Shown here piece by piece: positions 1 through 64,000 of a DNA stretch of 64,000 nucleotides. The notes under the pieces were generated by a model. It searched no databases. It was not told where the DNA came from and worked only from the letters and a program-made list of their open reading frames with translations. Every line of letters starts with the position of its first letter. Positions within the stretch are counted from its first letter, which is position 1. The position numbers were made by a program, and so were the translations under genes. Origin of the DNA: Chionoecetes opilio. Taxonomy: Eukaryota > Arthropoda > Malacostraca > Decapoda > Majidae. Location of the stretch: the NCBI GenBank assembly GCA_016584305.1, contig JACEEZ010013848.1:196501-260500 (forward strand), read 5' to 3'.

Positions 1-246
1 TCATGATAAAAGTTGACTCGCAAAGTTTTAAATGGCGAAGAGTTGAAGTGAATATAGACTGGTTTATATGATTGTGTGTTCGTTTAATTACATTAAGTTC
101 ATGCATATTTCTTCAGAGTCTCGTAATGGCATTTCTTTAGCGTGTTTTACTGTTTTTGATCTTATAATATTATAGAACAAACATTTACGAAGACTATAGT
201 ATATCATATATACTGATAAACCAGTCTATATGATCCGTATATATAT

Positions 247-1046
247 ACTAGCCGCAAAGCCGCCCTCCGGGCGGCCTTTTTGGCTAGCTCCTGCGGAGGG
301 CTATTGGTGGGCCTTCGGCCCACCACCGCCCTATCGGTCCTACATGGATGTAGAAATGTATGTATTAACGCCAACCCATTCACATCACCCCCAACCCATT
401 CACTCACCCATTACCCATCACCCCCCACCCATTCACTCACCCATTAGGGGTATTGGTGGGCCTTCGGCCCACCACCTGTGTTTGGTGGGCCTTCGGCCCA
501 CCAAACACAAACTCTCCAGAGTAGAGTCTCCCTTCTAACTTTCCTGAAATCATGGATGTAGAAATGTATGTATTCCCCCCTCCCATTCACTCACCCATTA
601 CCCATCACCCCCCACCCATTCACTCACCCATTACCCATCACCACACACCCATTCACTCACCCATTACCCATCACCCCCCATCTATTCCCTCACCCATCAC
701 CCATCACCCCCAACCCATCACCCCCCACCCATTCACTCACCCATCACCCCACACCCATTACCCATCACCCCACCCATTCACTCACCCATTACCCGTCACC
801 CTACATCAAGGTTTCCTTAATTCTCGCAACCCACATTTTTTTTTCACAATTCTCGCTAATAGGCTGCTAAAAAAAAAAAAAAAAAAAAGAAGTGATCGGA
901 TCATCTCATAAGTGGGCTTAAAACCTTCCCCTGGTCGAGCTGGTTCCAAAACTGTGACATATGATGGGATTCCGCCACAGGGGGCGGCACCTATCGCGGA
1001 CAGACAGACAGACAGACAGACACACTTTCGCTTATATTATTATAGA
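247..1046 (-). mobile_element. Helentron-like non-autonomous element (HINE), copy 1
   Basis: Read on the minus strand, it starts with a TATAATAATATAAGCG-type end, followed by a (TCTG)n tract (about 1000-1022), a body, a CCCATTCACTCACC-type minisatellite core (366-450 and 580-800), hairpins of the form GGTGGGCC-TTCG-GGCCCACC, and a 3' hairpin GCCGCCCGGAGGGCGGC ending in GCGGCTAGT. A 5' microsatellite, a central tandem core and a 3' hairpin with a CTAGT end is the known layout of Helentron-associated (DINE-like) elements. There is no Rep/helicase coding, so it is non-autonomous. Related copies lie at 53.65-56.31 kb. Confidence 0.6.
366..810. repeat. minisatellite CCCATTCACTCACCCATTAC-type
   Basis: Imperfect tandem copies of a roughly 27-bp unit (CCCATTCACTCACC followed by CATTACCCATCACC), interrupted by a hairpin stretch at 446-545. 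It forms the core of the Helentron-like element. The apparent long open frames (HPLPITPHPFTHP-like) are translations of the repeat, not genes. Confidence 0.85.
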
Positions 1047-1233
1047 TATGAATCCGAGCGGCCCTCCGACTTCAGGCCCTTGTGCGACAGGCCGATATTC
1101 CGTGCGCAGTCCAGGTTTACAGTGGTCTATGGTAACACATAGCTGCACCTCCTCCCTCCCAATGTCACACTCATAACACTTCACCATACCCCCCTTTTCC
1201 CCCTTAAGCGTTGCATAATTTTTTAATCATATA

Positions 1234-1574
1234 CAGTTTAATCTCATTTAACGTCGCTCCAGTTTACGTCGTTACATTTTAATGTCGCTGGAAAAAAATA
1301 AGAGATATATATGTAAATCTAAACCTTCTAATATGTTTGACAGGCAGACAGGTCTGTTTTCTTAAGTACCCTGCATAGAAAAGAGAAAACTATGTAGAAA
1401 CCTATAGAAACAGATATATATGATGGCTAACATTAATATAGTATTTTATTGTTTATGAACACTACGTTTTTATTCTAATTATCATACCTTGTTTTTTTTA
1501 TTTCACTTAAAGTTGTTGCAGTTAACGTCACGGTTTTCAGGAACGTAACCCTGACATTAAGCTAGGTTCAACTG
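1234..1574. mobile_element. TA-flanked MITE (mariner/pogo-like), 341 bp
   Basis: Terminal inverted repeats CAGTTTAATCTCATTTAACG on the left and CAGTTGAACCTAGCTTAATG read from the right end are similar but diverged. Each end is flanked by TA (1232-1233 and 1575-1576). The CAGT-type terminus and TA duplication fit Tc1/mariner/pogo MITEs. No coding sequence. Confidence 0.6.
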
Positions 1575-2112
1575 TACACTGAGGATCCGAATATCGCTGC
1601 TCCAATATTACCAGATCTGCATACATGTATGCAAATTCTTTGGAAATTAATTGAAATAATTTACTGAAAGAAATTTACTCTAGTTTTTACACCGGAAGCT
1701 GTTCCTTGTGGACTGTATTTGCTTTTATGTCTTACATCTCAGTACCCTAATGCTAACAAGAACAATTCACTTGCTGTACATGTTAATGAAACATTTTCTT
1801 AAAAAATTTGAACTTAAGGTTAAGTTCATTCTCTTTTATATTTCACTTATATGAGAATATGAATATCCTTGGAAGGTACTCCCAGCTTAACCTGATCAGT
1901 ATTATAATTATTATATGACTCACGGGGTAAGAGATATGTGTGCTAAATCCTCATGCATGAAGGAATGCTTGAACTAGATGCTCAAAAAAACGAATGACAA
2001 TACTAGGAAAATCTTGTGGTATAACATTAAGTTTTTTAATTCCCTCATTACAAAATCGAAGAATAATTGTACTGAGTATTTGCAATGTTAATTACCTTAT
2101 GTGCATGAACAG

Positions 2113-2258
2113 GTCTACAAAGAAAAGGAAAGAGAGAAGATGCAGCCCCAAGCCTGTGAACTGCTGGGGGACATCAGCAAATTTGCCATCAAGAGTGATG
2201 ATGCAGCATGGGAGGCAGCATTGAAGGGAGGACCGAACACTGTGCTCAGTGTAAAAAG
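2113..2258 (+). CDS. internal exon of an unidentified host gene
   Basis: An open 146-nt segment bounded by an AG acceptor (2111-2112) and a strong GTAAGT donor (2259-2264). It reads VYKEKEREKMQPQACELLGD, continues through a stretch containing DDAAWEAALKGGPNTVL, and ends in VK plus two bases. Those two bases join exactly in frame with the exon at 21187, making an S codon across the junction. The residue mix (charged, no low complexity) is unlike the transposon translations nearby. I do not recognise the family. Earlier exons would lie upstream of the window. The acceptor polypyrimidine tract is weak. Confidence 0.6.
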
Positions 2259-3090
2259 GTAAGTCATATATGTACACACTATATATAGGTAGTGGGAAAA
2301 TACTGTAAATGTATATTTTTCATTCCCTTTGTTTTTGTTTTTCATTCTTTTTTTTCCCTTTTGTAACTTTCATGTCACTACATACAGTAAACTCCCTATG
2401 TCGGAACAATAGGGACTCCAGCCCTTTCCGACTTATGAACTATTACGGCTTATCCAAAATGCCCCCCCCCCCCATACAATAAATGCAAAATAAAACACAA
2501 AAAATCAACACTATAGTCCATTCATTTGAGAAAATCAGCTTTCATCCTCCTGTACAGCGCGGAAGGGTTGGTAAGCCTGCTAGACATTCTCATCACTCTG
2601 CCGCCTTCAGAAAATATTTCTATATCTCCACATAGCTCACCACACACACGATAGGAACGTGTGGTTTACATCATTGAATTAAACAGTCATTGTACATCTA
2701 TAGCACAATTTTCAAAACTTGATAGGGTGAAAAACTAAGTAGGCTAATTACCAAGAGTATAAGTCAGAGAATAAAATGGTAAGGCTTATAACACTTTTTA
2801 TTCATAATTGATATTTACAGCAATTTTGAAATCAAGTGTAGAATATAACTTGTGTTCTCGTACATAAACTTCTCCTGAATACGATGGTACTTTCAGTGTT
2901 CACATAAACAGCGATATAGAAGAGAAAATAAAGAATATGTTTGAACATTTTACGTCTAGATGACGGGTGCAAGGGAAGTAGGGAGGGAGGAAGGGAGAGC
3001 CCACCACCTGCTTCCCTCCCTGCCTCCCTCCCTCCCGCTCACCTGTCGTAGATGAAACATATACAAACATTTCCTTTATTTTCTCTTCTA

Positions 3091-4376
3091 CACTACCCTC
3101 CCGAGTTTCACGCTATGAGAGTTTCGCGCTGAGTCCTAAATTCTTACCATCCCGACTTTCGCGAGTGGGATGGTAGGCCCTGGAGCTTAATTTGAGGGCG
3201 GTGATGGTTGCCCTTTTGGCGCTCATGGTGGCGCAGACAGAATTTCTATAGTGACGCCTGTGATTAGAGGCTCAAGCCGCCCCCTGTGTCCTCCGATGCC
3301 CTCGCAATTGAAGGTAGAGTTAATGGGCAGCGTGTGGGTGTTCTTAGGCCACTCAACAGTGCAGAGAAAGATTTTAAGTGGATTTTACAACCCTCATCAA
3401 GGATCGAACTCTGATCACCGAGAACGCCAATCGGAGACTTCTTCTTCTTCTTGTGACCCTTTCTGCTTAGTATCACTTTGTAGGTCGTCTGTCAAACTCG
3501 TGCTCGAGCTTGACATATATCTTGACGCTAACCACTCTGCTACCACCTCCCATAAGAGACGTACGGGACACGTCTTCCTTCCTTCCTGCTTAGTATAGTA
3601 TTATAATAGGCTTAGTATAGCTTGTAGTTTTGCTTTTTTTTTCTTCCATTTGTTTGTGTTTTTCTCTACAGGAGCAGCCGGTGTCGCATAAGATAAGTAA
3701 CGCCTCGAAATAAGTAGCACCTTACCTTACACCCCCGCCGTTCCTTACTATTTACCACAAAATACTCCTTTATAAGTGATTAACTATGACGTGTGTGGTA
3801 CTGTGGTTTCTGGAGGTACTGGAGGAGACAGGAGAGAAGAGAGGAAGGCATTGTGACAGTGTTATTGCCGTATAACACTGTCACACAACCATCAGCTGAC
3901 AAGATATTTGTCAAGCTCACTCACTCAGACCAAAACAGCATCCGCTGGGTGACTCCCAACTCAAGCTCAATCTCAAGCTCCTCTCCTCCCTCCTCTTCTC
4001 TACGTAGTGTTGGCCGAAGCCACCACCCCGGGAGGCGGGTCACAAACCCTAGGCTAACACCCAGTACCCATTCACTGCTGGGTGGACAGGGGCTTGGGGC
4101 ATTTTCAGGATATTTCTTTGGGGAAAAAGTGAGTTTTATAAGCTGTAAAATACGGTAGGTACACAGCCCTCAAGTTAACCTCCAGGGCCTACCATCCCAC
4201 CCCTGGAGGTCACTGCCTAACGGCGCTGTAGGCACACACACACACACCAAAAAAAAAAAAAAAAAAAACGGACTAAATAGACAGTTTTTACAGTTTTTAA
4301 TACCCGAGTTTCGCGATCCGCGAGTTTCGCGCTATGCCTCCGGAAGAAAGCAAGCGCGAAACTCTGGAGGGTAGTG
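3091..4376. mobile_element. CACTACCCTCCCGAG element, copy 1 (1,286 bp, TA duplication)
   Basis: It begins CACTACCCTCCCGAGTTTCA and ends in the inverse (GGAGGGTAGTG), with TA on both sides (3089-3090, 4377-4378). Subterminal GAGTTTCGCG words repeat in both orientations. The surrounding foldback arm continues without loss across the insertion, which confirms the boundaries. The interior (3600-4150) has no convincing gene. A poly-A and a CACA tract lie near 4231-4268. Confidence 0.75.
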
Positions 4377-4555
4377 TATATCGCTGTTTATGTGAACACT
4401 GAAAGTACCATCGTATTCAGGAGAAGTTTATATACCAGAACACATGTTATATTCTACACTTGATTTCAAAATTGCTGTAAATATGGATTATGAATAAAAA
4501 GTGTTATAAACCTTACCATTTAATTCTCTGACTTATACTCTTCGTAATTAGCCTA

Positions 4556-7257
4556 CACTACCCTCCCGAGTTTCACGCTATGCGAGTTTCGCGATCCTCG
4601 AGTTTCGCGCTGAATCCTATATTCTTACCATCCCAACTTTTGCGCATTATCTCCCCGAGTTTCGCGCTGCTATGTACACATTTTTTTCAGGAAAAGAGCT
4701 ATGCTCATAGTGTCCCGTCTCCAAATCTACTATTATCCAGCTTGCCTTTTAAGTCCTGAATACTTCTTGCATTAATCACTTTTGCATCAAGGTTGTTCCA
4801 GCTTCTATGCTTCTATACGGGAAGCTGTATTTTTTTATGTCCCTCTTGCATGTTGTCCTTTTCAATTTCTTCTCATGACCTCTTGTACTTCTATCGTCCC
4901 ACACAAACAGATCTTCTCTATCAATTTTTTTCAGACCCATTGATGCTCTATACACTGCTATAAAATCTCCCCTTTCTCTTCTTTTCTCAAGAGTTGGGAG
5001 TTTCAGTCTCGAAAGTCTTTCCTCATATGGTAAATCTCTCAGGCTTGGAGCCATTTTTGTGGCTGCTCTTTGTATTCTCTCAATCTTCCTTATATCCTTC
5101 TTTTTATGTGGTGACCAAATCACTGCCGCATATTCCAACCTTGGTCGAATCAAAGATGTTATCAATTTCTTAATCATCTCTTCATCCAGATATTTGAATG
5201 CCATTCTTATATTCCTCAGCAACGTGGTCAAGTGTGTGTGTGCGCCTTTAGCGCCGTTTGGCAGGGACCTTCAGGGGTGGGATGGTAGGCCCTGTACTCG
5301 AGGGCTGTAATGGTTGGCCCTCGCCCGTGGTGGCGCAGGCAGGATTTTTATAAAAGTTAATGGGCTGCATTAGTAGAAGCGAAATTGGATTAGCTTTCTA
5401 TTGATATATTTTGTTTTCTGATAAATTAATTAGCACCATGCATAAATTAGCGTTAACTAAATAAATATCATCATCAATCGGGGTATAAGCAAGCGCGCCA
5501 CCCTCAGTACTCACTGATTGTGTAAGCGACTGGGCGAGGCTCTCTCCACCGGCCTCCGCTCCCGTACACCACAGTCACCGTTCCTCTCACGCACACAGTA
5601 GTAGCGTTAACTCGTAATGTACGATGTAAATTACGAATAATGTACACCGTAATTACTCGTATTACGAGTAATGTAAAGCGTAATAATAATGAGCATAGCT
5701 CATTATTATTACTACGTTTGCAGTGATTAAGCTGTGTATTAAACTGCAGTGCGAATTGACTAGTCTTTAAGAATTGTAGACATGGGTAGAGTGATTAAAT
5801 ATACTTTACAAGCTCACAAGGTAGTAGTATTTATCACTGTGGCGTAATAAGCCTGGAAGATCGCCACCAAGCAGTCATGATGTCCTTCCATTTGTGCCGC
5901 GGTATGTTATATGGATCTATATTCCCTACATTTTTCAATGTAACGAGGAATAGATCCAGAGTCCAACATCTGGAGGACATAGTCCGTCAGATGAACATCA
6001 TCAATCACTCCCAGCCCTCAAAAAAGAGATTAGTAAGCGTGAGTGTACCGCATTTACAGGGGAGGTAATGTCCTTTGTTTACATCACCGTACTGCCACTG
6101 TCGGCCAGCCATGTGCTCGGCGCGGACCACTCGGCCACCGCCTCTCCCAGCGGTGATCCAAAAGTGTCTTTCTGTTAGTCTGTTTCCATTTTCTTTGGCG
6201 TATCGTATAACTTTTACCTTGTATGCGATAGTATTAGTAAATCGTTTTGATGAATTGTCAGTCAGTAATCACTTCTAACATATAATAACTTGCATTACTA
6301 TTACTATTAAATTACAACTATTATCACACAAGTGTAACAAGTATTATAACTTCCATACAGGATATTTTCATGTACTTAACATCAAAAGAACCAGTATATT
6401 TTTAGAAACTTTATAAACATATAATTATATATATATGTAATGTATATATAATTATATGTATATCTTTCCTTGGTTCATCGTGAGAACCAAGTACAGCTTG
6501 CACTTTCTTAGCTCGAGCAAGTAGGTCACAGGCCAAATGTATATGTATCAGCCTTTTATAAATGTCGACGACACCTAGTAACACGAGAGGAGCAGCGGTC
6601 AGAAGCCGGGGAAGGAAGACAGAACATCTCGGATCACGACACTACCAGTACGCGCATCTCACGCGCTCCACCGAAACTCACTGGCTGGTTCACTACATTT
6701 TGGTTGTAATAATCTAAGTTCCTTATTGGACTTATAAATAAATGTGTACAAACTGGAAGTACCATTTTAACTTAGCCCAGATAAGTCTTTACAATTACAC
6801 AGACTTATAGAATTCGCCATGGGTGATAATTTCCAGGAATGAAAAGAGCTTAAGATACGTGTGACACCACATAGAGTGATAAATGATACGTCAACACTAG
6901 CAGACGATAGATGGCGCTGTTGGCGGCAATCTGCCGCCAAAAGGGGGAATGTAAACATATCAGCGTGAGGACAGATTACGTAGTTGATTTGAATGTCTTA
7001 TGGTATTTGAAATACTTGTAACATGTAAGTACTGAGGTACTGTGAGTACTGAGGAAGTACTACAACATTCGTTTTGGAAGACCATTAGTATTTTTGGGGA
7101 GAAAACGTGAGTCTTATAAGTCGTAAAATATGGTACTACTCCTCGCACGTGACTAAATAAGCATTTTTACAGTGTTTTCAATACCCGAGTTTCGCGATCC
7201 TCGAGTTTAGCGCTATGCCTTGTGAAGAAAGCAAGCGCGAAACTCGGGAGGGCACTG
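4556..7257. mobile_element. CACTACCCTCCCGAG element, copy 2 (2,702 bp, TA duplication)
   Basis: Same family as the copy at 3091. The left end is CACTACCCTCCCGAGTTTCA and the right end inverts to CAGTGCCCTCCCGAGTTTCG. TA lies on each side (4554-4555, 7258-7259), and the host foldback arm continues across it. Subterminal GAGTTTCGCG motifs recur near both ends. It carries a LINE tail (4690-5240). I see no gene in the remaining 5.3-7.15 kb. Confidence 0.75.
4690..5240 (-). pseudogene. LINE reverse-transcriptase C-terminal remnant (CR1/jockey-like)
   Basis: An open minus-strand frame (5231-4776) reads LIRPRLEYAAVIWSPHKKKD, then a stretch with RIQRAATKM, LRDLPYEERLSRLKLPTLE and KRRERGDFIAVYR. This is the hallmark region just after the reverse-transcriptase domain of arthropod non-LTR retrotransposons. 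It ends in FPYRSIEAGT-type sequence and then the 3' untranslated wording shared with the LINE at 23.5 kb. It is 5'-truncated near 5240, so only the tail is present and it cannot function. It lies inside the second CACTACC element. Confidence 0.85.
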
Positions 7258-7259
7258 TA

Positions 7260-7973
7260 CTTAGTTTTTCACCCTATCAAGTTTTGAAAATTTGTTATAG
7301 ATGTACAATGACTGCTTAATTCAATTATGTAAACCACATGTTCCTATCGTGTGTATTAGGTGAGCTATGTGGAGATATATAAATATTTTCTGAAGGCAGT
7401 GGAGTGATGAGAATGTCTAGCAGGCTTACCAACCCTTCCGCACTGTACAGGAGGATGAGAGCCAATTTTCTCAAATGAATGGACTATACTTACTTTACTT
7501 TTGTTTACTTGTTATTATAGGATTGCTCCATTGATGATGCGAGGCATAACTCGCCACCTGTTTTGTTATTTATTTCATGACTATTATATGAATATCTGGA
7601 ATAAATATGGTATCTATGCACAGTATTTTCCATGCAACTATACGCATTCTTTTCCACCAGAATAATGCTTTGCACTGCGTAGGTGTATGCACTAATTTGC
7701 ACTTGTACAGTGCAGGCATATATATCCATTAACCCTTAAACTGCTGCGATCGCTCATTCAGTCGGGGTTCCTCTGGTCCTGTGATGCTTTGATCGCTATT
7801 GAAATCATGATGTTTTGCAGCTCAGCTTTAAAATTTGAGACGGGTTTTATCTCATATTCTAGTAGTATCTGGCAACCCTTGCCATACATCACATGACCTT
7901 CAGAGAGCTGACACCAGGCCTCTTTCGTGTTCTTGAGAGGATTGAGGACATATCTGACATCTCTCCTGAAACA
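7260..7973. other. intronic sequence: foldback arm end, then nothing recognised
   Basis: 7260-7485 is the outer part of the foldback arm described above. 7486-7973 is AT-rich intronic sequence with no motif or gene I can support. Confidence 0.5.
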
Positions 7974-9131
7974 CTGGTGTCAGGCTCCTAGCAGTCTGTG
8001 TATTCAGTGCAGTCCACCTTTGTTTACTAACAAAACAAAACGCGAACTGCACATGAGCGGAGGCGAATATTTACTAAAAAGACTTGTTGATCAACAAAGG
8101 CATTCGCAGGCGTCCAACGACAACCCGTCTTTGTTTACCAACAAAAGGGGGCGGGCGGGCGCGAACTGCGCATGCGCGGAGGCGAAAGTTTACTAGCAAA
8201 GACTTGTTATCAGCAAAAGCATTCGCAGGCGTCCTCCAACAACATGGCTGGAGATTTATATGATAGATTATGACGCACATCAAAATAGTTTTGTTTTGTA
8301 ATTAGCAAGATGCTGTATCCGTAAATTTACTCATGAATCACTGCATAAAGGCTACTTAATGGTCCTTCACTTCATTATTACAAAAGCAGAGTGCATTATT
8401 TGATTCATAAATGTTGTTCCTATGAAAGAATAAAATAATATGCCCTCCTCTGCTTGAGAACACTTTTTGGACATTCAGGAACACGCGACAAGATTTGTAC
8501 ATGGTACCGTGTTTAATGCGATCCGGCTTTGTTGATCAACAAGTCTTTGTAAGAAAACATTCACCTCCGCGCATGCGCAGTTCGCATTTTCTTTTGTTGT
8601 TAACCCGTAAGTGGTCAACGGCGTACTAGTACGTCATCACAGAGGGGCTTATCTGTGGTCAACAACGTTCAAGTGCGTTCTTTAATTTCCCGCCACATAC
8701 AGATTTGAAAATTCTGCTTACGGTAGTAATTATGTTCCTGGGAGTGTCCGGCAGCTTGTCTTACTGTTTCGTGCCTTTTTGACAGATATGGGGCCTACCA
8801 CGGTACCCCCCACCCCCTCCACCGTCCCTCAGTGAGTCAGTAACCCCGACTCCGAGTCAGTCAGTAACCCCCGAGCCAGGGGGAGAACACCCTGGCAAAG
8901 CTCTTACCCTGGCAAAGTACTGAGAAGCAGGGGTAATGTTTGTGTACATAGTGTGGAAGATAAGGCGCCTAGAAATACCTTTAGCATAAGGAAAAAAATG
9001 ACACATCAAATATTCCGTAATAATAGTGTTACTATTTTGCGAATGGAGTACACACAAACCTCGATTTCCCGGACTAATAGGGGGGAGCATTGGTCCGGGA
9101 ACCGCAAAAGTCCAGGAATCGCAAGTATAGA

Positions 9132-9138
<7 letters not shown>

Positions 9139-9180
<42 letters not shown>

Positions 9181-9188
9181 TTTTTTTT
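9139..9188. repeat. (TA)n(T)n low-complexity tract
   Basis: An A-run, then alternating TA for about 25 bp, then about 27 T. It directly precedes the inner CACACAAACC element. Confidence 0.9.
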
Positions 9189-9193
9189 CTATA

Positions 9194-9960
9194 CACACAA
9201 ACCTCGTTTTCCCGGACTAATAGGGGGGGAGCACTGGTCCGGGAACCGCAAAAGTCCGGGAATCGCAACAGTCCAGGAATTATCCCGATGCCATTACCCA
9301 CCCCCGGACGTTTATCCTACTCTAGTATTTACTGTCCGGCAACCGCCAATACCAACTACCCCGCCGTGGACTTTTACGTCCACTGAGCATGCTGCCACCT
9401 GGCGGGAGGCAGCAGAAAGTGTTCAATAGTCTCAAGAGACGTTCCTGCACCAGGGGCAGTACGGGTCAGGGGACTAACGGAGGCTGTGCAGGTGAACCGT
9501 GAGTGTCGTGTGTCCAAATGTCAACAATACGACCGCTGAGCATGCTGCCACCTGGCGGGAGGCAGCAGAAAGTGTTCAATAGTCTCAAGAGACATTCCTG
9601 CACAAGGGGCAGTGGGGGTCAGGGGGCTAACGGAGGCTGTGCAGGTGAACCGTGAGTGTCGTGTTTCCAAATGTAAACAATTCGACCGCTGAGGATGCTG
9701 CCACCTGGCGGGAGGCAGCAGAAAGTGTTCAATAGTCTCAGAGATGTTCCTGCACCAGGGGCAGTGGGAGTCAGGGGACTGACGGAGGCTGTGCAGGTGA
9801 ACCGTGAGTGTCGTGTGCCCAAATGTAAACAATACGACCGCTGAGCATGCTGCTACCTGGCGGGAGGCCAGCAGGCCTCCAACACTGACCAGGAGTGACA
9901 GGAGACGCTCGGACCGCCGGACAACTTTGTCAATTTACGACCAGCACCAGGCATTTCAAC

Positions 9961-9998
<38 letters not shown>

Positions 9999-10091
9999 TA
10001 TCTTGGACTCTGACATATTCTCGGACCTTGGATTTTGTCCGGCAAATCCGATATCCGGGAAATGGAGGTCCGGGAAATCGAGGTTTGTGTG
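9194..10091. mobile_element. CACACAAACCTCG element, inner copy (898 bp)
   Basis: The left end CACACAAACCTCGTTTTCCC follows TA (9192-9193). The right end GGGAAATCGAGGTTTGTGTG precedes TA (10092-10093). The interior has the same order as the outer copy: a leader (GATGCCATTACCCACC), a 152-bp satellite array, a GACAGGAGACG stretch, and poly-A (about 9963-9993). Same-family self-insertion is the simplest reading. Confidence 0.65.
9383..9870 (-). repeat. 152-bp tandem array derived from a LINE C-terminal domain (array 1)
   Basis: CTGAGCATGCTGCCACCTGG recurs at about 9383, 9536, 9689 and 9841, a period of 152-153 bp. On the minus strand each unit encodes FGHTTLTVHLHSLRQSPDSH followed by CPWCRNISETIEHFLL. 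That is the cysteine/histidine (CxxC...ETxEHFLL) motif found after RNase H in many LINE ORF2 proteins. The period is not a multiple of three, so the reading frame shifts from unit to unit; this is satellite DNA, not a protein. Confidence 0.8.
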
Positions 10092-10129
10092 TACTTGCGA
10101 TTCCCGGACTTTTGCGGTTCCCTTTTGCG

Positions 10130-10133
<4 letters not shown>

Positions 10134-10179
<46 letters not shown>

Positions 10180-10193
10180 TATATATATATATA
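10134..10193. repeat. (TA)n microsatellite
   Basis: Almost pure alternating TA with one AAA interruption. It is the target site of the CAGGAAAATACC element. Confidence 0.95.
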
Positions 10194-11052
10194 CAGGAAA
10201 ATACCTTTTATCCGATATATCCGGACTTCCGGGTAGCCGGTTAATGGAAAGTCCGGTTAATGGGTAAGTATACTTACGAAAGATGCATTTACTAAAAATA
10301 AGCATAATATGTATGATGTTTGTATTGTATGACACACCCACACATACCACCCAACACACACACACACATACCACCCAACACACACACCCACACATACCAC
10401 CCAACACACACACACACATACCACCCAACACACACACCCACACATACACCCAACACACACACACACACACACACACACATACCACCCAACACACACACCC
10501 ACACATACCACCCAACACACACACACACACACATACCACCCAACACACACACCCACACATACCACCTAACACCACACACACATACCACCAACACACACAC
10601 CCACACATACCACCTAACACACACACACATACCACCCAAACACACACCCACACATACCACCCAACACCACACCCACACATACCACCCAACACACACACAC
10701 ACACACACACACCCACATACACGGGTGGTATGTGTGGGTGGGTGTGTGGTGGGATGTGTGGGTGTGTGTGTGTGTGTTGGAGGTATGTGGGATGACTCAA
10801 AATAGCACTCCGGTCGTCGGGTAGCACTGACCTTGCCCACGGACTGATAAACACTGAATTATCATAGCGCATGGCGCATTATGGCGGGAATAAACAGGTG
10901 GCGATAGGTGGCGCTCACGTCTACGGCGGCAAAATTAAAAGTTAAATATTTCGTTAATTTTTTTTTTTTTAATACTATTTACTTACCTGCCACAAATTCC
11001 GGTTATTGGGTTATTCCGGTTGTTGGGTATCCGGTTAAAAGGTATTTTCCTG
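10194..11052. mobile_element. CAGGAAAATACCTTTTA element (859 bp, TA duplication)
   Basis: The ends CAGGAAAATACCTTTTATCC and, read inverted from the right, CAGGAAAATACCTTTTAACC match, with TA at 10192-10193 and 11053-11054. Subterminal CCGGTTA words occur at both ends. Its middle is a very long CA-rich minisatellite, and no coding sequence exists. The Tc1/mariner/pogo type is inferred from TIR and target. Confidence 0.75.
10326..10775. repeat. CACACCCACACATACCACCCAA minisatellite
   Basis: A tandem array of roughly 22-44-bp units built from ACACACACCCACACATACCA and CCCAACACACAC. It ends in an inverted stretch (GGTGGTATGTGTGGGTGGGT) at about 10723-10775 that could pair with the array. All long frames over it (THTHHPTHTPTH or CVCWVVCVGV) are repeat artefacts. 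Confidence 0.95.
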
Positions 11053-11158
11053 TATATAGTCTGATGCCATTACCCACCCCTGGACGTTTATCCTACTCTA
11101 GTATTTACTGTCCGGCAACCGACAATATCAAGTACCCCGCCGCGGACTTTTACGTCCG

Positions 11159-11640
11159 CTGAGCATGCAGCCACCTGGCGGGAGGCAGCAGAAAGTGTTC
11201 AATAGTCTCAAGAGACGTTCCTGCACTAGGGGCAGTGGGGGTCAGGGGACTAACGGAGGCTGTGCAGGTGAACCGTGAGTGTCGTGTGCCCAAATGTAAA
11301 CAATACGACCACTGAGCATGCTGCCACCTGGCGGGAGGCAGCATAAAGTGTTCAATAGTCTCAGAAATGTTCTTGCACCAGGGGCAGTGGGAGTCAGGTG
11401 ACTGACGGAGGCTGTGCAGGTGAACCGTGAGTGTCGTGTGCCCAAATGTAAACAATACGACCGCTGAGCATGCTGCCACCTGGCGGGAGGCAGCAGAAAG
11501 TGTTCAATAGTCTCAGAAATGTTCTTGCACCAGGGGCAGTGGGAGTCAGGGGACTGACGGAGGCTGCAGGTGAACCGTGAATGTTGTGTGCCCAAATGTA
11601 AACAATGCGACTGCTGAGCATGCTGCCACCTGGCGGGAGG
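11159..11640 (-). repeat. 152-bp LINE-derived tandem array (array 2)
   Basis: Units start at about 11159, 11312, 11464 and 11613. They have the same leader, sequence and minus-strand coding (HTTLTVHLHSLRQSPDSHCP, then WCKNISETIEHF) as the array at 9383. One unit has lost 3 bp (spacing 149). It occupies the same place in the outer CACACAAACC element as array 1 does in the inner copy, so the array travels with the element. Confidence 0.8.
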
Positions 11641-12203
11641 CGCGGACACTGACCAGGGGTGACAGGAGACGTTCGGACCGCCGGACAACTTGGTCAATTT
11701 ACGAACAGGACCAGGCATTTCAACGTGTAAAAAAAAAAAAAAAAAAAAATTGCCCGAGACTGACAGACATATCCCCAGACCTCGGATTTTGTCCGGCAAA
11801 TCCGATATCCGGGAAATCGAGGTTTGTGTGTACTTTATACACGAAAACAAGGGATTTTGTTTATAAATAAGCATGCTTCATAGATATAGATATCCTAGAG
11901 AAGTGATTAGTGTACAAAAAATGTGGTGAAAGATGAAATATCGCTCTGACATCCACGAGTCGTGGTGGGAGCGACGTTGCCAAGTTGTAATAACAAACCA
12001 TGTGTGCTTTTGATAAACCTGATTTAGTGTGATATATTATATTTTTGCATTGTAATATATAGTAAAGAATAGAAAACTGTGTTAAGTGTATAAATGCAGC
12101 TACCACACCGACCGCAAGTACTGCAACACCACTGCAGTGAGTACATCTGACAACATCGCTTAGCAAGGCAGATCCCCGCGGGACCTTTAAACAAGGTGAT
12201 TTG

Positions 12204-13142
12204 CAAAGGTGGGCATTCCGCAATTTTAGTCCGCAATTCCACAATTCGCAACTTGCGGAATGGGTGATTCGGTTGCGGAATTGCGCAATTGCTGATGCCT
12301 GAAAAAATTGTGGGTTGCGGACCGCCAAAATTTTGAAACGCAATCGCAATAATTGTGACGGTCACCACCTTCAAAGTGCCCGCGTGAACGTAAGTTCCCG
12401 CCAGTACATGACAAAGGACCGCTTCTCGCGGCAGCCTCAGCCTGACGTCATGGTCATGGAACAGCTGGAGAAGGCCCTTGAGGCTTGGGACAAACAATAT
12501 GTCCCGCCTGTCACCCCTCTGGCTAAGCATCAGTTCCCCCTTGAGTTCAGGTCTGCCTGGGTGGACCTGTTCATCAAATACAACACCCCTGTGCCCTCCT
12601 CCGCGGCTGTGGAGAGGCTGTTCAGCATGGGGTCTGACATCCTGAGGCCGAAGAGGTCAGTGCTGACAGCCAACAACTTTGAGAAGCTTGTGTTCTTTAA
12701 GGGCAATCTCCACATGCTGAACCAGAAGAAGTGGGAGGAGGAGGAGGAGGAGGAAGATTAATAGATTACTTAGATTAGTGATTACTAGCCAGTAGGCTGT
12801 GATGTGTAAAAGTAAAGAAAAACACTAAAAGAGACAAAGACTTAATTGTGAAGGACAAGTAACAAGTATAGACAGAAACAGAATAGGAATACAGAAGTAT
12901 GAAACACTAATAAAGAGTCTAGAGACATTTTTTGTTTTAATTGTAGGTGTTTAAGAGTCTAGAGATGTTTAAGAGTCTAGAGACATTTTTTGTTTTAATT
13001 GTAGGTGTCAAAATTAGTTTGCAGAATTGCGGAATTGCGATTGCCAAAAGGCCTATCTGAAAAAAATTGCGGAATTGCGATTGCGGACTGGTGCAGGTCG
13101 GAATTGCGGAATTGGAAAAAAAAATTGCGATGCCCACCTTTG
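12204..13142. mobile_element. hAT element, 939 bp, perfect 8-bp duplication GTGATTTG
   Basis: GTGATTTG at 12196-12203 and 13143-13150 flanks the ends CAAAGGTGGGCATTCCGC and, inverted from the right, CAAAGGTGGGCATCGCAATT. Subterminal TTGCGGAATTGCG words repeat at both ends. An 8-bp duplication and CA..TG ends are diagnostic of hAT. It keeps only the 3' part of a transposase, so it is an internal-deletion derivative. Confidence 0.9.
12409..12761 (+). pseudogene. hAT transposase C-terminal (dimerisation) domain remnant
   Basis: The plus-strand frame from about 12409 reads MTKDRFSRQPQPDVMVMEQL, then PLAKHQFPLEF, NTPVPSSAAVERLFSMGSDI, LRPKRSVLTANNFEKLVFFK and GNLHMLNQKK, ending in an acidic tail (EEEEEEED) and TAA. 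PSSAAVERLFS and the LxxxNFEKLVFxKGN core are the conserved hAT C-terminal dimerisation motif. The zinc finger and the catalytic part are absent, so it cannot transpose by itself. The frame upstream of about 12400 is terminal-repeat sequence, not protein. The domain is well preserved, and the flanking hAT ends confirm its origin. Confidence 0.85.
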
Positions 13143-13322
13143 GTGATTTGGACCTTTAACCTTTTTTTTTTCTGGGGTCATTTTGGGTAATTTGAAGGCA
13201 AAAAAAAATATATATTGTGACCAGGAGGAGTACTATTGGTGTTATTTAATGTGACCACTTATGGGTTAAACAAAGGTGGACTACACGGAATACACAGACT
13301 GCTGCTGGGAACGCGACACCGG

Positions 13323-14260
13323 CAACTCTTCTTCCCCCAGTGCAGAGATCCACTGTTAGACTGACAAGTCTTACATTAATGTCATTTTTGACCACCTACT
13401 TATTTTTGCATTGGTACGTGTCATATACCATCATAATTAAAAAAAGTGTGCTGATTCTGAGACTGAGTGAAAATTCAATTCCAGCAAAATTACAGGAATA
13501 ATAGAGTTGATGAAAAACAAGAAAGTGAGAGAAAATGTCTATGCACCATTTTATTTTGCACCCATTATCTTATTCTAGGTATAGCTTACTCTAATTAATA
13601 TATATTCATGATATGGAGTAATGTCTCGTGAAAATGATGGTAGGTTCAGTTTTCCTAAATATTATCTGGTAGTTTGATAATACCGTTTGAGTACCATCGT
13701 CAATGTCACGTGGTCTTCTGCGAATATCACTCACTGTTTGTTTCTTTACACCATACTCGTCACACACCCGGGCAACAGAAAGATGATTCCACCTTCTTAA
13801 TATGTTCTAATTTCTCTGCAATACTTAGATTCACACGCTTTTTTATACCACTTCCCTTCTCTTTTGATGGTATATTAACTTAACTGCACTGAACGAGTCT
13901 AAATAAGCATAAAAAACACCGGAAAACAGGCGAACACAACTTAAACTGAGCTTGTAAACATGCGCTCCGACTGTCATAAGGATGTACTACTATGCGCTCC
14001 GACTGGCGGACACTTAAAGGCGCCGTCACACTACCACTTCTTCCATCGATGTCAGACGACGAGTCAACCATGAACGCATCCTTGCACGTTATTAGCTAGT
14101 TATGCTTGTCTACGATTGACAATATACATAAGTAAGTGTATAGCAGCGATAGCCTGCCTGGTTGTCGGAGCCATGTTTGTTTACTATCGACGAAAACCGT
14201 GCAGGTGAACAGCTGTGTGTGTGTGATGGTTTGCAGTCTCCCAGGGTGGTGGCTTCGGCC
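13323..14260. other. intronic sequence, no gene recognised
   Basis: AT-rich sequence without open frames of interest. GCGCTCCGACTG appears twice (about 13961 and 13994). Confidence 0.5.
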
Positions 14261-14394
14261 AACACTCACTAGAGGAGGAGGGGGAGGGGGAGGAGGAGGA
14301 GGACACACCTTCTACAACTAAATCACTAGCAACACAGGCTCCTACCTTATATATCTTAATATCTGATACATTAAAACTCCTTAAAACCCAAGCA

Positions 14395-14540
14395 TTCCAA
14401 AATAAAACAAAGAAAAAGATGTTGAGTTGACGATTCGAGCGGCGATAAGCGGTCTAATATGCCATTCTTGCACGCAAATTTGTCTAGCAAATGGAGTTCG
14501 TTAAATCCGAAATCCGTTAAATCAAGGGTCGACTGTATAT
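14395..14540. mobile_element. end of a pogo-like element (GTTAAATC family)
   Basis: GAGTTGACGATTCGAGCGGC, then GGTCTAATATGCCATTC and TTGCACGCAAATTTGTC, matches inverted the left end of the element at 18373. The terminus reads TCAAGGGTCGACTGTA. Only this end is found; the other end is not identified. Confidence 0.5.
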
Positions 14541-15275
14541 ACGAGCAGGAGATTTTCTCTGAGGCAGATCTCGTTAAAAGAGATGGGCTAGTTCAGCGTT
14601 TATTATCTTTTTCAAGATATTTTCTCTGTCTTAAGAGTGTCTTATTCTATTTAGAGATCAAGTTTATGACTTTGCCGTAACTGGTCATTTTGCTGTATCG
14701 CGATTTCGGGTCATGGACCCGAATTATATTATACATTACATTATATAAGAGGCTGAATTGAATAGCTACCTAAGGTAACCTCCTACGACATTCGTCTTGG
14801 AAGACGCATGAGTATTTTTCAGGGTATTTTTAGGGTAAAAAGTGTCTTATAAGCCGTAAAATATATATATACAGTAAAAGCCTTATAACTCGGCACGATA
14901 TGGGCTCTGGCTCTTGCCGAGTTATGCAATGTCCTCCTCTGATATGGGTTTTAAATTTTTTTTTTTTAAATGTACATACAATATTGTAAAAGCATAAAAA
15001 CTACACTTACCAATGAATGGGTAGTAGCAGGCATGTAATTCAAGGAGAGGGGAGCCTTGTTGTAACATGTAGAAGATGTTAGGGGACTCAGTCGCATTTT
15101 AACACTGGTATCACTTTAATCACTTTATAATCACAACTATGTACTGTATTGTATACAGTACTGTACCTGTAAAACTTAATTTTACATCACTTGAGCACTT
15201 AATTACCGCAACACTATACTTGTACCTTAAACTGTGAAACAAGCCTTAATCACTAGTACAGAATAATTTTTTATG

Positions 15276-17033
15276 TCACTCGGGGTCACAGCTGCTGTCG
15301 AAAATGTGAGTTGGCAGATCAGGGGAGATACTGCTCAGGAAGCTGCAACCAGACTCACTACTTGTAGAGGGCTGAGGTTTCCTGGCGTGTGGCTTTGGTT
15401 TGAAGAAGGCAGAAATTTTCGTTTGTTTCTGACTTGTACACTGCCTCTTGAAAACAGCATTTCTTATGTCTCTCATAGGTGAGTAGAATGCATCAAATTG
15501 GTGTTCCACCAACCCCTCCAAAGCCTTGTCCAGGTGAAAATGAAGCCGAGACAATTTCATGCTGGCTGGCTGGTCAGCTTCGTCATCACTGTCAGCTTCA
15601 ACAGCAGCCTCCGCCCCCTGCACAACACTAGCTGCTATGTCCTCTTCTGTCTGATGGTGATAGCCCAGAGCCCCAGCATCACTCTCCAGCCACTCAACTA
15701 TGTTCTCCTTGGTGACTTCGGGCTCACCACCTTTATGCACTGTTCCAGTGAAATCTTCTAAACCAAACCCAGTGAAGTCCACTTCTACTTCAGTCCCCTT
15801 CAGCAACTTGTTCCATGCATTGCTCAGGGTGGTGGACTTGAGCCCGTTCCACGCCTCAGCCCAGTTATACACAGTGTTGCGTAAGTTGTACGCTTTGAAA
15901 TTCGCAAGCGACTGAGCCCCCCTTGTGTCCTCTTGTCCCTCTTCCTCTTCTACCACAAGGCACTCCTCCAGCCGCTTGTTTCTGTAGTGTCGCTTGCAGG
16001 CCCCGATCACGCCTTGGTCCATGGGCTGGATTAGGGAGGTGGTGTTGGGTGGCATAAACATCACTTTAATTCTACCACCATGGGCCTCCAGTTCATCTGG
16101 GCTCGGATGTGCTGGGGCATTGTCAAGTAGGAGGATGGCCTTGACATTCTCCATTGTGATTGCCAGCACAGTTGTCTGGAAATTAATAACTGCAGGCACA
16201 AAAAAATGGTGGAACCACTCACTGGTGAGTTCACGGTTAAACCAGGCCGAGAGGTTGCCCCTGTAGATAACAGGCAGGTTACCCATGACGTTTTTGAGTG
16301 CCCGTGGTGTTTTTGCCTTACCTACAACCATGGGTTTCAGTCTGTGCGACCCGTCAGCGTTTCCACAGCACATAATGGAGATCTGATCCTTAGCTAATTT
16401 CCTCCCTGGAATGTGGCTTTCCTGCTTTGATGCCTGGGTGTTGGCAGGCATAGACCTAAAAAAAAAACCCGTCTCGTCAACGTTGTAGAGTTGGGAGAGA
16501 AGGAGGCCAGACTCCTGGATAGTTTTCTCCAATTTCTGACAGAAAGGCACCACCAATGCTTGATCAGCACTAGCACTCTCCCACCACTTTTCGGTTGGCT
16601 AGGCAGTGGCGACTCCGAAAAGTGAAGAGCCACCCATCACTAGCCTTGAAATTGGTCACCTTCAAGTGCTTGGCCAACCTTACAGCGGCGTTTTGGAGGT
16701 CAACCCCCTTACAGTAACTCCAACTGCTCGTTCCTGCTTGTACCACTTGTACACTGCTGCATCCAGGGAGACGTTCTTAACTGGCTTAATCCTCTTCTTG
16801 GTAGTCTTGGAGGTGCTTGGATCCTCCAAAGTAAGGGCCTGGGCACGAATCTTCTCTTTTATTTTCTTGATATCATAGAATGTGCTGGATTTGATATCAA
16901 ACTCAGCACAAATAGCACGTATGGACGCACCTGCATCCATCCTTGCCAGCACTTTCACCTTTTCCTGCAGGCTCAGGCTCTTCAATTTCATTCCCTTCCT
17001 GCTGGAGACACCCTTGCGTGATGGAGCTGACAT
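15276..17033 (-). pseudogene. Tigger/pogo transposase, frameshifted (CENP-B-like HTH + DDE)
   Basis: The protein start (17033, MSAPSRKGVSSRKGMKLKSL) leads into a CENP-B-type helix-turn-helix (KVKVLARMDAGASIRAICAE, FDIKSSTFYDIKK) and runs to about 16690. The catalytic frame (16556-15276, 426 residues) has YNVDETGFF (D27), ILLLDNAPAHPS (D145) and SLIQPMDQGVIGACKRHYR (D180), the three acidic residues of the DDE_1 family. An acidic/DSDDEADQ segment and a C-terminal basic tail (FFKPKPHARKP) follow. Between 16560 and 16700 the frame breaks at least twice, so the gene is inactive as read. The DDE core looks little decayed, so it is fairly young. Relatives include jerky/tigger-derived host genes, but the flanking TIRs make this a transposon. 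Confidence 0.9.
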
Positions 17034-17118
17034 CTTGATATACAGTACTGTATGATGTAATCCTAAAACACGTAAAATAGGTGGCAAAGTAAAGCAAAGG
17101 TCAGCAGCTTGCTGTATT

Positions 17119-17515
17119 CATAAAGCTTCTTAGCAACTCCTAGCAACTCCTAAGTTTAAGAGTTCCTAGAAGTTAGCTCGGGTGTTGCTATGAGTCATAG
17201 CAACTCATAGCAACTCCTACCTAGCAACTCACAGCAACACCCGAGCTATCTCTTAGGAACTCTTAAACTTAGGAGTTGCTAGGAGTTTAGAGTTGGACAG
17301 AGACCTGAGGACAGGTCTTCATAAAGCTTCTTAGCAACTCCTAGCAACTCCTAAGTTTAAGAGTTCCTAGGAATTAGCTCGGGTGTTGCTGTGAGTCATA
17401 GCAACTCATAGCAACTCCTACCTAGCAACTCACAGCAACACCCGAGCTAATTCCTAGGAACTCTTAAACTTAGGAGTTGCTAGGAGTTGCTAAGAAGCTT
17501 TATGAATACCTGTCC
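17119..17515. mobile_element. two tandem hairpin MITEs (CATAAAGCTTCTTAGCAACTCC)
   Basis: Copy 2 (about 17309-17515) is a near-perfect palindrome starting GGACAGGTCTTCATAAAGC and ending with its inverse. Inside are CTAGCAACTCCTAAGTTTAAG and GGGTGTTGCTGTGAGTC in both orientations. Copy 1 (about 17119-17289) is the same hairpin with a shortened right end. No coding sequence. They sit between the two head-to-head Tigger halves. Confidence 0.75.
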
Positions 17516-17530
17516 AGCTGGAACCAGCGC

Positions 17531-17785
17531 GTAGGCTGAGCCGTGTTTTTGTTGTCCAAGCACCGTTTTGGATTACGAATCCCAATCCAATAACACTTGC
17601 TGAAATGTGTGTTATACTACTTTGTAATATTGTTTGCAATGTTTTGCATTGATTATTATTTTGTCTCCTACCAAGCTTGTTGTTTTTGAAGCAGAAACCA
17701 ATCCTTTTTCAATTTCGACAAAAAACGGAATTCGTATCGAAGACGGTGCTTTGACGACATAAACACGGCTCAGCTGACAGCCTAC
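17531..17785. mobile_element. MITE with GTAGGCTGAGCCGTGTTT ends
   Basis: GTAGGCTGAGCCGTGTTTTT and CCAAGCACCGTTTTG on the left match, inverted, CAAAGCACCGTCTTCG and TGAGCCGTGTTTATG from the right, with indels. About 255 bp, no coding sequence, superfamily not assigned. Confidence 0.55.
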
Positions 17786-18124
17786 ACCCTCGTTTCCGAC
17801 CTTTGCTTTACTTTGCCACCTATTTTACCTGTTTTGGGATTACATCATACAGTACTGTATTTCAAGATGTCAGTTCCATCACGCAAGGGTGTCTCCAGCA
17901 GGAAGGGAATGAAATTGAAGAGCCTGAGCCTGCAGGAAAGGGTCAAAAGGACAAAAACACGACTTTATGCGACTGAGGATATGCAGAGTGTAAGCAAAGA
18001 GATGCAGTTATAACATCAATATGCCGAGATACATTATTTTTTGCCAACTTTCTGTTTACATGTTCACAGAAGAGGTTGTGAGGGCATGATATGCTGAGTG
18101 AAAACCATGAGATGCAGTTTAGGT

Positions 18125-18302
18125 GAGGTGGTAGCAGAGTGGTTAGCGTTACCGGGTGGCATATTCCCCATGCGTCCCCCTTTTTGGCAGGTTGGCGGCC
18201 TTCTACGCATGGCTGTAGCTCCGAAACTAACCTCAGGATTTTCTTGAAAATAACCTCATTGTGATTCCCACACAGTTACTTTTCTAAAAAAAAAAAAAAA
18301 AA
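18125..18302 (+). mobile_element. possible tRNA-derived SINE remnant
   Basis: GGTGGTAGCAGAGTGGTTAGCG resembles the tRNA A-box region. About 150 bp later an A-run (18284-18302) ends the unit, as in SINEs. I cannot find a clean B box in it, so this is tentative. Confidence 0.35.
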
Positions 18303-18751
18303 CCGTCCTTGCCATGCTTAGTTATATCAAATTCCGAGTTATACAGTGCTGAGTTATAAGGCTTTTACTGTACAGTCATACCTCGATATAACGGACCTCG
18401 ATTTAACGGACTTCGGATGTAACGGACTCCATTTGAGTGACAAATTTGCGGGCAAGAATGGCATATCAGACCGCTCATCGCCGCTCGAATTGTCAACTCA
18501 ACATAATTGTATTATTTTCTCATTTTACCTTGGAATGCTTGGGTTTTAAGGAGCTTTGATGTATCACATATTAAAATATATAAGGAAGTAGCCTTGCTAG
18601 TGATTTAGTGGTAGAAGGTGTGTATTGTTTAAAATAGTGTCTATTAGTGTTATGGCATGGCCGCTGCTACATTCTTCCTGTCACCTCAACACCCTAAATC
18701 ACCCCCCTTATCTAAGGTGACACGCAGTGCTACACTGACCTAAATTGTGAC

Positions 18752-18752
<1 letters not shown>

Positions 18753-18787
<35 letters not shown>

Positions 18788-19320
18788 AACTGCTGGCCAA
18801 GGGCACAACAAAAATGGGTAACACAAAGCCCGCTTAGTTGCCAGTCCCTATAAAGAAGACAGTAAGAAAAGAAAATAAAAACAGGGGTAGGCCAATTTAG
18901 TTCGGGAGGTGTCTTGTTACTCTTCTTTTGAAAAGATTTGTCATAGGAAAGTGGAAAAATAGAAACAGGAAGAGAGTTCCAGAGTTTACCAGTGAAAGGG
19001 ATGAAAGAGTAAAGATACTGATTAACTCTTGCATTAGGAAGATGGACAGAATAGGGATGAGAATGAGTAGAAAGTCTTGTGCAGCGAGGCCACGGGAGGG
19101 GGGGAGGCATGCAGTTAGCAAGTTCAGAAGAGCAGTGAGCATGAAAATAACGGTAGAAGAGAGCAAGAGAAGCAACATTGCGGCGGTGATTTAAAGATTG
19201 AAGACAGTCAGTCAGAGGAGAGGAGTTGATGAGACGAAAAGCTTTTGACTCAACCCTGTTAAGGAGAGCTGTATGAGTGGATCCTCCCCAAACATGTGAG
19301 ACGTGTATAACGAACTGCAC
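18753..19320 (-). pseudogene. jockey-like LINE 3' end (reverse-transcriptase tail plus poly-A)
   Basis: The minus-strand frame reads HVSHVWGGSTHTALLNRVES, KAFRLINSSPLTDCLQSLNH and RRNVASLALFYRYFHAHCSS, then ELANCMPPPLPWPRCTRLST. It finishes with a 3' region (GGGACTGGCAACTAAGCGGG) and a 34-nt A tail (T-run 18753-18786). It is the same family as the element at 25.5-28.1 kb, 5'-truncated at about 19312. That is typical of a dead-on-arrival LINE insertion. Confidence 0.85.
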
Positions 19321-19670
19321 TTCACAACCATATAATATATATAATAATGAGCATTAGTCATGATAATATGCAATGCCTTTAACAGCCACGGGCTGTGTCT
19401 GGCTTGTTGTTTGTTTACCTTTCTCTAGAGCTTGAACTTGACTAGCTACACGGTCTGGTTGTGTTTGTAATTATTTCTCATTTATTTCACGTGTAGGAGC
19501 GGACCAAATTCAGCATGTAGTGCCAGTCACTGTTTACCTCCCAACATAGCTACACAGTCTGGTTGTGTTTGTGATTATTTCTCATTTATTTCACAATTTT
19601 TCCGTTTTTTTTTCATATATTTTTCCACCCTTGGGAAAATACCCTCGCTATAACGGACAATCGGCTTTAA

Positions 19671-20831
19671 GGGGAGAGTCCGCCGTGAATTTTAAATTGC
19701 ATCTACGGTCATGAATAATTTATATGTTGTGTATATTAGTACCTTTGTTATCACATGAAAATTTCAAGCTGATCAGATGAAAGGAAAAATTTGAAAAAAT
19801 TAAAGAGTCTATTTTTGTTGGTTTTTGATGAAATTTTGAATTGCATCTTCTCAGCCATTTTTTGACCGATTTCCTTGTGACATGAGCATATGATAATTCA
19901 TTGTTATTCTAACAATTTGTTCTGAGAATATTTTGAAAATTGTTTACGAATTTTTTTTTTAATTGTTAAAAAAAAAAAAAATATATATATATTTTAAGGA
20001 TAATTTTCCAATATATCAAAACTGAGACTTAAAAACAAAACATTTCTCAGAACAGATTTTTCTACGATATTTGATTTTGTGTTTCCTAAAGTTTCGTGAA
20101 AATCGTTCGAAAAATAAAAGAGGAGATGAATTTTGTTCATTTTATACTAGTTTTGAGAAAAACGCATTTGAAGTTTTATAAAGTTTCTGCGCTCCAGTGA
20201 AGGTACTATACTGTCAATGCTACTTTCATATGAATTTTATGGGATCAGTAATCACATATCAATGCATGCATAAAAGGATCTGCACCTTGTCCCCCCTTAT
20301 AAAGGTATTAATTAATCGCTCAAAAGTGAAAGTGTCAGGGCCCGCCACGCCCCTCATTGTTGCAAGGTTCGATCAAAATTCACCAGGTGCATAGCTTTCG
20401 GTTGGAATTCCTATGTCTGTCTTCCTTTTCTTGTTTAATGTCTTCTTCGGTGTAATTCTTCTCTTTTCTCTCTTTTCTAGTCCTTTTTGGATGTATACAT
20501 TTGTTCCAAACATTTTTGTGAACAGGTTGCACTTTTAATATCCAAAACTGTTCCAGAATTGTTACCTGGGTAACAAACTTCACCCTGTAGATCGCTGTTT
20601 TTTTTTTTTTTTTAAAGGCTTAGTTTTGATATATGGGAAAATTATCCCAAAATATTTTGATTTTTTTGATAAGTTTTGAAAGTTTAAATGCCCCTCGCTA
20701 TGGGCAGTTAAAAAAATGTCCGACTGAAAAAAATTCCCCCATTTGAAAGCCAAAGGGTGTTGCCATAGACCATATAACTCAAATTCGTATATTAAAAAAT
20801 TATTTTCATATTGTCACGGCGGACTCTCCCC
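19671..20831. mobile_element. 1.16-kb insert with GGGGAGAGTCCGCCGTGA ends and TTAA/TAA flank
   Basis: GGGGAGAGTCCGCCGTGA on the left is exactly inverted at the right (TCACGGCGGACTCTCCCC). TTAA lies on both sides (19667-19670, 20832-20835). The surrounding pogo-like element reads through when it is removed. Harbinger (TAA) and a TTAA-targeting superfamily both remain possible. The interior is AT-rich without genes. Confidence 0.7.
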
Positions 20832-20879
20832 TTAACGGACCACTCTTCCCCCCATTTAGTCCGTTATATCGAGGTTTGA

Positions 20880-20883
<4 letters not shown>

Positions 20884-20975
<92 letters not shown>

Positions 20976-20985
20976 TTATATATAT
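20884..20985. repeat. (TA)n microsatellite, about 85 bp pure
   Basis: Uninterrupted TA, then ATAATATATATT variants. It starts at the target of the pogo-like element. Confidence 0.95.
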
Positions 20986-21186
20986 ATTCCTTGCATTCAT
21001 AATGTCACCTATTTCCATCTCTTTTAATTCTGATTACATTACATATATGCACATTCAGACACCAAAGCAAAATTTCAGTACCTAGCAGCTTTGGACTTTT
21101 ATAGATACTCTGCTGTGCATATTTGTTGGATTTAGTATTACAAAAATTAATGCCTATAACTTATTGAATATTCTCTTACATTACAG

Positions 21187-21292
21187 CAACAAGCGTCCAG
21201 CAACTATCACAGAGAAGGAACTGGAATTAGAGTTAGAAGAGCCAAAAAATAAGAAAGGTAAAAAGAGTAAAGGAATAAAAGGAAAAAAATAA
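21187..21292 (+). CDS. 3'-terminal exon of the unidentified host gene
   Basis: It follows a good acceptor (TTCTCTTACATTACAG, ending 21186). Joined to the donor at 2258 it reads on in frame: S, then NKRPATITEKELELELEEPK, then NKKGKKSKGIKGKK and a TAA stop at 21290-21292. The tail is acidic, then lysine-rich, as in many nuclear or ribosome-associated proteins, but I do not recognise the family. The exon pair implies an intron of 18,928 bp. A possible polyadenylation signal AATAAA lies at about 22126. Phase match, splice sites and a charged non-repetitive sequence support it; no homology was tested. Confidence 0.6.
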
Positions 21293-22190
21293 TGTAGTTA
21301 ATGATAATTATAATCAATTCTGTGGAATACAGTTCCATCATGAAATGAAAAATCGTCATGGAGATGAATTAGAAGACCCTGATACTATTAAAACTTTACT
21401 TTATTTTTCTGGTTCTCATTCAGATCCCATACAAGTAGCAAGCTAATACTTTCCAGTATGGAAACAAACCATCTTCCCTTTCTAGTGAATAGTAAGTGCA
21501 AGATTGCGTAATGTTTGAAGAATTCTGTTATTTGTGCAGCTTTGCAGCATTATTAAGTAGAAATGAGAAGAATTTTTTTTTGCAACAATCCAGTGTAGCA
21601 GTCTGTATTTTACTCCTAAACATATGTTGACTTACCCCTCCCAGGATGGATACATTTGTGTAACAGTAACAAGAAACTTTTCAAAGGCAAACTTTTCACC
21701 CACTAAATACAGAAAAATCACCCCGAGATAAGGCTATTTTTCGCGACAGTTCCAGACTGGCTCAGGCCGGCCAGACTCTGTTTTAGCGAGGCGGGCTAGA
21801 CCGGGCTGGAACGGATCTATGGAACTGTGATCATCCTGGCATCCTCTTAACGTGTTTTTTTATGATAATATCTGTTCCTTGGCAGCTAGCATGTAGCTGA
21901 CCTTTACTTCGTGATAAAGATATTTAATCGTAAAAATGAAACCATTTTCGAACTCAGCGTCATGAAAAACCCTTTAGGTGATATGAGGCAGTCCGCGGCA
22001 GAAGGGTAGCTACATGTACTATGCAACGAAATCAATATTCGTCAGAAAACGCAGTTAAAGATTGGGAATGTTTGGGAATGATTAGCTCAAGAACTGTTTG
22101 AGTTAGAATGAAGTGTTGTATATCAAATAAAGGCTGAGGAACTCAGCTTTCATTTGATGTAGAAAAAAATCTAATCACAAATTATTATTG
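21293..22190 (+). other. likely 3' untranslated/downstream region of the host gene
   Basis: AT-rich sequence without an open frame. CAAATAAAGG near 22124-22133 could be the polyadenylation signal. No repeat boundary is visible. Confidence 0.3.
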
Positions 22191-22209
22191 GTACGGATTT
22201 TTTTTCTTT

Positions 22210-22560
22210 CTATTCACCCATCCATGCGTAGACAGCTGAGTCTTGACTTCCACTTTCATTTCCCCCGCCCCTCTCCCTTCCCCTCAACCCTCCCACCCCA
22301 CCCTCCATGCATTTACTCGTACTCCAACAGCTCATCCAGGTCATCGGGGGGTCTTCGTCAGGTGGGACGTCTTCGGTTAGGCCAACTGTGTGTGCGTCGA
22401 TTATGTAGTTGTAGAAGGTTTGTTTGTTGACAGGCATGAGGTCGAGGAGGTACTGAAGGTCACGCACTTTTTCCTTTTTAAGGGCTAAGGGATGGCTGTA
22501 GTGCTTTGGTAAGCAGGGGACGGAGAGGTCAAACACTTCAAACAGAGGTCAAATACGGGA
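22210..22560 (-). pseudogene. fragment of a dispersed arthropod gene family (tentative)
   Basis: The minus-strand frame reads SVPCLPKHYSHPLALKKEKV, then RDLQYLLDLMPVNKQTFYNY. It resembles the 'LP..Y..PL...KKxDLLxLxPLIPxxxxxFY' tail of a multicopy uncharacterised protein family found widely in arthropods and cnidarians, to which the fragment at 56.9-57.4 kb also seems to belong. This is from memory and not checked. The frame beyond ADHTVG-like residues becomes proline/glycine low complexity. Confidence 0.35.
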
Positions 22561-23470
22561 CCTTGCTGCCCGTCCCTTCTGCAGTCTGACCTCGGTGATG
22601 TTCTCTGTCAGCCTCGTAATCTGATTTCAGTAGGTAGCCCTCATGGAATGCCAAACGCAGGAGGATTTTCACTGGCACTATTGTCACTGCTGGAATAATC
22701 CATGATAATGGCGAAAGTAATGTGTAAATCCAGAGAAAGCACTCGCTGCTTTCTCTGCGTTGGGAGGGAGGGAAGGTGTTGTATTCTTGCATGAAAGTAA
22801 AACTCCAAGTTGACATGCAGGGATTTTATGTAGTGCAGTGAGACAGTACAGCAGAGTACACGCAGATAACACAACACTGCGTAATATTAGTGAGGGAATC
22901 AACGTCTCACTAGAATATCCATGGCGAGTAAATCCAAGTATGTACAGTAAGTGTATATCCCGAGTGCGACCAGATAACTGACTTGCTCGCCCTGTAACCC
23001 TATATTTATACATATAGAATGAACTACCCGAAGTCTCGAACGTAGCCCGCTGGAACACTGAATGAAAGAAACTGATACCGAAACAAGTCCTAGTTAAATG
23101 TAACTACCTATCATAGTTAGTAATTAGAATACCATAACAGAAGAAAGGCGGCAGTGGTGGCGATCCGACGCTCTCATTGGCTCAACGCTCTGACATCACG
23201 GAGTGCGTCTCGTCTCCCATTGGCTGGTTGACCGCGTGTGGAGTTAGGTCCCTTCTGCCACGGCGCTCCCTGCCTTCACGTGTTCCAAGTAATTGAAGCA
23301 GAAAATCACTTTGTAAACAATAGGACTTTCGACTTTATGGAAATGTCGGAAGAAGGATGCTAACTCCACCATCCTGTAGAACGGGAATTCAGATCTCTGT
23401 CGATGTAAAAATCTCATTTTTGGCCGCGGTGGCGGTTAGTACCCTTCTGCCGCGGTGCGCCTCATATGTC
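22561..23470. other. no gene recognised; GC-richer patch with CCAAT-like boxes
   Basis: 23145-23290 is unusually GC/CpG-rich for the window. It holds ATTGGCT twice (about 23177 and 23219), TGACATCACG, and the repeated word TTCTGCCACGGCG or TTCTGCCGCGGTG (about 23253, 23442). It could be a promoter fragment or a repeat; I cannot tell. Confidence 0.25.
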
Positions 23471-23476
23471 ATTTGC

Positions 23477-24575
23477 CTGTATTTACCAAGTTGTGTTTTA
23501 CCTAGTTGTATTTTACAGGGCCGGAGCTACACTCGTGTGGTCCCGTCTCCGTATCTACATTTATCCAGTCTTTCTTTCAATTTGTGCACATTATGTGCCG
23601 ATATCACCTCCTCATTTAGTCCATTCCAAACTTCTACATCTCTATGAGGGAAGCTGTACTTCTTTATGTTGTTCAGGCATCTCCCTTTTCCTAGTTTTTT
23701 TGTATGTCCCCTTGTGTATATCGACCTTCTCTTTGCTTCCGAGTCAGTAATCTCTTATAGTCTGTTTCCTCCATCTTAGTTATCAGCTTAAAAATTGTTA
23801 TTTAGTCTCCTCTTTCTCTTCTCTGCTCAAGTGTTGGTAACTTTATTTCCTTCAACCTTTCCTCATAAGAAAGTTCTTCTAGCTCTGGTACCATCTTTGT
23901 TGCCATTCTCTGTATCCTCTCCAACTTTTCCACATGCTTCTTTTTATATGGGGACCACACAATGGCAGCATATTCCATTTTTGGTTGGATCATTGTAGTA
24001 ATTATCTTTCATCATATTTTTGTCCATGTAATGAAATGCCACTGTAATATTCTTCAACATCCTGTATGTATCTCCAAATTTTTTATTTGTATGTTTTTCT
24101 AGTTGTAGGTTATTTTGCATTATCACTCCTAGGTCCTTTTCTTCATGAACCTTTGTAATTACTTAATTTCCCATTTTATATGGCCATTTATATATCTGCT
24201 TTTTCCAATTTCCATCACATGACACTTATTCACATTTAATTCCATTTCCCATCTTCTGCTCCATTCGTAGATCTTGTTCAGGTCATTTTGTAGTGTTTCA
24301 CAATCTTTATAGTTTTTTTTATTTCTCTTAATAGTTTTGCATCATCCGCAAACAAACTAATATAACTTTTTTATTTCATCAGTCATGTCATTGACATAAA
24401 TCATGAACATTATTGGTGCCAACACTGATCCTTGTGGTACCCCACTAAATACCTTTCTCCTTTCAGATTTTTCATCCTTTACTATTGTTCTTATTTCTCT
24501 TCCTCTCAGATAACTTTCCATCCAGGTTTTGATCATCCCTTTGATTCCTCCTATATTTTCCAATTTCCAAAGTAG
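23477..24575 (-). pseudogene. CR1/jockey-like LINE remnant with RT catalytic motif
   Basis: Reading down the minus strand: IKTWMESYLRGREIRTIVKD, GVPQGSVLAPIMFMIYVNDM (24563-24357), then LFADDAKLLREIKK (about 24353-24310, the FADD catalytic box), YEWSRRWEMELNVNKCHVM, and after a broken stretch IQPKMEYAAIVWSPYKKKHV with YEERLKEIKLPTLEQRRERG (23993-23802). The 3' end has the TTTACCTAGTTGTATTTTAC wording usual in this family. It has stops and frameshifts and is 5'-truncated at about 24575. Same broad family as the fragment at 4690-5240. Confidence 0.9.
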
Positions 24576-25515
24576 CCTGTGTCAGTGTTAGCGTGCATCC
24601 TCTACTGGCCCCACCCCATCTGTGCCGTGCCATCTGGCCCCGAGCCCCACCCGGGGTAGTTTGTGAGTTCCCAAAGGGTACGTGGGACATTTTGTCGAAG
24701 TGTTAACATACCTAATCGTTTTCTAAGGATATTTTTCTATCTAAAAACGCCAACTTGAAGTATATTTCCGAGGGTGCACGATAAGCCTTCTGGCGACCCT
24801 ACTAAGAGCTCTTGCCGATAGTGGAACACCCGCCGACGTGGAAATTTCCAGCAAGTTCTACCTGTAATAGATGAAAAGGAAGAATAAAGATTATTTCATT
24901 ATTGGACACTACTATGGCTTGGCCATAGGGAAGACCGGGCTGTGTCCCGGTAGGCCGGAGGGTCTGAGTCCCGGCCGGGCCGGCCCTCTGTAGCTCAGTA
25001 TGGTTGTGAGAGAAGTTTATGCCCGGAGACTGTATGCCTACAGTGTCTCATGGCATACGGTGTCTCCTGGTGTTGAGCCTGGTGTCTCCTCCCTCCCTCT
25101 CCCCTCTTCTAGCTATTGAATCTGAAGGAGCATGACCCCAGGGGCAGATTGGCCACAGGGCACACCGGGCTGTGTCCCGGTGGGTCAATGGGTCTGAGGG
25201 CCGCCGGTGACCGGGGGCCAGACTCGAGTATGCTTGACGAACAAGTGGCTATCGGGATTATAACCTGGTTATACTCTTTGTACAAAATCATAGGTACAAC
25301 ATTTTATGAAGCAATTTATAAGCGAGAGAGAGAAAGAGAGATCATCTGTTTCTAGCATGGAGGTATAATAATATAACTCAAATGAACTATAGCCCATTTA
25401 TAGGAGATCGTTGACGTTGAGACAGCTAGATTTGTCCCAAAACCCTCCTTTTGGCACTTAGTCCACAACAAACTGTACAGTTTCAAGACACCACAGGCCA
25501 CACACCTCCGTGTAC
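24576..25515. other. no gene; two copies of a CACCGGGCTGTGTCCCGGT motif region
   Basis: GACCGGGCTGTGTCCCGGT (about 24932) and ACACCGGGCTGTGTCCCGGT (about 25162) recur with a following GGGTCTGAG. The second is preceded by CAGGGGCAGATTGGCC, a hAT-like terminus, and a related inverted end (AATCCGCCCCTG) lies at 30104-30115. No complete element could be delimited. Confidence 0.35.
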
Positions 25516-28062
25516 TGTATTTTTTTTTTCTACAGCACAAAGGACTAGCCAAGGACAAAATATAGCCCGCTTAGTTACCAGTCCCTATAAAGAAGACTGT
25601 AAGAGAATATAGAAAGGGGGGTGAGCCAATTTAGTTCGGGAGGTGTCTTGTTACTCCTCCCTGGAAAAAAAAAGTTGTCGTAGGAAGGTGGAAGAATAGA
25701 AACAGTTAGAATGTTCAAGTGTTTACCATTGAAGGCCATGGAAAAGTAAAGATACTTGTTAACTCTTGCATTGTAAGATGGACAGAATAGGGATGAGAAT
25801 GAGTAGAAAGTCTTGTGCTGCGAGGCTGCGGGAGAGGGGGAGGCATGGAGTTATAAGAAAGTTCAGAAGTGCAGTGAGCATGAAAATAACAATAGAAGAT
25901 AGCAAGAGAAGCAACATTGCGGCGATTATTTAAAGATTGTAGACAGTCAGTCAGAGGATGGGAGTTGGTGAGACGAAAAGCTTTTGATTCTACCCTGTTT
26001 AGGAGAGCTGTATGAGTGGACCCCCCCCTAAACATGTGAGACATACTCCATACATGGGCGGATAAGGCCCCTGTAGAGAGCAAGCAACTGGGAGGGATAA
26101 CAAAAAGGACGCAGACGCCACAGGACACCTAACTTCTTTGAAACTGTTTTAGCAAAAGATAAGATGTGAGATTTTCAGTTCAAATTTTTATTAAAGGATA
26201 GTCCAAGAATGTTCATTGTAGCAGAAAAAGACAGTTGAGTGTTATTGAAGAAGAAGGAATAGTTGTCTAGTAGGTTTTGTCGAGTAGATAGGTGAAGAAA
26301 TTTTGTTTTTGAGTCATTGAACAAAAGAAGCTAGGTATGTTTTGTCCCAATCAGAAATTATAAAGAGGTCATAAGTTAGGCGCTCTGTGGCATCTCTCCG
26401 TGAGTCACTTATTTCCTGTTATTTTGGACGCCTAATGAACGACATTGAAAAATGCAGGGTAGAATCATCAGCGAAGGAGTGGATAGGGCATTGAGTTAGA
26501 CTTAGAAGATCATTAATGAATAATAGAAAGAGTGAATGATAGGACAGAACCCTGAGGAGACCAAGAACACCACTATTAATAGTCTTACGAGAAGAACAAT
26601 GACAGTCTACAGTAGCTGCTATAGAATGGTTAAAAAGGAAACTTAAGATGAAAGTGCAGATAGAAGGGTAGAAACCGAATAAGGGTAGTTTAAAAATTTA
26701 GGATTTGTGCAAAACTCTCAAGACCTTTTGATATATCAAGGGCAACAACAAAAGTTTCACCAAAACCCATAAAGGAGGATGACCAAGACTCGGTTAGGAA
26801 AGCTATAGAAGATCGCCAGCAGATCGCCCATTACGGAAACCGTAATGGGCGACGATCAGATTGAAGATTGGGAGCAGATAGATGCTTAAGAATCTTATTA
26901 AGTATACGTAGATTAAAAACCTTTAGAAAGGCAGGAAGTCAAAGCTATAGGATGGTAGTTAGTAGGATTAGAACGGTCACCTTTCTTAGGGACAGATTGA
27001 ATGTGAGCAAATTTCCAGCAAGAAGGAAAGGGGGAAGTAGATAGACAAAGACGGAAAAGTTTGACCAGGCAGGGTGCAAGCACAGAAACACAGTTTTTGA
27101 GAACAATAGGAGGGACTCCATCAGGACTGTAAGCCTTCCAAGGATCTAGGTCAGAAAGGGCAGAGAAAACATCATTACGAAGGATTTTAATAACATAGTC
27201 AGAGAATGGAGGAGAAGGAGGAATTCATCAATAAGAGTGGAATTTTTAGCAAAGGTTTGAGCACAAAGTTCAGATTTAGAAATAGATGAGACAGCTGTGG
27301 AGCCATCCAGGTGAAGCATAGGAGCGAAAGATGAAGAAGAAATAAATTGTTAGAGATGTTTTTAGCTAGATGCCAGAAGTCACGAGATGAGTTTGATTCA
27401 GAACATTTTGTCATTTTCTATGAATGAAGGAGTTTTTAGTAAGCTGAAAAAAATATTAGGCATGATTACGGGCAGATATGTAGAGGGCATGAGTTTCAGG
27501 AGATGAATGGTTACTGTACCGTCTGTGAGCCGCCTCTCTATCTTGTACAGCAGGAGAACAAACAGAGTTAAACCAAAGTTGACGGGTTTTAGGATTAGAG
27601 AAAGTGTGTGGAATGTATGCCTCCATGCCAGAGACAATGACCTCAGTTATGTGATCTGCACAAAGAGATGGGTCTCTGACATGGAGGCAATAATCATTAC
27701 ATGGAAAATCAGAGTTTTAGGTCCTCCCACTTAGCTGAGTTGAAATGCCAGAAGTATATCCGCTTAGTTGGGTCCCAGGGCAGCACCGGAGCGATAGGAC
27801 AGGTTGCAGAAATAAGGTTGTGATCGGAAGAACCCAACGAAGAGAATAGTTTCACAGAGTAAACAGAAAGGTTAGTAGTTAGGAAAAGGTCAAGTATGTT
27901 GGGCGTGTCTCCAAGGCGGTCAGGAATACGGGTAGGGTGCTGCACCAGCTGCTCTAGGTCTTGGAGGATAGAAAAATTGTAGGCTTGTTCACCAAGTTGG
28001 TCAGTGAAAGAAGATGATAGTCAAAGCTGGTGGTGAACATTGAAATCGCCAAGTAATAACTA
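25515..28062 (-). pseudogene. jockey-like LINE, 5'-truncated (endonuclease to 3' end)
   Basis: At the 5' side LLGDFNVHH (about 28055-28030) is the endonuclease DFN motif. It is followed by [20 protein letters not shown] and [17 protein letters not shown] (27945-27709), the SDH box of the APE-type endonuclease. A linker (YLPVIMPNIFFSLLK, SNSSRDFWHLAKNISNNLF) follows. The reverse-transcriptase core (26.2-27.2 kb) is too decayed to read continuously. The tail HVWSMSHMFRGGSTHTALLN with NVASLAIFYCYFHAHCTSEL is at 26128-25715. It ends in the GGGACTGGTAACTAAGCGGG 3' region and a short A tail near 25520. Many stops make it inactive. Its sister is at 18753. Confidence 0.88.
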
Positions 28063-28194
28063 ATTAATGATTAGACTCACTGTCTTATCATAATTGAAAT
28101 TTCAAAATGAGTGATTATATTGATGGGAAGTATGAGAAATGTGCATGTTTATAGTCAAGTGGATTGTGTGGCGGGATGATCAGCAGCTGTGTTG

Positions 28195-29097
28195 CAGTGT
28201 TGTAGGTCTCGAGACCAGTTTTATGTGGTCTTGGTCTTGGTCTTGGTCTCGTTTGATGTGGTCTCGAAGCTTCTGGTCTCGGAGTTTGGCTCGAGACCAG
28301 GTCGAGACCAGGATTAAAAAGTGCATCGCGGTGTGGGGAGGGTCGGAATTTATTATCATGCACAAACCACAAAATATACTTTTGGCCTTCACACTTTACT
28401 TTTTTGGCATTTTCAATTTTTCATCATAAGAAAATGAAATTCAATTGACGAATATTTCTGGCAAATTCCAAAATTTGTTGAGTAATTTCTGGCAAGAAAT
28501 ACAACAATTAACAGGACCTGGCAACTCTGTCTGGCAGTGACATAGGACGTCGGACAGTGAGGTGTACTGGACTATAGTCTCGCTTAGTTTCCGCTCGCAC
28601 ACCGGAATGAGTAATCATGTCGGCATCTTCAGTAGTTATCAAATTTGTGTTCAAGGACCACAAGGAGGTTTTTTTTATAAGAAACACGGAACCCAGAAGC
28701 ACACAGCAGTTTATACTTTCTGCAAACAAATTTTAATTAGGTCCGTTATATTCAAAGGTGTATGTATGAGAGAAAAAATTAAAACCCATTCCTTACAAAC
28801 AGGACAGGACAATACAATTTAGTATTTACACAGTACAGACCAAAAACATTCAGATAATAGTCATATTTATAAAAAATATTTTCATATGCCTGTTCTTGGT
28901 CTTGGTCTGTTTCGGAGGGTCTGGTCTTGGTCTTGGTCTCAGAGGGTCTTGGTCTCGGAGGGCTGGTCTTGGTCTTGGAAGGTCTGGTCTTGGGCTTGGT
29001 CTCGGAGGGTCTGGTCTTCGTCTTGATCTTGGTCTCGGAGGGTCTGGTCTTCGTCTTGATCTTGGTCTCGGAGGGTCTGGTCTTGACTACAACACTG
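28195..29097. mobile_element. hAT element, 903 bp, perfect 8-bp duplication CTGTGTTG
   Basis: CTGTGTTG at 28187-28194 and 29098-29105 flanks the ends CAGTGTTGTAGGTCTCGAGA and, inverted from the right, CAGTGTTGTAGTCAAGACCA. Both subterminal regions are dense in GGTCTTGGTCTC/GGAGGGTCTGG hexamer-like repeats (28200-28320, 28885-29090), probably the transposase binding arrays. No transposase; non-autonomous. Confidence 0.9.
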
Positions 29098-29386
29098 CTG
29101 TGTTGATGCCCAGTCTAGTGCGCTGGTTAGAATTGAAATGTTTTGTAAAATGGTTCGTGAATGACTGGGTTTTTTGTGAATCTAGACTTATTTGTTCAAT
29201 AGCTTTTCAGACTCATACAAGAACTATGGAAACAAATACACAAGTGTGGTATATATGATATATTTTTTGGTTTGAATACCGTTTATTCAACAATTTTCTT
29301 TTTACCTAGTTGAGATGGAATCAATGTAATAATTTTTTGTTCAGGGGTACTACATTTTTTTCATGACTGAAGTTTGCAAGATAGGG

Positions 29387-30069
29387 CCGGTGTCGTGTGA
29401 GCAGCAGTCTGTTTACGAGGTGCAGTCCGCCTTTGTTTACTAACAAAAGAAAACGGGAACTGCGCACGCTTTGAGGGGAATATTTACTAATACTGAATGT
29501 TCGCTAAAGTAGGGGAGGGTATACTGTTTTTATTCTTTCATAGGAAAAACATTCATGAATCGAATAATGCGCTCTGCTTTTGTATTACTGATGTGAAGGA
29601 CCATTATGTAGCCTGTTTGCAGTGAATCGTGAGTAAATTTACGGAATACAGCATTTTGCTAATTAAAAAGAAAATACTATTTTGATGTGTATCAGATGAA
29701 TATGATACCTGTGTGGGGCAGATTGCATTCTTGAACACGGGTGGTTAAGGCCCATCTCCTGCTCACAGGACATTTCTGTACGAAATTGAATGCCTCATAT
29801 ATCATATATGCTCAAAACCCTACCTATAACTGTCGCCGATAGGAATTCTCGCCGACGTCGGCGAGTGTTCCACTTCGTGCCCCCCCCCCCCCTTTGTTGA
29901 TAAATAAAGACGGGTTTGTTGTCGTAGGTTGCCTGGACATGCCTTTGTTGATCAACAAGTCAATATTAGTAAATATTCCCCTCAACGCGTGCACAGTTCC
30001 CGTTTTCTTTTGTTAGTAAACAAAGGCGGACTGCACCTCGTAAACAGACTGCTGCTCACACGACACCGG
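29387..30069. mobile_element. foldback element, TTTGTTTAC family, copy 2 (about 680 bp)
   Basis: The left end CCGGTGTCGTGTGAGCAGCA, then CAGTCCGCCTTTGTTTAC and AACGGGAACTGCGCACG, is inverted at 29935-30069 (CGTGTGCTG... ending CGACACCGG), giving arms of about 130 bp. Same family as the split element at 7974-13322. The middle carries GTCGCCGATAGGAATTC, shared with the small element at 61.15 kb. No target duplication was clear. Confidence 0.65.
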
Positions 30070-30135
30070 TAGGTGTCTGTCCCGGGCTGGTGTAGGGTAC
30101 CCAATCCGCCCCTGTATATATATATATATACTGTA

Positions 30136-30548
30136 TGTGGAAATTATCCACCAACCACCTTCTCAATAATATAATTGGCAGAGTGGTGGTTTGTTTCCCC
30201 CCCTTGTGAGGGAGGTATTATCCGCTCATCAAAGGGGTGCGTAGGAATGTATATATATATATAATTAAAATGGTAATGGGTAATAATTAAGGTAATTTGA
30301 GTAAGTGATAAGCGCTGGGATAGAATAATTGAACATTCCTAGTAATATTAAGCATTTGCACCTTAGATAATTATGCACCTTGGTTGGGGCAGCCGGCCAT
30401 TGGCTGCCGCCCATTAGATACTAGCCACTGAGATTAATGTACGTGGCTGGGTATTGGTGGCCGCTGCCGCCGCCCACCGGAGAGAATCAGTACACTCCGA
30501 GCCCTTGAGAGAACAACATCTCTTATTGAATATACGTGGATTTGTATA
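30136..30548 (+). mobile_element. 5' LTR of a BEL/Pao retrotransposon (truncated)
   Basis: It is nearly identical to the first about 400 bp of the LTR at 34701 (TGTGGAAATTATCCACCAAC, GAGAATCAGTACACTCCGAG), in the same orientation. It stops where a CAGGGAGGTCCC element begins (TA at 30547-30548). The last roughly 370 bp of the LTR are absent. Confidence 0.8.
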
Positions 30549-30722
30549 CAGGGAGGTCCCGTTATACGAGCATTCGGTATACGAGAATCCGATGGTACGA
30601 GATGTGTAAATTAGGGTCTATTTTCAATATACGAGATCGAAAATCTAATGATACGACATTCAAACGGGTGAGTAAAATTATCAAGTTGTATTTGCTATAG
30701 TTTATTTTAGCTTGAAAAACAT

Positions 30723-30771
<49 letters not shown>

Positions 30772-31559
30772 CAATTGGTCCTGGAACCAAACCTATATTT
30801 TACCATTAGTTATGTGTTTCGTTATACGAGATTTCGCTTTACGAGTATGCCAGGTGGAACCTAACTGCTCGTATCTTCGGGACCTCCCCAGGGAGGTCCC
30901 GTTATACGAGCGTTCGGTATACGATAATCCGATGATACGAGATGTGTAAATTAGGGTCTATTTTCAATATACGAGATCGAAAATCCAATGATACGACATT
31001 CAAACTGGGGTGAGTAAATTATCAAGCTAAAAATGCGCGCCCTACCACTCCCGGGCTGGACAAAGGGGGATTTGGTTGACCCCAGTGAGGTCACCCCTAG
31101 CAAGCCGTGACCTGAAGGGTAATTAAGCATATGGCGCTGCCTGACATTTAGGGGTAATTAGCAGGTGTGGGGCCCCAACCTTGGGACCGCTACACTACCT
31201 TCTCTTGTATCACGCAGCGTCCCCTACATTACAACGTCTTTTTAGCTTGTTATGCATGTTTTATGTTTAATTAATGTGCAGTTATGTTATTTTGTGTGCT
31301 ATTTTCTCTTTCAGAATGCTTTATCTACAGAATAGGTAGTACAGTGTGGGTAATATAGACGCTGTGTGTTTGTTGTGTTTGCCATAGTTTATTTTAGCTT
31401 CAAAAACATGTCTTTTTTTTTTTTTTCTTTTTTTTAAATTGATGGGGTCTTGGAACCAAACCTATATTTTACCATTAGTTATGTATTTCGTTATACAAGA
31501 TTTCGCTTTACGAGTATGCCAGGTGGAACCTAACTGCTCGTATCTTCGGGACCTCCCTG
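30549..31559. mobile_element. head-to-tail dimer of CAGGGAGGTCCCGTTATACG elements
   Basis: Copy 1 (30549-30888) and copy 2 (30889-31559) both start CAGGGAGGTCCCGTTATACG and end CGTATCTTCGGGACCTCCC. They abut without a TA between them; TA lies only outside (30547-30548 and 31560-31561). Copy 1 contains a 47-nt T run (30724-30770). Copy 2 has an extra roughly 330-bp GC-richer piece (about 31036-31350). Tigger-like MITE ends are inferred. Confidence 0.75.
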
Positions 31560-32084
31560 TACTCACCAAGCCGAACAAAAGAAGAGTATTCCTAATCATG
31601 CACAACCCCCAGTGGCGTCGTTTGGGTATGGCAAGGTATGGCACTCGCCATACCTTAAAAAAAAAACTTTTTCTTTTCTTTTTTATAGTTTTGGCTTTAT
31701 CTCAGCCCACCCACCAGCCAGCCGCTGTAGTTGAGCGCTCCTCTTTTGAATATTCATGAACTTTGTTTACCACCAGCCAGCCTATAGGCACTTTAGTTGA
31801 GCGCTCCTCTTTTGAATATTCATGAGCTTTCCCTGCCAGCCTCCGTTTTGAAAACTCGAGAACGGGACAGACAGGTTTCTGCTCTGGCTATATCGGAGTT
31901 AACAAGCCTCATTGTTGTCCAGGTGGGTAAACAAATGACACTGTTTAACTGATAACAATTAAACTAATAACTGTTAACAATTGACACTGTTTAACATTGA
32001 CAAGCTAGCTGGCTTAATAGCCATAAAAAATAAGTATACTTAAATACTGTAGTTGACTCCTTCATTCATTACCTTGATTAATTA

Positions 32085-33540
32085 ATCTATATAATAAAGC
32101 TGAACGTCTGTGTGTCTGTCTGTCTGTCTGTCCCTCTATAGCAGTGGTTCCCAACCTGGGGGTAAATTACCCCCCGGGGGTAATGAGCCTATACCTCGGG
32201 GGTAATAGAGGCAACTGAACTGAAAGTATTTTTTAATGTTATGAAAAGTATATGAGCAGATCGTGTGAATGTGTAGATGACATAAATCAATTGAAAGTTA
32301 ATTTATGCGTGAACTAATCTGGTGTCACCTAATGTGTAGCATATGTGCAGTTGTACACCTTTGTGCCGAAAACCCGAAAAACCTTTTACGATGTGCCCAC
32401 AAAGAAGGTTAGACCATGGGTCCCACGGCCAAAAATCCGAAAAATTCGGGCAATTTATCCAGGCAGGTATTGTAGCCCCTCTGCTTTGGATATGGTGTAG
32501 TTTTAGGAATGTGGAGCATAAAATTCTTCGGTTTAGAGTTATATTGTCCTAATATCCTCTTAAAACATGAAAATTTCAATTTTTTTGTGGTCGCTTCCCT
32601 CGCATCTTTTTTATTCTTTACATTACAACCACTATAGAAATGTTCACTATAGAAATGGTATAGAAAACACTATTTTGTCAGAACTTTCGAGTGAAAATGT
32701 TGCAAATCGTTTGCACAATATGTCACTTTATGAGGTTAGAATCACTGACAATTAAGAACATTTAATTCATTTCCCCTTGCATTCATGCAGTGTTTCGTAG
32801 AAAGAGTGTTGCTACTTGTGTGAAATTTCGGGCAAATCAACAACTCTGCCCCCCCAAACCAACGAGTCCCCATACGCCTATGGGTGTAGGTGCGAGACAG
32901 TGGTTTAAAATGTTTATATCCATATAAAATGAATCGGTTTGTGAATGAGAATTTGCTCCCAAATATACGTCAGATTGCAGGAAAAGCATGCAAAAACCTT
33001 AAAAAAAATTCTGGGGCCCTTGTGTGGGCCCCAGACCCCACGCCGTGAAGGGCTTCGCACCTACGGCGCTCGCACCTATGTCAGTCCTGAGATGTTACAA
33101 GTGAAAAAGCAACCCGTGCAAACATAAGTTTAGAGCCTACCTAGCCTAGGGGTAATGGGCCTGGGAAAAATGTGCATTTTGGGTAACGGCCCCAAAAAAG
33201 TTGGGAATCACTGCTCTATAGGAAGAAAGGCAATAGAATATACATAAAAACAAAAAATGTATTCATATGTAGAATTTCCCGAGAAAGACAATGGTAATAG
33301 TCCTAATTCTCAAAATTAGCCCCCCCCCCCCTTAAAATGGCCGCGCGCGTGCAGAATATACAAAAAAGTTAAGTCAATTCGTATACATTGGCCAGAAGGG
33401 AACAGCTCTATCATCTAGATGAAATTTAGCAGACATTTGTTATATATGTTCAAAACAGTCGAAGTGAATAACTTAGAATATTTATAGAACAATTTTGTCA
33501 CCTCTTTTCAACCCAGTCAACGACGGGTGTTTCTGCTAGT
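32085..33540 (+). mobile_element. Helentron-like element inside the hAT
   Basis: The 5' end TCTATATAATAAAGCTG and a (TCTG)n tract (32105-32132), and the 3' end CGACGGGTGTTTCTGCTAGT, are the usual Helitron/Helentron termini in arthropods. It is itself interrupted by a hAT at 32142-33213, leaving only about 380 bp of its own. No Rep/helicase. Confidence 0.65.
32142..33213. mobile_element. innermost hAT element (1,072 bp, 8-bp duplication CTCTATAG)
   Basis: CTCTATAG at 32134-32141 and 33214-33221 is a perfect duplication. The ends are CAGTGGTTCCCAACCTGGGG and the inverted GTTGGGAATCACTG. The interior is AT-rich, apart from a palindromic GGGGCCC-rich patch (33010-33065), with no transposase. It is the deepest layer of the nest. 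Confidence 0.92.
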
Positions 33541-33705
33541 GTCATATAAAAATTAATTGTATAGACTCACAACTCACCAAAATGGACTATTGCACAACTG
33601 ATTTGAAGAAAAAAAAATCTTCCACGGTACCTTGCCATACCTTGGCTTTAGCTGAAATGACGCCACTGACAACCCCTATTAATTACCAAAATTGGAACCA
33701 CTTTC

Positions 33706-33987
33706 TTGCCCACACCAACTAGTGAGGTGGTAGAGGAAAGCGATATTCCAGTTCATAATGAATATATTGCCACTAATGGAAATTCTAATAATAATGTGTC
33801 ACGAGGAAATAATAACCTCAAATTGAACACAGGATTATGGTTTAAAGGCCCTACCTGGCTGAAAGAATGTAATAATATGCCTATACAGGTTTCCACTCAG
33901 TCAGACATATCTGTAGATATAATAAGGGAACCTGAATTGATCCCAGATCCTGTGATAGACATAGAAAGGTTTTCCTTACTGAGCTAA
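33706..33987 (+). pseudogene. BEL/Pao pol fragment (RNase H to integrase linker)
   Basis: The frame reads MPTPTSEVVEESDIPVHNEY and later NTGLWFKGPTWLKECNNMP. The LWFKGPxWL motif is typical of BEL/Pao polyproteins just after RNase H. It ends in IERFSLLS, then stops (TAA, TAA) where the family normally reads on (RFSSLxKL...). The next fragment continues in the same frame at 34045, so only nonsense changes separate them. Not functional. Confidence 0.75.
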
Positions 33988-34044
33988 CTAATTAAGACTA
34001 CTAATTTAGTCTTCCAATCCATTAAAAGGGATAGCTCTGACCCT

Positions 34045-34491
34045 TTGAAGTTTTGGGTCAGAACAATACAAAAGCAGGTATTTCCTGAGGAATATCAGCT
34101 CTTGGCCTCAGCCAGCCCCCATAGGAACAAATTGACCAATTTATTAGGTCTGTACCTAGATCATGAGGGCATAATTAGGTGTCGAGGACGAAATTTGAAA
34201 GCTGATCTTACAAATACCACCTGCCATCCCATACTAATTCCCAAACGCCATCATCTTACTAAATTGTTGGTGGAAGAATATCATAGGAACTCATTACAAG
34301 GCGGAATGGCTACAATATTAGCCGATATCAGGTGTAAATTTTGGATACATCATGGTAGACAGGCAGTCAAATATTACCTCAAATCTCTCAATAAATATAA
34401 TAGATCTGAGGGTAAACTAGTCTCCTATCTAGGTCCCCCTGAACTTCCCGCTGATAGAGAGATCCTAAAACCAATTGAGGTCAATGGTTAG
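34045..34491 (+). pseudogene. BEL/Pao pol fragment (integrase zinc-binding region)
   Basis: It reads FWVRTIQKQVFPEEYQLLAS, NLLGLYLDHEGIIRCRGRNL, HPILIPKRHHLTKLLVEEYH and GGMATILADIRCKFWIHHGR. GLYLDxxGIIRCxGR and HPILIPKxHxLTxLLVxxYH...G...LADIRxKFWI are the BEL/Pao integrase H2C2 region. The two cysteines expected after the RxxVKxxLxxC position are replaced (SLNKYNR), so the zinc site is broken. A stop follows EVNG. The integrase catalytic core is absent. Confidence 0.85.
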
Positions 34492-34700
34492 GACTATACT
34501 GGGGATATCATAACATCAGGAGATAACTCTCCCCCCGATCAAGTAAATGTCTGCATATTCACTTGTACCTCTATCAAGACTATTAATTTTAAAATAGCCA
34601 AAGACCCAAAGTGCCGAAACCACTATTCAAATGTTCCGGCGCTATGTGGCCTGGGGTGATGTCACATGAAGCGGAACTTCAGTTTTCGCCGGCCCCCAGT

Positions 34701-35472
34701 TGTGGAAATTATCCACCAACCACCTTCTCAATAATTGGCAGAGTGGTGGTTTGTTTCACCCCCCTTGTGAGGGAGGTATTATCCGCTCATCAAAGGGGTG
34801 CGTAGGAATGTATATATATAATTAAAATGGTAATGGGTAATAATTAAGGTAATCTGAGTAAGTGATAAGTGCTGGGATAGAATAATTGAACATTCCCAGT
34901 AATATTAAGCATTTGCACCTTAAATAATTAAGCACCTTGGTTGGGGCAGCCGGCCATTGGCTGCCGCCCATTAGATACTAGCCACTGAGATTAATGTACG
35001 TGGCTAGGTATTGGTGGCCGCTGCCGCCACCCACCGGAGAGAATCAGTACACTCCGAGCCCTTGAGAGAATAACATCTCTTATTGAATATACGTAGATTT
35101 GTATATATGAGATCATTGTATATAGACTCTTTGCACATAGTGTTAAATCAAAGGACGTGTTAAATACGACACACTGATTATCCGCCGCGTCAAGATAACT
35201 GGGTTATGAAAACCTACTGACGCCCATAACAATACACACCGCCTCCAGCCCTCCGCCTCTGTCCTTCACCGGTGGCCTCGATCACGGCGACCACTTCGGA
35301 TCACAGGACAGGCAGTATTAATCAAAAGCCTACAGCAATTTCAACCCACTATCCACCGATAAGTATCCTAATTAGTTGACTATTTGCGGTATTGTGTCGG
35401 GATGAGATAGACAATGGGTTATGATTAGGTAAGACTTCACATTAAATATATGTGCTTGTAGCATAAATTTCT

Positions 35473-35475
<3 letters not shown>
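34701..35475 (+). mobile_element. 3' LTR of the BEL/Pao retrotransposon (about 775 bp)
   Basis: It begins TGTGGAAATTATCC and ends AATTTCTACA, so it has the TG...CA form with a short inverted terminus (TGTGGAAATT against TGTAGAAATT). The first 400 bp match the 5' LTR. A (TA)n tract follows directly, so a 5-bp duplication cannot be judged. Confidence 0.8.

Positions 35476-35476
<1 letters not shown>

Positions 35477-35548
<72 letters not shown>
35477..35548. repeat. (TA)n microsatellite
   Basis: About 72 bp of pure TA between the 3' LTR and a Tigger-like terminus. Confidence 0.95.
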
Positions 35549-35549
<1 letters not shown>

Positions 35550-35551
<2 letters not shown>

Positions 35552-35800
35552 TAAAACCTCTCATATCCAGACTAATTGGGACAAGGACTGGTCCGAGGCA
35601 AGGATCCGAATAATGGGAGGGATTATGAGTATACCCCCATATTGAAAAAAAAAAAAAAAAAAATTCTAGGTGAATACAGAATATTTCTTAGTCATGCAAA
35701 TATCAATAAACATAAGACAAATCGTGTAAATAAATAAATCTACGGTAAAAAAAAAAAAAAATACAGTACTGTACAGGTGTAGTGTACAGTAATGTCAGTC
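35550..35800. mobile_element. left end of a Tigger-like element (CAGTAAAACCTCTCATATCC)
   Basis: CAGTAAAACCTCTCATATCC directly after TA, followed by GGATCCGAATAATGGGAG. It has the style of a Tigger terminus. I did not find the other end. Confidence 0.4.
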
Positions 35801-36039
35801 CTACGTCTGGCAGCCGGCAGCTGGCAGCAGTATCATGATGGCGGAGATTTCCTCCTCCTCCTTGGTGTTGGTTGTAGGGCTTTGAGGAGCCCTATGATCC
35901 CTGGTGATATCCTATTAGTCTAGCAGCCAACTAGCTTAACCTGGAAGTCGAGTTTATACAATGTTTTTGGGTTGATTTGGGTCACTGAGTCCATAAATAA
36001 TAAGAATCCGCTTGATGACACCCTGTCACCTTTGGGCAT

Positions 36040-36420
36040 TTTTTCTAATTTGCATAAAACCAAGATGGCCGCCAGTGTTCTACTGAATATACTATAATTA
36101 AGATATCTCGGCTTCTAGAAGGGATTTTAAAACAATCTGAAATGTTTTAACGGGGCTTTAAGACATTAGGAACCCAATGGAATAACTTTTATTATGATTT
36201 GACAACTCCTTCATTTGCATAAATCCAAGATGGCCGCCGTCAAACCTCTCGGGAGACCGGTTTTATGTCACCACATTCTCAATACAATTTTGGATACATT
36301 TTAAATGATTTGTTTTAGTGTTTTGAAAAAATAGAGGTCCCATATAATACATCTTATATTACAATTTAAATATATTAGCTTCATTTGCATATTCTAATAT
36401 GGCCGTTGTCAATCTGTTAA
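36040..36420. repeat. degenerate repeat GCATAAATCCAAGATGGCCG, three copies
   Basis: GCATAAAACCAAGATGGCCG (about 36053), GCATAAATCCAAGATGGCCG (about 36217) and GCATATTCTAATATGGCCG (about 36387) recur every 165-170 bp. The sequence between them is poorly conserved. 35800-36780 otherwise holds no gene I recognise. Confidence 0.5.
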
Positions 36421-36782
36421 TATTTTGCTGTACTTTTGAATGACATGCTTGATTGATCTAAATGGTGACAATATCATTGAACTCCTTCAATATAATATTA
36501 GTAGTTTGTCATTGACGTATACGTTAGAATATATTTAAGCTGACAGACACCAGGTCATAAAGTAAACTAATTTCAGATATCCATTATATAGAATAAAGTG
36601 ACTGAAAAGTCATAATGTTCTAGTAGAGTCTATGCTGAGCAAGCCATGGCGCATAAATAAATCGTTCACATTTCTTCTCCTTTAACTACTGCGATATTAG
36701 AGTTTATGGTACATGACATTGTACACAGTTATCAACATTATGTTCCTCTCATTTGTCTGTGTTGGCATTAATACCTTTATGT

Positions 36783-37328
36783 CTAATTGTCATCGTCGTC
36801 ATCTGCATCAGAGGCTACATCACATTTAGTCAGTTCGTTATGACAGTCCTCAGCATGACATCCGCAAAATACAGTGCACGGTAGTTTACCGCTCACACAT
36901 CCACATCTTCCTGATTTGCAAGGTCTTTCATTTTCACAAGAGCAGCGAATCAGTTTCAGAATCTCTTGTGGAGCAAGGGACACATCTTCATGTATCGATT
37001 TAGGCAACATAGTCTTGGAACTGTCGTCACGAACGTATCCATGTTCTGTTGGATCTAGCGAGGGAGGGTCTAGATCCAAAGCGTGTTTCCACACAGCTGC
37101 CTGCAGGTGTGCCCGTTTGACATTTTCCATAAATGCTTCTGTTGTGGGAGGTAGAGACTTCAGCTTTGGTATGGCTGTGGTGCCCTTTCCAACCTTTGTG
37201 GCCCATGACTTCTTCCTTGCCTCAGACATACTGCTACAGTCCTTGTGTCCATAGCATGCGGCCACAAACTTGGATGCCTGTCTTGTTATATCTGGTAACA
37301 ATGCATGAATGTCACCCAAAAGTGACAA
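36783..37328 (-). pseudogene. cysteine-rich (CXC-like) gene-family C-terminal fragment
   Basis: The 181-residue frame has PKLKSLPPTTEAFMENVKRA, HLQAAVWKHALDLDPPSLDP and APQEILKLIRCSCENERPCK, then SGRCGCVSGKLPCTVFCGC, and ends in a D-rich tail. The 'LPPTxxAFxxHVxRAHxQAxxWK' block and the C-x-C-x(6)-C-x(4)-C-x-C-x(6)-C-x(3)-C-x-C pattern resemble a widespread uncharacterised animal protein family with a CXC/TCR-like zinc cluster (from memory). I see no upstream continuation. It may be a single exon or a retro-copied fragment. The frame is intact over its length. Confidence 0.5.
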
Positions 37329-37736
37329 GGAGTAGCCTTCTCACAGTACTTTCAGTACCCTGACTTTACCAATACCGAAATAGCATGCACATTAGGGTGG
37401 TCCACCAAAAATATTTTTCTACTTTTATTCCTCCACAAGGTTATTTTTTATCCATTACCCATAGGTTACAAGCCTATGAAATTTCATGGCAATAAAACTT
37501 AATTTAGAGGTCGACCCATCATCTCGCTTTCTATCATAGGATTTAACCCGGAAAATATCACATACCCGAATTGGAACACTTCCCAACATCACAGACCCAA
37601 ATGGTGTTGATTTCTGAATTCTCCTTTCTGAAGCCCCCACCGCATAATTTGTTCCCCACCCGAAAACCCCGCATTCCCACAGGTCCCCAAACTTGTTTGG
37701 GGGAAGTGGGAGAGTATGGGCAAACACTAGAAATTT

Positions 37737-38266
37737 ACCGTCATTTCGCCCAAGGTTACTGGTGGTTCATTCCATTTCTGCCAGAGGAAGATATAATTAC
37801 ATGACTCCGTGACATGGATCGTGTGGGCGAATTGACTTTAGAGTGGGCGAATTGACTCATATATGTGGGCAAATTGACTTACATGTGGACGAAATGTCTT
37901 GTGGGCGAAATGACGAAAATTGCCTAACCAAAATAAACCTAACCTAACCAAAATTAACCTACCCTAGCAGGGGGCTTGACCCACCGATATGCTAACCTAA
38001 CCAAATCTAACCTAACCTATCCTAACCTAACCAAATCTAGTCTAACCTAACCTAACCAAATCTAACCTAAACTACCCAAATCTAACCTACCCTAACCTAA
38101 CCTAAACAAATCTAACCTAACCTCCTAGCGGGGGGTTGGGGGTTCTCGACACACTAAACAAATATAACCTAACCTCCTAGCTCCTATAGACTCCATAGTG
38201 TGGGCGAAATGACCTGTGGGCGAAATGACTCTATGGTGTGGCGAAATGGCATGTGGGCGAAATGAC
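37737..38266. mobile_element. element with CCGTCATTTCGCCCA ends and internal GGGCGAAATGAC array
   Basis: CCGTCATTTCGCCCAAGG at the left is inverted at the right (GTGGGCGAAATGACCGG). GGGCGAAATGAC or GGGCGAATTGAC words repeat at 37820-37920 and 38200-38262. The core (37920-38185) is CCTAAC-rich. No coding sequence, and the target duplication is not clear. Confidence 0.55.
37920..38185. repeat. interstitial CCTAA-rich tract
   Basis: CTAACCTAACC interspersed with CAAATCTAACC. It is the arthropod telomere word (TTAGG)n in degenerate form, and lies inside the GGGCGAAATGAC element. Confidence 0.8.
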
Positions 38267-38594
38267 CGGATACCAACCTAACCATTACTGTCGGCGAGTT
38301 TTCCCGATTTGTGTAGGGACAAAAATATCGGTAGACGAGTACCATGCAGGTACCATGAGGCAAGGATGGGTAATATTACCGTGGTTATGCAACTTGTTTA
38401 TGGATGGAGTAATAAGATAAATCAAAGCAAAGGTTGGTGATGTTGGTATAGACTCAAGAGTATTCATTGGCTCGTCAAGTAACACTTAAACCATGATGTA
38501 GCACTACTTATTATGAGGAAAGACAACAAAAGGAACTCAATTAATAAGGTATTTTAATACTATCATAACCATGAACATGTACAGCCTACAAAGA

Positions 38595-38985
38595 GAAGAC
38601 TACGACGATGAAAAAAATTCGAGTTGTTTTGGGCGAAATTGATATTCCAGGTGCTATATTTCCGTGCTCGCTGATAACATAGAGAAGACCCGAGGTGATG
38701 GTTGATGTGCGAAGGCTTCTAAACCAGGAAAACAGTCACAGCAGAGTCTCATTAAGAAGTAAGCAAGTGGTAGGGACACATTACGTACCTACCAGTTGCT
38801 TACCTTTTGACGAGGCTCTGTTATGACTCTGTTTTCTTGGTTTAGAAGCCTCTGCACATCAGCCATTACCTCAGGTCTTCTCTATAGTGTTGTCAGCGAG
38901 AACAGAGCACAGTAATATAGCACCTGGAATATCAATTTCGCGCAAAATAACTCGAAATTCTTCCATCGCCGTAGTTTTCCCTTCG
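38595..38985. repeat. 390-bp inverted repeat (long hairpin)
   Basis: Left arm 38595-38780 (CGAGTTGTTTTGGGCG, GATATTCCAGGTGCTATA, GAAGGCTTCTAAACCAGG, AGCAAGTGGTAGG) is matched inverted at 38785-38985 (CCTACCAGTTGCTTACC, TTGGTTTAGAAGCCTC, TATAGCACCTGGAATATC). The centre is near 38782. It could be a foldback MITE; no TIR-flanking duplication was seen. Confidence 0.75.
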
Positions 38986-39115
38986 TAGGTCCACCCGCGG
39001 CGACCCCGCCTTATCCCCACAATGCACCGATGTAAACAAACCGTGACGTAGTTATGGGTAGGGTCCATTGTTTGGGAGCCTTCCTCCTCCGGCCGCTTCT
39101 TTGTACACTCCAGCT

Positions 39116-39235
39116 GTGTGTGTGTGTGTGTGTGTGTGCGTGTTTGTGTGCGTATGTGTTCTTATCTTACCTATTTGTACAAAAAAAAATAAAAAAACTG
39201 TGCCGTAATATATATATATATATTTTTTTTTGTTA
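39116..39235. repeat. (TG)n, A-run and (TA)n(T)n tracts
   Basis: TGTGTG (39116-39148), A-rich (39180-39198) and TA then T (39210-39230) microsatellites just outside the large palindrome. Confidence 0.9.
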
Positions 39236-39524
39236 TCACTACTTCCATGTTGCCTTATTACTAGGTCAGGGGGAAAATAAAACAAAAGTTGTGCAAAACT
39301 AATATATTGAAAACAACAAGAAAATCTATATTCCATCTTTTATATGATAAATACGAGAGCGGAAGGGAGTCTACCGCCACCGTCAGCCACCTGTGTCTGG
39401 GGGAACAAATAAAAAATTGTGAGCTATTCGGCTGTGATGATACTTTCTTGATTCGAATAGAATAAAATTATATCAAGTATAGGCGTCCAGTCTCTGGCCC
39501 CTTTGCTTTTGGCTCAGTTCTTAC

Positions 39525-39557
39525 GGCTGGAACGTGGCAGCGAGCCACGTTCCAGCC
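39525..39557. repeat. perfect 14-bp-stem hairpin
   Basis: GGCTGGAACGTGGC, five bases, then GCCACGTTCCAGCC. The same hairpin is in the other arm (53314-53346). Directly after it a unit of about 140-157 bp (TTACGCTAATTGCTCATTAA, GACAGCACTACTTGCATG) is tandemly duplicated (39565 and 39693). Confidence 0.85.
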
Positions 39558-40380
39558 AAATAACTCATTACGCTAATTGCTCATTAAGGGCTTGTTCTAC
39601 GCAAAAAAAATTGTTGCACAGACCCCCATTGATTTTGACAGCACTACTTGCATGTCAACTTTCAGCTCAATCCGACAATATTTAGGAGTAGTTTACGCTA
39701 ATTACTCATTAAGGGGTTGTTCTACGCAAAAAGTTTCATGCACAGAATCCCATTGATTTTGACAGCACTACTTGCATGTCAAATTTCAGCTCAATCCGAT
39801 AATATTTAGGAATAGTTATACACTTTTTGACTTAAACTTGGTTCCACGGGTCATATGGTAAGAAGCAGATCGCTTCGCTCGCTGCCAATGAAATTTTATT
39901 CTGGCGAACTACCTTCATTTATACGAAACTTTACACTCACAATTAATTTAGTTTCAATAAAACTTCTTTTTATACATGAAAATTAGACCTTTGAATCTAA
40001 GGGCCGTACTATTAAACCTTCCGCCCGGGCTGGCGATCGCCTGCCGATGCTCCGCCAGGCGAACGCCAGCCTCAGGAAATCCTTACTTTAAGTATGAGAG
40101 AGGAGAGCCCGCCACCAGCTACATATTTACTGAGGAGAAATCAGGGGTAATTATCAAGAGGTGCTTGACCGGACGGTAATTATAGAGATGGGTAAAAAAA
40201 AAAAAGGTGGATCGAGGAGAAAGTGTCGTGGCGAGGAGGTGACTGTCCTGATGACAATTGTCGCGAGGAGATAGGTGACTGGTGGCCGGGTGTAGGAGAA
40301 GGAGGAGAAGGAGGGTTACTTAAATTATCGTTCAGAGCCAATCGCTATTAAAAAAAAAAAAAAAATAATAATTACAACAG

Positions 40381-40740
40381 ATGGCGTCTCTTGTCAGTGT
40401 GCGCATCGTCTGCATGTGTACATTTGCTGGCCGGGAATTTGAGCACGTGGAGACCAGCAGGATGAAACCCCTCACAACACGTTGTCACCTGCGCATTCAT
40501 GAAGATTACATGTATTCCCACGCCTGTGAGTGTGATAGCCTCACCCGTCTTATACAGTGCTTATAATTTATGATCCAGCCTGGATTCCTCGCAGGCCTTA
40601 ACAACACCGAGACCAAGAACGCCAGGATGAGTGAACAAGAGCATTTCATTGATGAGGTCTGTGCAATATGGATAAGAAGGAACAACAATAGCATGTTTAT
40701 AATGTATTCCCTAAGGTCACAGGAAGGTAAGGACATCCGT
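40381..40740 (+). other. weakly gene-like segment duplicated in both palindrome arms
   Basis: Two short frames, MASLVSVRIVCMCTFAGREF (61 residues) and, from 40570, MIQPGFLAGLNNTETKNARM (about 59 residues ending at a GAAGGTAAGG that could be a donor). Codon use is not repeat-like, but no family is recognised. The inverted copy has a 5-nt deletion in the second frame (GAGCATTGATGAG near 49610), so at least one copy is dead. Confidence 0.2.
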
Positions 40741-41253
40741 AATAAGTGAACTTATAAAGTATCACTTTAGATCTTTCTAAAGTGAACTATGAATATGATT
40801 ATGAACATAACTAATAGGTAACTATAATTAGTACAGGCTTGTATGTTTCGGAGACATAACAACTGTGTGTATGGCACGATGCTGAATATTGTGTTACCAT
40901 GTTATGTACTTGTTATGTAGTTTTAATTGCCTAATTTTTTGCCAACGTTTTTCATGACATGTTTTCTCGTTATTAATTGCTTGTACTTATGTTAAATACA
41001 TACATTATGAAATACCTAGTCAATACTGGTTATGATGCATTTGTTTTTACCTTTCCTTACCTCACTAATAATCTTTTCTTCAGGAGAACCTTCCACTGTA
41101 CGAGTATTTGCCAGCCTTCCCTTATTTGATGCTCTATGAATTAAGTATGTTATGTTTTTGTATGTCCGTATGCTTCATGTATGCTGCCAAAAAATGAAGA
41201 TATATCTGCATGAGTTTACTCTCCACCTTGTAAATTGTGCAATATACATATAA

Positions 41254-41398
41254 GGCCTCTTCCATTTGTGCCCAAGCTGCATGAACCAGTTCTTTCAGTT
41301 CAGGGTTGGGTTCTGGGTTCAGGGTTGGGTTCGCGTGTCACAAATGGAACGCAAAAACCCCGTTTTTTGTTTACAAACATACTCAGCTGGCGAGGCAA

Positions 41399-41491
<93 letters not shown>

Positions 41492-41502
41492 GAGAGAGAG
41501 AG

Positions 41503-41560
<58 letters not shown>

Positions 41561-42131
41561 TAACGAGAGAGAGAGAGATAACGAGAGAGAGAAGAACGAG
41601 AGAGAGAGAGAACGAGAGAGAGAGAGAGAGAGAGTACGAGAGAGAGAGAGAGAGAGAGAGAAGAGAGAGAGAGATAACGAGAGAGAGAATAACGGAGAGA
41701 GAGAGATAACAAGAGAGAAGGGATATCAGCGAAGAGGAGATACGAGAGATAACGAGAGTAAGATAGACGAGAGATCTAACTCAGCTAGCTGCTATGTGAA
41801 GGGATCATATCACGTTTAAGATCGCGGGAACGCATGGGCTCCACCAGCCATGTATGCCTCTTTTATGCCGTCTGACATCCTCTCCGACTCGTGCATGCGG
41901 AAAACCCTTCACGATAAGAGAAATAGGGCCCAAGGCGACCATTGTTTGTTATGAACTGAAAACTCTACCCAAGCTACCCACCTCTCAATGTGAGTAGAGA
42001 AAGTTCACGGGTTTTGCTGAGTCACTACGCGCTTTGCCTCGGACCCAGGTTTTCGTGCGCAAATGGAACGCCTGAACTCTTGGGTTCCGTGAACTGGTTC
42101 TTGAAATGTCGCAAATGGAAGAGGCCTATAA
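41254..42131. mobile_element. 880-bp element in left arm only, TATAA duplication
   Basis: GGCCTCTTCCATTTGTG at the left inverts at the right (CGCAAATGGAAGAGGCC). The other palindrome arm has the uninterrupted site ACATATAAGGATTCC. TATAA flanks both ends. Inside is GGGTTGGGTTCTGGGTTCAG and a (GA)n tract of about 360 bp. No coding sequence; Harbinger-like or unassigned. Confidence 0.75.
41403..41765. repeat. (GA)n microsatellite with GATAACGAGA interruptions
   Basis: About 90 bp pure GA, then GA blocks broken by TAAC. Frames such as RERERERERE are artefacts. Confidence 0.97.
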
Positions 42132-42950
42132 GGATTCCATATTTTCATTTCACTTTCAGTGTTGTAATATGAATAATAATATAAGTACAATATTCTGCAT
42201 ATATAAAGTAAAATACATGTATGTAAAACATACCAGCTCACCCTAAAATATCATGCACTATAGTTACGCTTGGGCTGAACAGGTTGTGCTAAACGGGTTG
42301 ATAGTAGCTAAAGGTAAAGATGGGGTATATATATATAGAGAGAGATTATTACTATTCTTTTTTAAATACAGCATGCATTGTCGAAAAAAAACCAGTCGGA
42401 TGTTGTCAGGCTACTTGTCTGTTCTCCGTTGTTTGTTAAATACATAAATTTAGATGTGTTTTTTTTCCCCTACCCCCTCTGACTTCCACCTAACTAATGC
42501 AGACAGTTTAACTCCTAGAAAAAAATATGTAGCTACTACTTGAGAAAGTAGATAGTTGCTAACTGGTTATGTTCCTTCTGAACACTAAGTGTGAGGACAC
42601 AAAGAGTATACGAGACACTTCACAAACTAATTGGTTGCTAACCACAAAGGAAGTTAAATGGGAGAGTGTACTCCATAGAGACGCTAAAATCAAAGAACCA
42701 TTACCTTTTAATATGTTATATAAGGCTTTACCCACAATTTGCATGGGATTATATTCTTTCGAGATCAAGGATGATTATAAGATTTATGTTCTTTAATCTT
42801 TTTTCTAACATCTCTCAATCTGTTGTAAAAATTTCTCCCATCCTTCCTTTTTTTTTTTTTATCCCTACTATGAAGGGGGAGGAGCGTACAAAATTGGTAG
42901 GAGGGGTGGGGTGTAGGTATGTAGGAGAAAGTCGGGAAGTCTTATCGTAG

Positions 42951-42982
<32 letters not shown>
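42951..42982. repeat. poly-A tract
   Basis: A run of about 29 A in the left arm. In the right arm the matching place is a T-rich but diverged sequence (TTTTTTATTTTTTTTATT, about 48160-48187). Confidence 0.9.
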
Positions 42983-42983
<1 letters not shown>

Positions 42984-44539
42984 GGTCGACCACTTATGAT
43001 TTACCATGGTTATCGTTAAAAGAAGTGTGCGCTCCTTGTAACATGTGGCGTAGTATGAACATGTATATTCGCCACCAGAGTCACCGAAGTTCGGAGTATT
43101 CTTCAATCCTTCCAAATCATGTGTAGAAAAAAAAAGAGATTATATAAGACACTTGGATGGAGGATAGTGAAATGATGATTTAAAAGTAGGGGTTTTCAAC
43201 CACATGTAATATGAGGTGGATAGTAATACCCGGTTGAAGAGGAGAAAGAGGAAATGTATTATTTATAATCACCTCATATCAGAGACATTTTTCATGAATA
43301 AAAAAAAAATAATAATAAATAAATAAATACATAAACACAGTATATACTATAAATAGTATGATGGTGAGATAGAAAATGTAACAATTTTATCGAAATAAAA
43401 CCATGGTGATGTGTAAGGGTGTATGTGTGTGTTATGTCTGCAGTAGTTAAGCCCTTATAGTCTCCCAATCTCAATACTGTGTAATGGGGAAAAGTAATCA
43501 CCCAGGATAATAATGACAGGCTAGAATTAACAGGTATTATCAATTCTTACTTTAAAACTTAACAAATAATTACCAGATATGAATACCCGTTATGAATCAT
43601 GGAAAAAGATAATAATGAAGACTGAGTTCTTGGAGTCTCCAAACAACAAGCAGGAAGATTAATCACTGTTTCCACAGAACCAGTTAGTGTAGATGAAGAA
43701 CAATAAAAGAAAACAGAAATAAAAATATACATAGAGGCAGTAAGAAAATGAAGCAATCATAAAGAAAACACCCCCTCCCCTCACAAAAAAAAAAAAAAAT
43801 AGTTTTCACTCGAAAACAAGCGATACCTAAATCCCTCTAGACAGGCAGAGAAAAGGACTGGGAAAACATACTCACGAGACTAGTAAATCCACGGCGATGA
43901 CACAGACACACACAAAAAAAAAGGCAGATAATGAATAGAGAAAATCGCTTAAAAGGTTAGAAAACAATGTATCAAATCTTGGAAGGTATCCATACCTACG
44001 TCCTCGCCTGATAAATTTCCAAGTCCCACTGCCTGGCCTTGAGGTGTCGGTGCTAACGACCTCAAATCAAGATGGCGCTGTGTAAAAAGTTAGCCAGTTA
44101 CTGAATTAGAATCACGCCACCATTGGTAACAACAGAGGCCGGGGTTTAGAGGACAACAGTGAATAAGATAGACCGCTCGCAATATTATATTCCAGATGGA
44201 TATTGGCTTTGTTTTTCCTTTTTTTTTTTTTCATTGCGCTAAAGAAAAAAAAAATAGGACGAAGAAGAATTGCGTTGGGCACCCCTGGGTGGGTGGTACA
44301 TACATGGATGAGTTGACCGGATGAAGGGGAAATCGGGGGATGATTATTATCGACGTGTGATGAAGAGAGAAAGAGCAAGAGGTAATATAATTATTGTTTT
44401 GAGCGCTACTGTCATCCTTTCCTCAATCACTTTTCTCTGACAGATTCACTTTTAGACTGTTTTCTTTAGACAAAAAACTAAAAAAAAAAAAAGGATCCCT
44501 TCTCTCGTACCATAAAAGGATAAAAAAATAAAAAAATAA

Positions 44540-44818
44540 AAAATAAAGCCGTCCATAGACGGGAAGGGGGGGGGGTCTTACTAAACAAAGCCTTACAATA
44601 GGTTAGGTTAGGTTAGGTCCGTCCATTGACGGGAGGGGGCGGGGGGGTCTTACTGAACAAACCCTTACAATAGGTACCCCCCCCTCCCGTCAATGAACGG
44701 ACCTTACCTAACCTAACCTAACCTAACCTTACCTTACCTTACCTAACCTAACCTAACCTATTGTAATGCTTTGTTCAGTAACACCCCCCCCCCCCTTTCC
44801 GTCTATGGACGGCTTTAT
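44540..44818. repeat. palindrome centre with inverted GGTTA / TAACC tracts
   Basis: Left half: GTCCATAGACGGGAAGGGGG, GGTTAGGTTAGGTTAGG (44601-44617), GTCCGTCCATTGACGGGAGG. Right half: CCCTCCCGTCAATGAACGG, then CCTTACCTAACCTAACC and more (44700-44762), then TTTCCGTCTATGGACGGC. The fold axis is near 44679 with essentially no spacer. Orientation is (TTAGG) toward (CCTAA). Confidence 0.85.
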
Positions 44819-45852
44819 TTTATTTTTTATTTTTTTTCATTTTGTGGTACGAGCGAGGGGATCCTTTTTTTTTTTTTTAGTTTTTTGTCTAAAGAAAACA
44901 GTCTAAAAGTGAATCTGTCAGAGAAAAGTGATTGAGGAAAGGTTGACAGTAGCGCTCAAAACAATAATTATATTACCTCTTGCTCTTTCTCTCTTCGTCA
45001 CACGTCGATAATAATCATCCCCCGATTTCCCCTTCATCCGGTCAACTCATCCATGTATGTACCACCCACCCAGGGGTGCCCAACGCAATTCTTCTTCGTC
45101 CTATTTTTTTTTTCTTTAGCGCAATGAAAAAAAAAAAAAGGAAAAACAAAGCCAATATCCATCTGGAATATAATATTGCGAGCGGTCTATCTTATTCACT
45201 GTTGTCCTCTAAACCCCGGCCTCTGTTGTTACCAATGGTGGCGTGATTCTAATTCAGTAACTGGCTAACTTTTTACACAGCGCCATCTTGATTTGAGGTC
45301 GTTAGCACCGACACCTCAAGGCCAGGCAGTGGGACTTGGAAATTTATCAGGCGAGGACGTAGTGCCGACCGGGGTAATTTGGTCCTGGTTTTGACAAACT
45401 TTGATCTAGTTTCCATATCTATTGAAATAAACAAACAAAAAGTTAATACAATCATAGGAGGGTCACTACCTATATGTCATTAAAGTTTGAACAAATTTCC
45501 ATTATAGCTCTGTTAGCAATACACTGCGAAGTGCGGACCGCATTGTTACACTAAATGGGGTAAATCGGACCTAACTCTGGGGTAAATTGGTCATATATAT
45601 ATATATAAAAAAAAAAAAATCTTAAAAATTTGACAAACCTCCAAAAACTGAAACAACATGTCATACCATGCCCATGGACACTATCAAACATTATGTGAGC
45701 TGTTCTTCACATGCTCTGGGGAGGCGGAAAAGATGACCAACACGCACACGTTTGGGTTCCAGTCTTTGAGTTCCTAGTCTTTCTTCTTTTTCTAGGTCTA
45801 TGTTAGTTTTTCTTTTATAATTTCTAAGCATTGTTACTTAATTTAGTAATAC

Positions 45853-46330
45853 TTTACACTAGGGCCAGAATTCCCTACACAATTGGGAGTATGGTTTCTG
45901 TTTACCTTATTGGATTCTAGGAAACATTCTCTCTATGAGCTTCCGTCACAAAGCACTTCTTTCGGAGATATAAGATGTTTTTAATAAGAAGGAGATCCGA
46001 GTGTATAGGAGATTTGAAAATTAAACTAACCTAACCCCACCTTTTGACTCACTAACCTAACCTAACACACGCTTTAACCTCCAAACTAATGTCAAATCTG
46101 CATTAAAAAAGTGTCCGCGGCAAGGGAAGAACAGAGGCGATGCAGGTCACAAGAGGAAGAAGAGTCAGGCGCACGTAAACACTTGGCTCTCGCCTCCCTA
46201 TGAACATGTCATTATCTTCGAAAGTAATGATTTGCGACGGAAACTCATAGAGAAAATGTTTCCTAGAATTAAATAAGGTAAACAGAACCACACTCCCAAT
46301 TGTGTAGGGAATTTCGGTCCTAATATAAAA
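45853..46330. mobile_element. MITE with about 110-bp TIRs (CACTAGGACCGAAATTCC), copy 1
   Basis: Left AGAATTCCCTACACAATTGG, GGTTTCTGTTTACCTTAT and GCTTCCGTCACAAAGCAC is matched inverted at 46215-46325. The core has CTAACCTAACC and GTGTCCGCGGCAAGG. A sister copy is at 51518-52003, and a lone end at 46476-46535. Confidence 0.75.
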
Positions 46331-46475
46331 TAATACCGTTAGGTTACGTAATCAATGTCCATGTTAGGTTAGTTAACTAGCAGGGAGGTATGAGTGGGCA
46401 TAGCCCCCCAGTTATGTCAGGAGAGTATTGGTTTATAGGAAGTATTGGTTGAAACTGCACATTTACCGTATCCAT

Positions 46476-46535
46476 TAAGGTAAACAGAAATCATTCTCCC
46501 AATTGTGTAGAGAATTCTGGTCCTTGAGTAAAAAT
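46476..46535. mobile_element. solo end of the GACCGAAATTCC MITE
   Basis: AAGGTAAACAGAAATCATTC, then CCCAATTGTGTAGAGAATTC and TGGTCC, is one terminus of the MITE family, without its partner. Confidence 0.6.
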
Positions 46536-49500
46536 TACCCTTAATTATATACCAGCACCTTAATCTAATTCCATATTAGCATTCAACAACCTGAAACAAA
46601 AGAAACAAGTGCAAATAAGCAGTTAATCCTCACCGTGATATGCCGTGGGGGGTACATTACACTGGGTCCAATTTACCCCGCGAGTGTTTTTGTCACCGGG
46701 GTAAATACGGACCCAAACTGAGCATTGATCATACGAAAATGAGACAAGATAGAGCATTTTTGATATTTTCATGTTAAAGTAGAGGAAAAACACTATATAT
46801 ACGCTTATTTACAAGAATGTACTCCGTCTCGTATTTGAATCCCATGAAAGTTCGCCAAATCAGCTGATTTTGTAAACAAACTTTGCCGCAACTTTTTTTG
46901 CTGTCATTTTACTCATTTTCTATTTTGGTTTCTGGGTTCAGTTACATATCGATATTTATATTCATATTAATACTATAAATGTTAAAATGGTTGTTTTACT
47001 ACATGGGATATTCAAAACTGTTACACTCTTATTTATATTGAAACAAACACCAAAGCAAAAATGGCGGTCCGAATAGAACCGGTCCGTTGGAAGGACCAAA
47101 TTACCCCGGTCGGCACTAGGTATGGATACCTTCCAAGATTTGATACATTGTTTTCTAACCTTTTAAGCGATTTTCTCTATTCATTATCTGCCTTTTTTTT
47201 TGTGTGTGTCTGTGTCATCGCCGTGGATTTACTAGTCTCGTGAGTATGTTTTCCCTGTCCTTTTCTCTGCCTGTCTAGAGGGATTTAGGTATCGCTTGTT
47301 TTCGAGTGAAAACTATTTTTTTTTTTTTTTTGTGAGGGGAGGGGGTGTTTTCTTTATGATTGCTTCATTTTCTTACTGCCTCTATGTATATTTTTATTTC
47401 TGTTTTCTTTTATTGTTCTTCATCTACACTAACTGGTTCTGTGGAAACAGTGATTAATCTTCCTGCTTGTTGTTTGGAGACTCCAAGAACTCAGTCTTCA
47501 TTATTATCTTTTTCCATGATTCATAACGGGTATTCATATCTGGTAATTATTTGTTAAGTTTTAAAGTAAGAATTGATAATACCTGTTAATTCTAGCCTGT
47601 CATTATTATCCTGGGTGATTACTTTTCCCCATTACACAGTATTGAGATTGGGAGACTATAAGGGCTTAACTACTGCAGACATAACACACACATACACCCT
47701 TACACATCACCATGGTTTTATTTCGATAAAATTGTTACATTTTCTATCTCACCATCGTCTTCTCTTCCACCACCACTGTGTTATTTATAGTATATACTGT
47801 GTTTATGTATTTATTTATTTATTATTAATTTTTTTTTATTCTTGAAAAATGTCTCTGATATGAGGTGATTATAAATAATACATTTCCTCTTTCTCCTCTT
47901 CAACCGGGTATTACTATCCACCTCATATTACATGTGGTTGAAAACCCCTACTTTTAAATCATCATTTCACTATCCTCCATCCAAGTGTCTTATATAATCT
48001 CTTTTTTTTTCTACACATGATTTGGAAGAGATTGAAGAATACTCCGAACTTCGGTGACTCTGGTGGCGAATATACATGTTCATACTACGCCACATGTTAC
48101 AAGGAGCGCACACTTCTTTTAACGATAACCATGGTAAATCATAAGTACTGGTCCACCTATTTTTTTATTTTTTTTATTTTTTTTATTTGGATCTACGATA
48201 AGACTTCCCGACTTTCTCCTACATACCTACACCCCACCCCTCCTACCAATTTTGTACGCTCCTCCCCCTTCATAGTAGGGATAGAAAGAAAAAAAAGGAA
48301 GGATGGGAGAAATTTTTACAACAGATTGAGAGATGTTAGAAAAAGATTAAAGAACATAAATCTTATAATCATCCTTGATCTCGAAAGAATATAATCCCAT
48401 GCAAATTGTGGGTAAAGCCTTATATAACATATTAAAAGGTAATGGTTCTTTGATTTTAGCGTCCCTATGGAGTACACTCTCCCATTTAACTTCCTTTGTG
48501 GTTAGCAACCAATTAGGTTGTGAAGTGTCTCGTATACACTTTGTGTCCTCACACTTAGTGTTCAGAAGGAACATAACCAGTTAGCAACTATCTACTTTCT
48601 CAAGTAGTAGCTACATATTTTTTTCTAGGAGTTAAACTGTCTTCATTAGTTAGATGGAAGTCAGAGAGGGTAGGGGAAAAAAAACACTTCTAAATTTATG
48701 TATTTAACAAACAACGGAGAACAGACAAGTAGCCTGACAACATCCGACTGGTTTTTTTTCGACAATGCATGCTGTATTTAAAAAAGAATAGTAATAATCT
48801 CTCTCTATATACCCCATCTTTACCTTTTGCTACTATCAACCCGTTTAGCACAACTTGTTCAGCCCAAGTGTAACTATAGTGCATGATATTTTAGGGTGAG
48901 CTGGTATGTTTTACATACATGTATTTTACTTTATATATGCAGAATATTGTAGACTTATATTATTTTTCATATTACAACACTGAAAGTGAAATGAAAATAT
49001 GGAATCCTTATATGTATATTTCACAATTTACAAGGTGGAGAGTAAACTCATGCAGATATATCTTCATTTTTTGGCAGCATACATGAAGCATACGGACATA
49101 CAAAAACATAACATACTTAATTCATAGAGCATCAAATAAGGGAAGGCTGGCAAATACTCGTACAGTGGAAGGTTCTCCTGAAGAAAAGATTATTAGTGAG
49201 GTAAGGAAAGGTAAAAACAAATGCATCATAACCAGTATTGACTAGGTATTTCATAATGTATGTATTTAACATAAGTACAAGCAATTAATAACGAGAAAAC
49301 ATGTCATGAAAAACGTTGGCAAAAAATTAGGCAATTAAAACTACATAACAAGTACATAACATGGTAACACAATATTCAGCATCGTGCCATACACACAGTT
49401 GTTATGTCTCCGAAACATACAAGCCTGTACTAATTATAGTTACCTATTAGTTATGTTCATAATCATATTCATAGTTCACTTTAGAAAGATCTAAAGTGAT

Positions 49501-50342
49501 ACTTTATAAGTTCACTTATTACGGATGTCCTTACCTTCCTGTGACCTTAGGGAATACATTATAAACATGCTATTGTTGTTCCTTCTTATCCATATTGCAC
49601 AGACCTCATCAATGCTCTTGTTCACTCATCCTGGCGTTCTTGGTCTCGGTGTTGTTAAGGCCTGCGAGGAATCCAGGCTGGATCATAAATTATAAGCACT
49701 GTATAAGACGGGTGAGGCTATCACACTCACAGGCGTGGGAATACATGTAATCTTCATGAAAGCGCAGGGGACAACGTGTTGTGAGGGGTTTCATCCTGCT
49801 GGTCTCCACGTGCTCAAATTCCCGGCCAGCAAATGTACACATGCAGACGATGCGCACACTGACAAGAGACGCCATCTGTTGTAACTATTTTTTTTTTTTT
49901 TTTTTTTAATAGCGATTGGCTCTGAACGATAATTTAAGTAACCCTCCTTCTCCTCCTTCTCCTACACCCGGCCACCAGTCACCTATCTCCTCGCGACAAT
50001 TGTCATCAGGACAGTCACCTCTTCGCTACGACACTTTCTCCTCGATCCACCTTTTTTTCTAAGCGGTTATCACACGAGGCGTTTCGTCGGACTGTTTCGT
50101 CGAACCAAACAGGCATTTGGCTTGACCTGTTTGACAACACACTAGCACACGGTTGGGCCAACCGCTTCACCCAACAATAACAAACAAAGATGAAAGCGAT
50201 GACAGGTGGAGGCGCGGAGATTCGTTGTTAATGTTTTAACTTTAGGGGTTATATATATATACGTAGCTACTGGTGATGAAAAGGGAGGAGGTTGTTGTTA
50301 GAAGAGAACGGCGACATATGAAGACGCGTTCATGTGGGCTAA

Positions 50343-50985
50343 GGGCTATATTCAAGAATGCTCGTCAAATCCCGGCCAGTGGAGATTCTCTACCGTCGTA
50401 CCTCCACTGGTGACTTCTACAAGAAATCCCCGACTGGTGGATATTTGACAGGCGTACCAACACAAGCGAGCCCAAAGCGGCATCAGTGTTTTGACTGTTT
50501 TATACATATCTAATACATTTTACTAGTGAAATAGATCATTTCTGACATTAAAATAATAGCTTAGTTAGTGTTCGCCACTTGTCTGAGGCGTTGTGCAGAA
50601 AAAATGGGCCCGAGTTATGCTTGCGAGTACATTTGAACGGCTCGCCGCCACTGCTCCACACAATGGCCGACCTCCACCTGCCGCCGCCGCCCGGCTTCCT
50701 CACAACTTCACATACCTATATAAGGCCTCCTGGACCAGATTTTACCTTAATGATGACACGTGTGCATTCACAAGGTATGCATGTTACTCTCGATTGTGTT
50801 GAAAACTCATCTGTAATGGTCTGGGAAGAAATAGGAATGAATAAGTGCACAGCGGGATGAAGGTGGGATCTGCATGTTGTCGCGAATCAGCTGACTCAAG
50901 CCTCCACCCGTTGCGTTACCTCCTGTAGATTCTTGTATACCGATTCGCGATGTAACGGGTGGAGAAAAGTTCTTGAATATAGCCC
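50343..50985. mobile_element. Harbinger-like MITE GGGCTATATTCAAGAA (TAA duplication)
   Basis: GGGCTATATTCAAGAA and its inverse TTCTTGAATATAGCCC at the ends, with TAA at 50340-50342 and 50986-50988. A TAA target and GGG terminus suit PIF/Harbinger. A GC-rich internal segment (50620-50710, CCGCCGCCGCCCGG) makes short frames that I do not trust. Confidence 0.75.
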
Positions 50986-51517
50986 TAAATGGGTTATAGT
51001 GGACGAGAACTGCGCGGTCGATCGCTACCGCCGTTACCACTTAACAGATTATATTTTGCTTAGTATAATGTGCAGTATTAATCCATTTCTGTATGCGTAA
51101 CCTTTAAAACATATACATATTGAAGAAATTATAAGAGTTGTCTAATAATGCATAGACACACCCCGACCTGCCTCCCACCCACCCCCATCCCTTAGGAGGT
51201 TAGGTTAAGTTTCGGTTATGTTAATATTATCGTCAGGGGGTCGAAGGGGTCCGAGCCCCTCCCGTTAGAACCTGCGGGGCGGGGCACACTTGTTTTCGTA
51301 TAATTCCGTCACTACGTCCCTGGTTTCTGAGACACTTGACTATTATTTCCTGGCCAAGTTTTACATCTTTTTCTGATGGAGATACATTGTTATCAATGAA
51401 AAGGTGACCCTAGGATTTGGTGAGAAAAAAACAACTTTTTAACAGGTTTCCGGGAAATAAAAATATCTTCATCTGAAAAAGCAACAGTTTCTGGCCAAGT
51501 AAATGTAGGGTAAATGT

Positions 51518-52003
51518 TTACACTAGGACCGAAATTCCCTACACAATTGGGAGTGTGGTTTCTGTTCACCTTAATAGATTCTAAGAAACATTTTCTCTAT
51601 GAACTTCCGTCGCAAATCACTACTTTCGGAGATATAAGACGTTTTTAATAGGAAGGAGTGTATATGAGATATGAAAATTAAACTAACCTAACCCCACCTT
51701 TAGACTCGCTGATCTAACCTAACCTAACCTAGTCCCAAGCATTAACCTCCTAACTAAAGCCAAATCCTCATTAAAAAGTGTCCGCGGCAAGGAAAGAACA
51801 GATCGAGGCGATGCAGATCACAAGAGGAAGAAGAGTGTGGCGGACGTAAACTCTTGTCTCGCCTCCTTTGAACAACATGGCATTATCTCCAAAAGTAATG
51901 ATTTGCGATGGAAGCTCACAGAGAGAATGTTTCCTAGAATCCAATAAGGTAAACAGAAACCACACGCCAAATTGTGTAGGGAATTTCGGTCCTATAGTGT
52001 AAA
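51518..52003. mobile_element. MITE with long TIRs (CACTAGGACCGAAATTCC), copy 2
   Basis: Left TTTACACTAGGACCGAAATT is matched inverted at the right (TTTCGGTCCTATAGTGTAAA). The long terminal region is shared with the copy at 45853. Confidence 0.8.
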
Positions 52004-53606
52004 ATAATACCATATGTAGTCAGTCTCAGAAAAGGACCGCGCAGTCCTTGTCTATTTTTACCTGATCTTGTTATTACAGGTGGCCTTTTCTTCATAGGCC
52101 AGGCCTTTGAACCGTCTGCTCCTGTAGAATAAAAAAAAAAAACACAAAAGGGAAACAAAAGAAAACAAAACTACATACAAGCATGCAGTTCTATTGTCTA
52201 TTTGTCATACACCACATTCTTTCCAAACTCTTTCACTGTCTCAATCATCCGCCCGGGCCCGGCCCTTGTCTCACCACACAGTCCTAGCAGCAATAACATC
52301 CATTCTCTTCCTATCCTTTCAACCACCTCATTCATTTCACATCCCATTTCAGTCGAAACCACACGCATCATTTCCATTCTCTCCCCGTTATACTTCTCAG
52401 ATCTCATATTCTATAATTCTACTAGTAGTAATCATTTTACCGCAAAATGTAAACACATCAAATCAACTTCATATTTTTGAAAATCTATCACGTATATAAT
52501 ATAGACTGATCTGTATTAATTTTACTGTAACGTATTATATGATGGTGTTCATTTCAATGCTTAATTATTGCTAACACTATTTATAACTTACAGAAAAAGT
52601 ATAGACTTATTTTGACCGCAGAGTATGTTCGACGAAATGTGCAACATTTTGTATAATTTCACGAAACCATTTCGGCGAAATGACCCTCGAAGTTCGACCA
52701 AACAGTCCAACCAAATGGCAAGTTCGACGAAACAGTCCGACGAAACTTACCGTGTGATAGCCGCTTTACCCACCTCTATAATTACCGTCCGGTCAAGCAC
52801 CTCTTGATAATTACCCCTGATTTCTCCTCAGTAAATATGTAGCTGGTGGCGGGCTCTCCTCTCTCATACTTAGATTCAAAGGTCTAATTTTCATGTATAA
52901 AAAGAAGTTTTATTGAAACTAAATTAATTGTAAGTGTAAAGTTTCGTATAAATGAAGGTAGTTCACCAGAATAAAATTTCATTGGCAGCGAGCGAAGCGA
53001 GCTGCTTCTTACCATATGACCCGTGGAACCAAGTTTAAGTCAAAAAGTGTATAACTACTCCTAAATATTATCGGATTGAGCTGAAATTTGACATGCAAGT
53101 AGTGCTGTCAAAATCAATGGGATTCTGTGCATGAAACTTTTTGCGTAGAACAACCCCTTAATGAGTAATTAGCGTAAACTACTCCTAAATATTGTCGGAT
53201 TGAGCTGAAAGTTGACATGCAAGTAGTGCTGTCAAAATCAATGGGGGTCTGTGTAAATTTTTTTTTTGCGTAGAACAAGCCCTTAATGAGTAATTAGCGT
53301 AATGAGTTATTTGGCTGGAACGTGGCTCGCTGCCACGTTCCAGCCGTAAGAACTGAGCCAAAAGCAAAGGGGCCAGAGACTGGACGCCTATACTTGATAT
53401 AATTTTATTCTATTCGAATCAAGAAAGTATAATCACAGCCGAATAGCTCACAATTTTTTATTTGTTCCCCCAGACACAGGTGGCTGACGGTGGCGGTAGA
53501 CTCCCTTCCGCTCTCGTATTTATCATATAAAAGATCGAATATAGATTTTCTTGTTGTTTTCAATATATTAGTTTTGCAACAAACTTTTTGTTTTATTTTC
53601 CCTGAT

Positions 53607-53614
53607 ATATATAT

Positions 53615-53660
<46 letters not shown>
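53607..53660. repeat. (TA)n microsatellite at the palindrome's right edge
   Basis: TA run with one AAT interruption, directly outside the inverted repeat and before a Helentron-like 5' end. Confidence 0.95.
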
Positions 53661-53665
<5 letters not shown>

Positions 53666-54058
53666 GCGAAAGTGTGTCTGTCTGTCTGTCTGTCTGTCTG
53701 TGTGTGTGTGTGTGTGTGTGTGTTGTGGTATAGGTTCCGCCCCCCTTGGCGCAATCACCTCATATGGCACATTTTTGGAACCGGGTTGACCAGGGGAAGG
53801 TCATAAGCCCACTTATGAGATGATTCGATCACTTTTTTTTTTCTTTTTTTTTAGCAGCCTATTAGCGATAATTGTGAAAAAAAAAGTGGGTTGCGAGAAT
53901 TGAGGAAACCTTGATGTAGGGTGATGGGTAATGGGTGAGTGAATGGGTGGGGTGATGGGTAATGGGTGTGGGGTGATGGGTGAGTGAATGGGTGGGGGTG
54001 ATGGGTTGGGGGTGAGGGGTGATGGGTGAGGGAATAGATGGGGGGTGATGGGTAATGG
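53650..54058 (+). mobile_element. Helentron-like element, copy 2 (3'-truncated)
   Basis: ATAATATTAAGCGAAAGTGTG, (TCTG)n (53680-53700), the shared body (GGTTCCGCCCCCC, GGGAAGGTCATAAGCCC, AGCAGCCTATTAGCG) and the GTGAATGGGTGG minisatellite. It ends at the start of the next copy without a 3' hairpin. Confidence 0.65.
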
Positions 54059-54092
54059 TAAATATAAGCGAAAGTGTGTCTGTCTGTCTGTC

Positions 54093-54130
<38 letters not shown>

Positions 54131-55610
54131 TGGTATAGGTTCCGCCCCCCGTGGCGCAATCACCTCATATGGCACATTTTTGGAACTGGGTTGACCAGGG
54201 GAAGGTTTTAAGCCCAATTATGAGATGATCCGATCATTTTTATTTTTTTTAGCAGCCTATTAGCGATAATTGTGAAAAAAAAAGTGGGTTGCGAGAATTA
54301 GAGAGAACTGAAACTCGAGAAATGCCAGTGGTCGCTGGCAGTTTTAACTCAAAGGTTGGTCTACTGTGTTTTGGCTCCGCGACTAATATTTTTCATAAAT
54401 TAATTTCGCGACAAACATTGATGCACCGCATCTGAATACCAAAAAATATAGTTCTTCTGTTGTTCTACTAATTATATGGATGACATTCATTACGATGGAA
54501 CGTTCTATAATAGCAATTTAATGCAAATTACTCGCCTCGAGTAGCAATTAGCTTAATATATTTTTTACATGTATATTGTGGCATGTAAAATTTGGGTGAT
54601 GTTCACACTGTTTTCTAAGACAGTACTGCTGCGTCTGGCAAACGCTTGTCAAAATACAATAAGCAATGCCTTGGAAAAACGAAGAATAAAGAATGCCGAA
54701 ATCGGCTTGTTGCTGCGACAATGTAGGTTATAATTGTGGAGGCGACACGCCGCGGCGGGGAGTGGTGGGCGGGGAGATTGTGGCGGGGAGATTGAATCAA
54801 AACATTGCCACTTCACGCGTCGACTCATTGCACTTCCAGGCTTTCTATCTGATTGATACACAATAATAACAGGAAAATATGACTGCCTAGGTATAGATAA
54901 CTTCTAAACATACGTTATGACTAATAATATCATAGAGTAACATTTACCTCGCCTCCTCAACTATAACCTACTTGGTTATTGGTTAAATGCATGTTTTACA
55001 GACTCAGGCTTCTATACAATATACATATAGAAGAAAATCGTTCTTAAAATTATACTTTTGTGTTTTAAGTGCAGTGGAATAAGCCCATATTTTTCTTTCA
55101 AGTTGACCAACTTTTCACCAATTGTGAGTTAAACTGCCAGCGACCACTGGCATTTCGGAGTTGCAGTTCTCTCTAATTGAGGAAACCTTGATGTAGGGTG
55201 ATGGGTAATGGGTGAGTGAATGGGTGGGGTGATGGGTGATGGGTGAGTGAATGGGTGGGGGTGATGGGTTGGGGGTGATGGTGATGGGTGAGGGAATAGG
55301 TGGGGGGTGATGGTAATGGGTGAGTGAATGGGTGTGTGTGATGGGTAATGGGTGAGTGAATGGGTGGGGGGTGATGGGTAATGGGTGAGTGAATGGGTGG
55401 GGGGTGATGGGTAATGGGTGAGTGAATGGGGGGGGTAATACATACATTTCTACATCCATGATTTCAGGAAAGTTAGAAGGGGCTATCTGGAGAGTCCGTG
55501 TTTGGTGGGCCGAAGGCCACCAAACACAGGTGGTGGGCCGAAGGCCCTACACCAATAGCCCCCCGCAGGAGCTAGCCAAAAAGTCCGCCCGGAGGGGCTT
55601 TGCGGCTAGT
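54059..55610 (+). mobile_element. Helentron-like element, copy 3, with an 875-bp insertion
   Basis: The 5' end AAATATAAGCGAAAGTGTG, (TCTG)n, a body, then an insertion (54300-55174). It continues with minisatellite (55195-55435), a hairpin GTGTTTGGTGGGCC-GAAGGCCACCAAACAC (55498-55527), and the 3' hairpin and GCGGCTAGT (55575-55610). Complete apart from the insertion. Confidence 0.65.
54300..55174. mobile_element. 875-bp element AGAGAGAACTG, AATT duplication
   Basis: AGAGAGAACTGAAACTC, AATGCCAGTGGTCGCTGGC and AGTTTTAACTCA are matched inverted at 55105-55174. AATT at 54296-54299 and 55175-55178. The neighbouring Helentron copy shows the empty site GCGAGAATTGAGG, which proves the insertion. No coding sequence; a 4-bp AATT target does not fit the common superfamilies. 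Confidence 0.85.
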
Positions 55611-56310
55611 ATAATAATATAAGCGAAAGTGTGTCTGTCTGTCTGTCTGTGTGTTTTAGTGTGTGGTATAGGTTCCGCCCCCGTGGCGCAAACACCTCAT
55701 AGGGCACATTTTTGGAACCGGGGTTGACCAGGGGAGGTCATAAGCCACTATGAGATGACCCGTTTCACTTTTTTTTTTTTTTTTAGCAGCCTATTAGCGA
55801 GAATAGTGAAAACAAAAGTGGGTTGCAGAATTGAGGAGCCTTGAGTAGGGGTAGGGTGATGGTTAATGGGTGAGTGAATGGGTGGGGTGATGGGTAATGG
55901 GTGGGGGGTGAGGGGTGAGGAATTTGGGTGGGGGGTGATGGGTTGGGGGTGATGGGTGATGGGTGGGGGAATAAAATGGGGGGTGATGGGTAAGGGGTGA
56001 GTGAATGGGTGGGGTGGTGAGGGGTAAGGGGGTGAGTGAATGGGTGGGGGGTGATGGGTAATGGGTGAGGGAAATGGGTGGGGGGTGATGGGTAATGGGT
56101 GAGTGAATGGGTGGGGGGATGGGTAATGGGTGGGGTGAATGGGTGGGGGGGTGATGGGTAATGGGTGAGTGAATGGGTGGGGGTGATGGGTAATGGGTTG
56201 AGTGAATGGGTGTGGGGTTGATGGGTAATGGGTGAGTGAATGGGTGGGGGGTGATGGGTAATGGGTGAGGGGAATGGGTGGGGGGTGATGGGTAATGGGT
56301 GAGTGAGCCT
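55611..56310 (+). mobile_element. Helentron-like element, copy 4 (3'-truncated)
   Basis: It starts ATAATATAAGCGAAAGTGTG immediately after the CTAGT end of copy 3, so the two are head-to-tail. (TCTG)n, body, then a long GGGTGAGTGAATGGGTGG minisatellite (55853-56305). It ends abruptly at GAGTGAGCCTCGCGG. Confidence 0.65.
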
Positions 56311-56900
56311 CGCGGCCTCTTGTAGCTTCCTTTTTTCTTATGTTTTTTATGTTCTATGTAGAGTCCCACAAACAAAGAAAACACATGTGCTTAGTGTAAC
56401 CCTAACTGGAGTCCTAGAAGCAAGGAGATTACCTTCAGGTCCCCACACAGATTCCACTGATGTTTCTTCATATTTAACACCAGATAAACAAAGTCTTCAT
56501 ATTTTCATTAATTTTCCCACTCATTTCATGGCCATGCGAAATTTTGGAACACTCGGAAGCTTATTTCCTTTATGCAGAAGAACGGCCTTAGCGTGTTTTT
56601 TCCTGAATCTATGAACAGCCGCCACTCACTTTATCATAAGTGTGAGACTCACAAAGTTGTTCCTGAGTGTGTCAACATCAAAGCAGTAAAGAGCTTGTGT
56701 TTCATCTTGAAGAAGCTTGAAAGTTCTTTATGTCTACGACGAAACGTGGTGATGAGAACTCCTTCTTGTAGCAAATTCCATTCCTGAGACGAGATCCAAG
56801 GACTTCACTTTTCTCCTTGGGTAGATCTAGGTCCCTAGAAAGGGTTCATGTAGTGCATTTCCTGACTGTTTGAATTTTGGGCTCTCTGTTTTTCTGCCAT
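56311..56900. other. no gene recognised
   Basis: Unique-looking, moderately AT-rich sequence. Short frames on the plus strand carry no recognisable motif. Confidence 0.4.
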
Positions 56901-56903
56901 TTC

Positions 56904-57398
56904 TTAAAAGTCTGTATCCATGGGATTATCCCCCTCGTTCGAATCTGATTCACTTATAGCACTTGCAATTGGAACTTTTGGAAACTGGGAGATCAGGACC
57001 ATGTGGCACAGGCCTGTTGGCAGAAGGTACGTCAGGATACCTGATTTTAGCTCGGTTTTTACTGAATATCCTTTGATGTTAGTGAGGCAGAAGTAGCAGC
57101 CCAGTACTGTGATCCTTTTGTTCACGCCAAAACCATTGGGATGCCCAATGCCATGCCTGATGGCCGTTTGCCACGCATCATTCATTCAAGTGGTTCACAC
57201 AGGGGGTTTCATGCTACGTGAGGGGCCCACTTCTTATCTTGATCACCTATACGGCACTTGAAGTAATGCAGATAAGCTGCTTTAACATTCTTTGTAAGAG
57301 GTTTCTTCAGACTGTCAGGGGTAAAAATTCCACATATGTAACAAAAACTGTCCGATGCATTCACACAGTTACGGCATTCCATCACAGCCCGGTACAAG
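56904..57398 (-). pseudogene. fragment of a dispersed cysteine-rich gene family (broken)
   Basis: The upstream frame (57397-57209) reads ECRNCVNASDSFCYICGIFT and KAAYLHYFKCRIGDQDKKWA, then PHVA and a stop. The next (57185-56904) reads HGIGHPNGFGVNKRITVLGC, YFCLTNIKGYSVK, and QFPKVPIASAISESDSNEGD. 'DSFCYICGxxT...KAYxxYFxCxIGDQDKxWAPH...CYFC' is a familiar multicopy arthropod/cnidarian sequence of unknown function (from memory). The frame break between WAPHVA and CYFC makes this copy non-functional. The fragments at 36783 and 22210 may be other parts of the same or linked families. Confidence 0.6.
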
Positions 57399-58440
57399 GT
57401 ACTATTTACGGTAAACCAACTAAAATTAGGACTCCACTAAATCAAACATCATATCTGCAAAGAAAAATAAAATGTTTAAACATATGTCAATAGCTGTACG
57501 ATCAGTAGGTAAAAATGTACTACACAGCCTGCTAACCCCTCGCCAATACGCAGCCTGCTAACCCCTCGCCAATACGCAGCACGCACACCCTCCCCTGCTC
57601 ACTGCACAAACCACACTGACTCAAAAACACTGCACTGCCCTAAATAGGCTTGAGAAAAGAAAAGATTAAGATTTGAAATGAAAACATTGGTGAAACCTAT
57701 TTCTGCTGATTTTACCCATATTTTTTCATGAATTGCGTCTGGTTCTCAAAAACTGGACGTGGTAGAGTTAATTGAACATCAGATTCGAGTTCAACAGGGT
57801 CAATTTACCTATAATCAGCTTCATTTAGTCCAGAATCATATCTTCGATTTTGTTTTGTCGACCAGTGCTATTATTAAAAAACTAAGCTTCATTGGGGATT
57901 GCAAATGGTTGCATTTAGACGGCATTAGTGTGGACTTTATTCAATTAGTGCCCGGTATGGGTATGTCAAAAAGTATGAGAGCGGTAACTCTTACAATTTG
58001 TATCTATTTTACACTTTGTTACCCTCTATCTCAGTTAATTAGGGACGGAGAGTGTTCATTTTTACTGGTGATATCATTGACGTTATCCATTATATATGTG
58101 CACAGAACGAGCTCTGAGTGGGCCTTGGTTTGAAAAATGAAAAGATTTTTTTTCTTTTCTCGCATTCTCATGGTCTACCCATTCACGCACCAAGAATGAT
58201 AGAGATTTGAATTACGCTATACTTTTAGAAAGTAATGATATCTACCTCCAATATTAACCATTTGAAGAATGCAATGAAAAATGTGCTCTCTATAATTGTT
58301 CAAATATAAGCTTAAAATAACTTTTTTTGAAGATTTTCAAAGTCTTCCCGTTTCAAAAGGGAGGTTCATTCAGGCATGCAATTCACTCTATATTGTGTAG
58401 AATCCAATGCTGCTTGCTATTTGAGTGTATTTTTTTTTTT
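57399..58440. other. no gene recognised; short AGCCTGCTAACCCCTCGCCA tandem
   Basis: A 29-bp unit (CAGCCTGCTAACCCCTCGCCAATACG) is repeated at about 57523-57580. The open frame 57759-58133 (MVELIEHQIRVQQGQFTYNQ...) matches nothing I know. Confidence 0.4.
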
Positions 58441-58466
58441 TTTAATATATATAATATATTATATAT

Positions 58467-58515
<49 letters not shown>

Positions 58516-58575
58516 ATAAAATATAATATATATATATATATATATATAAAATATATAATATATATATTATATATA
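58430..58575. repeat. (T)n and (TA)n tract
   Basis: T-run, then TA/ATAATATA variation. Confidence 0.95.
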
Positions 58576-58642
58576 TGAATGCAAAAACTTTGAAGAAAAA
58601 ATCCGTCTATATGCCCATATTTGGAATATTGTAATTCTAAAG

Positions 58643-59147
58643 CCGGCCACACACACACCGGCGCGGCCTGTCCGGCCGACGAAAAGGGGTGTGGCTAGAG
58701 GCGGCCGGTGTGTGTGTGGGGGTGTTTTTCATCCGGCGGGGCCTGTCGCAGCGGCCGGATGAAAATCAGTCGGCGCTTGAAAATTCCGTCCGGCGTGGCC
58801 TGCCGCCTGCGTGTGTGTGGGTGCCTTCCGGCACGGCCCGCCCCTCGCTTGGCCAGATAATGACTAATTGTACTAGTAATAATTGTATTTATGATAATAT
58901 AGGTATTATAAATGACGCATTATATATAGTATGACGTATTATATATAGGTATTATATATGGCTGCATATGCAGCCATCACCAACAAGTCATTTTCGGACA
59001 GCGGATTCATGTTGTCACCACGGTGGTCCGACGTGTACTGTATATTTTCATGAGGCGGCCGGTGTGTGTGTGGGTCTCGTCCGGCGAACGATGCCCCGCC
59101 ACATTTTGTCGGCCGGACAGGCCGCGCCGGTGTGTGTGTGGCCGGCT
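58643..59147. mobile_element. Harbinger-like MITE AGCCGGCCACACACACACCG (TAA duplication)
   Basis: AGCCGGCCACACACACACCG on the left (58643) is exactly inverted on the right, with GCGGCCTGTCCGGCCGAC following on both; the TIR is over 40 bp. TAA flanks it. The interior is GC-rich near the ends (GGCGGCCGGTGTGTGTG repeated). No coding sequence. Confidence 0.75.
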
Positions 59148-59294
59148 TAAGAGTTTTTATTATAAACCCTTGAAACTCTAACAGCTGCTCAATAGTAGTA
59201 TATTGTGCAAGGAGAAGAGATGGCAATGCTGTATCTTTATTCATCTTTGAGTGCTAGTGACTTAAATATCGGTCATAGGACTTTCTATATTCAG

Positions 59295-59520
59295 ATAGTG
59301 CCTGCGGTCAAATATCAAGGCTTATATTTTTTTCAATTTTCCCTTGAAAATGAAATTGAATGGTGTTTTCTGTAGACTGCATATAGTTTTACGTATGAGA
59401 GAGGTATATTATCGTTGAATTACTTTTATTGTTCTGTTAGAATAGCTTAAAAATGGCCTTATATTTTTTTCTTCAAGAAATTTCAAATTCGTTCGATTTA
59501 ATTTTTTGGCTTAAGGTATA
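59295..59520. repeat. dispersed repeat, copy 1 (TGCCTGCGG...CAAGGCTTATAT)
   Basis: Related, in the same orientation, to 63582-63775 over about 190 bp (TGCGGTCAAATATCAAGGCT, AAATTGAATG, TTCTGTAGA, TGCATA, TACGTATG). Possibly the same element in two places. Confidence 0.55.
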
Positions 59521-59559
59521 TCAAATGGACTATAGAGAAAGAGAAAAATTTAGAGAAAT

Positions 59560-60420
59560 ATGAGAGGGAGGGAAATGCCACTATTTTTTGTATAATTTAA
59601 ATATTTCACCTTATGAATATTAGTTTTTGGGTTGTATCTGGTAAACCGTTTGTCTGATTGTAAAACGTAATGAAATCTATTTATAGATCTTTTTATGATC
59701 TACACTTTTAATTTCAATAATTTTTATTGTATCTATAAAAAAAATTCCCCTTTTGGGGCTTAATGTGAAACATTACGCTTTAGGTATAATTGTTTTGAAT
59801 TTTATCTTGTAAACTTTTTGCCTAATTATAAAACTTATAAAGAACTATTTCTAGAGTTTTTTATGATTTATAATTTTAATATCGTGTATTTTTTCTGTAT
59901 CTATAAGGAAAAGGCCACTTTTCTGGGTATAATGTAAAATATTATGCCTTATGAATAATACTTTTTGGGTTGTGTCTGCTAAACTGTTTGGCAGATTTTT
60001 AAACTAATAGAATACTATTTATAGATTTTTTTATGATCTATAATTTTGATTTATATCTTTTTTTGGGTATCTATAAGGTAAATGATCCTTTGGGGGCATA
60101 TAATGGAAATTATGACATATTAGGAATCATAATTTTTTATTGTATCTGTTAAACCGTTTGCCTCTCAATAAAACTCATAGAAGACTATTTATAGATATTT
60201 TTATGATCTATAATTTTGATATCGGAATGTTTTTTGTATCTCTATGGAAAATGCCACTTTTGGGGTATTCATGTAAAATATAATGCCAGATTTATAATAC
60301 TTTTTGGCCTGTATCTGGTAAACTAATTGCCTGATTTTTAAACTAAAGGCACACCATTTTTTAATTTTTTAAAGTCTATAATTTTAATACGTATAATTTT
60401 TTTTGTATCTATAGTATTTT
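59560..60420. repeat. degenerate satellite, about 169-bp period, five units
   Basis: TGTATCTGGTAAACCGTTTG (59633) recurs in diverged form at about 59801, 59971, 60139 and 60309, spacing 168-170 bp. Each is followed by TTTATAGAT-TTTTATGATCTATAATTTT and a GCCACTTTTGGGG word. Confidence 0.8.
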
Positions 60421-61151
60421 CTAAAAACTTGATCCAGCACCCTTCATATTTGTCGGATCTGTTTGATTTTGTAGTACATGATGGGTACTGTACTAATACC
60501 CAATCTGTAAAAATAAAATAAAATTTGGATAAAAATTGTAAAAATCGCTCATATTTTCTACAATTTTTTATTAGTTTTCATTATCACCCACATAAAGTTT
60601 CGTTAGTTCGTGCTCGACTATATAGAATATTTTTTATAGATTTTTGGGTTTAATTCTTTTTTATAGAATTTTTTTAATGTTTTTTTTTTTAAATAGCAAA
60701 AAAATTATATAAAAAAAAGAAACGCAAATTAACTATAGAAATTATGCTATATTGCCGGGAACGTAGTAACAAAACTTTTTGTGGGGGATGAGGAAAAAAA
60801 TGTAAAAACTTTAGGAAACAATTAGCGATTTTTAGTTTTTATCCAGTTGTAATAAAATTCACACAGATGGCATATGAGTACAATATCTATACTCTTGTGA
60901 AAAATCAAATTTATCCGACAAATATTAAGGGTGATAGATGTCAAAAATATTATTTTTTTTTTTTTTAATGACTCGTGCACCCTTGCTATAGGCGTATTTT
61001 GTAGTGTCCTTCCGGAGTAAAATTATACTTATTTAAGCTCCGCCCCTGCTTGCCATCACAAAATACGATTGTAGCGCTGCCAAAGCTCTTTCTTGATGTT
61101 GCCGAGAGTAAAAGTGTCGTACACTTCATTACCTCTTACAGAGGGTTTATG

Positions 61152-61396
61152 GAACTGTCGCCGATGGGAATTCTCGCCGAAACAACAAACTAGAACTCTC
61201 GTCGAAATGGAAATGTGAACCTAACCTGGACAATGGCACCTAATCTAACCTAACTGATCAAGCTAACGATAGTATTTCATCCCTGAATGCAGAAACACGG
61301 GTAACACTTGATTAAATGTATATATTGGGTCCTGTAATATCAAGAATTGGAACACTCGACGACGGCGGCGAGAGTTCCGATCGGCGACAGTTCCAG
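61152..61396. mobile_element. MITE GGAACTGTCGCCGATGGG
   Basis: GGAACTGTCGCCGATGGGAA and TTCTCGCCGA on the left are matched inverted on the right (GGCGAGAGTTCCGATCGGCG, ACAGTTCC). Short core with CTAACCTAACT. Related words occur at 24800-24850 and 29833-29875. Confidence 0.7.
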
Positions 61397-61787
61397 GTAC
61401 CTTACAGAGGCTCAAGGAATATCGTTAAGGTTGACATTATTGAAGGCACAGCAAAGAGTAGTAGCGTGATTGTCTGTATTACACATCGATATCTAATTGT
61501 TTTGAGCTCTTAGAATGGCCTAGCATTGTTTTCTAACTCTATAGATGGACTTGATATTAAACTGAAATGTTTAGGGCGCTATGAAACTGTTATTTGAATA
61601 TCTATTTGCTACACAGCCATTTCACGATGTGCGTCGAGGATGTTTAATGCTATCATGGACCTGTACGTATGTAGGCTACGTGTACCTACATCTACGTTTC
61701 ACGAATTATTCTTTGCCTAAGTATTATAGATGAATGCTGGTTGTGATTCATCCTCCAGTGCATCTCACCCGTTTAACATCCATGGGC

Positions 61788-62125
61788 GGGTGTGTGGTGG
61801 GCGGGTGTGTGATGGACGTGTGGTGGGTGGGTGTGTGGTGGGCGGATGTATGATGGGCGTGTGGTGGGTGGGTGTGTGGTGGGCGGATGGGTGATGGGCG
61901 TGTGGTGGGTGGGTGTGTGGTGGGCGGATGTGTGGTGGGTGGGTGTGGTGGTGGTGTGTGGTGGGCGGATGGGTGATGGGCGTGTGGTGAGTGTGTGTGT
62001 GGTGGGCGGGTGGTGGGCGGATGGGTGATGGGCGTGTGGTGGGTGGGTGTGTGGTGGGCGGATGGTGGGTGGGTGGGTGGTGGTGGGCGGGTGGGTGCCT
62101 GGGTGGTGGTGGGTGTGTGGTGGCC
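61788..62125. repeat. GTGTGGTGGGCGGATGGGTGATGGGC minisatellite
   Basis: Imperfect tandem units built from GGTGGGTGGGTGTGTGGTGG and GCGGATGGGTGATGGGCGTG. Frames such as HPPTTHPPTTR are artefacts. Confidence 0.95.
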
Positions 62126-62812
62126 CGTGGGTTACACACAGAGACCTTCCTACGCGTGTTGGAGCTGAATCAGACTGATGGAATGTTCGTATTCGTGCCC
62201 TGCGATAGGTTCTCTAAAAGGCTTTCTTTTTGTGTGATATAACATATATACCAAATTTATACATTTCTATTGCAAATGTAATATCACTCATGAATATATT
62301 TAAGTATTTGACTATACTATAGCAATAATACACCAGTTTTGGTGCTAAGCCAGCAAGCATCAACGAAGATTCGGACACATTGAAAAATTCGAGGGATTGG
62401 GAAATTTGTTCCCAGACGTCGCTGGAGAATTTTAATATTTGTGACTTCTTACCTGTTAAGAGTCACCTACTCTACTCCTTACTACTCCTTACCTACTCTT
62501 AATTAAATACAGTATCCTTTGCGTGTCGTGCGCATGTAATGAATGTTGAATTGGATGAGAATTAAAGGAAAAGAGAAACATTTACGGGAGGAGTTCTGAT
62601 AAGATTTTCTCATGCGCGCGATCTGATTGGCCAGGCTCTTGAAACAAACCACTCACACCCACGACTGTAAAACTTTACAGGAAAAGAGTAAAATATCGCT
62701 GCCGAAGTGTATCTGCTCAGTTTTCTATGCACGCAAAAGAGTAAAAAATAAGTGGGCGGAGCTTAAATAAGTAAAATTTTACTTCCAAGGGCATGGACAA
62801 AATACGCCTTAT

Positions 62813-64000
62813 ATGTCAGATCAGTCTGATATTTTCATATGTTAGAGATATTATACTATTACGTCATGTGAGTATATATTATTAAAATCAGTTGAAATTT
62901 TTTAGAGTTATAAAAAGTCAACAAAATTTACATTACAGGTGCCGAGCGAATAGTTTAAAGGTCTAAGAATCACTAATGGGGTCGCTCAACAACGATTGGT
63001 TATCGAGATAGAGAATATCAAAAAAAGGGTACTTTGTACCTATGAATGATTTCTGAAAATGAATATTTTTCTCACTTAGGAGCTGAATAGGGGCATTTAA
63101 ATAAATATTTTAAACTTTTTCGTAAGTGTGGAAATGCTATTAAAAATTATGTGTAATTGAAGTCCAGCGACATCCTGTCAAGAAAAAGATCTTCGAGACT
63201 TTGTATATTCTTACCCCTCTTATGACTTCGAATATTGACATGTAATCCCCAAACTTTCACAAGTGTGTTTGAGTGACTTAAGTTTTTTGGATTAGGCTGA
63301 TTTTCGGCTATGTTGTGAGGGAACTCCTATTGCGTCGTTGTTATGAATATGATAAACATCGGTCAATATGTTTCGGAGTTACATCCAAAAATGTTGCAAA
63401 ATCAAGCAAATTTGCCCTATTTTCACCTATAAGAACAAAATTTAACGACAAAAATATGAATGGCTCTAATCATAAAAAGAATGACCTATTCCGGCTTAAA
63501 TGACACCTTGTGACTTTTTCTACCATTTTGGGTTTTTGAGATAGAGCCTTTCAAAGAGTAGTATTTTTTGTCTTAAAATTGTGCCTGCGGCAATAACTCA
63601 AGGCTAATATCTCATTCACATTTTCCTTGAATACAAAATTGAATGTTGAATTCTGTAGAATGCATAATGTTACACGTATGGAATAGGTAGATTATTGTTA
63701 AATTAATTTTATGGTTGTGTTACACAAGCTTAAACATGACATTTTGATTTATTTTTTCAAAATCGTTTGATTTCCTATTTCATTTTAGAGTATACACTAA
63801 CGGTTTTTCTAAGCCCAGCCACCCAACGTAAACTTTTAATGATAATAAACAAAAAAGATATGAGTGATTAAATATGACGAAAAAAATTATTGTATCCCCT
63901 ACAAAATTCTTTTTCTTTAAATTGACATCATTCGCACACATTGTCAGTAGAGATAGTTTCTCTATCATCTATAAAAAATATATACCGTTTCTCAATGAAG
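62813..64000. other. AT-rich sequence, no gene; second dispersed-repeat copy
   Basis: Repeated words (TTTTTGAGATAGAGCCTTTC) and a copy of the 59.3-kb repeat at about 63582-63775. Short frames match nothing I know. Confidence 0.4.

Follow-up and report, generated by a model that had tools for sequence, protein, structure and literature searches.

Very long inverted repeats, a lack of coding sequence and variable centres characterize foldback elements (Drosophila FB, Galileo and others), and target duplications of 7-11 bp are produced by FB, MULE, hAT and P-like elements. Adenovirus symmetric recombinants (SYREC) and mini-chromosomes carry protein-primed replicon termini on either side of a palindrome made of other DNA, and self-complementary genomes are known from AAV. 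Replication of Polintons is thought to be adenovirus-like, with thin direct evidence. Polinton/Maverick elements are described with 6-bp target duplications and AGT-type ends (PMC8097293, PMC10045372); the reported Maverick end motifs are (AGT)2 or (AG)3, accompanied by a protein-primed DNA polymerase (PolB), and the terminal inverted repeats (TIRs) of vertebrate Mavericks measure 46-1447 bp. IS3EU/GingerRoot elements show a 6-bp duplication and ends TA..TA, occasionally TG..CA (PMC10045372), and Teratorn is a giant piggyBac-herpesvirus element of fish (PMC6431247).

The window analysed here is a stretch of 64,000 nt from Chionoecetes opilio (GCA_016584305.1, contig JACEEZ010013848.1, positions 196,501-260,500, forward strand). 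The giant palindrome reported at 39264..53604 in the preliminary description is real, as evidenced by self-BLAST of the window and arm-to-arm alignment. The left arm (39264..44646, plus strand) and the right arm (44677..53604, minus strand), both including secondary insertions, comprise the inverted blocks 43996-44618/44741-45362, 42127-43998/47117-49012, 40199-41255/49006-50058 and 39271-40001/52869-53602, with 97-99% identity. The alignment, which runs slightly beyond both outer ends, pairs 4361 identical bases against 85 mismatches, with 23 gaps and four insertions; such a match is far beyond chance expectation. The coordinate sums by which the arms had been paired (89,358; 91,116; 90,256; 92,870) are correct within a few bases, and the first is offset by ~35-40 bp due to additional TTAGG repeats in the right arm. 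The palindrome had been called spacer-less, which is not strictly so: an asymmetric 30-nt loop occupies 44647-44676, placing the true axis at ~44661. This loop is recognisable in all eight other centres compared and is thus common to 9/9 palindrome centres, window included. The axis is adjoined by a short (TTAGG)n array in the left arm (44601..44618, plus strand) and by a (CCTAA)n array in the right arm (44701..44760, minus strand).

Four insertions confined to one arm were found in the arm alignment (right, 2704 bp; left, 878 bp; right, 1757 bp; left, 91 bp), as had been anticipated, the smallest of them having been estimated at ~98 bp. The 2.7-kb insertion of the right arm (50059..52768) has 45-bp TIRs with 89% identity, and the 1.76-kb insertion (45363..47119) displays perfect 24-bp TIRs with GTAG/CTAG flanks. 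The ~0.88-kb insertion of the left arm (41256..42127) contains an (AG)n array and shows, by eye, short mirror-image ends (GGCCTCTTCCATTTG / CAAATGGAAGAGGCC) and a TATAA duplication; it is missing from the right arm and from the copy on C6321. The 91-bp insertion lies at 39999..40089.

A genome search for other copies of the arm revealed dispersed inverted pairs at many loci; the window palindrome belongs to a family of giant palindromes scattered through the genome and is not a local oddity. Comparison with these copies also showed that the CAGGGGG... sequence taken as a transposon terminus (39266 and 53604) is internal, as the shared sequence runs on outward for ~1.2 kb and terminates in 5'-AGTAGAGTACGATGAGCCAGTC. 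This terminal 22-mer, AGTAGAGTACGATGAGCCAGTC, occurs exactly 38 times on 34 contigs of the genome, and its reversed control 0 times. Among five copies with both ends read, target duplications were perfect 6-bp repeats in four (AATGCC, CTAGTG, CTCACA and TTGGAA) and imperfect (unequal) in one. Family arms measure ~5.7 kb, and the C6321 copy spans 11.37 kb. The window copy lacks the AGTAGAG terminus, both of its true ends having been lost at microsatellites. On the left, the outermost ~1 kb including this terminus is gone, and an outer remnant common to other copies persists at 39117..39263, consisting of (TG)n, TTATCTTACCTATTTGTAC.. and (AT)n; on the right, the outer limit is an (AT)n run and not the outer sequence of the family. 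A propagated sub-family with a shared centre junction, considered for loci L017 and L020, was dropped: their flank is shared too (~84%), and they are therefore probably one locus assembled twice. Loci L019 and L024 are candidates for such a sub-family. Shared flanks were likewise observed among C7760, C3768 and C16085, and between C20330 and C15658.

Coding arms are unsupported. In the arm represented by L009 and L029 no frame exceeds 167 aa, the six L009 arm frames tested gave no Pfam match above the cut-off, and an Rfam search returned 0 matches; with no long frame and no Pfam match, the arm does not represent an autonomous Polinton. A connection with Polintons is indicated by contig C18838, where a family terminus (position 27674), 97% identical to that of the family over the outermost 136 bp, lies 4.0 kb outside a PolB piece (31644-32453) located within an 813-aa open frame; the exact 22-mer was seen only once on this contig. 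The PolB piece matched DNA_pol_B_2 (PF03175; E 4.3e-23) and a PHROG DNA polymerase (2e-9); it had no relative in IMG/VR, and among PDB sequences there was a single meaningless match (E 0.04). The sequence common to the family and the PolB copy is limited to the outer ~0.6 kb, the ends are shared with this one copy at one end, and family ends occur on 1/18 contigs with PolB matches. A genome search for Peptidase_C5 gave no match, but its control gave a signal in 0/14 genomes, as did the control of the PolB search. The family ends are inverted, and their motif AGTAGA opens with AGTAG, which is not an exact (AGT)2 or (AG)3.

Arms within a copy resemble each other more closely, on average, than they resemble arms of other copies, with no memory of side, which suggests re-equalisation through a hairpin. 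The window copy shows this tendency clearly, whereas other copies show it weakly or not at all: of 36 arms, only 14 had their partner as the nearest row, and the pairing test fails for the innermost segment (1362 of 20000). Arm divergence per segment ranges from 0.2% to 8% across copies.

Based on these observations, the window palindrome is best read, with a probability of about 0.7, as an end-truncated, non-autonomous and fully palindromic Polinton/Maverick derivative moved in trans via a hairpin cycle. An autonomous Polinton would supply polymerase and integrase in trans; the displaced single strand of the palindrome would fold back on itself as a hairpin that has a single ordinary terminus and would be copied round the loop to yield a duplex palindrome, and this duplex would integrate with formation of a 6-bp duplication. 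From time to time the arms may be equalised by mismatch repair in the hairpin or by re-formation from one arm, after which they would diverge in the chromosome. More tentatively, the family may represent a heritable "snap-back" Polinton satellite, that is, an 11-kb self-complementary replicon with a hairpin single strand and one protein-primed terminal origin, re-symmetrised at each cycle; in that case, the adenovirus and AAV forms mentioned above would have a counterpart in the germ line.

The preliminary description had proposed a giant foldback element. The mobile palindrome with foldback-like structure stands; its ends and duplication length fit a Polinton better than the known foldback families. 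An improbable variant of that proposal is that the family consists of foldback elements from a cut-and-paste superfamily (FB, MULE, hAT or P-like), unrelated to Polintons, the PolB neighbour being coincidental or carrying a nested copy of these ends. Foldback elements typically have giant inverted repeats and carry no polymerase gene, and the single PolB contig among 18 with family ends is in keeping with coincidence; however, the 6-bp duplications misfit the 7-11 bp of these groups, and ~0.002 PolB neighbours would be expected by chance for 20 PolB matches (a rough estimate from 40 termini, with 5 kb each, in 1.94 Gb). IS3EU/GingerRoot does make 6-bp duplications, yet its ends are mostly TA..TA (PMC10045372), and those of the family are AG..CT.

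Two further explanations dispense with a mobile element. Chromosomal inverted duplications, arising by fold-back synthesis at breaks and with arms kept alike through gene conversion, would agree with the mutual resemblance of arms within a copy, and a break or a telomere-like origin could be recorded in the TTAGG arrays beside the axis; the recurrence of the same ends and loop, together with target duplications, at sites unrelated to each other, the wide variation of arm divergence among copies and the insertions confined to one arm speak against this, and the explanation, disfavoured by the target duplications, is quite unlikely. Even less credible is an assembly fold-back uniting two haplotypes. 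The one-arm insertions had been taken as proof against an artefact, for which they are insufficient alone, as two haplotypes of a heterozygous genome joined head to head would likewise give unequal insertions, and some loci (the three groups with shared flanks noted above) do resemble one site on duplicate contigs. Nevertheless, several loci with unrelated flanks carry this palindrome too, with inverted termini on both sides and matching 6-bp target duplications around it, and the flanks at the two ends of the window arms differ from each other. Because of these other palindromic copies an artefact is excluded, and the earlier rejection of an assembly fold-back holds on this basis.

No description of palindromic Polintons was found among the listed titles and abstract openings of open-licence literature on Polintons, crustacean and non-autonomous ones included, on foldback elements and on palindromic or defective protein-primed genomes, nor anything relevant on SYREC in the same kind of material. 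Giant palindromes of this kind should be unstable and disrupt assemblies, and may therefore be under-reported. A gene-less palindromic family with Polinton-like ends and re-equalised arms would, if true, be a natural record of a replication intermediate and of satellites parasitising Polintons.

Altogether, the family shares with foldback elements very long, non-coding inverted repeats and variable centres, and differs from them in its 6-bp duplications, Polinton-like ends and longer arms. As in adenovirus SYREC, protein-primed replicon termini flank a palindrome of other DNA; in contrast, the family is integrated in the genome in many copies, by a mechanism that is here conjectural. Teratorn (PMC6431247) is also giant and virus-linked with long inverted repeats, but differs in possessing a unique region, TIRs of 18 bp and a piggyBac-like transposase that is active. 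The Polinton/Maverick elements are matched in the 6-bp duplications (4/5 two-ended copies, the window copy lacking ends), the AGT-starting inverted ends and the ends common to a protein-primed PolB copy, whereas the family is without recognised genes, entirely palindromic, and has the motif AGTAGA and ~5.7-kb arms, longer than the TIRs published for vertebrate Mavericks.

The palindrome at 39264..53604 is a member of a dispersed family. Self-BLAST of the window confirmed the arm positions and, together with arm alignment, reproduced the anchor sums and four insertions of the preliminary description. The alignment, which takes in a short stretch beyond the outer ends, contained 4361 identical and 85 different bases and 23 gaps (about 98% identity over aligned bases). 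At the centre lies an asymmetric 30-nt loop (44647-44676), flanked by a G-run and a C-run and adjoined by short TTAGG/CCTAA arrays (a repeat suggestive of an arthropod genome), so that the term "spacer-less" is nearly, not strictly, right. In single-stranded form, the sequence of the central 175 nt folded much better than shuffles (z -10.7).

The insertions measured 2704 and 1757 bp in the right arm and 878 and 91 bp in the left, and all were absent from the sister arm as well as from the copy on contig C6321. The 1757-bp insertion has perfect 24-bp inverted ends and the 2704-bp insertion 45-bp inverted ends (89%); the 878-bp insertion, judged by eye, is bounded by short mirror-image termini and a duplicated TATAA, and no inverted pair of at least 18 bp was listed for it by the repeat finder. 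These insertions resemble ordinary transposons that arrived later.

Other features were noted in the window: an open frame of 426 aa at 15276-16556 (-), a putative Tigger/pogo-type DDE transposase; a dispersed repeat at 4688-5228 whose frame (4776-5231) resembles the terminal part of a LINE reverse transcriptase, with a 96% copy about 3 kb outside the C6321 palindrome on its right side; GGGTGATGGGTAATGGGTGAG-type minisatellite blocks (575-1044, 53688-54307, 55175-56306), that near the window start being inverted relative to the blocks near 54-56 kb; a ~153-bp tandem repeat forming two arrays (9375-9874 and 11151-11641) that are ~90-95% alike; and two ~400-bp inverted repeats, ~80-90% self-complementary (17114-17515 and 38585-38989), possibly MITEs or small foldback elements.

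A search for further copies of the arm, as suggested in the preliminary description, was successful, several copies occurring in inverted pairs. The outer 738 bp gave at least 52 matches in the crab's own 1.94-Gb genome (40 of 2374 candidates scored), several as inverted pairs on a single contig, and the near-axis segment at least 42 (40 of 121 scored), with inverted pairs on C10691, C6321, C19557, C1490, C16329, C12929, and C10121; these DNA-search counts are lower bounds. Of 20 fetched stretches of at most 10 kb, some bounded by contig ends, seven align to themselves at length in inverted orientation, their arms spanning roughly 1.7-4.8 kb (L009, L010, L011, L012, L017, L020, and L028; L017 and L020 are probably one locus); the rest contain a single arm, short inverted matches or pieces. 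L009, the C6321 copy, is palindromic over its whole length (arms 97.9% identical); centres are altered or asymmetric in L010, L015, and L017, and in L051 the axis region is joined straight to an outer end.

The CAGGGGG motif, previously regarded as a terminus, is not the family end: 23 of 27 other listed ends (recounted by hand, with the window copy excluded and each end counted once) run outward past it with common CACTACTTCCATG(T)AGCCTTATTACTAG and (AT)n; the remaining four comprise two rearranged ends, one of N and one beyond the range covered. Farther outward, (TG)n and (CT)n blocks are common to copies, and alignment of five ends (both of C6321 and C13643, one of C13873) gave a sharp boundary, 5'-AGTAGAGTACGATGAGCC. 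Among the five copies read at both ends, perfect 6-bp duplications accompany those on C6321 (11,371 bp, AATGCC), C13643 (10,327 bp, CTAGTG), C12289 (9,998 bp, CTCACA), and C16271 (7,553 bp, TTGGAA); that on C10121, with a mutated left end, has no perfect duplication (TACAGG right, about ATACGG left). The terminal 22-mer occurs exactly 38 times on 34 contigs (reversed control, 0), representing fewer than 38 insertion sites because two-ended elements count twice and some contigs share flank (C7760/C3768/C16085; likewise C20330/C15658, not an exact 22-mer match). The window copy does not match the family's outer 878 bp besides a CT run within its 878-bp insertion and is therefore cut, at (TG)n on the left and (AT)n on the right.

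Arms were compared in four segments, with rows covering >85% of a segment and L020 excluded from pair tests as a probable duplicate. Arms of one copy were closer than random in S1 (5 copies; 27/20000 pairings as good), S2 (6 copies; 6/20000), and S3 (4 copies; 186/20000) and not in S4 (3 copies; 1362/20000); the nearest row was the partner for 14 of 36 arms overall, low-quality contigs bringing noise into these comparisons. Private substitutions of the window copy across S1-S3 number 24 in both arms vs 26 in a single arm, and other copies have 0-8 common to both; arms of L011, L012, and L028 are strongly diverged. In four copies the asymmetric loop was used to set the side, and between-copy distances for like/unlike sides were 0.0586/0.0585, 0.0494/0.0501, and 0.0539/0.0536. 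Since these are equal and exceed the within-copy distances (0.0285, 0.0391, 0.0351), the arms do not split into two lineages and appear to be equalised intermittently.

The L009/L029 arm contains no frame above 167 aa, the longest being microsatellite translations, and Pfam scans of six L009 frames and three window frames (right arm, insertion, outside the element) gave none at cut-off. Protein-primed DNA polymerase B (PF03175) matched 20 times on 18 contigs of this genome (search control, 0 of 14 genomes), best at C18838:31644-32453 within an 813-aa open frame (DNA_pol_B_2, E 4.3e-23), 4.0 kb inward of a family terminus at C18838:27674. This terminus is 97% identical to the C6321 end across the outer 136 bp and 86% to the C17818 copy across 589 bp; it lies directly within a (TA)n run (L059:1-75, fetched from C18838). 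The other 17 polymerase contigs lack the exact 22-mer, and none of them is among the terminus hits that were scored (40 out of 127 candidates).

Passages of PMC8097293 describe Mavericks with 6-bp duplications, (AGT)2 or (AG)3 motifs, terminal inverted repeats of 46-1447 bp and a protein-primed polymerase B, and passages of PMC10045372 give 6-bp duplications for Polintons and, with TA..TA ends, for IS3EU. The family's 6-bp duplications and its AGT/AG-type ends, which read AGTAGA and not exactly (AGT)2 or (AG)3, suggest a Polinton/Maverick connection. Going beyond the directly observed family, ends, duplications, end in common with the polymerase-bearing copy and arm statistics, the best reading, with a probability of roughly 0.7, is a palindromic, gene-less Polinton derivative mobilised in trans. 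A single strand would form a hairpin, protein-primed synthesis would copy it around the loop, and a Polinton integrase would carry out integration; the symmetric recombinants of adenoviruses offer a parallel to such a hairpin mechanism.
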